Assembly (NCBI GenBank): GCA_022925895.1
Contig: JAKSYS010000408.1
Span: forward strand, 1 to 55,188
DNA: 55,188 bases
Reading direction: 5' to 3'
From: Fragilaria crotonensis
Taxonomy: Eukaryota > Bacillariophyta > Fragilariophyceae > Fragilariales > Fragilariaceae
Part shown: one piece after another, positions 1 to 55,188 of the stretch
Layout of the letters: the number at the start of each line of letters is the position of its first letter
How positions within the stretch are numbered: the stretch's first letter is position 1
Notes under the pieces: model-generated
What the model was told of the DNA's origin: nothing
Database searches by the model: none
The model's input: only the letters and a program-made list of their open reading frames with translations
Program-made: the position numbers and the translations under genes

Positions 1-800
1 ACCCTGCGTGAGAACATCCAAATGCAAGAAAGAGGTATGTTCAATTTTTAATACTTGTATTCGAAGAATTGGTTTCTGTATTCGTGTGAAGGCACGATTC
101 CGGAACGAAAATCGAAGCGTCCCCGACATTCGATTGGGATTGAACTCGCCGCGATACTGGGCGTCTCCTTCATATGAAAAGGCTACCCTGTTGTCTAACG
201 TGATAGCCTCCATTTCTCAAGATAGTGTCTCTAACTTTCTTTCTTTCGTCTTGAAACCAACCACGATACAGACAAGATCATATTATGAAAAAAATTGACG
301 GTTGCGTGGCAGAAGCCAAGGCCAAGATGGCCAAAGGCGACAAGAAGGGCGCACTCTTCTCCATGAAACGAAAGAAGCTGTACGAGGCTGAAATCGACAA
401 GATTGAGAATGTGAAGATGACGCTCGAAACGCAAGTCATCAATCTAGAATCTGCTGCACAAGAATGCTGAAACCTTCAAGGCCATGCAGGCTGGAACAAA
501 CACCATGAAGAAGCTACGAAACGAAGTGGGTCTCGAACCAGTGGACAGTGTTATGGATGACATTAAAGAAGAGATGGAATTGGCCCAAGAAATCAATAGT
601 GCGATTGCTCAGCCGATCGACCCACTCATGTGCGACGACGACGAACTATTGGCGGAACTCAACGACTTGGGACTGCCGACGGAGGCGAGTTGCCCAGACT
701 CTCACATGCCAGTCCTTTGTCGATGCAAGCTCCATCGAAGCACTCTTGCCAGTCGGAGGGATGATTGGACAGATTGGAAGCTGAATTGGCGAGAATGTAA
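1..800 (+). CDS. SNF7: Snf7/Vps32 (CHMP4-like) ESCRT-III subunit, 5'-truncated and frame-broken
   Basis: Snf7 polymerises on endosomal membranes as the main ESCRT-III filament in multivesicular-body sorting and membrane scission. The window opens inside an exon (1-34, reading TLRENIQMQER) followed by GTATGT. The next exon starts near 272-277, where the exact acceptor is unclear, and reads a lysine-rich helix with KGDKKGALFSMKRKK and then METQ-type core sequence (LETQVINLESAAQ). The frame breaks near 462 by one extra base and resumes as NAETFKAMQAG and then DDIKEEMELAQEINSAI, the usual acidic helix. Family-like C-terminal pieces (LLPVGGM, then LDRLEAELARM and a stop at 798-800) appear in two further frames. 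The residues match the family closely in every piece, so this is either a recently broken copy or a gene with assembly indels. Family assignment is firm; integrity is not. Confidence 0.85.
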
Positions 801-1856
801 AACTGATTCTGGCATGCATGTATTTACCGATTTTCCGCGCTGTTCACGCTTTTCATTTCGGAAAATATCGTTCTTGGAATGTTATGCAATTGCTCTTCTC
901 TATTAGATCGTCAACTATAAGTACCCCGTGCGCCTTTTCGAATGACTTGGCAGTCAATTTGCATGAGACATGACGACATGACTTGTAGTCAGTACAACTA
1001 CTTCGGGATGTGAATGTGGATCAACCTATAAATACCTCTCGTTCTCTTCCCGTTTTGAGGTGTCCCACAGCAACACTTAACGGGTGTGATCAAGTCGGAT
1101 GGCATCTCTCCAACCACCGGATGATAGCAAACAGCATGGTCATGAAGTGTCTCCAGTCTGCCGGAGATTTACACGTCTCGATTCTGGAAATCGATGCCAC
1201 TCGTGATACCGGCAAAATGTGCTATTCACATACTACTGTACTGTACATAGTACATACAACAGCGTACAGTGTATGTCGTACCGTTTACTGTTCTCCGAGC
1301 TCCGAGCACATATGCTACGTATTCAGGTATGAATATGCATATTCATACATGCATTGAGAATTGCGAGTACTTTGTACTCGTACCAGGTATTGTACTGAGT
1401 ACTTAACACTTGATACTGTACCGGAGGACATGCATAGTACTGTACATGACTCTTACATGACATGCCAGTACTGGTACTGGGAATCGCCTTTGAGCTTTGA
1501 GCTGTGGACGAGTGCTACAGTACACTCTACACTGTACCATTATCTCTAGCTCAATAGCTGGTGAGCATGTGAATTTGAGGTCGCCCCTCGCCCCAGCAGT
1601 GGCGGCTCCCAGAGAGGTCCTGTGCCGCCTGCATCGTACAGTGTGAGGCCGCAGAACGTCAACAGTGTTTGTTGCCTGTCGATAGGCGGCACTTCAACTG
1701 CCAACACATCGGTCACACGGTTGATCTCATCATTGTAACTCATACAATCTACCGGTAGTACTCCGAGTATCCATCAACACAACGGCAGTTCACTCCCATT
1801 CCCACCCTTCGCCTGCCACCTCAACACTAACTTGTTCCTCTTGACTGGCCTTGCAG
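801..1856. other. Intergenic, rich in GTAC/AGTACT palindromes
   Basis: No gene recognised. From about 1240 to 1540 the sequence is dense in GTAC, AGTACT and GTACTG words. One exact CTACCGGTAG palindrome lies at 1749-1758. A GC-richer stretch at 1560-1740 is open on the minus strand for 65 codons, but I recognise nothing in it. Confidence 0.6.
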
Positions 1857-2696
1857 GACAAATTGAGAACGAAGGACACAGTAGTACAAGGAACCATCTT
1901 ACCATATGGTACGTTCAATTGCGCCCTCCTCAGCTCCGTCCTGCCAAGTGGGTTGCTTTAAATGTCTTTCGTCGTTCACCTCCTGTGCATGGTGATGGGG
2001 TCAATTCTTTGCTCTCATGTCGTGTACACCGTCTTCTAACACGGCTATCGTTTGCCTTCTACCTTTCAATTTCCTCCCTTCGCACAATGTACATACCACT
2101 CGTTCGCATACGCCCACTCCTGACACAACAACAACAACAACAACATTAGTTACCATTATCCTTATTACGCGCTGCGACAGGCTCACCACTGTTGGTGGAA
2201 CTCAAATCGGGCGAGACCTACAATGGACGTCTCGTGTCATGTGATGCTTGGATGAATATGAATTTGCGCGACGTTGTTTGCACCAGCCGCGACGGAGACA
2301 GATTTTGGAAACTTGCAACCTGTTATATCCGCGGGTCGGCCGTCAAGTACTTGAGATTGCCACCAGATTTATTGGAAAGGCAGCGGCGGAAGCCGATGAT
2401 CAACAGCAACAGTACAACAACAGCAGCGGTGGTGGAAGAGGTCGAGGTCGAGGAAGGAGGAGGGGGCGTAGTGGAGGGACTCAAATGGAGGTAGAGGGCG
2501 AAGTGCTAGTGGCGGGCGGGGTGGTGGAAGAGGACGCGATGGAGGTAGAGGCCGTGATGGTGGACGAGAAGGGGGGAGAAGCCGCGATGGTGGACGAGAA
2601 GGGGGGAGAAGCCGCGATGGAGTCAGTGGTGGACGAGAAGGTGGGAGAGGTCGAGGAAGGGGCAGAGGGCGAGGACCTCCAACTAGCGATAGCTAA
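1857..2696 (+). CDS. LSM4: LSm4, U6 snRNA-associated Sm-like protein (frame breaks in the RGG tail)
   Basis: LSm4 is one subunit of the LSm2-8 ring that binds the 3' end of U6 snRNA and of the cytoplasmic LSm1-7 mRNA-decay ring. The exon from 2181 encodes a clear Sm fold: [19 protein letters not shown] (Sm1), [17 protein letters not shown], then [14 protein letters not shown] (Sm2). An upstream exon is likely at 1857-1908 (after TTGCAG, before GTACGT). Its phase fits, giving ...[15 protein letters not shown], but no start codon is visible in it, so a further 5' exon is needed. After the Sm fold the typical Arg/Gly-rich tail is split over two other frames: [14 protein letters not shown] near 2430-2480, then GGRGRD and [10 protein letters not shown] repeats to a stop at 2694-2696. 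The shifts fall in A- and G-rich runs. The identity is sure; the true reading frame of the tail needs reads. Confidence 0.88.
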
Positions 2697-2707
2697 CTTA
2701 TGTCAAT

Positions 2708-2748
2708 ACAAACAAACAAACAAACAAACAAACAAACAAACAAACAAA
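2708..2748. repeat. (CAAA)n microsatellite
   Basis: About ten perfect copies of a CAAA unit just downstream of the LSm4 stop codon, in its probable 3' UTR. Confidence 0.95.
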
Positions 2749-2918
2749 GAGGATTATTGAATTATCATCGACCAGATCTGTAGCTGTTGTCTAGGAGATC
2801 GTCACCATACCACTGTCAACATTAGTAGTCATCGTTTCGTGCAATCCAAAACCTAGATTAAACATGTAGGACAAAGAGCCAACGCAATCAACAACGCATG
2901 ATACGTCCAATTCTCAAC

Positions 2919-4765
2919 TTAAAAATCATCAATGTGTCTTCGGCTGCTCTTGGACCTCGTCGACTTGGATCGCGTGGAGGGTGGCTCGTAGGTGCCACCA
3001 CCCGTGCGTTCCTTGCGGCTCGACGATCGTCGGGACGCGCTCTTGGATCTGCTGCCACTGCCACTACCCGCGCGAGACTTGGAGCGCGTCGCACCCGAGC
3101 TGGATCGAAAGACACCGTCTCCATCGGGCTGGCGAGACGAATCCAGCAGTCTACGAGATCTTCCGGACGACCGCTCGCGGTGACGCGAACGACGAGCCAC
3201 GGCAAAGGCCAAGAAGGTGGCGACAAAGACAATAAAGGCAAACGAGACGAAGACGTTGGACAGCATGCGGGTCCAGCGCGATTCGTCGGCACCGGCAACG
3301 GAGGCGAGCTCTTGAGCGGTGGCAGTTCCAACTGTGTAGAACTCTGAGGCGTCTCGCCAAAGACGACGCCACCGTAGGTGACTGAGAGGATTGTGCCCTG
3401 CGCGTGACCGAGCGAGATGCAGTCAGCATCGCAAGTGTAGGAGTTGTGGGAGTAGAACTTCCAGCACTGATTGATGAGATCATCGTCATCGGTACCGTAG
3501 TCACCGATGAAGTAACCATCTTGGTATGTTGGATAGTCAACACGAGGTGCAATACTTGTAGGATTCATAGACGTCGTTGAGTTGAGTGAAGGTGTACTCC
3601 TGAGTGTCCGACCACCACGTATACATATCACCGTCATAGTTATACGCATCTCCATTTCCATTTCCATTCTCGCCGTTCTTGTCTTGTGAGGAGAGGCCAT
3701 GGAAGTGGTGAGGCCAAAGCTATCATATGTGACGCCCAGGTTGTCATTGGGCGTTAAGCAATAGGCATCGGTGTAGAGAGCCATTTCAAATCTCGCCTCC
3801 GCTTTTGGGGCAACGGCGGCATAGATGGCTTGCCCATCTGAGCTGTAACCAACTTGGAAGCACTCGTATTTGGTCATGTAAGACAAGCCTGCCAACGCCA
3901 CAACGTACTCGTATTCATCAATAGCCCAAAGATGCTTCGAAATCTGCTCAATATACTGATAGAACTCTTGCCTGTACACGCCAATAAGCTCCCAGTCACT
4001 ATCTGGATTGTGACAATCCAACACTCCACTTGGATTGCCACCAAAGTATTCGTCATAACCATTTCCAGAGTAGTTAGGGTCAACATACTGTTATGTTGAT
4101 GAGTTGAATGAGGGAGGAACCACGCCTTGAGTGAGTTTTCGTTTCGGCAGCGACGAGAGCGAGGACGCACTGAAGCAAACTTATGGCGTCAATAACAAGG
4201 AAAGAAAAGAAGAACTTACCGCAGCCCACATCATCCAACGGGAGCATCCCACAGTGTCTGCATCTTGATTTTGCTGATTATCACCGCTTTTGTGATTGTT
4301 GCTGACCTTCGGATGATCGCAATCTATAAATCCTCCCAACATACGGTACGCCTGCTGCCACTTATCATATTGCTGACTAGGATCGGCCAACCCCGCATTG
4401 CTGTAGGGATCATAGTTGGAATTCGAGTTCCAACCGGCACGACGAACCCATGGATGATCCTCTTGGGCTGCCTTGTCCCATTCTTCCTTGGACAATCGCT
4501 GCATGCTGGAGATATCAGGAGATATCGATGCAATCTTTTGGCGTGCCTTCTCTCGTCGAGTGCGCTGCCTCTCCATGCGAGCCTCGCGATCAAGCTCAAG
4601 CTTTTCAGGATCCAAATACTTTAGGTTTCGGCGAATGTCCTCGATCGTCATGTTGTTGTTGATGTTGTTGAAGTTGATTCGGTTCGCGTCCATACCGCCG
4701 GCTCCGACGGAAAATGGGGCGACCAACAAGACAGTCAATGTCACGATGGACTGGAGGAACATCAT
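2919..4765 (-). CDS. Secreted/type I membrane protein of unknown function, two exons, frame-broken
   Basis: Not a family I can name. Exon 1 (4765-4220) starts with a signal peptide (MMFLQSIVTLTVLLVAPFSVGA), then an Arg/Glu-rich helix (about residues 48-80) and a Tyr/Asn-rich stretch. It ends at GCG before GTAAGT. Exon 2 starts at 4087 after CAG in the same phase (YVDPNYSGNGYDEYFGG) and continues with an aromatic, Cys-containing lumenal domain (VLDCHNPDSDWELIGVYR, NQCWKFYSHNSYTCDADC). Near the end comes one membrane helix (NVFVSFAFIVFVATFLAFAV) and then a short Arg/Ser-rich cytoplasmic tail ending at 2919. The frame changes near 3700, near 3545 and near 3355. Each time the new frame continues sensible protein (e.g. 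NGDAYNYDGDMYTWWSD), so the breaks look like single-base indels. The architecture points to the cell surface or an endomembrane. Confidence 0.7.
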
Positions 4766-5331
4766 CAGGTCCTACAACTGCAGCTACAATTGATCTGTAT
4801 TAAAGGAGCAACGGATGATGTAGGATGAGGTTTGGTAAGGGGATGTCGTATGCTACCTTTTTGTGCTCTGTACATACAATACCACTCGATTGGACCACAA
4901 AGGTATGTACCAGTAGAACGACCGTGTCGTGTGGAGAGTTTATGGCGTTCAATTGCTTACACTCAGGACTCGCAGAATCTCCGCCAATGATTTCCTCATA
5001 TATGAAGACAAGATATGATAACTGCTTTTCGATTGGCTTTTTCCAGCGGCTATCGAAATACTTCATGATTGAGATAATGTTCTTTGTACAACCCTGTATA
5101 CATTACTCTCGCCTTTCAACGGATAATCCATTCCTAAATATTCGTTTCTTCTAAGGATTTGACAAAATATATCGGGGAAGGTTTCTCGCAATAAAAAAGT
5201 AAGAGATGTCGGTAATTGTACGGTACTTGTACTACTGTAGTGTACTGGTCCAAGGTATTCACGCAAATAGCTGTACCTGGTATTGTACTTGTGGTACTTG
5301 GACTTTGAGTACTTGTACCATGTACCATGTA
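4766..5331. other. Intergenic between membrane-protein gene and element A
   Basis: It should hold the promoter of the minus-strand membrane-protein gene. From 5205 to 5331 it is GTAC-rich (GGTAC, GTACTTG). I see no gene. The last two bases (5330-5331) are the TA bordering element A. Confidence 0.5.
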
Positions 5332-8300
5332 CAGCAGGTTTCATCCTCAAAACTCCTAAGCTTGTGCTCGGTACAAAATGTACGTGTAGCCAATAGAAAT
5401 TAAGGTTGGACGTCATCGAAAGATTTATTTTTCGTGTTAAATGCGTGAGTTCCACAATGAGATTGCATGCCGTTGTTTGTCACTTTTCCACTCCTTACAA
5501 ACGGACTCACCCCAACAGTTGTCTCCCAAATCCCCTCAAGTATCGAGCTGACCGAGCGAGTCAGTTTACTATGGCAGAAAGTGGCGGTATCATCTCACTT
5601 ATTGCGAGGGCAGTGGTGTTGCTTCATTCCGACAAGTTGTACGGACCAAGATTGTCAAGTCGCTGGCTCCCAGCGGCAGCATGGGCTGAACTATTGGTCA
5701 AATCGGGTCACATTGATCCCACAATTGTGAGTATTGTTGATGCTCGAAAGTTTAATACTGCCATGTCCAAGTCAATTCTATTTGGTGAGTCGATGACCCT
5801 TTGACGGCACAAACCAATCTGGTATGTTCCGAGTGTGCTATCAGAAGCAATTCTTTACTACTTTACTGAGAAGAAAAGGCAAGTCTACTATCCGTTTCCA
5901 TTGGACAAAGCATGGAAGGAGAGAGCTGAGCAAGCAGCAGTGAATGCCCCCATTCCTTTGACACGAGGGCGACCACCAGCAGCAGAGAGTACACAAACTA
6001 CGTCCGACAATCAAGAAGTTCCGGAAAATAATGACCGTCAGCCAACAATTGGTGACATCTCTGAGCCTCCAAATAAACTACAACGGACAGATAGTTCAGT
6101 TGGCGGTGGTATTTCCTCCACATCGTGCTCGTATTGGCCTTCGAGTCCAGAGGCCTACTATTTGTTTAAACCGAGAGCTGGTACAGGTGAGACTCCGCAA
6201 GAGGCAGTGGAGCGGCGAATCCAACTGCTGCAATCCGTTCATAAGCATGAAGACAGTTGGAGAAACGTTATTGTTGGCCGAGATGCGGACCACTTTTGCA
6301 CCAAGGCCGAAATAGTGGAGATTCGACAGCGTGCAACATTTCTCTGCTGCGCGTATCAGCTTGCACTTGAACATATGAATCGATGGACATGGCAGGATTG
6401 TTGCAGGGAGGCCTGCAAGCGCTTGAATAGTCTTGGTATGTCCCAAGCTACATTCTACAAGACCGTTTCAGAGTGGAACGGTGTCTTCAGAAGCTTAGAG
6501 AGTTTCCCCCATCCCAACTTGTACGTCCAGTGTGGGAAGCGACCTCTTCCTCGTCTTCTCGAGATGTATCCAGATGCTAGAGATCAGATTGTTTCATTTG
6601 GAGTGAAGAACTTAGCTACCTTAACAATAGAAGGCATTCACGACTTCATTGTTAGCGTTGTTATTCCAAGACTTGCAACTGTTTGGAAGGAAGATCAACA
6701 AAAGGTGCTGGCGACAGCAGACAATAGTACTAGTACTGCTGCTGCCGCCATACTATCCCGAGAAGACGAACACGACGACAAGAACAAAGAACTGCTGACA
6801 GCATCTTTTCTCAAAGCACATGGGCTTGAGTCTATGAGTTTCACTACTGCTTGGCGTTGGATGCGATTGTTAAATTTTAAGTACGACGCTCGCAAGAAGA
6901 GTTTCTACGTTGACGGCCATGAGCGCGATGATGTCGTCCAGAATCGGAAGGAATTCTGCAAGCAATACTTGACAGAACTAGAGCCCTACTGTAGACGATG
7001 GGTGCAAGTATCAAAGAAGATGCGATGACTATGAATGGTTTAGATCTTCGATTAGGGCATAGCTACTTCGATATTGTAAACGATACTGAAATGTTCGAGT
7101 TCCACATCGACTACTGGAAATATTGCACCAAGAAGAATGGACCAACAAACCCGCCATTTACAACCACGTTGCATCCGACAACCAGCATACGAGTCTCGTT
7201 AAGAGCGACGCCCTAATGATTATTGGGCAGGACGAGAGCGTCTTTGCTCAGTACTTGCTTGGTAACAGGACTTGGATCGGGCCTTCTGGACAACGCCCGT
7301 TGTTGCCGAAGTCTGAAGGGACGGATACATGCTTTCGGCATTCGTATCTCGTGAGTTCGGCTTCGGCAGAGTGCTGACAAAGAAGAGTTAGATCAAGTAA
7401 ATGCAGCAAGGCGAGCGAAGGAATACTTACGTCGACAAACATGCTGCAAAGGAAGTACTTGGAACAATCAACAAGTCCGACTTGAAAGAATCGCCGCTAG
7501 TCAAGTATTTGTACATTGGAGCAAGAATGAAGGCTATGGATAATTTGAAGACGTTGTGGATTGCCTCCAGGTATTGTATCCTGAATTTCAATTTGTTTTC
7601 TGTTCGACCACAGTCAGGGACACGCACGCAAGAGAGACGGAGCACTGACTGCGTTAAGTATGTCAAAGGCTATGGCGGAGCACAAGCAAAGATGAGGACA
7701 CAATTATTTTGCAAGACGAAGGATACCTCGGTCCGCACTCACCTATCCTAAAGCTGGTGACACTCAGAGTCTGGTTTATCTTGAAAGCGATAGTGGTCCA
7801 TGGTACTTGTCACCAGAGCAACGGCAATCACAAACACGACCGACCCACTGGTCGAAGCAAACGTGTCGAAAGATCAAAGAAGGTACTTGTGGAGTGTCTC
7901 CGTGCTGCAGGTGTGACCCTCCAACAGCAACGTGGATATACAAGAAAGGAACTCCAAGAATTTGCGAAGAACAATGGCATCGATCTCCATGAGCAGAAGG
8001 AGGTTGTCACATTTGGTTGGGAGCGACAACCGAAAGGGCTTCTGCAAGTGCTTTGGGAAGAGGACTGATTGATTGTGAGGCAATAGACAAGTATACAGTT
8101 GACGGCCTGATATCATCAGCGGCAAGGTTGACTTACAGTATTCTTTGCGAGGCATCATGTCAAACTGTCGAGACTTCAAGGAGGAAGAAACTGCACTACA
8201 GCACTTAGGACGGCAATTAGGAGTAACTGTGATGCTGACGCCAGTTCCATGCTGAACTTGCGGGAGAAGGTGTTGAGTACAGCTGGGCACATGCAAAAGC

Positions 8301-8837
8301 CTTTTATAGGCGTCTGCCAGTCTCAGAAAGAGAGGGCGCGACAACTTTAAGCAGCTCGTGAAAGAGAGCACATGTCCTGCAAACGTATTGACAAAGATTA
8401 GAATCAGAAGTTTGCATCAAGGGCAGGGCTTACATATGTACATACCATCACATTGAAGAAGAGAAGAACAAGAGGTCGAATCCTGTCTCTGATATTGTTG
8501 AAGAGCACGCCACCAGAACAGCAGTATTACCTGGTGGTGGTGACGATGCCGTTCAAACCCAATGCACCAGCAATTGCACTTCACGAAGATTGAACGGATC
8601 TCGAAAGCCTTCAAAGGGCACAGGTGTGCCCTCGACTTTGACAGCGGCTTCGTCAATTCTGAATTCAGGGAAGTGATTGAGATCAACGACGAGATGTAAA
8701 TCAATTTTTTATGATGACGACCGTGTTACAATTCTGTTTGCAGAAAGATTTCCCGGATATTTACTTTGGAAAATTGTATAGGTCGTAGATTTTGTACTGA
8801 CCTCTACTTTAGGAGGGGTTCATGATGAAACCTGCTG
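5332..8837 (+). mobile_element. Element A: decayed 3.5-kb DDE transposon with TA target site
   Basis: The left end at 5332 reads CAGCAGGTTTCATC, and the same word appears inverted ending at 8837. Both ends are bordered by TA (5330-5331 and 8838-8839). Similarity between the ends continues inward for about 50 bp with mismatches, including a shared CTCCTAA and a shared GTACAAAAT block. Inside is one decayed transposase gene on the plus strand. The TA borders, inverted ends and DDE gene fit a Tc1/mariner-superfamily element. Size and gene content match elements C and D at 33.2-40.4 kb, but the terminal repeats differ (CAGCAGG against TGGCTGGG), so it is a distinct and older family member. Confidence 0.8.
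5572..8699 (+). pseudogene. Transposase of element A (DDE, DGHER-type), degraded
   Basis: Reads as broken pieces of the protein seen in elements C and D. The start is probably MAESGG at 5572. A 60-nt intron 5785-5844 restores the phase (SILF|EAILYYFTEKKRQVYYPF). The long piece to 7028 has the helical region (EIRQRATFLCCAYQLALEH) and YVDGHERDDVVQNRKEFC. After a frame slip near 7010 comes the first catalytic Asp in IIGQDESVFAQY (about 7220). The second is in FLFDHSQGHA (about 7600), the helical GYTRKELQEFAKNNGIDL segment lies near 7950, and the third acidic residue is in HAELAGEGVEYSWAHAK (about 8260). It ends CALDFDSGF...INDEM with a stop at 8697. At least five frame changes make it inactive. 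Confidence 0.75.
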
Positions 8838-8839
8838 TA

Positions 8840-9747
8840 CGACTAGTAGGACAGATCTATGTATGCATATTCATTTTAAATATAGTAGTATGATATAGTG
8901 ATACTCGAAGTACCGGGTATCATACAGTACCAGTACGCGTCTATGTGTACGTATGTATGACACATACACACATACAGTATCTGAAGAAAATGGTCATGAG
9001 ACCATCCTGATATCATTTGCATGCTTGGCGAAACAAATAATACTCGGAGTAGGCGTTCGGTCGTCTACTACATGTACCGATAGCCCGATAGCTAGTAGCT
9101 ACCGGTAGTACAAGTAGTACTGGAGTAGACAATAGCAATTTTTGAAGATGGCAGTCGTGACTTGTCGACAACAACAAATACTCCGAGTACATGTACTGGT
9201 GCTGCAGTGCAGTACTGGTATCTGTGCCAGTTGTATGTATCATAATGTTGTAATGCTCGAATCACGTGTATGTATGTATGTATGTATGTATATGCCGTTG
9301 ACATGTTGAGATAATACAGTAGGTACTGGTACCGTGATAGGCGTACGCTACGGGCACCCGCAATACGCAATCGACATTTGTCAAGTCGCATGAGTCGATT
9401 TCGTCCAAGTTGGTGATGTCACCAGAATGTGAATGTAAAAGAAGAGAATCCTTGAGTTCGGGGTCGAAGAATCTTAAGTGAGAGTTGGCTGGCAAAGCGT
9501 GTCTTGCCTTCACTATTGATTCCTACGTGGAGCGTACAGAAAACAACGATTCAAAATTGTTGCTGTGAAATTCTTTCCCACGAGGGAGCGCTTCCTTTAT
9601 GCCGTAGTGAATCAGTGCGCTGCACTCTCGAAAAGTCTGTTAAAGAAGTGACTGTGCCGACGACAACGACGGCCTTCCACCAACAGCAGAGCAACATTGA
9701 TTTTCTTCACTGCTCTGAATAATTGATATAGAACTTGGTGTGATAGG
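8840..9747. other. Intergenic with GTAC-rich sequence and a (GTAT)n run
   Basis: No gene recognised. There is a CTACCGGTAG palindrome at 9099-9108, many AGTACT/GTACTG words (8900-9240 and 9315-9340) and a short (GTAT)n run near 9267-9290. The last few hundred bases should hold the promoter of the HNH gene; I see no convincing core element. Confidence 0.5.
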
Positions 9748-11244
9748 ATGAGCGTCCCGACCGACGTAATCGAAGTATTACAAGTCATGGAGAAGAATCA
9801 GTCACAACTGGTTCACTCAGGTCGCCAACGAATGGCAACAAGTCATTGGCGCTGGGTCGCAGGTTTGGTCATCGCCATGGCTGCCTCAACACCGATCTCA
9901 GTCCATTCCTTTGTGCTGTCGAATCGTCGCATGTTTACAACTCCAGTTAAAGGCTCGACGCAACCAGGTACGGCCGAAGTATTGATTCAACGAACATTCC
10001 GACAAAGAGTGCGCCAAGCCGGTATCTGTGGAGGCTCAACTGTACTGCTTCCATCATTTTTTCTGACTATCTCTTTTTTACACATACAGTAGTGACCAGC
10101 AGCACGGCGCGATTTTCGCAATTAGAAGAAGTGTCCTTATCGTCGTCCTCGTCAGCCACCACCATGCCCGTTCGCAAGGCGAAACACAAGGGTCGTCGCA
10201 GCAGTAATCCAGCTAAAAAAGAAATTTCGAGTCGGGGCTCAATTTTAACAGAAGAGGAGCTTTGTCAGCATGTCACGGCGCAATACATCCATGGTCCAGG
10301 GGGAACCTTGCGTGCGTCGGCGGCAAAGCGCTATCATCAGCAAGAAGAACAAGAGTTGGAGAATATTGTCCAGCTTAAACGGCTGGATCAACACCCTGCG
10401 CTGGTTCTCAATGCAGATTATCAAGTACGTGTTTCATATGACAATCATTGCTTATGTTGGGGATGCTGCTGTTATGCCAAGGGCAACTTACTCATTTTTG
10501 TTCCTCCCGTGGGTGTAGCCCATAAGTTTCCTTCCTCTCAGCATGTGGCATTGGCAAGAAGCTGTCAAGGCAGTGTTTAGCGGCAAGGTGACGGTGGTCG
10601 AGGTATATCCTGATGTGACCATTCGTGCAGCGAACCTGGAAATCCCTTTACCTAGTGTCATTGCCTTGAACGAATACGTTCAGCAGCCGAATAATGTACG
10701 TCTCTACGGTACTGCTTCTATGTCACTTCGATCTTTCGCCTACTCACAACCCAGTTCGTTGGTAGAAACCGGCTTTTACAAAGCGAAATGTTTTTCTCCG
10801 CGATGAATACCGGTGCCAATACTGCAGTCACAGATTTCACACTCGTGACTTGTCGCTCGATCATGTCATGCCTCGATGCATGGGCGGTAGGCTGGTTTGG
10901 TAAGTACCGGTTCATCCCCTGTGATGGCTCTGCCGCCTGGGACTGATTGCAATTGTTGAGTTTGTTCTAACTCGATTTTCGTCAGGGAAAATGCAGTCAC
11001 CTGTTGCAAAAAATGCAATGGACGCAAGGGCTCCTTGACGGTGGACGAAATTAAGCACGTGGGGATGAAGCTGCGTCGAGAACCCTATACTCCCACACAA
11101 TATCAATTGCACAAAATTGCGGGCCAGATGCTGCCAAAAAAAGTACATCCCTGCTGGGCACCTTACTTAGGTCTTGGACCATCGACATCAGCAGCAGGGG
11201 ACTTTTTCTTCTCGGAAGAAGTGTATCTGGAAGATATTCCTTAG
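9748..11244 (+). CDS. HNH endonuclease, five exons, probable plastid targeting
   Basis: A nuclease of the HNH (McrA-like) superfamily that cuts DNA with a Zn-ribbon-supported beta-beta-alpha metal fold. Exons: 9748-9967, 10090-10424, 10519-10695, 10766-10899 and 10986-11244. All junctions are GT-AG and in phase, giving 374 codons without breaks. The conserved front reads LNADYQ|PISFLPLSMWHWQEAVKAVF and PLPSVIALNEYV. The metal and catalytic part reads KRNVFLRDEYRCQYC, then SLDHVMPRCMGG, then NAVTCCKKCNGRKG: two CxxC pairs plus the DH of HNH. The start may be the downstream Met at 9832, which gives a clean signal peptide (MATSHWRWVAGLVIAM...) with the cleavage context SVHS|FVLSNRR. A Phe right after the cleavage site, followed by a basic Ser/Thr-rich stretch, is the diatom plastid rule. 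Related HNH proteins occur in cyanobacteria and plant plastids. The in vivo target is unknown. Confidence 0.9.
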
Positions 11245-11379
11245 ACTGAGATGGGATTTGAAGTGCAATATCGTAGGCATAAAATACTTGTCATGTATAA
11301 AAGTGTGTTTTGTAAATACTATTACTACGTTGCTACGCAGTGTTTGGTGGGCATGCATATGTTGGCAGTATTTGATTCG

Positions 11380-12437
11380 TCATGATGACGATTCACCATG
11401 CCAAAGGAAGGCACAAAACAACATACTCCACCACGACAAAAGCCAACCCTGGGAAAAACATTCTACTCCAATCATTCCCCCACGACTTTTGTCGTCTTCC
11501 AAAAAACGGAGAGGCAGGAAACCCAAGTATGGATTAACACCACCTCCTCTGATGCGCTTTCGTTTCTCCTTGGTCCTAGCCTCTGCCACTGCCACTGGAA
11601 ACACAGCCAAAAAGTGATTGCCCGCAGCCAATTGCTTCCCCGGAACGACATCGGGGAATCGCGAATCGGCCGACAGTATATGCAATGCTTCCTTTCGATC
11701 AAACCGGGGTGACCCAAAGCATGCCATGCGACGCAACCGAAATTCCTCTTTATTTCTCTTGTACGGGTACAATTCGTAGATATGTATGGGTCGTTTTAAA
11801 AGATTGCAAAGCGCCACAACTTCGGGGCCTCCGCCCCAAAAGGATTCTTGTCGCATTGTCTCGCAATATTCCTCCGGAGTACAACCGTAGGGAGAAGCCG
11901 CTGTCTCGATCAAATCGCGGGCACGCATGTACTCACGACCCTGCAAATACAAGAGTCGCTTCGGTTTGGAGGCCAAGTAATCAACGGCCCGTTCTCTTAA
12001 AATGCGGGAATGTTCCCGCAGTTGGTCCATATTATTGTCATAACAAAAGTGCGTCCCATTCTCCACCTTGCTCAAACAAATCGTCAAGGAATGGAATAGG
12101 CAATTTCCATCACCGGGAACTTGTCGGATGCGGACCGGCACGCCCGTGATGATTTGCAATGCTTGCCTCCAATCGCATCCTTGCCCACTTCGAGCTCCGA
12201 TGGGATCCGAACGTACGGACGGGCCAAAAATTCCTCGCGATCAATTTGGGATGATGGATTCCAAAGCAACGCGGGAGATGACGATTCGCCACCGTCTGAA
12301 AAGGTTCGGAAATTGACGGATCGCGGAAGTGCAGGTTTCGTGGGCGCGCTGCTGTCGGCCAAGACATTGAAGATTGCGAATGAGAGGACTACATAGCGGA
12401 GGGCGTTACAATGGGAAGGTCGAACAAGGGGCAACAT
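11380..12437 (-). pseudogene. OTU-family cysteine protease, copy 1 (one frame break; may be an assembly error)
   Basis: OTU proteases remove ubiquitin or related modifiers from proteins. The N-terminal piece (12437 to about 12160) has a hydrophobic leader (YVVLSFAIFNVLA) and an ALPRS motif shared with copy 2. The frame then slips by one base near 12160 (GGKH | LQIITGVPVRIRQ). The catalytic piece holds IRQVPGDGNCLFHSL (Asp17 and Cys20 of the 259-codon piece), EVVALCNLLKRPIHIYEL and AGNHFLAVFP (His182), so the triad is intact. The basic, Gly-rich stretch KRIRGGG is also shared with copy 2; a longer tail follows. It has no intron that would explain the slip. It runs away from copy 2 (19478-20401), and the MULE lies between the two promoters. 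Confidence 0.8.
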
Positions 12438-13753
12438 AGCGACGACACAGCACAGTTAGAAGACTGAGTGGCGCTGCGTTTTCAGCTATTCCATAAGTCA
12501 AGCTCAAAAGCTTTCAACAGTACCAGGTACAGTGCCAGCTGTCTGTATTTCTGATTGGATCCGGTGGTTTCATGTCGTCCCAGTCCAAGACCTGTCTGTC
12601 GGACACTTGTCATGAACTTCCGCGAAGCGCTTCATGGCACAGTGATCAGTACCAACTGAAGTACTGTAGTACTATGTACCACGTACCAATCCATTTGAAT
12701 CACTTTAAATCCTGGTACTGTACTGATAGTACGTACTACATACTACTACTAGCTAGCATGTACTACAGTAGTATTATACATTTGATACTGCGTGTTAGAC
12801 CAGTTACTCGTACTTGTGCGACATACAGACTATCTGTACTGGAGTATTAGTACGATGCATACGAACTACGAACACTCGCCTAGTAGTGTAGTAGAGTACT
12901 GGAGTACTACCGGTAGTACAAGGTGACAGACTTCCAGCATCGCCCTACATGTTTTTACATGTATCCCTATCCCTAACTGTCGCCCGTGTGCACAGTAAAA
13001 CGTTACATCCGTGCTCCAGTAACCAGTGCGACACTGCACGACTGGAATCAAAACTCTCGTCGATTTGAATTTCATGTTCATCTCATCCCATGAGATTGAA
13101 CACTCATTTTCAGACTCAACGCCTCGTATACGGACGACCACGCCGCGACACGAAACGACGTCTCCGCGAAACGAGTAGTGTTCCTTATTGTTCCAAAGGA
13201 ACACTCCCTTCATTCAGACCTCTCATCTGTTGCCCCTCCTCACTCTTCTCACAATTGTCAAAATAATTCATTTTTAGTGCCACTTACCTTTTCGTGAATA
13301 CTGCACATATTTGCACATGATGAATGAATTCTTTGACCATGACGAATTTTTACCGCCGGTCGTCAAATTGTCAACCTCACCATACTGTACATATATCAGT
13401 AGTCAGTACGACGGTACTCACTATTACGACAGCACACAGCACGGCAAGCAGTACAACAGTACTTCTTGCACATCACTTCCTCTGCCCGGCCATAGTCCGT
13501 GCACGTCTGAGTCTATCGTTACCGTACATAACGATAAACTATTAGACAGTGCCCACTATGACCAAAGCGATATTATTACTAGTCAGTCCCTCGCACATTT
13601 ATGTAGCGATAGACCGACAGATAGTATACGTATCGTTGTCTGTAGCGGTAGACAGCAGTGTATTGCTGTACCGTTAATAGACACACTAAGCAGTAGTCAG
13701 TGTCGTACTAGACACTTACCTACTGGGGGCGTGCCCCGTAACGGTCACGTCCT
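12438..13753. other. Intergenic upstream of OTU copy 1
   Basis: Dense in GTAC/AGTAC words between 12520 and 12920, with a CTACCGGTAG palindrome at 12907-12916. Open frames in 13311-13979 have no recognisable content and run across the terminal repeat of the MULE. I see no gene. Confidence 0.5.
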
Positions 13754-13812
13754 GGTTCTTAACCGGAACCTTATGCGGATCCGATTAACTGTCACCTATT
13801 TTTCGTCATCGT
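13754..13812 (+). repeat. MULE left terminal inverted repeat
   Basis: 13778-13812 is an exact 35-bp match to the inverted right end. The outer ~24 bp are similar but gapped. Confidence 0.85.
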
Positions 13813-14066
13813 ACGACACGTTACTTAAGGACCTTGTAGAAAATTTAGCTACAAGTGGAAGCTGTTCAAGATGGGAATTTTGTTTCCTTTCCTCGACTTA
13901 TTTTCTCAATCAATTCACCGCGCCTGCCCTCCCTGCTCTGAATTTGAATTTGAATTCATGCACATATTCACGTACATAAATCTGATTTAAAATAAGAATA
14001 ACTCGACATTTTTTCACCGTACTGCAGCACCATTCCATTCATTGTTCCCACTCCTATTGTATTGAG

Positions 14067-15659
14067 ATGTCTACCGACACCACAACGTTCTTGCAAACAA
14101 GCCAAGCCGCGGTGACAAAGTCATTACAGGTGGCTTTGGACGGCGCATCCAAGGATCTGAAACACTGGAGAGCGGTTATTCCTTTCCTTATCAGGGCATC
14201 CCATGCACCAGGCTCTTTACTAAATGTTCCTTCAGATAGTCATGAGTGCGAGGACATTCTTGAGTATTTGCAACCTATGTACAAAGGTTACAAGATATAC
14301 TTCAGTGACAAGTACTCTGCATCCATTTCTAGTGGCGGTGGCTGGAAGGAGCTTCTGAAGGACCTTGCAATTGCAGGAATGCAAGGTGGATTCTACCTAA
14401 TTGGAAATGGTAGTTACAAGGACAAACATATTGTTGTGTGCCGAGGAAGCCGCTTGTATCAAGGTACTAAGAGGCAGCAGCTGAGTCCCAGCCAGAAGCC
14501 GCAATACAGGAATGAAACTTTGCACTCTGATCGCAACAATTCACGTGGAAATGTTGGGAAACTTCTTCCCCGCAAGACTCGCACTACTCGTGCAATAGAG
14601 AAAGGTTCTGTCTGTCCATTTCGAATGAATATTGGACTGGATTCTTTTGGATACTATCTTGCTGGCGGAACCGGAAATTCTCATCATGCATATCACCCGA
14701 AGGTATTGAAAGTTGAGTATGCTGTCCCAACGCGACTTATTGGTGGAGTTGAAAAGGACATCCTAGTTAGCGTTGGTAGCGCGAAGGCTAATGATGGTGT
14801 GGGGAGAAGTATTCATTTCTCTCGATGCAGATACGTGATTCCTAGAAGTCAGGTTAGATACATTAATGGGTTTCGGGGTGGGGCCTGCAACAATGATGGT
14901 AATTCTGCACTCCGAGACAGTCCTGATCAGAGTCCAATTGACAAGCTTCTTACTTCCTTTCGAACCAAAGGTTTTGATCATTGCGTTCTTTACCATCATC
15001 TTCCGCATCAAAACGGGGATGTCACGATGGGTGAGGAAATTCCTTCATCCATGGATCAAGATAATGCGCATCCAACAATAGGAATAATGGTGAATGAGTC
15101 ATTTGGTGATGACGGTGATCACAATGTTCAGCCTTCTCCACCAACATCCATAAAAGTTGTGCTTCCTGATAGTGAGGATTTGGACATGCAGTTATTTGCG
15201 AGAACACATCGACACTCACTGTTGGTGGATGACAAGCAAGACCTCATGATTGGTTGTGCTTGGACAACACCTCCCGAAAAGCGCCTATTCAAAATGTTCG
15301 GCGAGGTGCTCCACATCGATTGTACTGCCGATACAAATTACGAGGACAGACCGTTCCTCACAATAACTGGGCGGGACTCGAATGGAAAGATGTTCACTGT
15401 TATCCGCGCTTTTCTTCCGAATGAACGTGCCTGGGTTTTTCGCTGGTTATTTCAGACAGTAATGCCTTCTTTGCTTGGAAGGGAATTCATTGGAAGAGTA
15501 AAGGTCATTGTGACAGACGGCGATTCACAAGAAACATCACAGCTTGATGAAATGGTTGCCCAACTTGAACCTCAGTTCCGTGACATGTTCCTTACTGAAT
15601 GCGTCCCTGTCAATAGTCCTTCCGTCAAGTATGTGCAATACGACCCCAACACAAAATAA
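14067..15659 (+). CDS. MULE transposase, C-terminally truncated
   Basis: 530 codons starting MSTDTTTF. The middle has a basic, Cys-containing stretch (KGSVCPFRMNIGLDSFGYYLAGG) like the DNA-binding region before MULE catalytic domains. The RNase-H-like core is clear: LHIDCTADTNYEDRPFLTITGRD with the first Asp at 418, a WVFRWLFQTVMP helix, and VIVTDGDSQETSQLDE with the second Asp at 484. The family then normally continues for well over 100 residues with a third acidic residue and a Cys/His cluster. Here the reading frame stops 46 residues after D484, and its last ~120 bases overlap the 3' end of the Ulp1 gene on the other strand. It therefore probably lacks the third catalytic residue and cannot cut on its own. 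Family assignment is firm. Confidence 0.85.
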   Translation: MSTDTTTFLQTSQAAVTKSLQVALDGASKDLKHWRAVIPFLIRASHAPGSLLNVPSDSHECEDILEYLQPMYKGYKIYFSDKYSASISSGGGWKELLKDLAIAGMQGGFYLIGNGSYKDKHIVVCRGSRLYQGTKRQQLSPSQKPQYRNETLHSDRNNSRGNVGKLLPRKTRTTRAIEKGSVCPFRMNIGLDSFGYYLAGGTGNSHHAYHPKVLKVEYAVPTRLIGGVEKDILVSVGSAKANDGVGRSIHFSRCRYVIPRSQVRYINGFRGGACNNDGNSALRDSPDQSPIDKLLTSFRTKGFDHCVLYHHLPHQNGDVTMGEEIPSSMDQDNAHPTIGIMVNESFGDDGDHNVQPSPPTSIKVVLPDSEDLDMQLFARTHRHSLLVDDKQDLMIGCAWTTPPEKRLFKMFGEVLHIDCTADTNYEDRPFLTITGRDSNGKMFTVIRAFLPNERAWVFRWLFQTVMPSLLGREFIGRVKVIVTDGDSQETSQLDEMVAQLEPQFRDMFLTECVPVNSPSVKYVQYDPNTK

Positions 15660-16310
15660 TCCGCAATCAATTCCATTGAGTTGCTGTGGACACTCCTGGT
15701 ATTTGAGCTTCTCAAGTACTTCATAATGCGCGCGTTGCAAATGATTGTGTTCGGGTCTATGCAACACGAAATTACACAAGAAGTCATTCACTTCTGCCAC
15801 AATTTCTGATGAGTCTGAAGGAAGATTTGCGGACGCTCTTGTGGAGCGTCGCAAAGAATCGTAGAAGTGAATATTGATGAAGAAGTCAGGGCAGGCCTGG
15901 TTGAAATCGACAACAAAGACAAAGAAATGCACGTCCTCAACAACGGGGACGATGAGCCTGTTCACACAGTCATTGTGCAAGTCAAAAACGTGTTCGAGAC
16001 GAGAACGAATCTTTGCAATTTTCTTTTCCTTGTACGTAGATGTTCCACCAGTCGTATCTTCAAACAAGGCATTGTTTGCAGCCATGTATGAGCGCACAGC
16101 GAGAGACCCAAGAAGAACTTTATCAGAAGACTTTGCTGCCGGTGGTGGTGGTGCAGCGCACTGGATGAGGCAGTTTAGGAGTCGGGTATTCAACATTCTT
16201 CCATGTATGAGCGCACCCACATCTTGTCTTATTACACGCTCCTGCACGCCGTACCGCGGATCACCAGGAAAGTGTGTCTGCTGGTTCTTTTTTGGCTTCT
16301 TCCTCACCAT
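15537..16310 (-). CDS. Ulp1-like (C48) SUMO-type protease of the MULE
   Basis: 257 codons. The papain-like Ulp1 catalytic residues are all visible: His128 in EDVHFFVFVVD, Asp151 in IHFYDSL, Gln210 and Cys216 in QQLNGIDCGLFCVGVVLHIL. Ulp1/SENP enzymes cleave SUMO precursors and SUMO conjugates. Transposon-borne relatives occur in MULEs of plants and other eukaryotes, where their role in transposition is unknown. The N-terminal 60 residues are basic and Pro-rich. The gene runs toward the transposase, and the two stop-proximal regions overlap by about 120 bases. Its probable promoter lies in the AT-rich tandem repeat at 16476-16765. No break is seen. Confidence 0.85.
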   Translation of the reverse strand: MVRKKPKKNQQTHFPGDPRYGVQERVIRQDVGALIHGRMLNTRLLNCLIQCAAPPPPAAKSSDKVLLGSLAVRSYMAANNALFEDTTGGTSTYKEKKIAKIRSRLEHVFDLHNDCVNRLIVPVVEDVHFFVFVVDFNQACPDFFINIHFYDSLRRSTRASANLPSDSSEIVAEVNDFLCNFVLHRPEHNHLQRAHYEVLEKLKYQECPQQLNGIDCGLFCVGVVLHILDGRTIDRDAFSKEHVTELRFKLGNHFIKL

Positions 16311-16475
16311 TGTTTTGCTTGAGGCAAATGAGTCCGGAGTCCGGAGTTACCCTGAAGGTTACCTTAGCTTTGTTGTGTTGTGTCGTTGTGTCATGCGACG
16401 AAACAACAAACACGTATTTTTGTGATACTGTTTTGAAAATCCTGGTTATTGCATACGTTATCCTACGGTGTTATT

Positions 16476-16765
16476 GAAAAATGGAAAGATAACAGGTGTT
16501 TTTGAGAATAACGTATTATCAATAACACCGTCTAAGTTTTACACTAATTACAATAACACCTTTTAAGATTTCGTATTATCAATAACACCGTCTAAGTTTT
16601 ACACTAATTACAATAACACCTTTTAAGATTTCGTCGTATTATCAATAACACCGTCTAAGTTTTGCACTAATTACAATAACACCTTTTAAGATTTCGCATT
16701 ATTACAATAACACCGTTTGCAGCGGCAGAAAAATGGAAAGATAACACGTGTTTCTGAGAATTCCC
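16476..16765. repeat. Tandem repeat, ~60-63 bp unit, bordered by a direct repeat
   Basis: Copies start at 16512, 16572 and 16635 (the last with a CGT insertion), followed by a partial copy near 16696. Each holds two AATAACACC words. A separate direct repeat, GAAAAATGGAAAGATAACA, flanks the block near 16478 and 16728. It lies between the ULP and DSBH-like genes of the MULE, upstream of the ULP start. Confidence 0.9.
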
Positions 16766-16771
16766 CTTCAA

Positions 16772-17975
16772 TTATTGCAGGACTCCAGCCTGAAGTACCC
16801 TGAACTTTGCTGCAGTAAAGGAGCCGAACAATAAGTTTTGCTCCTCAACATTGCTTGCACTCGGCTCACAGAGCGACGTACAGTGCCTAAGCACCCTCCC
16901 ATCCCAACTTATTGCCACGCCATGGGTAAGCTTCACAGCGAGTCCATGAAAGTTATTCCCGGCCTCGTCAACCCCAACCACATTGGGCATTACAAAATAC
17001 CAATTTTTAGCTGCACCCGGAATCGTTTCGGTCCAAACGCTGAACCCAGGTGAGGCATCCCAAACATCAAAATGGGAAGCGTTCATGAGGTTGACACTCA
17101 TGTCAATGGAGAAGCCCACACGAAGAAAGTGGCCATCGCCATCCATAGGTGGAACTGGGGGGATGCCTGAATCGGCCTCCAGCTCTTGGATCATCGTGAG
17201 AACGTCAGGGAAACAATGCCTCCCCACAATCGAAAGACTCTGAACGAACTCTCGCAGAACTGGCTCGGGGACCAACAAATTGGTTGTGTACGCACTCATT
17301 CCCACCCCATCACGGTGAATGCGAGTCCCAATCGGCGGAAGCAAGATCGACGGGCGTCAATGCTCGATTCAAGACGACATCCATCAGAATGAATTCTTGC
17401 GGAAACGAGCTTACAGAGCCGGATGGACGGAAGACATCGTCCTCACGAAGGGATTCCAATTGCTGTATTTGGAAACGCGGATAGCCACCACCCGATAATC
17501 CCAACACCTCTTGCAGCCCATCCGCAATCCACCGAATGGGAGTGTAGCAAATCGTGGGCTCGACATGTTTGGCACTTTCGGCTTCGTTTTTAACGCATGT
17601 CGAGAAGAACTCATCGAAACCCCCCCTCAAGTCCCCCGGCAAACACTTCAGAAGGACGTCCAGCACTTGTAACTGTGAGGGGACGCGTTTCCGAACGGAC
17701 CGAATTTTCGGTTTCCTACCCTTCCGACCTCTCCGATGTTTTCCGGCATGATGATGCGATTGCACAGGGTTAACAGCAGGGACAGGAACGCCAACATTTG
17801 CTGCCTGCCCGGAAGCCACAACCCTAGTAGGCGTGCACCCGAGATTAAGAATGGAGGAGCGACATGGATTCGTCAGCACCCTCGTGGCCAACACGTCGTT
17901 TGCGGCATTCCTCGGGAACAATCCCGCAACAACACCACTTACAACATGATCATCGACAGCGCTATGCGTCATCAC
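16772..17975 (-). CDS. MULE-borne gene, possible double-stranded beta-helix (2OG-Fe dioxygenase-like) protein, one frame break
   Basis: The N-terminal piece (17975 to about 17340) has a basic His/Arg/Lys stretch (HHHAGKHRRGRKGRKPK) and a helical region. A one-base slip near 17340 leads into the C-terminal piece (VDL|LPPIGTRIHRDGVG...). That piece, numbered from its own first Met, has SHFDVWDAS (His91, Asp93), WYFVMPNV, and GLAVKLTHGVAISWDGRVLRHCTS (His141, Arg150, Arg153). HxD followed about 48 residues later by H-x8-R is the metal and 2-oxoglutarate pattern of the Fe(II) dioxygenase fold, with beta-strand-like spacing between. I remember the ISWDGR-RHCTS motif as recurrent in diatom genomes but know of no assigned function. 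The fold call is inference; that this is a real gene is well supported by length and context. Confidence 0.6.
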
Positions 17976-18002
17976 AAAAGATGAGGCTGCACGAGGCTGC
18001 TA

Positions 18003-18410
18003 CCGGTTCGGGCGGAAAAACGAACAATCCCTGGCAACCCACTCCACAGTTGTGGCAGAGCGTGATCAATCGGGAAAGCAAGCTGTCACGTCCAAGGGTG
18101 CCGCCGGTTCGTACGAAAAAACAAGCAATCCCTGATGACCCACTCCACAGTTATGGCAGAGCGTGATCGATCGGGAAAGCAAGCTGTCACGTCCAAGGGT
18201 GCCGCCGGTTCGTACGAAAAAACAAGCAATCCCTGACGACCCACTCCACAGTTATGGCAGAGCGTGATCGATCGGGAAAGCAAGCTGTCACGTCCAAGGG
18301 TGCCGCCGGTTCGTACGAAAAAACAAGCAATCCTTGACGACCCACTCCACAGTTATGGCAGAGCGTGATCGATCGGGAAAGCAAGCTGTCACGTCCGAGG
18401 ATGCTACAGG
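18003..18410. repeat. 101-bp tandem repeat, about four copies
   Basis: The word GAGCGTGATC recurs at 18058, 18159, 18260 and 18361, exactly 101 bp apart. The units differ by only a few bases; the first is the most diverged and the last is cut short at about 18400. It lies between the start of the DSBH-like gene and the right MULE end, so it may act in the promoter or subterminal region. Confidence 0.95.
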
Positions 18411-18736
18411 CGGCAGATCCTTCAATTGCTTGTACAGAAACGACGAGGAGGGTGCTTGTTTGGTGGGTCACGACAAAGGATGATCAACAGCAGAAGCAAT
18501 AACAATGAGGTATCGTTGTGTTTCAGGCAAAAATGAAATGAAATGAATGTCAGATCAGCAATGCAAAATCTCACGAAATAAATGTATCGATATACAGATA
18601 TCCACATCGTGATACATGTATTGAGCTGGATGGGGAACAATGCCGATTTGGCTGGCGCGCAATGCCGGTTTGAATGTTACACATACAATTTTTTTGATTT
18701 TTGTTTTCGACGGATGAGCAAGATTCCTATGATGTC

Positions 18737-18802
18737 ACGATGACGAAAAATAGGTGACAGTTAATCGGATCTGCGCGTCGACAGGTTCCGTTAACCCGAA
18801 CC
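18737..18802 (-). repeat. MULE right terminal inverted repeat
   Basis: 18737-18771 is the exact reverse complement of 13778-13812. The outer part to about 18802 is similar with gaps. Confidence 0.85.
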
Positions 18803-18868
18803 CTATCACAAGGTAGCACTCCGAGAACGAGTGCTTGTACGAGTACAAGTACCTTGTAACTGGTACAT

Positions 18869-19210
18869 GGCTATGAGACGGGAATTTCTTAAAACATCAA
18901 ACCCATGGGTACCCACGTTAAGCTACGCTCACGGAAGTACCAGCCCAAACCCACCCAGAACCCATACGATCTACCAAGACCTACCCAAACCCACCCAAAC
19001 CCACCCAAACCCAGTAGCCAGTACTGGAGTACATGGTTCTACTACTACCGGTAGCAAACATCTACTGTCATTTTTTGCTATGATTTGCCGGCCCACCCAG
19101 ACCCACCCATGAAATCCTGAGCTCACCCAAAACCCACCCTTAACCCAATGGGTTTGGGTGGGCCGTGGGTTTGGGTGGGCTGGGTTTGAAATTCCCGTCT
19201 CTGATGGCTA
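18869..19210. repeat. Foldback (MITE-like) element with CCCAAACCCA-rich arms
   Basis: The left end GGCTATGAGACGGGAATTTC (18869-18888) is mirrored at 19188-19210 with one short insertion. Inside, the left arm is full of CCCAAACCCACC words (18955-19015) and the right arm of GGGTTTGGGTGGG (19148-19190), so single strands could fold into a long hairpin. The centre holds GTAC words and a CTACCGGTAG palindrome (19045-19054). No coding content. Confidence 0.8.
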
Positions 19211-19477
19211 TCCTGGGAATCCTGACTCCAGCATCCTGTCTGTATGAAATAGTAGTACTCAGTACCTGGTACTCCGGTGGTGTACATACTTCGAGTACAG
19301 CACTTCCAGAAAGTAATGTGACATTTGACAAGCCGACATGCAACAGAGCAGAGTTCTTTTCTCAAAGTTCTTTTCCGATGGGCATCGCGTGAGAAATACC
19401 CTGCGGCGATCACTCACCTCTCGGAAGAAACGCGGAAAACGCAGATCAACGACACGTTTTCGCCTACATAATCAGCA
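19211..19477. other. Promoter region of OTU copy 2
   Basis: A short gap between the foldback repeat and the OTU start, with GTAC words at 19255-19305. No clear core promoter motif is seen. Confidence 0.35.
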
Positions 19478-20401
19478 ATGCCTGCACCTGTCACCGCCAT
19501 CAAGAACCTTCTGCTCGTGTCGCTGAGCTTTCCCGTTGCTGTCACCGGACGTCAATATCAGGCTCTACCACGATCGACTCAAGGTGTCACCTTCTACCGA
19601 CAGCCATGGTCTCCTTCGTCGCAAGTCGATGGCCAGGGCTTTTTGACGGAACTCTACAAACGCATTCCTGGTAGTTGGGAGGAAGAGCAACCACTGAATG
19701 GAAAGCATAGAAGACTCAACGACGCGGAAGGAGCTCAAATTCGACAAGTTCCGGGAGACGGAAATTGTCTCTTCAACGCGATAGCCGTGTCTCTATGCAA
19801 GGTTGAACAGGGACAACATTGCCCCTTCGATGACAACGATTTTCAACAGCTACGTCAATATGCACAAGCTCTACGAGAAAAGGCTGTTGACTTTTTGGAA
19901 AAGCGAGCAAAAACTATCCATCGACCGCTCTACCTTCAAGGCGACACTTGTATCGAGACTCAAGAATTGTTGGAACATTTTTCCTCGCAATATGGAATGT
20001 CGGCTCAAGAATATTGCGATGCAATGCGACAAGATGGCGTATGGGCAGGTGGTCCCGAGATTGTGGCGCTCTGCAATGTAATGAAGCGTCCGATCCACTT
20101 GTATGAACTCCATGTGGATGACAATGACTACCAAGAGAGTAGTGACCGACCCAGAACTGCCCAATTTTGCCTGCGTCGCATGTGCTGCTTTGGATCACCT
20201 CGATTCGATTCTAAAGAGGCGATCCATGTTTTGTCTGCGGACTCTAGATTTCCAGATATAAATCCTGGACGACACTTGAGGGAAGGCAACCACTTTTTGT
20301 CAGTGTTTCCAGCGACAAGCTCAACGTTATCTCGGAAACCACAACGAGTGCGAGGGGGAGGCGGTATGCCCGAGGTTGCGTCGGAGCTTTATCTAAATTG
20401 A
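19478..20401 (+). CDS. OTU-family cysteine protease, copy 2, with signal peptide
   Basis: An intact 307-codon, single-exon OTU deubiquitinase-like protease. It starts with a hydrophobic leader (IKNLLLVSLSFPVAVTG) followed by QALPRS, shared with copy 1. The catalytic motif is IRQVPGDGNCLFNAIAVSLC (Asp94, Cys97). Then come YCDAMRQDGVWAGGPEIVALCNVMKRPIHLYEL, the typical middle segment, and EGNHFLSVFP with His272. The tail is basic and Gly-rich (PQRVRGGGG). A secretory leader on an OTU protease is unusual because ubiquitin is mostly cytosolic. It suggests an ER-derived compartment, the periplastid space or secretion, or the leader may be an anchor. The nearest relative in the window is the divergent copy at 11380-12437. 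Confidence 0.88.
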   Translation: MPAPVTAIKNLLLVSLSFPVAVTGRQYQALPRSTQGVTFYRQPWSPSSQVDGQGFLTELYKRIPGSWEEEQPLNGKHRRLNDAEGAQIRQVPGDGNCLFNAIAVSLCKVEQGQHCPFDDNDFQQLRQYAQALREKAVDFLEKRAKTIHRPLYLQGDTCIETQELLEHFSSQYGMSAQEYCDAMRQDGVWAGGPEIVALCNVMKRPIHLYELHVDDNDYQESSDRPRTAQFCLRRMCCFGSPRFDSKEAIHVLSADSRFPDINPGRHLREGNHFLSVFPATSSTLSRKPQRVRGGGGMPEVASELYLN

Positions 20402-22849
20402 CAACTGTTGCACACCTTAGGTCCTTGCTGGCCGTGAAGTGAGCGGTGAGCCTAATACTTTGAACGCGAACATTCTCTAGGATTTGAGGGTAGGAGTAAG
20501 TCGTGTCAAGATGACAGAACTCGAACAGGAGCTAACATGTAAGATATAGTAGGAAATACTGTAGTGTGTAGTACTGGCGCGCAGATCCGATTTCAACTTT
20601 CAACTGGCACTCTGATTTTTCGTCTTTGACAGTCTTCATGGTCGGGTCGATGTTAATACTAGCCGTTAATCAAATTCAGGAATCAAATAAAGCAACCACG
20701 TGTAGGGCTAGAGCTAGGTATATTAACCTTGTAGAGAAAAACCCCGTGCTGTACTCTTGCTAAAGTGTGTATGAGTACAGTACAAGCATACCAAGAGCTT
20801 GCGACATTAAGTGCTAATGTAGTGGTGTGTAGTGTGCAGTGTGCAGTGTGCAGTGTGCAGTGTGCAGTGTGCAGTGTGCAGTGTGCAGTGTGCAGTGTGC
20901 AGTGTGCAGTGTGCAGTGTGCAGTGTGCAGTGTGCAGTGTGCAGTGTGCAGTGTGCAGTGTGCAGTGTGCAGTGTGCAGTGTGCAGTGTGCAGTGTGCAG
21001 TGTGCAGTGTGCAGTGTGCAGTGTGCAGTCAGCATCGTGCACTGTACACACGGCAATCCATGATGACTATACTCTAGATTGCAATTGCGAGTCTTATCCT
21101 TTGTTAACCCGTGCCAGCCCATTGATTTCATCACAACTGCTACATGGAACTTTTAAACAGAGAAGAATTCAAAAGGGACAACGAGCCCAGTGTAGCCCTG
21201 GATCTCTTGAGACATACAATAACAAAAAGAATGACAAACTTGCTTGTGACACACAAATAGTATCTCAGGACATGGCTGTCTTCTATCCCAGGAGTGTAAT
21301 TCAAAGACTGGAATGATTAGTCCATCTCAGGAAACAATAAGGCTGCATGAATGACCACCATCTTATGTGATTGTTCCACTTAATTGTAATCAACAAAAGC
21401 ATCCTCTGTCTCACATCCTACCCTTCTCAACACACCAGCAGCATTTTAAGTTGAGCAGGGGAAGTTTGTCTGATCTTGAATCAAAGCATGGCTGTACACA
21501 GGCAGGCGTAAAGATTGAAAAATCCAAGATTTTAATGATGAATGAGGAGGTGAACAGCCAGCCATGGCCTAGAAACCTTCAGTATTTTTGTATTTATTGT
21601 TTGCCAACAGTAAGGTTGGGTTGACAATTCAAAATTTGAAAAGCTCTATTTTTGGCATGCGCAAGGAGAATGAAAAGGAAAAAATGTGCAGTTATTCACT
21701 TTTTTGTCTCACATAGTAAGGGTGGGCCTAGCCCCCAAAAAATTACTAGCTTGTATGAACAGGGAAAGTATGTGCACTTGAGTTGGAGCATTTGTTTTTA
21801 TGCCTTGCTTGAACAGCACCAGTGGAGGGGGGATTCCAAAAAACACGTATCACTTGTTTTTGTAGATCGTTACGATACGTGTATTGTATTTTCAATGGGT
21901 TACAACCATGTGGATGTTAGTATTTCTAACTTTTTTGCTGTCGTTTCCAAAACACAACACATCCATTGATGGGCAATGAATTTGGTCGCTCCGTTGCATT
22001 TCATTCCATTCTTCTCCCTCTGTGAAAGTACCCTTGCATTCAGTTTGTTATGGACAAGAATACATGCTGTGGTACTTTATGTAGAGAAACATCATGCTCA
22101 GAAGCGCAAATGGTATCATAGCTACCGGTACCTGGTAGTTGCCAACCATCTTTGTCATTCTAGGTGTATCAAAAGACAGTTTAGAAGTAACTGTCTCAGT
22201 ACCAGCGTCGTATCAGCCAGTTGCCATTACATTCCTCATCAAGCACAGTATCTGACCTATCAGAGCATGGTGTAGGTTCGACAAATCCAAATTCCAACCA
22301 GAACAAGAAGGTTTGATAGCCCCGCCTGGGCTCGATTTTGCATGTTTCAGCTGTAAGAGGAATGGCTGCAGATTGCAAGATTATGAGCAGAAGTCAGAAG
22401 TACAATTTGTGATTTGTTTACCTCACACATCACACACACACAAATTTGGGCTAAAATTGCTGAAACAAAAAGTGTATGTTTATATATATATGTGATATTT
22501 TCTTTCAAAACGATAGAGCCTGATTTTTAACAATGGGATACACTTTTCGCGCGCTGCCGTTATCTAACGGACCAGATTTATTTAATTCGTGGATGTCTGC
22601 CTTCGTAATCTTTGATCCACTGGGCGCACGTATGGATGCTCTTAAAAACCAATATTGGATCCCGTATATAGTATGGAGTATATAACATGTTTCCACCTAA
22701 ATGTATGTATGATACTGTACGAGTGGAACACCGTCATGGCGTCATTGCAAGTATAATCCAGAATTTTCGATGTTTCACTCGCTATCACACGTGTTGCGTG
22801 GTCGAATCGAACCACTCCTTAGTAGTAGTTCAACTTTCTTGTCAGCGTC
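20402..22849. other. Long intergenic stretch, AT-richer, no gene recognised
   Basis: Apart from the 7-bp satellite I can identify nothing. Short open frames (longest about 100 codons at 21652-21969) have no recognisable motif and no consistent codon pattern. A CTACCGGTACC word, a variant of the recurrent palindrome, lies near 22122. The last ~100 bases precede the gene at 22850. Confidence 0.5.
20831..21029. repeat. (GTGTGCA)n 7-bp tandem repeat, about 28 units
   Basis: Nearly perfect heptamers over about 200 bp. Because 7 is not divisible by 3 and no unit contains a stop, all three forward frames and the reverse frames are open (CSVQCAV, CTLHTAH). The open frames here are therefore not genes. 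Confidence 0.97.
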
Positions 22850-24403
22850 ATGGTGCATTCTCGACGCGAGCTGCGGAGCATGGCACTCAAACATGGCAAC
22901 AGCAACATCCTTCGTCTTCGCATTCTCATCGCTGTCATGACATTACTTCTGTCCACAGTGACATTCGCAGGTGCAGCTGCAGTCGCCTCCGAGGAAGTCT
23001 CCCTTACGGATCTGGCAAATTTCATTACCCTGGCGACGTCGTACCTCGTCCGCGTGAGTCATACAAAGGAGCAAGACCCCAGGAACGAAGGAAAGTTTAC
23101 GTACATTGCCTATTTGGGTGAGGACCTTCCTCTTGATTTCACGTCCCGCAAGCAAAAAGAATACAATCTATTGCGTCACAACGGAGCCATTTACTCTTTG
23201 TCTCTGTCCTATACCAGAAAGAAGGATGAAGCTGTTCTAGCAGCCATGCAGAGATCAATTGGCTACCTCAAGAGGGAAGCAATCAGTCCTGTGCCAGATG
23301 TGTCCGACACCGAAATCTCGGATGACGGAAAGATATCAGAAGTACCAATCATTCCGAATCTTTTGGCTGCATGGGAGACTAAAGCGATAACTGGCGACTC
23401 TGGGTCCGTCAAAGCAAAACTGGGCGGAGCAGGCCTGGCCCTTATTGCCTTGGTTTCACTTGAAGAAATCACGCCTGGAGTGTCGGATCTCAACTACCTC
23501 CGACAAATTGGAGAGTTCATCAAGTTCTTGCAGCATGATAATGGATCATTCACCTGCAGGTACATTCCAACGGAAGGCGGAAAGGAAGATGAGTGGACTT
23601 CGCTCTATTACCCTGGTGAAGCTGCGTTGGGGTTGGTGTATCTGGCGACAATTGAAACTGACGCCTCGTACCGACAACGGTGGATAACTGTGGCAACCAA
23701 GGCACTCATGTACTTGGAGTCACTCCGCCGTACACAGGATTTGTCCGAAATAGAACCCGATCATTGGGCACTCCTTTCCACGCAGCGATTGTTACCTCTG
23801 TTGGACCCATCATCTAAGGAGTACTGGCTTGTATATGACCACGGTGTGCGGGTGGTCAAGTCCATGCTTGCTGGACACAGCAAGAAGGACCTCAAGGATA
23901 AAAACAAGGGATGTTTCACCGGAGATGAGCGCACCTGTCCAACAGCTACAAGGCTGGAAGGGTTGACGGCGTCACTGAGCTTCGTCAGAGATTCCGAGAT
24001 GTTCGTCTCTGAATATGAAGACAAGGCTGAGAGGTTAATCGATAGGATGCGCCACGATATTCGTCTCGGTATCCAGTTCTTAATAGAGTCTCAAGAAACT
24101 GACGACAGTCATAACATGCATGGAGGCGTGCCTGTCATCTTTCCGGCCGAGAACCACCATTCGAGGGAAGTTCGGGTGGACTACGTACAGCATTCCATGT
24201 CGGCCATGATTGCATACGAGACGCTGTTGCTGTCTGAGAAGCACCGCAAGAGATTGGGTTTCGGCATCAGCATGCCCGATAAACCAAAGGTTTTAGATGA
24301 AGGCTTCCCTTCGTGGTATCTCTTGGTTGTGTTCACAGTTGCGCTAACAGGAGTTGCAGTGTTTTCGTCGAAGAAGAAAGAGAAAGGAAACAAAAATGTG
24401 TGA
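22850..24403 (+). CDS. Membrane-anchored alpha-hairpin-barrel (terpene-cyclase/six-hairpin-glycosidase-like) protein
   Basis: A single exon of 517 codons. N-terminal signal peptide or anchor at about residues 20-46 (LRILIAVMTLLLSTVTFAGAAAVA) and a C-terminal helix at about 483-505 (WYLLVVFTVALTGVAVF) followed by a Lys-rich tail, so type I topology with a lumenal or extracellular body. The body repeats helix pairs with LRHNGAIYSLSLSY, LGGAGLALIALV, QHDNGSFTCRY and YYPGEAALGLVYL. That pattern recalls bacterial proteins of the alpha/alpha-toroid class. The GxF after QxDNG resembles QW-type motifs, but I see no DXDD or DCTA terpene-cyclase motif, so enzyme activity is not claimed. HNMHGGVPVIF near residue 425 may line the barrel. 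The upstream Met was taken; a Met at residue 11 is also possible. Confidence 0.75.
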   Translation: MVHSRRELRSMALKHGNSNILRLRILIAVMTLLLSTVTFAGAAAVASEEVSLTDLANFITLATSYLVRVSHTKEQDPRNEGKFTYIAYLGEDLPLDFTSRKQKEYNLLRHNGAIYSLSLSYTRKKDEAVLAAMQRSIGYLKREAISPVPDVSDTEISDDGKISEVPIIPNLLAAWETKAITGDSGSVKAKLGGAGLALIALVSLEEITPGVSDLNYLRQIGEFIKFLQHDNGSFTCRYIPTEGGKEDEWTSLYYPGEAALGLVYLATIETDASYRQRWITVATKALMYLESLRRTQDLSEIEPDHWALLSTQRLLPLLDPSSKEYWLVYDHGVRVVKSMLAGHSKKDLKDKNKGCFTGDERTCPTATRLEGLTASLSFVRDSEMFVSEYEDKAERLIDRMRHDIRLGIQFLIESQETDDSHNMHGGVPVIFPAENHHSREVRVDYVQHSMSAMIAYETLLLSEKHRKRLGFGISMPDKPKVLDEGFPSWYLLVVFTVALTGVAVFSSKKKEKGNKNV

Positions 24404-25100
24404 ATGACTTTCTTTTATCCCAATTGTGCCTAGCAACATGGTACTCGGAGTACAACGTACCAGTCATCTGCAGTACCAGGCAATTGATGGCTGGTAATAC
24501 CTTGGTACAAGTAGCCTTGATCCTATTCACAGAGGGTGGATACTAACGTAAGTTTGTTATTTGTCCGCCCTCGTTTTACTTAGTTTTGACCAAAAAAATC
24601 GTGTGGTAGTAACGACAGTAAATCCGGGATCCAGGGTAAATACCGATTGATGCAACATTGCCAATCCTTCTCGCTATTACCAGGTAGTATTCCAGAGATG
24701 TTGATAGTATGATGATGGTGATATGGATGATCTTGGTGTTGCGGATGATGTCATAAGTCACTGCAACCCTTCCTTGTTTTTTTCTGCCTTACACTCCTGG
24801 GAACAACTTTCAACGTGACCCTGCAGCATCCATTTGTGTATTGGAAAAACTAGTCACTGACACTTAACTTTTTGTATTGAACAATATGTAGTTGTTGTTG
24901 GTGCGCCGACCTTTGCACAATCTGTCCCGACAGAAGAGCACTATTCTTTCTCCATGTTCTAGTTCACCACCAACAATGTGGCATCAAACCTTCCTTTAGG
25001 TGGTTCCAAGTGTTTATCCTTTCTCGTACCTCATTCCTAACCTCAAATCATAAGTATATTTTGCAATCCTTCCCGGCAGAGGAGTGTCCTTCGCTCTCTT
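24404..25100. other. Intergenic, no gene recognised
   Basis: The 3' flank of the preceding gene, with GTAC words at 24440-24510. Nothing with coding character. Confidence 0.45.
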
Positions 25101-26420
25101 AGTCACACTGACACTATATGTACATATGTACCATCAAAATTTTGAGAGTATCCGTAACAGTTGCATTGGGAAGGGAGTGCCCCACACGTTTTGAGTGGCA
25201 CAACATGTCCGCCACCAATTGCCTCGATTGCGAATCGGGGTGATTGGTCAATGGGAAAAGGTCTTGACACAAACTGGCAATTTGCCAACGTAAATGCCTA
25301 CCTTGGACGTTGCCTCTGTGGCCTAGACCCAAACCTCTGTACATTTTCTGTACTCTCCCATCCATGGACAGTGGACAATCCAGTTCATGAACCTGATATT
25401 GAAGAGGCATTGCAATTAATGCATGGTGTAATTATTGCTCAACACCCCATCAGTATCCTCACGGTTTTGGTTTGACAATTGATGTCTGTTGCCTTTGCCT
25501 CCAATTGGTTACTATGTGCTTCATCTGCTCTTCATTGTTGTCCTGGACATTCAATTGTCTGCCGTTCCTCTCCTTCAAAATCCTGGGCTACTACTTTGTT
25601 GTTTGAAAACATTCATCACAATTGAAAGTTTGAATTGTTCACTGGCTGTACCTTCTGGCATCCCACCTCATGTCAAGCAGCTAAATCTGATGACGTTGCT
25701 CCATGAGCATTGCCAAACAGCACTGCTATGATGGGACAATCAGCAATAATCAGCAATCTGCTGTTGTAAGAGAGTATATCTTTGAGGCTATGGCGTTAAG
25801 ACCTATTGAAAATGGTCAAATCACCCCCTGCCACCAGATTGTGGACATATTGGATGAGATCAGGAATGGTATCTGAGAGGATGTGCAGGCTCAACTTGAA
25901 CTCATTCATGCTGAACCTGTCATTAACTGTCAAGGCACTGTTGATGCTGTAGCAACTGGGAATGGTGGAGGACTGCAGTGGACACTATTGACACATGCAG
26001 GCAGGTTCTTGTGGGATGTTCCCCATACCTTTGCCTTCCCAGTATCTGTAAAGAGAGATGTGGGTTGGTGCCTGTGGCTTCAAGGAATGCCGGCAGATAT
26101 GATGGTGGTGGGTGAGAATGGGGGAATTGATACAAAACAAGATCAAAGCCTTTCGGAAGAAGCTTGCAGAGGCTTTCAAGTTGCACTGGACGCCACTATT
26201 TGCAATGATTGAGAAGGGTGTGGGTGAGATGTCTGGGAACGGAGTATGTGAAAACAAGGGTTAGCTATGTTTTTCAAACAACAAAGCTTCTTCACAATGA
26301 TTGGGAAATTGCCACATGGGCAATGTACTACTTGGTGAGCAGGAGTGTGAATATGAAAAAGGGGAAAAGTGACGACAATCCGCCCAGGATTGAAGTGCCA
26401 TTGAGGCACAAATGCTGTGG
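25101..26420 (+). pseudogene. Decayed coding remnant of a repeated diatom family
   Basis: Fragments in several plus-strand frames read like a protein seen repeatedly in diatom genomes, from memory: VREYIFEAMALRPIENGQI (about 25765), HAGRFLWDVPHTFAFPV and DVGWCLWLQGMPA (about 25995-26095), IKAFRKKLAEAFKLHWTPLF (about 26140-26200), and RVSYVF...NDWEIATW (about 26255-26320). Stops and frame shifts interrupt it many times, so it cannot make a protein. I cannot name the family's function; its multicopy nature suggests a transposon-associated gene. The 5' limit is uncertain, since only the part from about 25760 is convincing. Confidence 0.45.
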
Positions 26421-27195
26421 TCATCTGCCTAGGTCAGCAGCCAGAGCAACAACGCCGTCATGGCCCACACACTGTGATTCAGCAGGAGGCAGCACAAGTG
26501 ACACACACCAACCATGACTCTGCCAACGATGGTTTCGAGTAACCGATGAACACAGTGAGAAACACTTGAAAAAACCATCACAAATACCACAAACACATGA
26601 CACGACTGCACAGGAAGATCTGGTGATTATGAACCTTATTTTGTTGAAGGAATAGGATAAAAACTGTGGTTTCACTTCAGACGTCACAGCAATGGTGCTG
26701 TGAAGAATGGCATGGTGTGTTAGTGCAAATTTGTTGGCACCATCTTGTCAACAACATGGTGCAAAGGATGCTAGCAATATGTTTGTGGTTTTTGGCTTTC
26801 CAGGCAGAACAAATCTTGAGATGCTGGACATCTGACCCATTGGTGATTGTGCATCACAAATATTTTGCAGCATCTTGGTTTTAAGTAGTATTGAAGCTAC
26901 ACAAACTTGTTTACATACATCAATATATGTGATCATTGCTTAACTACATTGCCATTTAGGTTATACACCTATTCTAGAGGCATAGCTTAGGTGTATGCTT
27001 TCCCCCCTCACTTATACGGCTCCTCGTATACGAGTAAAGACTACCGATAGAGAGAGAACAACTCATTTTAACAAGAAATATGCACACATGTATGATACAT
27101 ACATGCCTGTAAGCTGTAAGTGCCCTTCATACTACCAAATTGCTCTTAGACGAACTGTGATTCGACGCTGCAACGGAAGGTGTTAGGAGCTGTAA
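26421..27195. other. Intergenic before the TACTGC microsatellite
   Basis: No gene recognised. It probably includes the 3' end of the decayed element at 25.1-26.4 kb. Confidence 0.4.
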
Positions 27196-27371
27196 TGTAC
27201 TGCTGTACTGCTGTACTGCTGTACTGCTGTACTGCTGTACTGCTGTACTGCTGTACTGCTGTACTGCTATACTGCTGTACTGCTGAACTGCTGTACTGAT
27301 ACTGCTATACTGCTATACTGCTATACTGCTATACTGCTGTACTGCTGTACTGCTGTACTGCTATACTGCTA
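27196..27371. repeat. (TGTACTGC)n microsatellite, left of element B
   Basis: About 22 units of an 8-bp repeat TACTGCTG/TACTGCTA. The same repeat type continues on the far side of element B (32997-33084), so the two blocks were once one array. Confidence 0.92.
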
Positions 27372-27655
27372 CAATAGCGACCAAGGAGTGGGATGACTCG
27401 TGTTGAAAGACTCGACCATTTGTGCGTAACCTTTCTTTTCCTATATACGAATCCGTTTATTCGCCATGTTGTCAATAACGTTGTGCAACGGAAGGACTAA
27501 GTACTCGTGTTTTGGAATAAACGTCTTAAAACGCCGTCTCTCTAAGTAATTTTCGAGGAGTAAGATAACCGTAATTTGATTTTACGCAAGTCTAAACCAG
27601 ATTTTGGCATACGTCTCCCTTTTACACCATAGCAGTCGCTTGTTAACATGCAATC

Positions 27656-29100
27656 ATGACAGCGTTGCCAACAGGTCCTCCTCCATTTTGTTGGAATGAA
27701 GTTGAACCTGAAGATCATGATGAAGGGCAAGATGGTGTTGTGGCTTCTTCTCATTCCTGCTACTCAAAGCAGCTGAAGACTGATCTCGTGCCGGGCACCT
27801 TTATCTTAGCTGCGGCAGCAAGCGACGATATCAGCAGTAACAGCAACAGAGGACGAGGGCGTGAGATTGTCGCAAGAATTGTAAGGGCTGTTGGAGGCGG
27901 CCCACCCTTGTCAGTTGAGGTGAACATTTTCAGGAAAATGTCAGAAGTTGTTGCCGGACAAGAACAGGGAAGAGAGAGCGCAACTTATTGCCTCAGGGGT
28001 TTCGTGAATGTCATTTGAGACATATACCAGAGATAGTCCAGACAACGGAGCTGAGGGTTGTCGCCATGACCAACATTACAAATTTGGCATTTGTCTTCAC
28101 CGCAGCGTCACTGAACGACACGTCGAACTTCTATTTCACTTGTCAGGGGATGGCAAATGCTTTCCTCTTGAGATACCGAGTCAATTCACCAAGGGAGGAA
28201 GATTCAAGTAACCAGCACGCCCGAAGAAGAAACACCGTTTTTGATCGAAGTTCCCAGGAGATGCTGTCTTCCCTTTCCCTCCTGTTACGCAAATTCAAGG
28301 TATTTTGACTGCTTTGCTCGACGAATTTGGAACAATATTGTATTAGTGAAGTTGGAGATTATGAAGTTGCTTGGGAGATACTCGAAGCAACAAGGGCTAT
28401 TCGGACGCGAGTGTGCTCGGCTGTATCTGACAGCCGAGACATGGGGCTTTATTTGCCTTCAGTGCAATGATGTACTGAAGGCTTCTGATTTTGGATCATC
28501 AAAACGGCATCGTGTTCATCGTACCGTAGAGAGTGGACTTGTCGTTAAAGCTGCTCGGGTTCAGAAATTTTGCACTGTTATGCGATTTTCAACAAAGACT
28601 GAACTCAAGGGCCTCTCTCGTCTCCTTGGAGAATCAGTTACCGCAGGCCAGCGATGTCGTCTGCCAAAAAAGCTCTGAACCCAAATCCCTATTGATCAAT
28701 GATGTTATAAATGTCGTTTGCGGGTCAGATGCAAGAGAATCATGCTTCATAGCGCGGACTCCTTGCGACGGTATTGATTTCGAGTTTGATGTGTGAGCTG
28801 TTTATCACAGTGCGATATTCACGTTATGCATATACAAAAAACACAAGCATTGCACATGGACGCGATCCTTTGCTGTATTCGCTGATTGCTCGTTCCAATC
28901 CGTACATTTTGCAAAACGAGGATACTATTGCTGAAGACAATGACAACACCGATGACGAGTCAGAGTCTGGTGTTGTCGTGCAGGAAAGTGAATTCCAAGA
29001 TGGCGATGGTCGGCTATGGCGAGTGACTCATTTAAACGAAATGCATGTCGTTGCGAAGTGCATATATCCAAAACAAAAAATCAAATGCATGGTAGCTTGA
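27656..29100 (+). pseudogene. Element B accessory gene, frame-broken, unknown function
   Basis: Starts MTALPTGPPPFCWNEVEPED, and continues GREIVARIVRAVGGGPPLSVE to about 28018. It then moves through other frames (RHIPEIVQTTELRVVAMTN; HRVHRTVESGLVVKAARVQK at about 28510; KSLLINDVINVVCGSDARES at about 28690) and ends in an acidic segment (EDNDNTDDESESGVVVQESEF) and LWRVTHLNEMHVVAKC with a stop at 29098. I do not recognise the family. The position, tail to tail with the large gene and inside the same terminal repeats, says it belongs to the transposon. At least three frame changes; probably dead, unless the breaks are assembly errors. Confidence 0.5.
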
Positions 29101-29238
29101 AATCATTCGACCTCACATTGGCTAAACAATGGATAAGACAACGACTTGCTGGCTAGGTGCAGCGACACAACTAGCTAGTAGCAGTACAACTAGTGTTGAT
29201 AACAAGCAGTAGCACAAACACTAGTACTACTAGTAGTC

Positions 29239-32200
29239 TCATTCATAAACGTCGTCGTCATCATTGTTTTCGGAAATCATCTGTGTCCGGTAACCTTTCG
29301 GAAGAGGATGCATTTCTGCATACTGACGAATGCTTGTTTCGGTGGTGCGACAAAGGAACATGAGTCGTCTTTGTAGCCACCGAGCAATCGGAATCAGTCG
29401 CGACTTTTTGCTGTCTCCTCTCACGCCACCTCCATGATTCGTCCGCCGAAAGAAAAAGGTCTTCACTAATGAATTCATAGCCTCCCAACCTTGTTGGGAG
29501 AATCGGTACAGGTTTCGCCATTTATACAAGTAATCGGAGATATGCCCCGCTCCAATCATGTGCAGATAGTTAGTCACCCCCTCCTTTTGCCACAATCGAA
29601 TCCATGCTTGAAAAAACTTATCTGCATGGCATTGATAAGTCGATATCTCAGCATTTGTGAAGTCTTCACGTTTCCTGACAAGCACCATTGCTATCCGATA
29701 ATTGTTGACCGCTGTCGTCCATAACAATTGTCTCTCTGGATCTACAACGCAAAATTCAATCATGACATCAAGCAAATTGACAATTCGACGTGTGCGAACG
29801 TTGTCCATAGTAATAGGACCGACTTCCTTCTTTTTAGCGTCAAAGGGGCACATCCACTGACAGGGGTCTTCAGCGGTTCCAAGAATTGATTTGTTGATCA
29901 AGCCTTCAAGATCGGAAACGAATCGAGACACTCTGACACCTTCCGCGTTGACATCCAAATAAATGTGTTTCTTCTTTGCGTTTGAGAGTCCCTCGATAAC
30001 GATCATAGTCAAAAGCTTGATTCCATTGCGATTCTCCATGTGAAGAATGCATGGTAAGGTATTCATGAGCAGGAAATATGCCCCTTCTTTCGCATCACCG
30101 TGCGCTATCTCGTTAGTCAGTCTAACGATCGTGGACTCTCGTTTCAGCGAATCCTGTAAACGATCACGTCGCGTCTCAATGCTTCCTCCAGTGTCGAGAC
30201 TGCGGAGCATTAGTTCGTCCGAAAGCAACTGAGAGAACAAGCGCATCTCGATAGCGTTCTGCGGCAGGAAGTAAATTGAAAAAGCATTGGTTGTAGAGCT
30301 TACAAGTGGTTGCTCCACATCGACGTCATCACAACTCATCTTAGACTCTGCTCTAATCTCATTGAGAGCATTCCCCAAGACAGACAACAGCTCAGCCACT
30401 TCTGTTTTGATTGATTGGACTCGCTCTGGGGATGCGATCTCTTTATGAAAGCAAAGCCACTCAGGATCCTCATTCAACGAACACCATCGGGCACACAAAC
30501 GTGGATTTGGCGTGGCCAAACAATCCGATTCTGTTGCACATCCGGTGCATGGTAGCGTATGGACCTTAGCGGCCCCGCCTTTGCACAATCCCTTCCACTG
30601 TGCGCTCAAATCGCAGTTCGTCATGCATTTGAATGGCATGAAGCCTTCAAGCTCTGGTGGGATAGTGTCAAGTGAGCCAAGGTTGTCAAGAAACGAGAAC
30701 AATGTTGCGAATTCTTTAAACGTCTCCTTTGTCTCGCGTCCCATCATGATTTTCAAAGGTATGCAAAGGTTCCGCGACTGTGCCTTCATAGTTGTCGGAT
30801 TGTCCAATAGGGGTTGCCTCGTCAAAGGGCACCTCGCGCCTCGGTCGGTGATCTTAATTCCTCCAGCTATAATGGACAAATTTTTTGTTAAGGATGCACC
30901 ATCGATAGACGATGCCATGGACAGCGATCGAAACTTTCCGACCTCATTTAAATGGAAAGCCTGCGTAATGCATATCATTGCTTTGGCATAATTGAACTCA
31001 ACTACTTCGCCATTGTTTGTTGTTTCTTTCAACTCGAATGGGCATCGCGGACGAGCATACCATTCAACCAAACTTGCCATACGTTTGATTTCGGACTTTG
31101 AAGGAATCATCGAACCCCGATACCACTTCAATCCTGATGTCTCGACTCTTCTTAGTACGTCAATCCCTTCATAGGACAGAGTACCACCAGACAAATCCAT
31201 CTCTCGCAATACATTATAAGAGTGAACACATTTTCTCTGAAGTGTTTGCGACAGAGCTTCAACAATTCCGGCAGGTTTGAGCCCTCGTTCCACACAGCCT
31301 GCGCAACCAAGGGACCGGTTCGTTTCGAATTCCATCTCGGATACTTTTTCAAAACATCCTGAATTGATTGCAACACTTCATGTTTGAAAACCTGGTTCCA
31401 ACTGTGACTGCGACCACGCTTACTTTGCGAATTTGTAGGGATGCTCGCTGTTGCTCTGGTGAAGGCTTCCCTCCTTGCCGATTCATCCAATCCTTTGTTT
31501 TTTTAGCGGTGTCTTCTAATACTTTATTCTTTCGTGACATGTCTTGTATTCTCTCTTTCAGCAGAACTACCTTTCCTTGTAACTGATTGAGCACAATATC
31601 TTTTTCTCGAAGCAGCTGCCGCAGTGTTTCTGCATTCACCAGCAATCCTCCACCATCTAGCATAGTATACGCTCTCGTAGCATTAGGGATTGGAAACTCG
31701 TCATCTGCTGCATGCGGACAATCGGACATGCCGGTTTCATCACGCTCCTCGTTGTCGGAATTCGTATCACGACTCTCTTTGGCATCACTAGGAGTATCAC
31801 TGAGCTCGCCGTCATCTAATCCACCCCCCGACGAAGAAGAACCCGAAGAAGCGACAGACCGATGTCCTTTTAGTACACCAGCACAACCACTCAAATTTGA
31901 ACTGGCACGAGAATTGATAGCACTGCTGTTGAGAGCATCTCTTGCAAGGTTTGATTTGACTGTACTTAACTTGCAGTATTCGTTGCGAACAGATGTTGGA
32001 TGCGAAAAACAGCTGTGATTTGCAGTGCAACGAAATCGTGTTGACAGTCTTGACCCCTTAATGTTGCTATCTGGAAGACGATCATCCCATAAATCACAAG
32101 GGTTGCAGAAAAAGAATCCTTGCCCTCGAAACGCAAAATGACGAGTCCGTCCATAGTCTGTGCACATCGGCCTTCGTCGTCCTCTCAAGAATCTCTCACT

Positions 32201-32538
32201 TGGTGAAGGTGGAGTTGTAGCAGCTCGCGTCGAAGCACTCGGAGGTGTCCCTAATTCTTCCTCAATTTTTTGCTGAGCTCTCGTTGTCCTCGTTGTTCTT
32301 GCCGGCGTAACCGCTGCTGTATCTTTCTCTACGGCCCCCCATTATTGTTGTTGTCGTACTGTGTTGCCGCCGTACCACGACCATCATGCTCAGTTGAAGT
32401 TTCCAGCAGCAACTTTCTCTTGAGCCGACGTCTTTTGGACTCCCTTCTAGCTGCACGTCCGTACGAGGCTTCCATGTGCTCGACCCGATTCCCAGAACGT
32501 GTGTACATGATGATGATGGGGATCAAGGACAAATGCAC
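29239..32538 (-). pseudogene. Element B large protein, putative transposase, three frame breaks
   Basis: The C-terminal 698 codons (31335-29239) are one open frame. They contain LSYEGIDVLRRVET, SSIDGASLTKNLSIIAGGIKITD (a possible first catalytic Asp of an RNase-H-like fold), FPFK-like CIPLKIMMGRETKE, a Cys-rich segment (LPCTGCATESDC...ARWCSLNEDPEWLCFHK) and a C-terminal RFSQQGWEAMNSLVKTFFFRR...IPIARWLQRRLMFL. I remember the same layout from multicopy proteins of diatoms, dinoflagellates and cnidarians. Upstream parts continue in other frames: RGRSHSWNQVFKHEVLQSI (31490 on), a coiled-coil and acidic region (32188-31480), and an N-terminal basic region starting at 32538. Breaks lie near 32340 (a C6 run on the plus strand), 31480 and 31230. 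The transposase role is inferred. Confidence 0.6.
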
Positions 32539-32773
32539 AACAGCAACTCCTTGTTTGACTTATCTAGCTAGTCTAGCTACATTGATCCTGCTCAGTGTAT
32601 CGATCGACACACCCCAATCTGGTACCAAATTGGTGTGGAAGGTGTGCAAGAACTTTTTGACGTCACAAATTGATATTTTTTGGATGACCTCTGGTGTAGA
32701 ATTGTACACAAAAATCTGTGTCCATGTCAAAAACTATTTTATCTCTGTGACCGACTGCCTCCAAGGCTGAAAG

Positions 32774-32888
32774 CTATTTTTGCACCCAGACGAGTAGACT
32801 GTAAACCCTTGTAATGGGAGGTCCGCAAACACTCCAGGATGCTCCCATTACATCGGTTTACAGTCAACTCTGCCCGGTGCAAAAATAG
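32774..32888. repeat. 115-bp foldback MITE inside element B
   Basis: CTATTTTTGCACC at 32774 is mirrored by GGTGCAAAAATAG ending at 32888. The arms agree over about 47 bp with few mismatches (shared GACTGTAAACC and TGTAATGGGAG), with a ~20-nt loop. No coding content. Confidence 0.9.
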
Positions 32889-32996
32889 GGAGGTTTTAAG
32901 TTACTTAGGGAATTCAATTTTATGAGATTACTTAGGGGTGTTCGCGACCGTTACGAGGCGCGCGCAATGGGTCATCCCACTCTTTGGTCGCTATTG

Positions 32997-33084
32997 ATAC
33001 TGCAATACTGCAATACTGCAATACTGCTATACTGCTATACTGCTATACTGCTCTACTGATGTACTGCTGTACTGCTGTACTCCG
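32997..33084. repeat. (TACTGCWA)n microsatellite, right of element B
   Basis: About ten units of TACTGCAA, TACTGCTA and TACTGCTG; the continuation of the array at 27196-27371. Confidence 0.9.
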
Positions 33085-33185
33085 TGAACACTCCCGAGCA
33101 CTGTTGTCTTTATCAGTAGTTCGTACATACTAGTATGTCTGATATCGTAGCTGATAGCTGAATAGCACACAGAAATTTGATGTTA

Positions 33186-36100
33186 TGGCTGGGTACAATA
33201 TCAGAGTGACTCAAGTAGGCTTAGTAGGCTTTCATACAAAAAAATAGTACGAGATTTTAATACTGCCACTACCGTAGACAAATGGCATCATCGAAGACGC
33301 ATGTCATGAAGATTTCAGTTTCGACACCAACAACACAAACGCAAGAATCATAAAGCGCGACAATCATGCTTCCGTATTGCCCTGAGGACGAGCATCATTA
33401 AGGAATACAGCCTTACAGAAGCTGCTGTCGAAGTCCATGGCACATCTATGTGTCTTGAATCCTTTCAGCACCTTTTCTACCTTCACTGGAGGCGCAGAGT
33501 CGTCGTCGATGCCGGAGTCCATTGTTGCTGAATTGGTAAGTTGCTTGTGTCGTATTTTGTGATATGCTTGCATGTATGCTCGGGCGCGTTGTGAAAAAAA
33601 AGTCGTACTCGCTCTGTTGTCACTACATTTCGTGAGAAGCATGCTCTCACTGTACTTCGGAAGTTGTCCTTTCCGCGCTTGTCCTTCAGAGGTTGTCTTC
33701 GATAATGATTCTTGGCGCATCCCCATGCATATTCAATCCCCTCTCCAGCCAACTCACAATGGCATTTCGGAGTTCGATCCATAAATACGCCCATCTCCCT
33801 TGCCTTGAGTTGAAGCATCGTTTCTTGGCCCTCAAAGTCCTTGAGGTTTGACATGAGGTAGCGAAGGCTTGTGTCTTTTCTGAGTGCTCCCATCGAATCT
33901 TTTTTTACCATTAACCGTATAGGTTCTTCGATCCTGACTGGGATCAATCCATCCACGCTCCCAAAGAATCTGCTCCATCCCTTTTGCTTTTCCTTCCCAG
34001 CCTTGAAGCACATCTTGTTTCTGGTAAGTGAGTGAGATGCCTGCGCGTTCTGCCATGTTCCTGATATGTTTCTTACTTCCTTTTGCATTCTCAATGCCTC
34101 GCTGCCGGAGCAGCTCTATCAGCTGTGGCTTGGTGTGCTCCTTTGTAGTAACCGTCGTTACGAAATGATCTTTCCTCGTTTGCTCTTGTTCTTCTGGAGT
34201 CATCCAGTATGGCCCGTTGTCTGTGGAACGGAAGACCATAGATTGAACGTCGCCCACATTGAGACTGCGGTTGTGTGGTCCAAGGTATCCATCTTCACCT
34301 TTGATAATGCTATCTCTCATGATGTTTTGCTCACCCCCGTATCCCTTGTTCATTCCATCTACTCGCAGCGCATCTTCGGGCATTCTATCGTGACCGCATG
34401 AGTGATCAAATAGGAAAAGGAAGTCGTACTGGGGATACAGAGTTGTGACAACATCAGCGCAGTCTTCCAATTGAAGGACCATTGAATCGTATGTCCAGTA
34501 TCCTTCTGCAGACGCTCCATACTCGAACTCCAGAACAAAGGGACTTATGGTAAGTGGCTGCTTGAATTCGCTTCCTCGTTTCTTCTTGGCCGCCGACTCA
34601 TCCTTGTATTTCTTTCCAAGTCTATTAGCATTCACGCGTTGGAGTTGTTCGGTTGTTAGCGACACTCCAAACCCAAACTCACGTGAAGCAAATCCGGACA
34701 TCATCACTCCAAGGCCATCGTCTTTTGGTATCAGTGCCTGTTCGCGATTTGGCCCAGTCCAACTCTTGTTTGTAAATGAATACTGTTTGACAATGCATTC
34801 GTCTTGACCGAACGAAATGACAGGGCGCTCATCCGGATTCATTCGCACGCTGAGATTTCCGCCAAATATAGTTTGTTCGTTCATGCAATCCATGAATCCT
34901 CGGCAGGTGTCAACATGATACTCCACCATTGCTTTTCCGGTAAGTTCGTCGGTGTACTTGTATCCGCTGCCCTTTGTGACTTCGCCTAACGCTTGCAGTT
35001 TCTCCGCCTCTTCCAGACTTACTTGAATCCACCGAAACATTCTGCGCTCAAGCGATAGATATCGGTCGCAGAAGTCCCACCGATATTGAACTGTTGCCTT
35101 CCTTTCATGTCCGTCAACGTAATATCCCTTTCGACGTGTTTCATATCGAAATCCTAGCTTCAACATCCATTGGTAAGTCGTCTTACGACAGAGACAGCAA
35201 GCCGTACTCTTGGAACAGATTCAACTTCTCTCTTCAAACTCACAATTGATTATTTCATTCTGTCCACAGGCGTTCCATGACAAGCGATTTTACAATTTTA
35301 TCGTGAAGATACGAATGCATCATCTCGACTGAAAGCTCAGTAAGATTCGCGCGGCCATACTCTTTTATCACAGTAACGACAATAGGATGTGCCTCTAGGA
35401 AAGCAGGTAAGTCTCTGTTGCCCTTTCTCTTGATGGAAAACAATTTCTTCTTACAAAACTGAACATGCCATCGTCGCAGAACTTTTTCGTTCGTTATGTA
35501 TTTTATATGAACGGCAGCAAGTTGATCGATTACATCACGGCAGCAATCATTCCACTTCTTGAATGGCATCTCCTCAATGGCAACACGGTAAGCCTGCGCG
35601 AGGTATCTTGCTTTCATTCTTATGTCCTCTTTCTTGTGCTCACTCATTGTGTCCTCGTCATCCTCAGAATCCAAACCCTCGACAATTGTTTTGAAGGCGA
35701 CAGAAGATGAGTTTGCGTTGTCGAGGACGGCAATCAATTCCTCAACTCGGTCGAGTACAGTCTCCTTGTCTTCGGAGGCATTAAAAAGCTTGAATGCCAG
35801 TTTCGACTGCCACCAGATGTTGCATCCTGGAGGAAGATGGGGCTTTGTGTCGGACTCTTGTTCCGTCTTTATCGTTATGCTGGTCGGCGTCTCCTGCTCA
35901 TCTCGATTGCTGCTGCTACTAGAAGTATGATTGGAAAGACAGCAGGCTGGTACTTGTTCTGTATGCTGACTACTGGTAGTTGTCGGATTAGAGTCTTGAC
36001 AACAAAGTCTTTTAGCTGCTCTTTCAACCTCTTCTTCTTTATTTTGTCGTTTACACTGGATTGCTTCTTGGTTCTTTGCGATTGACACCAAGTCAATTAC

Positions 36101-36779
36101 ATCGGGCGGAAACTGCCGTTGTTCTTTGTTTCGGGTCGCACATTCCAGTGCCCTTATGTCATCCATCATATCTGGGATAGTGGCAAACCAAGCCTTTCCT
36201 AATGATGGACTCTGGACATGATCGTTTCCATTTGGATCACACAGATAGTAACAATGATTTCTTCGCTTGGTAGTATCTTTTGGGCAGTAGGTATCGTAAT
36301 TGATCCCAAACTGGTTTGGAGCTGACTTTTCTGCCTGCATATCTAGCTTCAATGCCGGATCTTTCAACAAAGCATTATTAAGATCATTGGTATTGAATTG
36401 CAGGGGCTCTGGAATTGTAAACCACTCATGACAGAGTGCAACAAGGTGGTCAGCAGTCCGCCACTTGTGTCGGAAACGAGTTTCACGACAAAGGTACTTT
36501 ACGGAGCTTCTGATGAACCGATACCTTTCTCTTGGGTGGAGCCAAATGAATGACTGCATTCTCATACAATTGAAGAAGGGAATAGACGCTTTGGCTCCAC
36601 CTGATAAGCACTCAAAGATTGGAAATGAGCGACGGCGTTTTCACCATCGTCGAGAGACGGTCCTCGTGTTGTTTGTGCGGAAAAATAATGGCGCGAAGAC
36701 ATCGGACGGCGCGTTTTTTGACGTCACGTACTAGGGTTACACAGAGCTACAAGAAGGATCCGAATTTTTTACCCAGCCA
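33186..36779 (-). mobile_element. Element C: 3.6-kb DDE transposon, first of a tandem pair
   Basis: Bounded by TGGCTGGGTA (33186) and its reverse complement TACCCAGCCA (ending 36779), with TA on each side (33184-33185 and 36780-36781). It carries one transposase gene on the minus strand. Nearly identical along its whole length to element D. Confidence 0.9.
33364..36565 (-). pseudogene. Element C transposase (DDE, SAP-like insert), frame-broken
   Basis: N-terminal open frame 36565-35255 (MRMQSFIWLHPRERYRFIR..., a Ser/Thr/Gln-rich linker, helical DNA-binding-like region KWNDCCRDVIDQL). A break at 35170-35260 is followed by 35166-33832, with YYVDGHERKATVQYRWDFCD, the first catalytic Asp in SFGQDECIVKQY, the second in FLFDHSCGHDRMPEDAL, then a SAP-like pair of helices (PQLIELLRQRGI...KKHIRNMAERAGI). 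Another break at a T7 run (33900) leads to PKCHCELAGEGIEYAWGCAK with the third acidic residue. It ends in THRCAMDFDSSF. The Asp2-Glu3 distance is about 217 residues. Most breaks are absent from element D. In canonical Tc1/mariner that spacing is 34-41 residues. Confidence 0.8.
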
Positions 36780-36781
36780 TA

Positions 36782-39700
36782 TGGCTGGGTACAATATCAG
36801 AGTGACTCAAGTAGGCTTAGTAGGCTTTCATACAAAAAAAATAGTACGAGATTTTAATACTGCCACTACCGTAGACAAATGGCATCATTGAAGACGCATG
36901 TCATAAAGATTTCAGTTTCGACACCAACAACACAAACGCAAGAATCATGAAGCGCGACGATCATGCTTCCGTATCGCCCTGAGGACGAGCATCGTTAAGG
37001 AATACAGCCTTACAGAAGCTGCTGTCGAAGTCCATGGCGCATCTATGTGTCTTGAATTCTTTCAGCACCTTTTCTACCTTCACTGGAGACGCAGAGTCGT
37101 CGTCGATGCCGGAGTCCATTGTTGCTGAATTGGTAAGTTGCTTGTGTCGTATTTTGTGATATGCTTGCATGTATGCTCGGGCGCGTTGTGAAAAGAGTCG
37201 TACTCGCTCTGTTGTCACCACATTTCGTGAGAAGCATGCTCTCACTGTCCTTCGGAAGTTGTCCTTTCCGCGCTTGTCCTTCAGAGGTTGTCTTCGATAA
37301 TGATTCTTGGCGCATCCCCATGCATATTCAATCCCCTCTCCAGCCAACTCACAATGGCATTTCGGAGTTCGATCCATAAATACGCCCATCTCCTTGCCTT
37401 GAGTTGAAGCATCGTTTCTTGGCCCTCAAAGTCCTTGAGGTTTGACATGAGGTAGCGAAGGCTTGTGTCTTTTCTGAATGCTCCCATCGAATCTTTTTTA
37501 CCATTAACCGTATAGGTTCTTCGATCCTGACTGGGATCAATCCATCCACGCTCCCAAAGAATCTGCTCCATCCCTTTTGCTTTTCCTTCCCAGCCTTGAA
37601 GCACATCTTGTTTCTGGTAAGTGAGTGAGATGCCTGCGCGTTCTGCCATGTTCCTGATATGTTTCTTACTTCCTTTTGCATTCTCAATGCCTCGCTGCCG
37701 CAGCAGCTCTATCAGCTGTGGCTTGGTGTGCTCCTTTGTAGTAACCGTCGTTACGAAATGATCTTTCCTCGTTTGCTCTTGTTCTTCTGGAGTCATCCAG
37801 TATGGCCCGTTGTCTGTGGAACGGAAGACCATAGATTGAACGTCGCCCACATTGAGACTGCGGTTGTGTGGTCAAGGTATCCATCTTCACCTTTGATAAT
37901 GCTATCTCTCATGATGTTTTGCTCACCCCGTATCCCTTGTTCATTCCATCTACTCGCAGCGCATCTTCGGGCATTCTATCGTGACCGCATGAGTGATCAA
38001 ATAGGAAAAGGAAGTCGTACTGGGGATACAGAGTTGTGACAACATCAGCGCAGTCTTCCAATTGAAGGACCATTGAATCGTATGTCCAGTATCCTTCTGC
38101 AGACGCTCCATACTCGAACTCCAGAACAAAGGGACTTATGGTAAGTGGCTGCTTGAATTCGCTTCCTCGTTTCTTCTTGGCTGCCGACTCATCCTTGTAT
38201 TTCTTTCCAAGTCTATTAGCATTCACGCGTTGGAGTTGTTCGGTTGTTAGCGACACTCCAAACCCAAACTCACGTGAAGCAAATCCGGACATCATCACTC
38301 CAAGGCCATCGTCTTTTGGTATCAGTGCCTGTTCGCGATTTGGCCCAGTCCAACTCTTGTTTGTAAATGAATACTGTTTGACAATGCATTCGTCTTGACC
38401 GAACGAAATGAGAGGGCGCTCATCCGGATTCATTCGCACGCTGAGATTTCCGCCAAATATAGTTTGTTCGTTCATGCAATCCATGAATCCTCGGCAGGTG
38501 TCAACATGATACTCCACCATTGCTTTTCCGGTAAGTTCGTCGGTGTACTTGTATCCACTGCCCTTTGTGACTTCGCCTAACGCTTGCAGTTTCTCCGCCT
38601 CTTCCAGAGAAACTTGAATCCACCGAAACATTCTGCGCTCAAGCGATAGATATCGGTCGCAGAAGTCCCACCGATATTGAACTGTTGCCTTCCTTTCATG
38701 TCCGTCAACGTAATATCCCTTTCGACGTGTTTCATATCGAAATCCTAGCTTCAACATCCATTGGTAAGTCGTCTTACGACAGAGACAGCTTAAGCCGTAC
38801 TCTTGGAACAGATTCAACTTCTCTTCTTCAAACTCACAATTGATTATTTCATTCTGTCCTTGCAGGCGTTCCATGACAAGCGATTTTACAATTGTATCGT
38901 GAAGATACGAATGCATCATCTCGACTGAAAGCTCAGTAAGATTCGCGCGGCCATACTCTTTTATCACAGTAACGACAATAGGATGTGCCTCTAGGAAAGC
39001 AGGTAAGTCTCTGTTGCCCTTTCTCTTGATGGAAAACAATTTCTTCTTACAAAACTGAACATGCCATCGTCGCAGAACTTTTTCGTTCGTTATGTATTTT
39101 ATATGAACGGCAGCAAGTTGATCGATTGCATCACGGCAGCAATCATTCCACTTCTTGAATGGCATCTCCTCAATGGCAACACGGTAAGCCTGCGCGAGGT
39201 ATCTTGCTTTCATTCTTATGTCCTCTTTCTTGTGCTCACTCATTGTGTCCTCGTCATCCTCAGAATCCAAACCCTCGACAATTGTTTTGAAGGCGACAGC
39301 AGATGAGTTTGCGTTGTCGAGGACGGCAATCAATTCCTCAACTCGGTCGAGTACAGTCTCCTTGTCTTCGGAGGCATTAAAAAGCTTGAATGCCAGTTTC
39401 GACTGCCACCAGATGTTGCATCCTGGAGGAAGCTGGGGCTTTGTGTCGGACTCTTGTTCCGTCTTTATCGTTATGCTGGTCGGCGTCTCCTGCTCATCTC
39501 GATTGCTGCTGCTACTAGAAGTATGATTGGAAAGACGGCATGCTGGTACTACTTGTTCGGTATGCTGACTACTGGTAGTTGTCGGAGTAGTAGAGTCTTG
39601 ACAACAAAGTCTTTTAGCTGCTCTTTCAACCTCTTCTTCTTTATTTTGTCGTTTACACTGGATTGCTTCTTGGTTCTTTGCGATTGACACCAAGTCAATT

Positions 39701-40381
39701 ACATCGGGCGGAAACTGCCGTTGTTCTTTGTTTCGGGTCGCACGTTCCAGTGCCCTTATGTCATCCATCATATCTGGGATAGTGGCAAACCAAGCCTTTC
39801 CTAATGATGGACTCTGGACATGATCGTTTCCATTTGGATCACACAGATAGTAACAATGATTTCTTCGCTTGGTATCTTTTGGGCGGTAGGTATCGTAGTA
39901 GATCCCAAACTGGTTTGGAGCTGACTTTTCTTCTGCCTGCATATCTAGCTTCAATGCCGGATCTTTCAACAAAGCATTATTAAGATCATTGGCATTGAAT
40001 TGTAGGGGCTCTGGAATTGTAAACCACTCATGACAGAGTGCAACAAGGTGGTCAGCAGTCCGCCACTTGTGTCGGAAACGAGTTTCACGACAAAGGTACT
40101 TTACGGAGCTTCTGATGAACCGATACCTTTCTCTTGGGTGGAGCCAAATGGATGACTGCATTCTCATACAATTGAAGAAGGGAATAGACGCTTTGGCTCC
40201 ACCTGATAAGCACTCAAAGATTGGAAATGAGCGACGGCGTTTTCACCATCGTCGAGAGACGGTCCTCGTGTTGTTTGTGCGGAAAAATAATGGCGCGAAG
40301 ACATCGGACGGCGCGTTTTTTGACGTCACGTACTAGGGTTACACAGAGCTACAAGAAGGATCCGAATTTTTTACCCAGCCA
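36782..40381 (-). mobile_element. Element D: second copy of the 3.6-kb DDE transposon
   Basis: Same ends (TGGCTGGGTA at 36782, TACCCAGCCA ending 40381). It shares the single TA at 36780-36781 with element C and has TA at 40382-40383 on the right. Same orientation as C. Apart from a few percent substitutions and small indels the copies are the same. Confidence 0.9.
36961..40167 (-). pseudogene. Element D transposase, frame-broken in the C-terminal third
   Basis: A 752-codon open frame (40167-37909) covers the N-terminal region, YYVDGHERKATV, the first Asp (SFGQDECIVKQY) and the second (FLFDHSCGHDR). It breaks at 37926, where element C has one more C in a C run. The SAP-like segment and GWEGKAKGMEQILWERGW follow in 37850-37281, after another one-base loss near 37873. 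A further one-base loss near 37390 (CTCC against CTCCC) precedes the third acidic residue motif CHCELAGEGIEYAWGC. The breaks sit where C is intact and vice versa, so the family was active recently or the breaks are consensus errors. Confidence 0.8.
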
Positions 40382-40383
40382 TA

Positions 40384-41098
40384 GGCCATTTTTAAAAGGA
40401 GTGCTCCAACATAATCGAAGACAGCATAATATATTCATATTCGTATTTGTTAGTAGCATGTAATTCGGTCGACGCACATTTTTTTTGACAAGACCAACTT
40501 GTTGCAATAGTTGCACCGCAACAAGACATTTCTGATAGAGAGGGGTATGCGTACATGTACGTAGAATCGTTACATCTCGAGTCTTGACTATTGCGCGACA
40601 CTTCTCGAGGGATGCCGAGCCTGTCCTTGTTGCAGCCTTGTTGCTGGTTTGCATAACTGGTGTCGAGGCGGAAGACAGCGGATTGCATTCAAAGGTGCAG
40701 TAAACGGAAAATTTAGCTTTCTTTGATCAGGTTTGAAACCGTCATTTGCCGGACCTTCCTTTAGACGGCCAGTAATTCGAGTGTTATGTGGATTTTGTTA
40801 GGCATGTTTATCATTTATCACACATGCTACCAGTACACTACTTGTACCTGTTATGTTCATACCTGGCACTTGTTGATTACCTTGGTACCTGGTACAGGTA
40901 CGTAGTCCTATGCATACGACAAAAACAGAACTCTCGATACCTGGTATGCTTTTGCACAAATAGAAGAGGGCTGTACCGGTATACTTCTTGTCACTTTTTT
41001 GCTTCAGCGTTTGCACCAAAAAACCAGGCCTGCTGAACTAACTACAGTAAACGCCCTTCACTCACCTCCAAACACACAAATACTGCGCTGATAGACAA
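40384..41098. other. Intergenic between element D and the glycosyltransferase gene
   Basis: No gene recognised. GTAC/GGTACC words cluster at 40825-40950. The stretch from about 41000 should hold the promoter of the next gene. Confidence 0.5.
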
Positions 41099-42577
41099 AT
41101 GGCGATTCTCCCCGGGATAAACGCGATGTTTCGATTCTTGATTGTCGCCATCCTTGGCGCAGTTTCATCATTTCAGTTGCTCAGTCGCTTCTGTGGCTGT
41201 TCGACGGCGAGCATTGCATATGAGGTCAAGTCACACGAACAAAAAGCGAAGGGGGGCAATAAATATGAAGATATCGCTACGATTTCGAAAAGTCCATCAA
41301 TAACAACGAATCCTGATGGAACTTTTAACGGGTTTGAGATCTTTTACGTGGACGCCCCTCCGAGGTCGACTGTCCACTGTGTGGGAGAGAACTTCGAGGC
41401 TGATCGATCATGGCTTTTTCGGTCCTGCGAATACACGACCATATGCTTTGATATTGATCGCCGTGATTTTGTAACGTATGAAGACGAGCCATTGCCTCTG
41501 CCGGAACGCTGGTGGTCATCAACTCAAATGACCGAGAACGCCACACATGTCGCTGGTGGATCTCAGCCGAAAACATGGTTTCCAGTTCGGAAGGGGCGGA
41601 CATCAACAATCGGTCAGTTTCGACCGAATTCAAGGAAGGCTCCTCCTAGCTACTATCGATTCGACGCCACCATGCTGCCATTTTACCGCCATCCCACATC
41701 GTATAGAAACCCCGGCCACCTAGTGTGGGATGATTTCCTGCCCCTTTACACGCTCTTGGATATTTTTGACCGAGTAGGCGACCGCCTGTTTCTGGCGCAT
41801 ATGAGGCGACCGACCACCGAATACTTTGAAGAACCAATACCACCTTTTGACATCATCGACAGGTTCCTGGCGCTAATGGGTGATCACCCTTACAACATAG
41901 ACATTTCCAAAGGCTTTGACTTGCAGCTCCACAGGCCGAACTTCTCCAAAAATGGCGAAGATCGAGTCATTTGCGCGGATCATGGCCTTACCGGCAGCGG
42001 TCTCTTTTCCGATCATGGTGAATTTCGTTGGCATGGACAGTGGCCGTCTGACAGAGAACTACCGCACAACATCGGTCGCGGCGGATTATTTCGACGATAT
42101 CGGCGCTTCTTGATGAAAAACCTGGGCATCCTTCCTGATACCAGGATTGAGCGTCGCCCGTACAAGATTATCGTGTCTCGGAGTTCTAGTACAAAGAGAG
42201 ACCGGGCAAATGTAACGTTTGCCGAACATGTGTCAACTCTGTCGGTACTTGGAGATCGTGTGGACATCAAAGAGATTAACATGGCGAGCCTTAGCCTTCA
42301 TGAGCAAGTCGAGAGGACGTCGACGGCAGCGGTTTACGTCTCTGTTGCTGGTGGTGGTAGTTCAACGGCAATGTTTTTGCCTCGCGGAGCTCACTTAATT
42401 CTATTTTATCATCCCAAGAAGTACTTGGATTGGGACTTTTGGAACAACTTCCCACACATTCATGTACACTGGTTACCAATGGAGCCTGACGGCAAGGGGG
42501 GTATGAACGGAGTTGACTACGAAATGTTTCTTAAACTGGTTGCTCACGAATTGGACGAGCTGGATAAGTCAAGCTAG
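41099..42577 (+). CDS. GT61-like glycosyltransferase, type II membrane protein
   Basis: 492 codons, single exon. A hydrophobic anchor at about residues 10-30 (MFRFLIVAILGAVSSFQLL) after a short N-terminus suggests a Golgi type II enzyme. The C-terminal half has the features of the GT61 (DUF563) family: YKIIVSRSSSTKR, a nucleotide-sugar-type VAGGGSSTAMFLPRGAHLILF near residue 425, and HIHVHWLP. GT61 enzymes add xylose, arabinose or N-acetylglucosamine to polysaccharides or glycoproteins; the sugar here is unknown. The N-terminal half (YVDAPPRSTVHCVGENFEAD, ICFDIDRRDF) is family-typical in layout. The family-typical HGAG motif is replaced by VAGG, so it is a divergent member. No break seen. Confidence 0.72.
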   Translation: MAILPGINAMFRFLIVAILGAVSSFQLLSRFCGCSTASIAYEVKSHEQKAKGGNKYEDIATISKSPSITTNPDGTFNGFEIFYVDAPPRSTVHCVGENFEADRSWLFRSCEYTTICFDIDRRDFVTYEDEPLPLPERWWSSTQMTENATHVAGGSQPKTWFPVRKGRTSTIGQFRPNSRKAPPSYYRFDATMLPFYRHPTSYRNPGHLVWDDFLPLYTLLDIFDRVGDRLFLAHMRRPTTEYFEEPIPPFDIIDRFLALMGDHPYNIDISKGFDLQLHRPNFSKNGEDRVICADHGLTGSGLFSDHGEFRWHGQWPSDRELPHNIGRGGLFRRYRRFLMKNLGILPDTRIERRPYKIIVSRSSSTKRDRANVTFAEHVSTLSVLGDRVDIKEINMASLSLHEQVERTSTAAVYVSVAGGGSSTAMFLPRGAHLILFYHPKKYLDWDFWNNFPHIHVHWLPMEPDGKGGMNGVDYEMFLKLVAHELDELDKSS

Positions 42578-42726
42578 CCGTCAAGGCAAGAGTTTTCCCT
42601 TGATAAAATTAGCCGTGGGTGCTGCAGATAATCCTACCTCCTGCATGTAAATAATGTCATTTTCAGTTCGTTCCGAGACATTCGAAGGCACAGCAGCTGA
42701 GCCGAATGTTTAATCACGATGATATG

Positions 42727-44006
42727 TTACAAGAAGTAGTCAGGTGGCGGATTCTTGATTGGCACGCCCCGCTTTTCCTGGGGAGCAGCGTCGAAAATCT
42801 GGAATGATCGAACCAAATTCTCGTCCAGTTCTAGAATTGCTGCGACATTTCCGCATCGGTAACAATAGTTGGGTGCACTCCATACTGTGACCAATGAATC
42901 GTTGAACATGCTTCGGTGACCCTCCATGACCAGTTGATGAGCTCTCGCTATTAAATCCAAGTCATTTCGTTCGTTGAACATGGCAACAATATCACCGCCA
43001 AAGAGGTAGCCCGCTCCACGAGGAGATAGTCCCCACCCATCTATTTCTTCAGGATCTGACCACATCAAGTCACACATGGCCCCGTCGTGAGGCACCTCTT
43101 GCTTGCGGTCAATAACACGAATTTGATCCAGAGTGTTGATCGAAGGACTCAAACCTCCGTGAACGGTAAAAATTTTGTCCTCTATGATGGCACTTAACGA
43201 GAGGTAATCAAAAATCTCTGTGCAATAACGCCAGACGTTTACCGACCCGTACTTTCTCAAACACTCATCATAGAACCCATAGACTTGAGTGATCTGACGC
43301 GACTCGTGGTTGCCGCGGATCAAGGTGATTCGGTCAGGATACCTTACTTTAAGTGCCAGCAAGAGCAAAAAGGTTTCCACGGAGTAGTACCCGCGGTCCA
43401 CGAAATCTCCCAGGAACAAATAGTTCTTGTCGGGGCATTCCCCTACCACCTTGAACAATTCTACCAAATCGTAAAACTGCCCGTGAATGTCACCACAAAT
43501 CTAATCCATCCGAAGGGAAAGTCATTTCGTTAGGACTTGGCACTGATAAATGCGACAATTTTAACGCCAAAATAACGGCTCATGGGCTTATGAAACCAGC
43601 ACAACCACGATGAGAAGATAGTGAACGTTTTACCGCAATTGAAACTTACAGTAACAGGAGCGTCTACTCTCTGAACATTGCTCTCATCGACTAATATCTC
43701 TCTCGCTCTCAGACAGAGAGCTTTAACTTCTCCTTCGCGCAGGTATTCGCAGCGTTTCAAGCGCTCAATTTGCTCGTCAAGACACGAGTTCCCTCCATTC
43801 GTGAGCGACGATGCTGCCATATTTGTGGTTAAAATCGGCTGCACATCGTGCATCGGTGTATTCTGTGGCATCACTGACGCTGCACCAGCTTCCGTCGCGT
43901 GCTTGGTTGCCATCATCGTGGTCGACCGTGTTAGCTTGATATGCGGTGTGATGACATAAGTCTGCCGTTCCGGGTGTTCGTTGGGAAAAAAGAGAACTGG
44001 CGCCAA
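42727..44006 (-). CDS. PPP4C: Protein phosphatase 4 catalytic subunit (PP4c)
   Basis: A Ser/Thr phosphatase of the PP2A/PP4/PP6 group acting in DNA-damage signalling, centrosome and spindle control. Two exons: 44006-43650 and 43500-42727, with a 149-nt GT-AG intron in phase 0 ([19 protein letters not shown]). Metal and catalytic motifs are GDIHG, GDFVDRG and GNHE ([20 protein letters not shown]), then [16 protein letters not shown] and [22 protein letters not shown]-type sequence ([14 protein letters not shown]) and the C-terminal DYFL, whose Leu is carboxymethylated in this group, fit PP4 better than PP2A or PP6. Exon 1 is open upstream of the usual start. The family start corresponds to about Met at 43812 ([10 protein letters not shown]...[13 protein letters not shown]), so the longer N-terminus from 44006 is optional. 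Confidence 0.93.
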
Positions 44007-44869
44007 AGTTTGCGTAGCGTGCTCGTAGGATGTAGTACGTTACGTCAGCATGAAGGCACGGTGACCGACGCCGACCTCCGCCACTGCCAGCGCCTCCGAC
44101 TAACCACGATACCACGGTACAAGTCGATACGAGTACAAGTAGAGATGAAGGGTCCTGGAGTGCCATGTACCGATAGTACTCCTGTACTCGTGCTCTACCG
44201 GGAGTTGACTCCGTGTGCTTTTCTTTTTTAGGTCCTACGGTCCTACCCATCGCACCGCACAAGTACTGGTACCGTCGTACTCTAGAGTCTACAGTACTGA
44301 ATCGGCAAGGGCATTGTGCCATGGGCCATGGGCAATTCTGCGCCATGGTCCATGGTTTAAACATTGAACAACATTTTTTGAAATTTAGACACAGGAGGCT
44401 GGTGCAGCATTCCTTGCTATGCATATCCTACTATCCTACTATATTATAAATTAATTGTGTGCGTGTGTGCGTGTGTGCGTGTGTGCGTCTGTTACGGAGT
44501 ATGACCACTCTGGGGTACTGGATCAAATGAATACTGTCTCATACTCGGAGTATATGTCATACATGCATACTGTAAATTTCGACACAGAAAACATAGGCTG
44601 GACTCTGGTGCAGCATGCCTTGCTACGGTAGTATAGGACACAGGCACGTATCACACCAGCACTGCCGGTAGTGTAATCAAGATAATGTGTCTTGTGAGTT
44701 TTACACTGAATGTGTTGTGGGAATCTTCTGATTAAACTTACTGAAGCATACCCGGACCAAAAACAGAACAAACCACCGGCAATTAGAAGCTGAGCAATGG
44801 CGACAGGAAGTGGCTTCACATGATTAACGGAGATGGATCCAACGACATGCATCTGAACACACTTTGGAG
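44007..44869. other. Intergenic with GTAC-rich DNA
   Basis: The upstream region of PP4c. GTAC words at 44090-44300. Nothing coding recognised before the integrase relic. Confidence 0.5.
44456..44489. repeat. (GTGTGTGC)n microsatellite
   Basis: Four units of an 8-bp GT/GC repeat. Confidence 0.9.
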
Positions 44870-45200
44870 CGATTGGCAACTAAAGACCTACAACTTCATA
44901 ATAATGTAACCGGACGCAATGATCAATATTGAAGGTTCAATGACATCATCGAGTATCGCCTTGAGCCGGAAATGGAAAATTCCTTTGCAACAGCATCAAA
45001 ACATTTCTTCCGTCCAAAAGTGCAAGGAAAGACGTGCTGCAACGGGATTAGGCTACTTGACGTCGCGGGAAGCATCATTGACATCTTGGTTCCAAGTAGC
45101 TGTAGACACCACTGGGCCATGGAAGGTCCCAATCTGAGCCGACAGGGAGAAATTTGTGGCCGATTGACAAGTTTGGTGGGAATGTTCCCCACGCGTGCAC
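44870..45200 (+). pseudogene. Fragment of an LTR-retrotransposon integrase
   Basis: A plus-strand fragment reads CKERRAATGLGYLTSREA, then WFQVAVDTTGPWKVPI and, after a stop, EKFVAD. This fits the zinc-finger end and the start of the integrase core (the first catalytic Asp in VAVDTTGPW) of a Ty3- or Ty1-type pol polyprotein, as I remember from diatom elements. ATKHFFRPKVQ upstream, in another frame, could be the preceding HHCC region. Stops follow at once, and no LTR or other pol domain is near, so it is a short dead relic. Confidence 0.5.
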
Positions 45201-45221
45201 CACGGTTAATTCAATGAGGGT

Positions 45222-46217
45222 TCATGAGTGATCCATGAGTGCCTTCTCATAGTCGTTCAATTCGTCATGCCTCGGTTCCCGATACTTGACCTTAAAGCAA
45301 GTGGAACGGTTCCGTTGCAACAAAATGATGAGATCCGCAATATGTTGTCCCGTTTCACGTCGACTGGTCGTGTCGCCCGAGTCCTTCAGGATGACGGGTA
45401 ATCGTACGAACAACCGAAGGAGATATTCACACCCATAAACCTCGGTCTTACGCAAATCTTTGGTCGTTGGATTAGAACAAATTGAGAGGTATTGCGCTCT
45501 TTCTGGATGATAGAGTAAGCACACAGGTAACGCCTCCTCGAAGAGATCGGCAAGAGCTTTGATGAAGGCTTTGGCGCTTTCTTCTGCGTTTGTAGCAGCC
45601 TCTGGAGTTGACGCTTCCTTTCGCTTCATTTTCACGTAGAAATTCAACACGGACTTGATCGGCACAGATGCTGGAAGATTATGTACGTCACGTGCCGTTC
45701 TCCAATGACCTGGATCAAATTCAGAATCGACTCCAGCTTTCGGTCCCCTGAAACTCACTCTCATGATGCGATCTTTTTCGTCGATAAGGACCGTCTTGAG
45801 AGTGAAGGGAAGTTCGCAATATTCCTCCCAACAAGGAATTTTGGTATGTCGTTTGCCGACGTTCTTTCCGGGCGTTACATCCCCGTCTCGTTTCTTGCGC
45901 TTTCGATCTGTTTGCTTAACCTTTTTGACCTGCTTTCCTTCCTGTGCCGTGGCCGCGGCTTCTTTGCGCAGCTCTTCCGTCGGTTCACATAGCTCACTAT
46001 CTTCAACCCATCTATCCCACCGTGTGTTCCACCCAGCGAAGTGTACCAAGTAGGTCCATTTGCCGTCCTTGAAGGATGTTTTGCGAATGACGGCTTCGTA
46101 CATGTTCTTGTTCTCTTTGCAAAAAACGCGCTGGTCTATTCGGTACTTGGGACGAATTTCGTCGTCATCATCGTCGTTATCCGAGGCTTCAATTGCTGTG
46201 TCAATATGCAAGGACAT
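45222..46217 (-). CDS. MRG15/Eaf3-like chromo-barrel and MRG-domain protein
   Basis: 331 codons, one exon. MRG15/Eaf3 proteins bind methylated H3K36 and recruit NuA4-type acetyltransferase and Sin3/Rpd3S-type deacetylase complexes. After an acidic N-terminus (DNDDDDDE) comes a chromo barrel at about residues 25-78 (YRIDQRVFCKENKNMYEAVI, WTYLVHFAGWNTRWDRWVED) with the aromatic cage residues in the W63-W70 region. A Lys-rich linker (about 95-125) is followed by the MRG domain, about 128-330 (PFTLKTVLIDEKDRI, PIKSVLNFYV, EALPVCLLYHPERAQY, YGCEYLLRLFVRLP, HIADLIILLQRN). Length and order match the family. No break seen. Confidence 0.93.
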   Translation of the reverse strand: MSLHIDTAIEASDNDDDDDEIRPKYRIDQRVFCKENKNMYEAVIRKTSFKDGKWTYLVHFAGWNTRWDRWVEDSELCEPTEELRKEAAATAQEGKQVKKVKQTDRKRKKRDGDVTPGKNVGKRHTKIPCWEEYCELPFTLKTVLIDEKDRIMRVSFRGPKAGVDSEFDPGHWRTARDVHNLPASVPIKSVLNFYVKMKRKEASTPEAATNAEESAKAFIKALADLFEEALPVCLLYHPERAQYLSICSNPTTKDLRKTEVYGCEYLLRLFVRLPVILKDSGDTTSRRETGQHIADLIILLQRNRSTCFKVKYREPRHDELNDYEKALMDHS

Positions 46218-47282
46218 GATGACAGTGCGAAGTCGCTTGCAGAAGGAAAGATGACGGCGACACCAACAACAACTTACATTAACTTGAAGAATTAGGTACT
46301 GTACAAGTTGGTATGGGGGAGAGCTACTGGGTCAGTTGAAACTTGAAACTGACGACGGAATGACCCACACTGTCGCCTGTTTGGACTGTGCGCTTCCTTA
46401 CTGTGTATGATGTACAGTATAATCATCCATGTGAATCTGAAGGCGCAATCATTGAAGTGTTCACGGAGCATTAGCTACATACACACATCCAAGACTGACA
46501 CGATATGGTTGATGCTGTCAAAGAACTCAACCAATTGAGTTCATTCCATAGATGGTAGTTGTCAAGCCTTGACGACCGCTTGGCATTGATCTTGGAGTGT
46601 AGTCAGTCTGAAGATTGCAGGTAAGCTTATATTTTCTAGAATCGACTAATTGTGAAGAGTACAACTCTTATCGCTAGTGTCGCGTTTCCTTCGCGAGTAC
46701 CAACAGAAGCTCTAGGCTAGTACGGTGAAAGCATAATAGTATCTACTGTTAGGAGATAGGAGTTAGGAGTACGCCTCCGGCCAAGACTCCCAAGTGGGTC
46801 TGCTGCAGCTGCGACTCGATGACAACGCTAACGGCACAGACCGAAAACTCGATTAATCGTGACGATCATACTGTAGGTGACAGTGACGACACAAAAGTTA
46901 CCTCGAAAGTGCGTTGGACCGCAGGAAACTGCAAGGGACCAGGTAGTATGACGGGGAAATTACAATTTTATCCTTTTCTTTGCTTCTCAGGCTCAATGCT
47001 TCTGACCTGGAACCAAGTTGGAATGCCATGCGTGTACTCGTACTTGAGTGCAGAGCCCAGTCAACCCAATGCAAGCACCCTAAGCGTCGAACAGAGCCTG
47101 CGAGGTCACTTTCTTATATTGGGTGCTTTCTTTACCTTAGCATACAAATCGAGGTTGTAAGTCAGCATGTCAATGATCATGCGGCAAAACTGATGCATTT
47201 CGGCAAAGATCCGCTCGTGCAAGCCACATCTGCTTCTATGTCTCAAGTAGAATCACATACTGTTAATGCTACTTCAAAACTA
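46218..47282. other. Intergenic between the MRG gene and the PDE 3' end
   Basis: The promoter region of the MRG gene and the 3' flank of the PDE. A possible small two-exon plus-strand gene at 46819-47155 was considered but could not be supported. Confidence 0.4.
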
Positions 47283-49562
47283 TCACCACCCCTGGTTGAG
47301 TCTATGCTTTTCTCCCTTCGATATTTGCCATTCCTGAACAATCTGCGCAGTTGCAGCGATGCCTTCAGATACCCACCTTTCTCGGTTCTGTTGAACGATT
47401 TTTTCAAACATAGGTCCAATCGAGTCCCCAAACACCCCCATATCGTTTAACCGTCTTGCCAACGGCATAATGTAACTCTCCAGAAATGTAATTTGGTTTT
47501 CAAACCAATTGGCCTGAGGATCTTCACCACGGTCATCATCATGGGTCGCCTTGAGTTCAAAGAAGAGGCGATTGGCCCATTTCTTCATTTGTTGCCAGCC
47601 TTGCATATTCGGACCAATATCTGCCGCTCGCATTAGGTGCTCCATCACAACACTCGCCTTCAGCTCGTCGGCATCATCAACATCTGACTGATTCTCTTCA
47701 TCCTCATGGGTTTTCGCATAGTGATTGTTGGGCTGGTAGCTCGAAACAACTGTTCGAGTTGAACGCGAATAGTTGTCGATAGCCTCTCCAGTCAAATCAA
47801 GGGAACGTCGAATACTGAGTCGCACAGAGTAGCTTTTGTCACTTTTGACATTCTCTGGATTACTTGATCGTCGATTCATTTTCGGGGATCCATCCCTGTG
47901 GTGAGTGGATTGCCTTGCGGATCTTTTCTCGCTTGTCATCATCGCGTTCGGAACAAAGGAATCAGTAGATTGTCGAAGCATGTTGGTCATACCTACACTC
48001 GCCTCTGATGTCTCAGGAGATTGATCCTTCCCGACTGATTTCCCTCCCTTGATAACCGGGGTTGTCATGTTGTGGAATCCGTTCAGAGCCCCCTCTCCTG
48101 GAGGAGGCCGGGTTGGTACCGCTGACATTGTGACTCGATCTGCTACAATGTCGTCATCGTCCTCTCCATCAGATGACTCCATGTGGTCATTCGAATCCGG
48201 TGTAGCAGCTGTCGACTCTTCGCCGCTTTCGTCGTCGTGGATATTCGAAAGCAAGTTTTCTCTGGAGCTCATCTGTCCCCACGGTGGTTGATGCGCAAGA
48301 AGGCTCGGATCGAAAGTGAGGTCACTCATCATAGATGTAGTTGAGACACCAGTGGATGTCACACTCCTCTCAAAGCTACCCCTTCGTTTCGATCGGTTGG
48401 CGGTCCCCACAACCTGGTTAAGCCTGCTATTCTGTCGACCCCTCCAATTCGCCGGAAGTGAGGCCGATGTGCGACTGCTGCTCTTGTCGGGCTTGCCGTT
48501 GGTAAAGAAGTGACGCCGTGACATCTCCTTGATTTTCTTGCGCTGTTTCGCCTCGGAAGTCTCACCAAAGGCCTCCTTCCATTTGGATTTGACTAGCTGA
48601 GTGCGCTCTGGCGATGCGATATCAGTAGCGAGGACGGAATTGATAACGGCCTTTCGAAATCGGTGGTACTCGCTATTATTCTCGAACATCACTCCTCGAA
48701 GTCCCTGATATTCATCCTTCATAAGTTCTGAAAAGGCAACTGCCAACGAACGCTGCTCAGCAACTGATTGATCATTGTACAGGATTGCAAGTTCATGACT
48801 CTCCTGTACAAGCTGTCTATTTGGAACACCCCTGTGCTCCACATCATGTACTAAAGCCGAGAATAGCATGGCCAGAGACATGAGAGGATCATCTTTCAGT
48901 CCGTAAGTCTTTCGACATTCTCTCGATGCAGCCCGAGGTGAGGAAGCAACACGTGCACTCTCACGCGAAATACTGGCGCGGTTAATTGCTTGTGCTGCAG
49001 AAAGATCGATGGAACTTGATTCCGTCATAAGCATCATATCCATGAGTTTGTGTAACGAAATTGTCACGTGATAGGCGTGCTCAAAACTGTGATAATGTAC
49101 GTCGTTGTACTTGGCAAGAATGTTTCGCACGAACTCCCTGATTTGCTGGATCAAGCTCGTTGTGATGGGCTTCGGCCATGGTTTCTTCAGGTTCAAGGCT
49201 TCCGTGCATATTAAAGTGGTTGACATGTCAGAGTATCTTGGGATTTCTGGGTTAGGTGATAGTTGTTGCCAGTTGCGATGACATACGATAGCAACAATTC
49301 GAATCAAGAAAAGCGAAGTGACGCGCTCGACAGTAATCGTCATGTCATGTGACGCTGCAACATTAGGGTCGGTCCCGTGCCCCAGAATGCTCCAAGGTTG
49401 CATAGTGATCTTGAGTGCCATCATTGCCATCGGTGGGGTGGACTGCATCACCCCCGGAACGATTGGATCAAATCGTACATTTGAGTTATCTCCGTCTTCA
49501 ACTTCGTAAACGATATCGCCATCACCCTCGTCTGCCAGGCCTGGAGATGACAGATCTGACAT
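47283..49562 (-). CDS. 3',5'-cyclic nucleotide phosphodiesterase with a ~300-residue insertion in the catalytic domain
   Basis: 759 codons, one exon. Class I PDEs hydrolyse cAMP and/or cGMP. The metal-binding set is present: YNDVHYHSFEHAYHVT (residues 152-167; His156-type and His162), ALVHDVEHRGVPN (His239, Asp240, with His243) and MRAADIGPNMQGW (Asp648). Downstream come NWFENQITFLESYIMPLA and ERW. In usual PDEs the HD Asp and the third metal Asp are about 110 residues apart; here they are 408 apart. The extra part, about 335-635, is Ser/Thr/Arg-rich, low in hydrophobics, and disordered in appearance (DESGEESTAATPDSNDH). The frame stays open through it, so it is translated unless spliced. The N-terminus (1-100) is family-foreign, with one short hydrophobic stretch (SLFLIRIVAIVC). 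Specificity cannot be told. Confidence 0.9.
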   Translation of the reverse strand: MSDLSSPGLADEGDGDIVYEVEDGDNSNVRFDPIVPGVMQSTPPMAMMALKITMQPWSILGHGTDPNVAASHDMTITVERVTSLFLIRIVAIVCHRNWQQLSPNPEIPRYSDMSTTLICTEALNLKKPWPKPITTSLIQQIREFVRNILAKYNDVHYHSFEHAYHVTISLHKLMDMMLMTESSSIDLSAAQAINRASISRESARVASSPRAASRECRKTYGLKDDPLMSLAMLFSALVHDVEHRGVPNRQLVQESHELAILYNDQSVAEQRSLAVAFSELMKDEYQGLRGVMFENNSEYHRFRKAVINSVLATDIASPERTQLVKSKWKEAFGETSEAKQRKKIKEMSRRHFFTNGKPDKSSSRTSASLPANWRGRQNSRLNQVVGTANRSKRRGSFERSVTSTGVSTTSMMSDLTFDPSLLAHQPPWGQMSSRENLLSNIHDDESGEESTAATPDSNDHMESSDGEDDDDIVADRVTMSAVPTRPPPGEGALNGFHNMTTPVIKGGKSVGKDQSPETSEASVGMTNMLRQSTDSFVPNAMMTSEKRSARQSTHHRDGSPKMNRRSSNPENVKSDKSYSVRLSIRRSLDLTGEAIDNYSRSTRTVVSSYQPNNHYAKTHEDEENQSDVDDADELKASVVMEHLMRAADIGPNMQGWQQMKKWANRLFFELKATHDDDRGEDPQANWFENQITFLESYIMPLARRLNDMGVFGDSIGPMFEKIVQQNRERWVSEGIAATAQIVQEWQISKGEKHRLNQGW

Positions 49563-52253
49563 GACGCTTGGTGATCGCGACTTGGGTTCGAGCCTGGTAG
49601 AGGGAATGTTGAATGGAATGACCAGGTCTGATTGCTTGACTCGATATGAATGCGGTATGGGGATGGGGGTACGGGTCGACTTCAGACTTCAGAGAGAGGT
49701 TCCATTACCATTTATGATACAATTTACAAGACATCCTCAATCCGCGCGCAAGTCACAGTCTGCAGGAATCACTGGCAGGGGGGTCGCCGGCATTACTGAT
49801 GCCTGCTCATGATGCTACCTGGTATTATACTGAGGTCAAATGAGGCACTTCAGGATTCGGACCTCCTTCATTACCAAAACTCCCGTACTAGAGAGTGCTG
49901 CACATGACCTGGTATGACATATCTGATAGTAGGTAGTAGTATGCCATACCTGGTACCAGTAGTACATGTGTCATATGTCATATGTCATAGTGCACTCGTG
50001 AAATCACTGTATACAGTACGCCGGGCAACGTAGCAGTACCGTACATGCGGTTGTACTAGCTACTACCGGTAGTACTCCTATCTCCTATCCATCATGTCTA
50101 CTGTGAATGTTGTTTGTGAAAATAAAACGTGAACCTATTCGAGCACTATTCAAAGGAAAATTCTCCACACAAATTTGCACATACAATTCCAGGTGCTGTT
50201 CTTTTTGCAGCATAGAATCTGCAGGTGTTGTTTATCAAGGCACCATGTTCTTAATAAGGCTTCAAGAATACAAGGCGCTTGGCCCAAAAAATAAGGCGCC
50301 GGCCTTAAAGAGGGCAACCCTGCAAAATAGCTAGGAGTACAGTACTCGAAGAACGATTCACGGCATTCCATCTCCTTCCGTCTCGAACAATCATATCATC
50401 TGTCACAACTCATATACTAGTAGAGAGAGGTCCTGGCTACTGCAATTTCAATACACGAAGGTCATGCTATCAATGTGAAACTGGACTCGCTCCCAAACTT
50501 CCATTATATCAGTCCTTATTGTCCATTTGAAGAGGATATTGGCAACCATATTGCTTCATATCACCGGACTTCGCGTTCAATTTATTTCGTTCTTTGTTCC
50601 ACGTTCCATCAGATTTACGTTGACCAGTCATAGCTACCTTGTCCTCGTCGTTGGAGGCAATTTTCTGCTCAAGCATTCAAACTCGTCATCTGGCAGCATG
50701 GTGCTTTGACAGAAATCAGAATCTAATTTCTAGCAGAATGCATGCAGAGATTATGGCAGATTATGGCTTTTCTCATGGAGATGATCATAATGATTGCATT
50801 TGCAATGTGGCTGGTGCTGGTTACTACAGAAGAACCACATTGCAATGTAGGTTATTCAAATGCGCTTGGTGCAGGTGACGCCACCAAGGAAATGATGATT
50901 CTCTCTGTTCAAGGCCCAAAGACAAAGAAAGAAAGATCTTTGAAAAGTGCTCATCTTCAGGTGGATTAGCAATGTCACTGTCACTGCCACGGTCAAATCA
51001 GCGCCAAAACAAAAGGGCTGCTTAAATCATGATCCTCTTATGCTTGTTGATGGATGGAATCTTCCTTTTGTATCATGAAAGAAGGGAATCTTTTTTTGTT
51101 TTGTAGAATCAGTTTACACGAACTGAATCCACACCAGCAGGATCATTCCCAGAAGTCACCTCAGCAGCTGTACTGCTTCAACTGTCAATATGGTAAAGTG
51201 ATATTGATAGTTCTATGATGTTGGCTTCTTCGTGAAGTACCAAGATGCCACAGTAACAAGTACGCTAGTGCTAGGTCTCTACTGCTGCATAGTGCATAGT
51301 GGGCTCAAGCTCAGTGTTAATGACACATAATAAGAACTCTAGTAGTAGGAGTCTACAAACCCCTGGATGGTTCATTTAGCACAGGCCTGAGAGTTGCTGG
51401 GGATTGCGGATGGGTTAGCAAAAAAAGAACAGGCGGATGTATCATCACCGCATTCACTCAAATTTATCACTTGCAAGGCAAGTGTGCAATTTCTATGATA
51501 CATCCTTTCTCATGGATGTCCTTTCGATCTTGCGATGCATGCATCTACCGCTAGGGTATGCATATGGTACTTGTAACTGGTAACTGGTAACGCCGAAACG
51601 ACTACCGGTAGACGGTAAGATCGGTGCCAGTAGGTATATCGTCTACTATCGAATTGGCTTACTGTCGTACTAGTAATCTACCGAAGGAACATTTTCTACA
51701 GAATGGAAAAAAAGACTTCGTTGTGGGCTTCGTCTTGTAATTTGCTAGAGATTTGACTTCTGTAATCCGGTCCTCCCGACTACATGGATTCACGACCTTC
51801 GACGGTTTCATCTGAAATCCGAACGATGCCCGAAAATGCACCATGGGTTTAGGCGATGGTTGCATCTTTGGAGCTCGACTTTGTAGTTCTTGCCATAGAG
51901 GTATCCTGGTATTTGAAAAGAATCTCGAAGGCATCGTTCGGCGTGCATCTACCGGTAGTTTTCCTCAACTTCTCGAAATCTGTAAATCGATGGTGTCAGG
52001 TGTTTTGTGTGAGTTGCCTGAGGCTAGAAGGAAAGAATGACACGTTCACTACCAACATTCCGAAGGTCTCCAACCTGCAGTGCTTTGACTGCTATATCCA
52101 AGGTACTCCAATTAAAGTTTTATGTCAAGATGAATTCTCTAAGGTAGGTTAGTGAGGCAGTCGCGCTCATGCCTACATCCGCACTGCGCGTCATGAACAT
52201 CGAGGAACGCAACATCACAGAAATACCTCGACAAAAACACTTCAGATTGCCTT
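49563..52253. other. Intergenic between PDE and IleRS
   Basis: 2.7 kb without a gene that I can support. GTAC/GTCATA-rich DNA at 49900-50080, CTACCGGTAG palindromes at 50063-50072, 51602-51611 and 51949-51958, and a small imperfect hairpin around 51434-51508 (GGATGTATCAT mirrored). Confidence 0.5.
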
Positions 52254-55188
52254 CTAGAGCCAACTCACTTTCTTCGTAGCCTTAGCCTTGGCAACGGCAT
52301 TCTTCCAATAGTCGCAGCCTTCGATCAAAACAACATCCTTGCCATCGACATTGCACGTAACGCTACCATCCATGACTTGCTCCAACGACGACAACGCTTT
52401 TCCAATCCCTTCATCCAAGTCGTCCTTCACCGACACACATGGACGAAAGATGCTGACCTCAACTTGAGAACCTCCAACCTCAACGGTTTCAGCCTGCAGT
52501 AAAACTGCCCAAGGTGCAGCGCACACTTTTGGAAGTGGAATGGCACCCTTGAACTTGACCATGAATGTCTCGAGGTTATTTGCAACGGCGTTTTCAACCT
52601 CCGTGCCATCTTCCTGGAAGAATACTTCAACTACATCCTTCAAATCAAGACCTGCAGCCTTTCGAAGCTGCTGAATAGCATTCATAAGCTCACGAGCCAT
52701 TCCGGCAGAGAGGATAGACTCGTCTTGAGTGCAATCAACGGCAATAACCACTGACCCATCAGGAGCCTCAGTGGCTTCCCAATGCTCACCTTCTTTCGAA
52801 AAAGCCAAACGAGGCACAAGGTCGGTGGCATCGACTTCAACGTCCTCAAAAACAAATTTGCCTTCCTTAACAATTTTGACTGCATCTTCATGCGTCAACG
52901 CGTTGACAGTTGATTGGAATGCCTTCATCTTCTTCCCCAGTTTCTTGCCTAGCACAGTGAAGTTAGGCGTCAAGGACAACGTGACCCAGTCATGCTCCTT
53001 TTCCTTCGGAACGACCGAGAAATCCCAGGCGTTCAATTCCGAGAGAATGTATTTCTTCAGTGGTCCTGTGATGCCTTTGATGACAACATCGCTAGGATTT
53101 CGAAGTATGGCGACAACGCTCTTGACTGGCGTACGCAGAGAGATATTGCGTCGTTCACGGACTGTACGCCCCTGTTCGACAACGGTTTGAAGAGCCTCCA
53201 TGGCCTCAACAGCTTCTTGGTTCAAACGAGACTCGTCATATGCGGGTAGCTTCAGGAAATGGACAGAGTCACTCTTGCCTGGTACCACTGGATTGGCCTG
53301 GCCGCCTCCATTGACTGCCTCGACAAAGGTTGGCTGAAATTTTCGCAGTTCTTGGTAGAAGAACTCGGTCACGAACGGAGTAAAAGGTCCCATCAGAATT
53401 GTGACATCCAAGAGGACATTGTAAAGCACCTGTAGACCGGTCTCAGCCTCTTGCTCGGCGACAGCTCCTTCTCCTTCCATTCCCTTCAGGCGATCACGAT
53501 TGAGGCGCACATACCAGTAAGTCAATTGCGTGACGTATCGCACAAGCGCAGGCATCACCGTATAGAGGCGATATGCTGCCATTTCTTCGTGAACCAACTT
53601 GATGAGCCCCTGCGTAGCGGCTGAGATCCAGATATCGGTTGGATTGGTGGTGGAAAGGACCTTCTCCATACAGGGAACGAACTTGCTTCCACGTTCCTCC
53701 AATCTTTCCGCATTCTGCAAGAAGAAACGGAAAGCGTTGTACCAGGGGAGGAAGACCTCCTTGACTACACCAAGGACACCAGCCTCCTGAAATCTCAACG
53801 ACTCAGCTCGGACGACGGGAGAGTTGATGAGGTACATGCGTAACGCATCTGCGCCGTACTTGCCGATGACGACGGTGGGGTCTGGATAATTCTGTAGGCG
53901 CTTCGACATTTTCTTGCCATCTTCGGCCAGAACCAAACCGTTGACGATAAGATTCTTGAAGGCCGGCTTGTCGAAGAGTGCAGTGGACAGGACCATGAGT
54001 GTGTAGAACCAGCCACGGGTCTGATCAAGTCCCTCAGCGATAAAGTCAGCGGGGAATCCATTCTCGAACCTCTCCTTATTCTCAAACGGATAATGTTGCT
54101 GGGCGTAAGGCATAGAACCGGACTCGAACCAGCAGTCAAAGACTTCGTCCACACGCTTCAGTTCAGTACCAGGATTATTCTTCGAGGGGATAGTGATCTG
54201 GTCAACAGTTTCGCGATGCAAATCTTCCACCCGAACGCCAGAGAGATCTGCCAGTTCATCGACGCTACCAATGCAAACCACCTCAGTCAAATCTTTGTCG
54301 GCCCATATTGGGATCGGAGTTCCCCAGAAACGGTTTCGAGATACAGCCCAGTCGCGCGCGTCCGTCAACCAGTTGTGGAAGCGAACTTCCTTAACGTTGT
54401 TCGGAACCCAGTGCGTCTCCTTGTTGTTCTTGACGATATCATCACGGAACTCTTCGACTTTGATGAACCACGACGGAACGGCTTTGTAAATCAAAGGGGT
54501 ATCAGAACGCCAGCAGAAGGGATAGGAGTGATCCAAATTATCCTTCTGTACAAGACGTCCCATATCCTTGATGATCTGCATGAGAGTTTCATCAGCTTTC
54601 TTGACATGGAGCCCTTTTACTGCCACAACCGGGTCTACAAAGTTACCATTGTCGTCAATTGGGCATGGAAGGTCGTCACCTTTGGCAACGACACCGTTCA
54701 GGAGACAAACACGGTAATCATCCTCTCCGAACGCAGGGGCTTGGTGCACAATACCCGTACCAGCATCGTCAGTGACATACGCATCGGACACAACTCGGAA
54801 GTATCCCGGGGATTGAGGAGTGTTTGCAAAGAAGTCGAAGAGGGGGGTGTATTTCTTGCCGACCAGGTCTTTCCCAGCGTAGGTTTCCAAGACATCGTAC
54901 AACTCCTTAGCCATCTCAGGCTTCCACTTTTTCTTATTATTCATAATAGGGAATAATTGGGGTAAGCGGCTTTTTGCTAGAATAAACGTCTTGCCAGCCT
55001 TCTTATCGAGAATCTTTACGTACTCCAATTCTGCGTGGACGCAAAGAGCCAAGTTCGAGGGCAGTGTCCACGGCGTGGTCGTCCACGCAACAAACGACAC
55101 ACTCGCGTCTTCTTCAAGTGGAAAACTAACAACAACGGCAGGATCACGAACGTCCTTATAGTTCAAACCAGCCTCAAAGTTGCTCAAC
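52254..55188 (-). CDS. IARS: Isoleucyl-tRNA synthetase, C-terminal 977 residues (N-terminus beyond the window)
   Basis: Charges tRNA-Ile with isoleucine. The frame is open to the window edge, so the N-terminal part with the HIGH motif is cut off. Visible in order: the CP1 editing region with SVSFVAWTTTPWTLPSNLALCV, VTDDAGTGIVHQAPAFGEDD and FCWRSDTPLIYKAVPSWF; the ARDWAVSRNRFWGTPIPIW segment; LDQTRGWFYTLMVLS; KMSKR within EDGKKMSKRLQNYPDP at about residue 425 of this part; then the anticodon-binding helices (WYVRLNRDRLKG) and a eukaryotic-type C-terminal extension ending KKVSWL. The long C-terminal extension and sequence style fit the cytosolic eukaryotic enzyme rather than an organellar one. 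No break over 977 codons. Confidence 0.97.
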   Translation of the reverse strand, partial: LSNFEAGLNYKDVRDPAVVVSFPLEEDASVSFVAWTTTPWTLPSNLALCVHAELEYVKILDKKAGKTFILAKSRLPQLFPIMNNKKKWKPEMAKELYDVLETYAGKDLVGKKYTPLFDFFANTPQSPGYFRVVSDAYVTDDAGTGIVHQAPAFGEDDYRVCLLNGVVAKGDDLPCPIDDNGNFVDPVVAVKGLHVKKADETLMQIIKDMGRLVQKDNLDHSYPFCWRSDTPLIYKAVPSWFIKVEEFRDDIVKNNKETHWVPNNVKEVRFHNWLTDARDWAVSRNRFWGTPIPIWADKDLTEVVCIGSVDELADLSGVRVEDLHRETVDQITIPSKNNPGTELKRVDEVFDCWFESGSMPYAQQHYPFENKERFENGFPADFIAEGLDQTRGWFYTLMVLSTALFDKPAFKNLIVNGLVLAEDGKKMSKRLQNYPDPTVVIGKYGADALRMYLINSPVVRAESLRFQEAGVLGVVKEVFLPWYNAFRFFLQNAERLEERGSKFVPCMEKVLSTTNPTDIWISAATQGLIKLVHEEMAAYRLYTVMPALVRYVTQLTYWYVRLNRDRLKGMEGEGAVAEQEAETGLQVLYNVLLDVTILMGPFTPFVTEFFYQELRKFQPTFVEAVNGGGQANPVVPGKSDSVHFLKLPAYDESRLNQEAVEAMEALQTVVEQGRTVRERRNISLRTPVKSVVAILRNPSDVVIKGITGPLKKYILSELNAWDFSVVPKEKEHDWVTLSLTPNFTVLGKKLGKKMKAFQSTVNALTHEDAVKIVKEGKFVFEDVEVDATDLVPRLAFSKEGEHWEATEAPDGSVVIAVDCTQDESILSAGMARELMNAIQQLRKAAGLDLKDVVEVFFQEDGTEVENAVANNLETFMVKFKGAIPLPKVCAAPWAVLLQAETVEVGGSQVEVSIFRPCVSVKDDLDEGIGKALSSLEQVMDGSVTCNVDGKDVVLIEGCDYWKNAVAKAKATKKVSWL

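What the first reader, a model, noticed from the sequence alone, without database searches (positions are those of the whole stretch)
13754..18802. A MULE carrying a SUMO-type protease and a possible 2-oxoglutarate dioxygenase
Between inverted ends (35 bp identical) lie a MULE transposase, a Ulp1 protease with its catalytic residues intact, and a gene whose C-terminal part has HxD (H91, D93) and H-x8-R (H141, R150) at DSBH spacing. MULE-ULP pairs are known. TET/JBP dioxygenases travel with some fungal transposons. The combination of MULE, de-SUMOylase and a DSBH-like protein would suggest an element that edits both protein and possibly DNA marks. The fold and the DNA role are inference.
Basis: partly seen in the sequence, partly recalled or inferred. 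Interest (0 to 1): 0.85.

Follow-up and report, generated by a model that had tools for sequence, protein, structure and literature searches.

The report
Diatom transposons share candidate demethylase gene
In a diatom genome, several unrelated kinds of jumping DNA carry versions of the same large protein with an iron-enzyme-like metal site, which may help them escape DNA-methylation silencing; the copy in this window is a damaged, shortened one.

Summary
The window holds a 5.0-kb internally deleted copy (13777-18772) of a ~9-kb diatom MULE family. Terminal repeats, MULE transposase ORF, Ulp1-type protease and the third gene are present, but the transposase and protease C-termini and ~760 bp inside the third gene are missing compared with longer copies.

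The third gene belongs to a large family (148 places counted, a lower bound). It accompanies at least five transposase lineages: three MULE types (one element with a perfect 9-bp duplication) and two Plavaka-like types (CATCR...YGATG ends, 2-bp duplications in four elements). Of 148 places, 110 are within 6 kb of one or are window-family copies by DNA match; orientation is nearly constant per lineage. dN/dS is 0.15-0.34.

No search matched a known oxygenase, and the permitted single-sequence structure prediction failed. A TET/JBP-like dioxygenase acting as anti-silencing cargo is the best-supported mechanism, not shown. Some copy sets show excess CpG transitions, consistent with methylation. 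Fungal TET/JBP transposons are the closest parallel; the held papers I searched showed no diatom or MULE case.

The parts
13777..18772 (.). Internally deleted (non-autonomous) MULE copy, 4,996 bp, of a family whose longest copies seen are 8.5-9.0 kb
13777..13812 (+). Left terminal inverted repeat, GGATCCGATTAACTG...
18737..18772 (-). Right terminal inverted repeat
14067..15659 (+). MULE transposase ORF, 530 aa; collinear with the parent only to ~15547, then a tail after the deletion; C-terminal part lost
   Evidence: Pfam MULE and ZSWIM1-3_RNaseH-like; junction; a SWIM-like match lies in the missing part of L001 (16.2 bits, below its cut-off 19.6)
15547..15548 (.). Junction of the ~2.8-kb internal deletion (L001 2021-4817 missing)
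   Evidence: same in L008 (C91)
15537..16310 (-). Ulp1/SENP-type (Peptidase_C48) protease ORF, 257 aa, C-terminal extension lost
   Evidence: Pfam; longer ULP ORFs in L001/L002; motifs
16512..16716 (.). 60-63-bp tandem array, 3.3 copies, in the element
16772..17344 (-). ORF3 C-terminal frame, 190 aa: candidate Fe(II) dioxygenase domain
17310..17975 (-). ORF3 N-terminal frame, 221 aa
17327..17335 (.). Junction of the ~760-bp deletion inside ORF3 (L001 6776-7537 missing)
17066..17074 (-). HxD motif, H91-F-D93 codons
   Evidence: invariant in 20 of 20
17057..17059 (-). D96 (HxD + 3), same spacing as the position that contacts N4 of 5mC in TET2, NgTET1 and CMD1
   Evidence: invariant in 20 of 20; parallel from passages of PMC11040006 and PMC7854593
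16883..16885 (-). H154, the likely distal iron-binding His
   Evidence: invariant in 20 of 20
18003..18404 (.). 101-bp tandem array, 4 copies, near the right end

Best explanation
The finding is a dead-end, internally deleted copy of a diatom MULE. Its third gene is the remains of an accessory protein (ORF3; open frames of about 700-1,160 aa elsewhere in the genome) that unrelated DNA transposons in this genome carry and have exchanged. Most likely ORF3 is an iron-dependent (HxD...H) oxygenase with a C-terminal double-stranded beta-helix domain. It would oxidise a methylated base on the element's own DNA, or a chromatin mark, and so keep the element transcribable and mobile in a host that silences transposons by CpG methylation. 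In two MULE groups it is paired with a SUMO protease that could loosen SUMO-dependent silencing or change transposase stability. Shown here: the gene family, its place inside transposons of two kinds, near-constant orientations, purifying selection, invariant candidate metal residues, and a CpG-transition excess in three of six copy sets. Inferred: the fold, iron and co-substrate use, DNA as substrate, the anti-silencing role.
For: Linkage, 148 places used, within 6 kb: 34 near Plavaka-like A, 22 near Plavaka-like B, 32 near a MULE (Pfam) or ULP hit, 19 near MULE-C; chance 0.5-3% per place. Orientation: Plavaka A 34 of 34 and MULE-C 19 of 19 convergent, B 21 of 22. Inside termini: MULEs L027, L028, L029, L037 (L037 with a perfect 9-bp duplication 5 bp outside the detected repeats) and Plavaka-like C17, C405, C1, C497, each with a 2-bp duplication. 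Exchange: the MULE/Plavaka label needs at least 4 changes on the tree. Selection: dN/dS 0.15-0.34 in six ORF3 pairs, a seventh saturated with pN/pS 0.39. Metal residues H91, D93, H154, plus D96, invariant in 20 of 20. CpG transitions 96/8686 vs 79/32371 at other C/G in window-family pairs, 18/1754 vs 7/6479 in a Plavaka A pair, 14/1528 vs 7/4960 in MULE-ULP pairs. TEs are main targets of methylation in diatoms (passages of PMC9998398). Fungal TET+ Plavaka have CATCA..TGATG ends and 2-3-bp duplications (PMC12730594).
Against: No Pfam, NCBIfam, PHROG or PDB-sequence match to an oxygenase. The best PDB-sequence match of the domain profile, E 0.001, is a designed helical pore on its helical part. 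No Tet_JBP match in this genome. Profile against TET2/TET1 distal pieces no better than shuffles (173 and 239 of 2000 as good), proximal piece 487 and both pieces 265 of 2000, hhalign probability 0.6%. No invariant Arg or Lys at the usual 2OG place after the distal His, and the TET pattern R-x5-[FY]-x-[HR] is absent. Single-sequence AlphaFold model worthless, pLDDT 33.8. Window-family ORF3 frames are broken or in pieces in the seven copies listed. 38 of 148 places have no assigned transposase; only 23 of 91 MULE hits, 34 of 47 Plavaka A, 22 of 46 Plavaka B and 19 of 27 MULE-C loci have ORF3 within 6 kb. CpG is not depleted overall (observed/expected 0.72-1.04), three of six copy sets have too few CpG changes to judge, and no ORF3-less control was run.
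Confidence: 0.55

Rival explanations
1. ORF3 is a DSBH oxygenase, but it acts on protein (histone or transposase) or RNA rather than on DNA, like JmjC or prolyl hydroxylases.
For: HxD...H is common to all these families; no TET-specific profile match; pairing with a protein-modifying Ulp1 protease in two MULE groups.
Against: D96 at HxD+3 matches the base-contacting position of TETs; the transposon-borne dioxygenases described in fungi are TET/JBP (PMC12730594); CpG decay in some copy sets points to DNA methylation as the silencing mark.
Confidence: 0.2
2. ORF3 is not an oxygenase: the invariant H/D/H set is structural or binds another metal, and the protein is a DNA-binding or targeting partner of the transposases, or an anti-silencing factor of a new fold.
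For: No sequence search reached any oxygenase; no conserved 2OG-binding Arg/Lys in the usual place; a long conserved N-terminal half of unknown nature.
Against: The only two invariant His of the C-terminal domain, with D93, sit in HxD...H order; the same kind of cargo in fungi is a dioxygenase (PMC12730594).
Confidence: 0.22
3. The third gene was captured by chance by this MULE and has no role in the element.
For: The window copy's frame is broken and MULEs often capture host fragments (abstract start of PMC6446971).
Against: Recurs with five transposase lineages in near-constant orientation; dN/dS 0.15-0.34.
Confidence: 0.03

Closest known systems
Fungal TET+ DNA transposons (among them Kyakuja, Dileera, Zisupton, hAT, Harbinger, EnSpm, Plavaka, Helitron; PMC12730594: abstract, passages and sections 20, 23, 26 read)
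   Same: An accessory gene with HxD...H carried by several unrelated DNA-transposon superfamilies and exchanged between them; Plavaka carriers with CATCA..TGATG ends and 2-3-bp duplications; proposed anti-methylation role
   Different: Diatom host; MULE carriers (the paper's two mentions of MuDR concern other accessory genes; diatoms are not mentioned); ORF3 is not recognised by the Tet_JBP profile and lacks the TET Arg pattern
Plant MULEs with ULP-like genes (Kaonashi type; recalled, only search listings seen)
   Same: MULE transposase linked to a Ulp1-type protease
   Different: Here a third gene is added; in one group ULP and MULE can be one ORF (L030), in the window family ULP is on the opposite strand
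MULE-Diatoms clade of Dupeyron et al. 2019 (PMC6446971, passages)
   Same: Diatom MULE with SWIM zinc finger; 'No TSD and not indicated' in the table, as in the window family
   Different: Its listed terminal repeats are 123-124 bp (here 36-38 bp) and no extra domain is listed
TET/JBP dioxygenases: TET2, NgTET1, CcTET, CMD1 (passages of PMC11040006 and PMC7854593)
   Same: HxD...H triad and Asp/Asn three residues after the HxD Asp (Gly in CcTET)
   Different: No significant sequence similarity to TET2/TET1 (the other three not compared); no R-x5-[FY]-x-[HR]

Membership tests
MULE (Mutator superfamily), window element | MULE DDE transposase domain | tested here: met
   Pfam MULE 36.4 bits, cut-off 27.6; the window copy has lost the C-terminal part
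MULE (Mutator superfamily), window element | Terminal inverted repeats | tested here: met
   36-38 bp
MULE (Mutator superfamily), window element | 8-11 bp target-site duplication (criterion recalled) | tested here: not met
   0 of 7 window-family copies tested (window included); in contrast L037 (MULE-C) has a perfect 9-bp one. PMC6446971 lists diatom MULEs as 'No TSD and not indicated'
Peptidase C48 (Ulp1/SENP) | Pfam domain above cut-off and catalytic residues | tested here: met
   37.8 bits, cut-off 20.7; H/D/Q/C contexts (residue assignment recalled)
Fe(II)/2OG oxygenase superfamily (DSBH) | HxD/E...H metal triad conserved in homologues | tested here: met
   20 of 20
Fe(II)/2OG oxygenase superfamily (DSBH) | Double-stranded beta-helix fold | tested here: inconclusive
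   single-sequence AlphaFold, pLDDT 33.8; no sequence-profile match to such a fold
Fe(II)/2OG oxygenase superfamily (DSBH) | Basic residue binding 2OG after the distal His | tested here: inconclusive
   no invariant Arg/Lys in the usual place; R150, R153, K180 are invariant but their position in a fold is unknown
TET/JBP | Tet_JBP profile match | tested here: not met
   not among the matches of 18 members at E <= 10, with HMMER's filters on, nor in the genome at E <= 1
TET/JBP | R-x5-[FY]-x-[HR] after distal His | tested here: not met
   against residues given in PMC11040006 and PMC7854593
TET/JBP | Asp/Asn at HxD+3 contacting N4 of 5mC | tested here: met
   D96 invariant 20 of 20; its contact with a base is not testable here
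TET/JBP | Oxidation of 5mC (or T) in DNA | not testable with these tools
   bench assay needed
Plavaka (partner elements) | Plavaka transposase profile | tested here: inconclusive
   L031 22.9 bits, E 6e-5, below cut-off 26.3; L033 and L035 no Plavaka match at E <= 1, but related to L031 by BLASTP
Plavaka (partner elements) | CATCA..TGATG ends, 2-3-bp duplication | tested here: met
   C17 and C405 exact; C1 and C497 CATCG..CGATG; each with a 2-bp duplication (TT, AC, CA, TA). C161/C134: CATCA at the left end only, no TGATG right end seen (criterion)

The most novel reading that the evidence does not exclude
Diatom DNA transposons carry a family of iron-dependent DNA-mark erasers that is not TET/JBP by sequence and that has moved repeatedly between MULE and Plavaka-type elements within one genome. 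On some MULEs it is paired with a SUMO protease, giving one element an eraser of a DNA mark and an eraser of a protein mark.
Probability: 0.42. Interest if true: 0.9.

Novelty: new variant of a known kind. Interest (0 to 1): 0.76.

Why it matters
If true, stealing a DNA-mark eraser is a wider transposon strategy, reached outside fungi and on Mutator elements too. It would give diatoms, in which loss of DNMT5a depletes methylation and raises expression of young transposons (PMC9998398, abstract and passages), a demethylation activity of transposon origin, directly testable in Phaeodactylum. Even without the enzyme claim, a protein family without a match in the libraries searched, shared by unrelated transposon kinds, is a strong lead to a common need of DNA transposons.

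Tried and rejected
Structure: AlphaFold of the window's own 189-residue domain gave pLDDT 33.8, pTM 0.24, so I ran no fold search. I did not hand in homologues from the fetch from genomes: the structure tool's text names other sources only, and I took that as its rule.

Distant relatives: viral contigs (33 pattern matches, 0 relatives), genome contigs (77, 0), phages (0). Pfam/PHROG/NCBIfam member scans gave only matches to single members, the strongest a ParD-antitoxin model at E 0.0016 in 1 of 19. PDB-sequence matches were designed helical repeats (best E 0.001), a PabB chain (E 0.021, 0.9 and 0.037 in the three searches), a viral glycoprotein, importin-5 and an antibody chain, all judged chance because they cover only the helical part or short loops.

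TET resemblance: by eye the distal-His stretch of TET2 (HG..LI...H.TT) looks like ORF3 (HGVLISWDGRLIRHCTS), but it scored no better than shuffles; rejected as evidence.

Chance capture of the third gene: rejected by linkage, orientation and dN/dS. A target-site duplication for the window family: looked for in 7 copies, none found.

Rows left out: (157 matches reported, the list itself cut short) I used 148 places and left out second fragments of the C137 and C311 copies. ULP: 77 of 102 rows (second fragments and weak duplicates dropped). MULE: all 91. Plavaka A 71 rows merged to 47 loci, B 72 to 46; MULE-C 44 of 62 rows merged to 27. The first looks had 565 and 492 candidates of which 49 and 60 were scored, so counts are lower bounds. 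The 14 window-family places were labelled from the DNA matches, not from distance. L016 and L013 were left out of A3 (large insertion; frameshift); L013 did not fit the pattern used for A4 and L021, a near copy, was used. The A4 rows were picked by a motif pattern that demands HxD and RH, so only A2 counts for conservation. The CpG pairs of the window family are not independent (L001 in 7 of 8).
Full report
WHAT IS IN THE WINDOW. The element runs from 13777 to 18772 if its ends are set by comparison with the eight fetched copies L001-L008 (L004 is cut at its left end by the contig end). The window lies on contig C346 of a 62.1-Mb assembly. That assembly is a diatom: silicon transporter PF03842 has 19 matches, 18 over the cut-off, best E 4e-193 (that this family marks diatoms is established knowledge).

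THE COPY IS DAMAGED. Copies L001-L003 are 8.5-9.0 kb. Against L001 the window copy lacks ~2.8 kb (transposase and protease C-termini) and ~760 bp inside the third gene; the C91 copy L008 shares both gaps, so a deleted form has itself multiplied. L005, L006 and L007 lack other parts. In longer copies the protease continues into an extension that matches the transposase ORF of another MULE group (48% over 116 aa, 1e-28). In the seven window-family copies whose ORFs I listed (L001-L007), the third gene is broken or in pieces.

THE THIRD GENE IS A LARGE FAMILY. A protein search of the whole genome with its C-terminal half reported 157 matches from 315 first-look candidates, 150 of them scored. Nineteen long homologues and the window domain align. 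Invariant in 20 of 20 are, among others, H91, D93, D96, W147-R150, R153, H154, T156, S157, G174, F176, K180; in the wider set A4, L031 has Ala for S157. dN/dS is 0.16, 0.21, 0.34, 0.19, 0.15 and 0.16 in six third-gene pairs, a seventh is saturated (pN/pS 0.39), and the ULP gene of one element pair gives 0.15 (several dS values exceed 1.5, so the ratios are rough). Intact members are under selection as proteins.

IT BELONGS TO SEVERAL KINDS OF TRANSPOSON. I compared 148 places of this gene with hits of MULE (91), ULP (77), two Plavaka-like transposase groups (47 and 46 loci) and a third MULE type (27 loci). Within 6 kb: Plavaka A alone 33, MULE/ULP alone 22, Plavaka B alone 20, MULE-C alone 18, window family 14 (assigned from the DNA matches), mixed 3, none 38. 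Orientation: Plavaka A 34 of 34 and MULE-C 19 of 19 convergent, Plavaka B 21 of 22; among MULE (Pfam) neighbours 16 divergent and 6 convergent. In the other direction, 34 of 47 Plavaka A, 22 of 46 Plavaka B, 19 of 27 MULE-C loci and 23 of 91 MULE hits have ORF3 within 6 kb, so many elements lack it. Three-gene MULEs come in two orders: transposase, then protease and ORF3 on the other strand (window family); and ORF3 facing away from protease plus transposase, which can form one ORF (L030, 1,042 aa).

INSIDE THE ELEMENTS. ORF3 lies between inverted repeats of 483-580 bp in L028 and L027, 33 bp in L029 and 72 bp in L037. In L037 a perfect 9-bp duplication, CGTTTTCAT, lies 5 bp outside each detected repeat end, which puts the element at 1877-9080; L028 has an 8-bp candidate (TAGATTAA, 3 and 2 bp from the detected ends); L027 and L029 showed none (boundary shifts of up to 6 bp were allowed; L029 gave only a 6-bp match inside its ends). 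In the Plavaka-like elements C17 and C405 the ends are CATCAGGGA...TCCCTGATG with 2-bp duplications TT and AC; C1 and C497 have CATCGGAA...TTCCGATG with CA and TA; C161 and C134 show CATCA at the left only. Fungal PlavakaB elements, the only Plavaka group with TET/JBP, are described with CATCA..TGATG and 2-3-bp duplications (PMC12730594 section 3.2.2).

EXCHANGE BETWEEN SUPERFAMILIES. A tree of 23 ORF3 proteins has two main clades, each with MULE-borne and Plavaka-borne members; the MULE/Plavaka label needs at least 4 changes, and a MULE-C copy (L018) lies with Plavaka-borne and unassigned copies at forks of 98/98 and 100/100. Labels are still clustered (10 changes for the six groups, shuffled mean 13.0). 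The window row is short and its place unsure.

HOW IT COULD WORK. HxD...H is the iron-binding set of Fe(II)/2OG oxygenases. The residue three after the HxD Asp (CcTET 326/328/331) corresponds to the Asn/Asp that contacts N4 of 5mC in TET2, NgTET1 and CMD1 (passages of PMC11040006 and PMC7854593); ORF3 has an invariant Asp there. Transitions at CpG exceed those at other C/G in copy pairs of the window family (96/8686 vs 79/32371), MULE-ULP (14/1528 vs 7/4960) and a Plavaka A pair (18/1754 vs 7/6479); in the other three pairs the numbers are small (3/550 vs 0/3501; 2/1632 vs 3/6913; 7/1646 vs 12/6450). This is what CpG methylation would leave, although CpG is not depleted overall (0.72-1.04) and I ran no control on ORF3-less DNA. 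Diatom DNMT5a loss depletes methylation and raises young-transposon expression (abstract and passages of PMC9998398). An oxygenase that removes the mark would pay an element. The Ulp1 protease may act on SUMO-based silencing or on the transposase; this is inference.

WHAT DOES NOT FIT. No sequence search recognises an oxygenase, the TET-specific Arg pattern is missing, profile tests against TET2 are at shuffle level, and the only structure prediction I ran failed. So it works, at best, like a TET; it is not shown to be one.

NOVELTY. Full-text searches: MULE + Ulp1 + transposon + diatom, 0 papers; the top 8-10 papers listed include the fungal TET+ paper and general MULE or diatom papers, and no title or abstract start that describes this. 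In the fungal paper MuDR appears twice, for other accessory genes, and diatoms not at all. The library lacks most subscription papers, so absence is only from what is held and listed.

Noticed in passing
window 11380-12159 (-) and 19478-20401 (+): Two OTU-type cysteine protease ORFs (Pfam OTU 8.9e-14 and 2.3e-15) flank the element on either side, on opposite strands; both hold the string IRQVPGDGNCLF.
   Followed up: no
window ~13516-13776 and L001 1-255: The left flank outside the element is also shared with the C137 copy (as far as L001 reaches), while the right flanks differ.
   Followed up: partly
L002 3863-5368 (-) versus L027 7216-8862: The window family's longer protease ORF carries an extension homologous to part of another MULE group's transposase ORF, as if taken from a protease-transposase fusion.
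   Followed up: partly
window 18003-18404; L001 8203-8912: A 101-bp tandem array near the right end varies in copy number between element copies (4 here, about 7 in L001).
   Followed up: no
window 20825-21029: A 7-bp tandem repeat (GTGTGCA), 29 copies.
   Followed up: no
L035 8253-9083, L036 7900-9093, L031 706-2130: Plavaka-like elements hold further ORFs besides transposase and ORF3; two of the three were scanned with no Pfam match over its cut-off.
   Followed up: partly
C138:50020, C108:544837, C571:69520, C40:92392, C22:17426, C279:8069: ORF3 copies with no assigned transposase within 6 kb; some may mark further transposon types.
   Followed up: no
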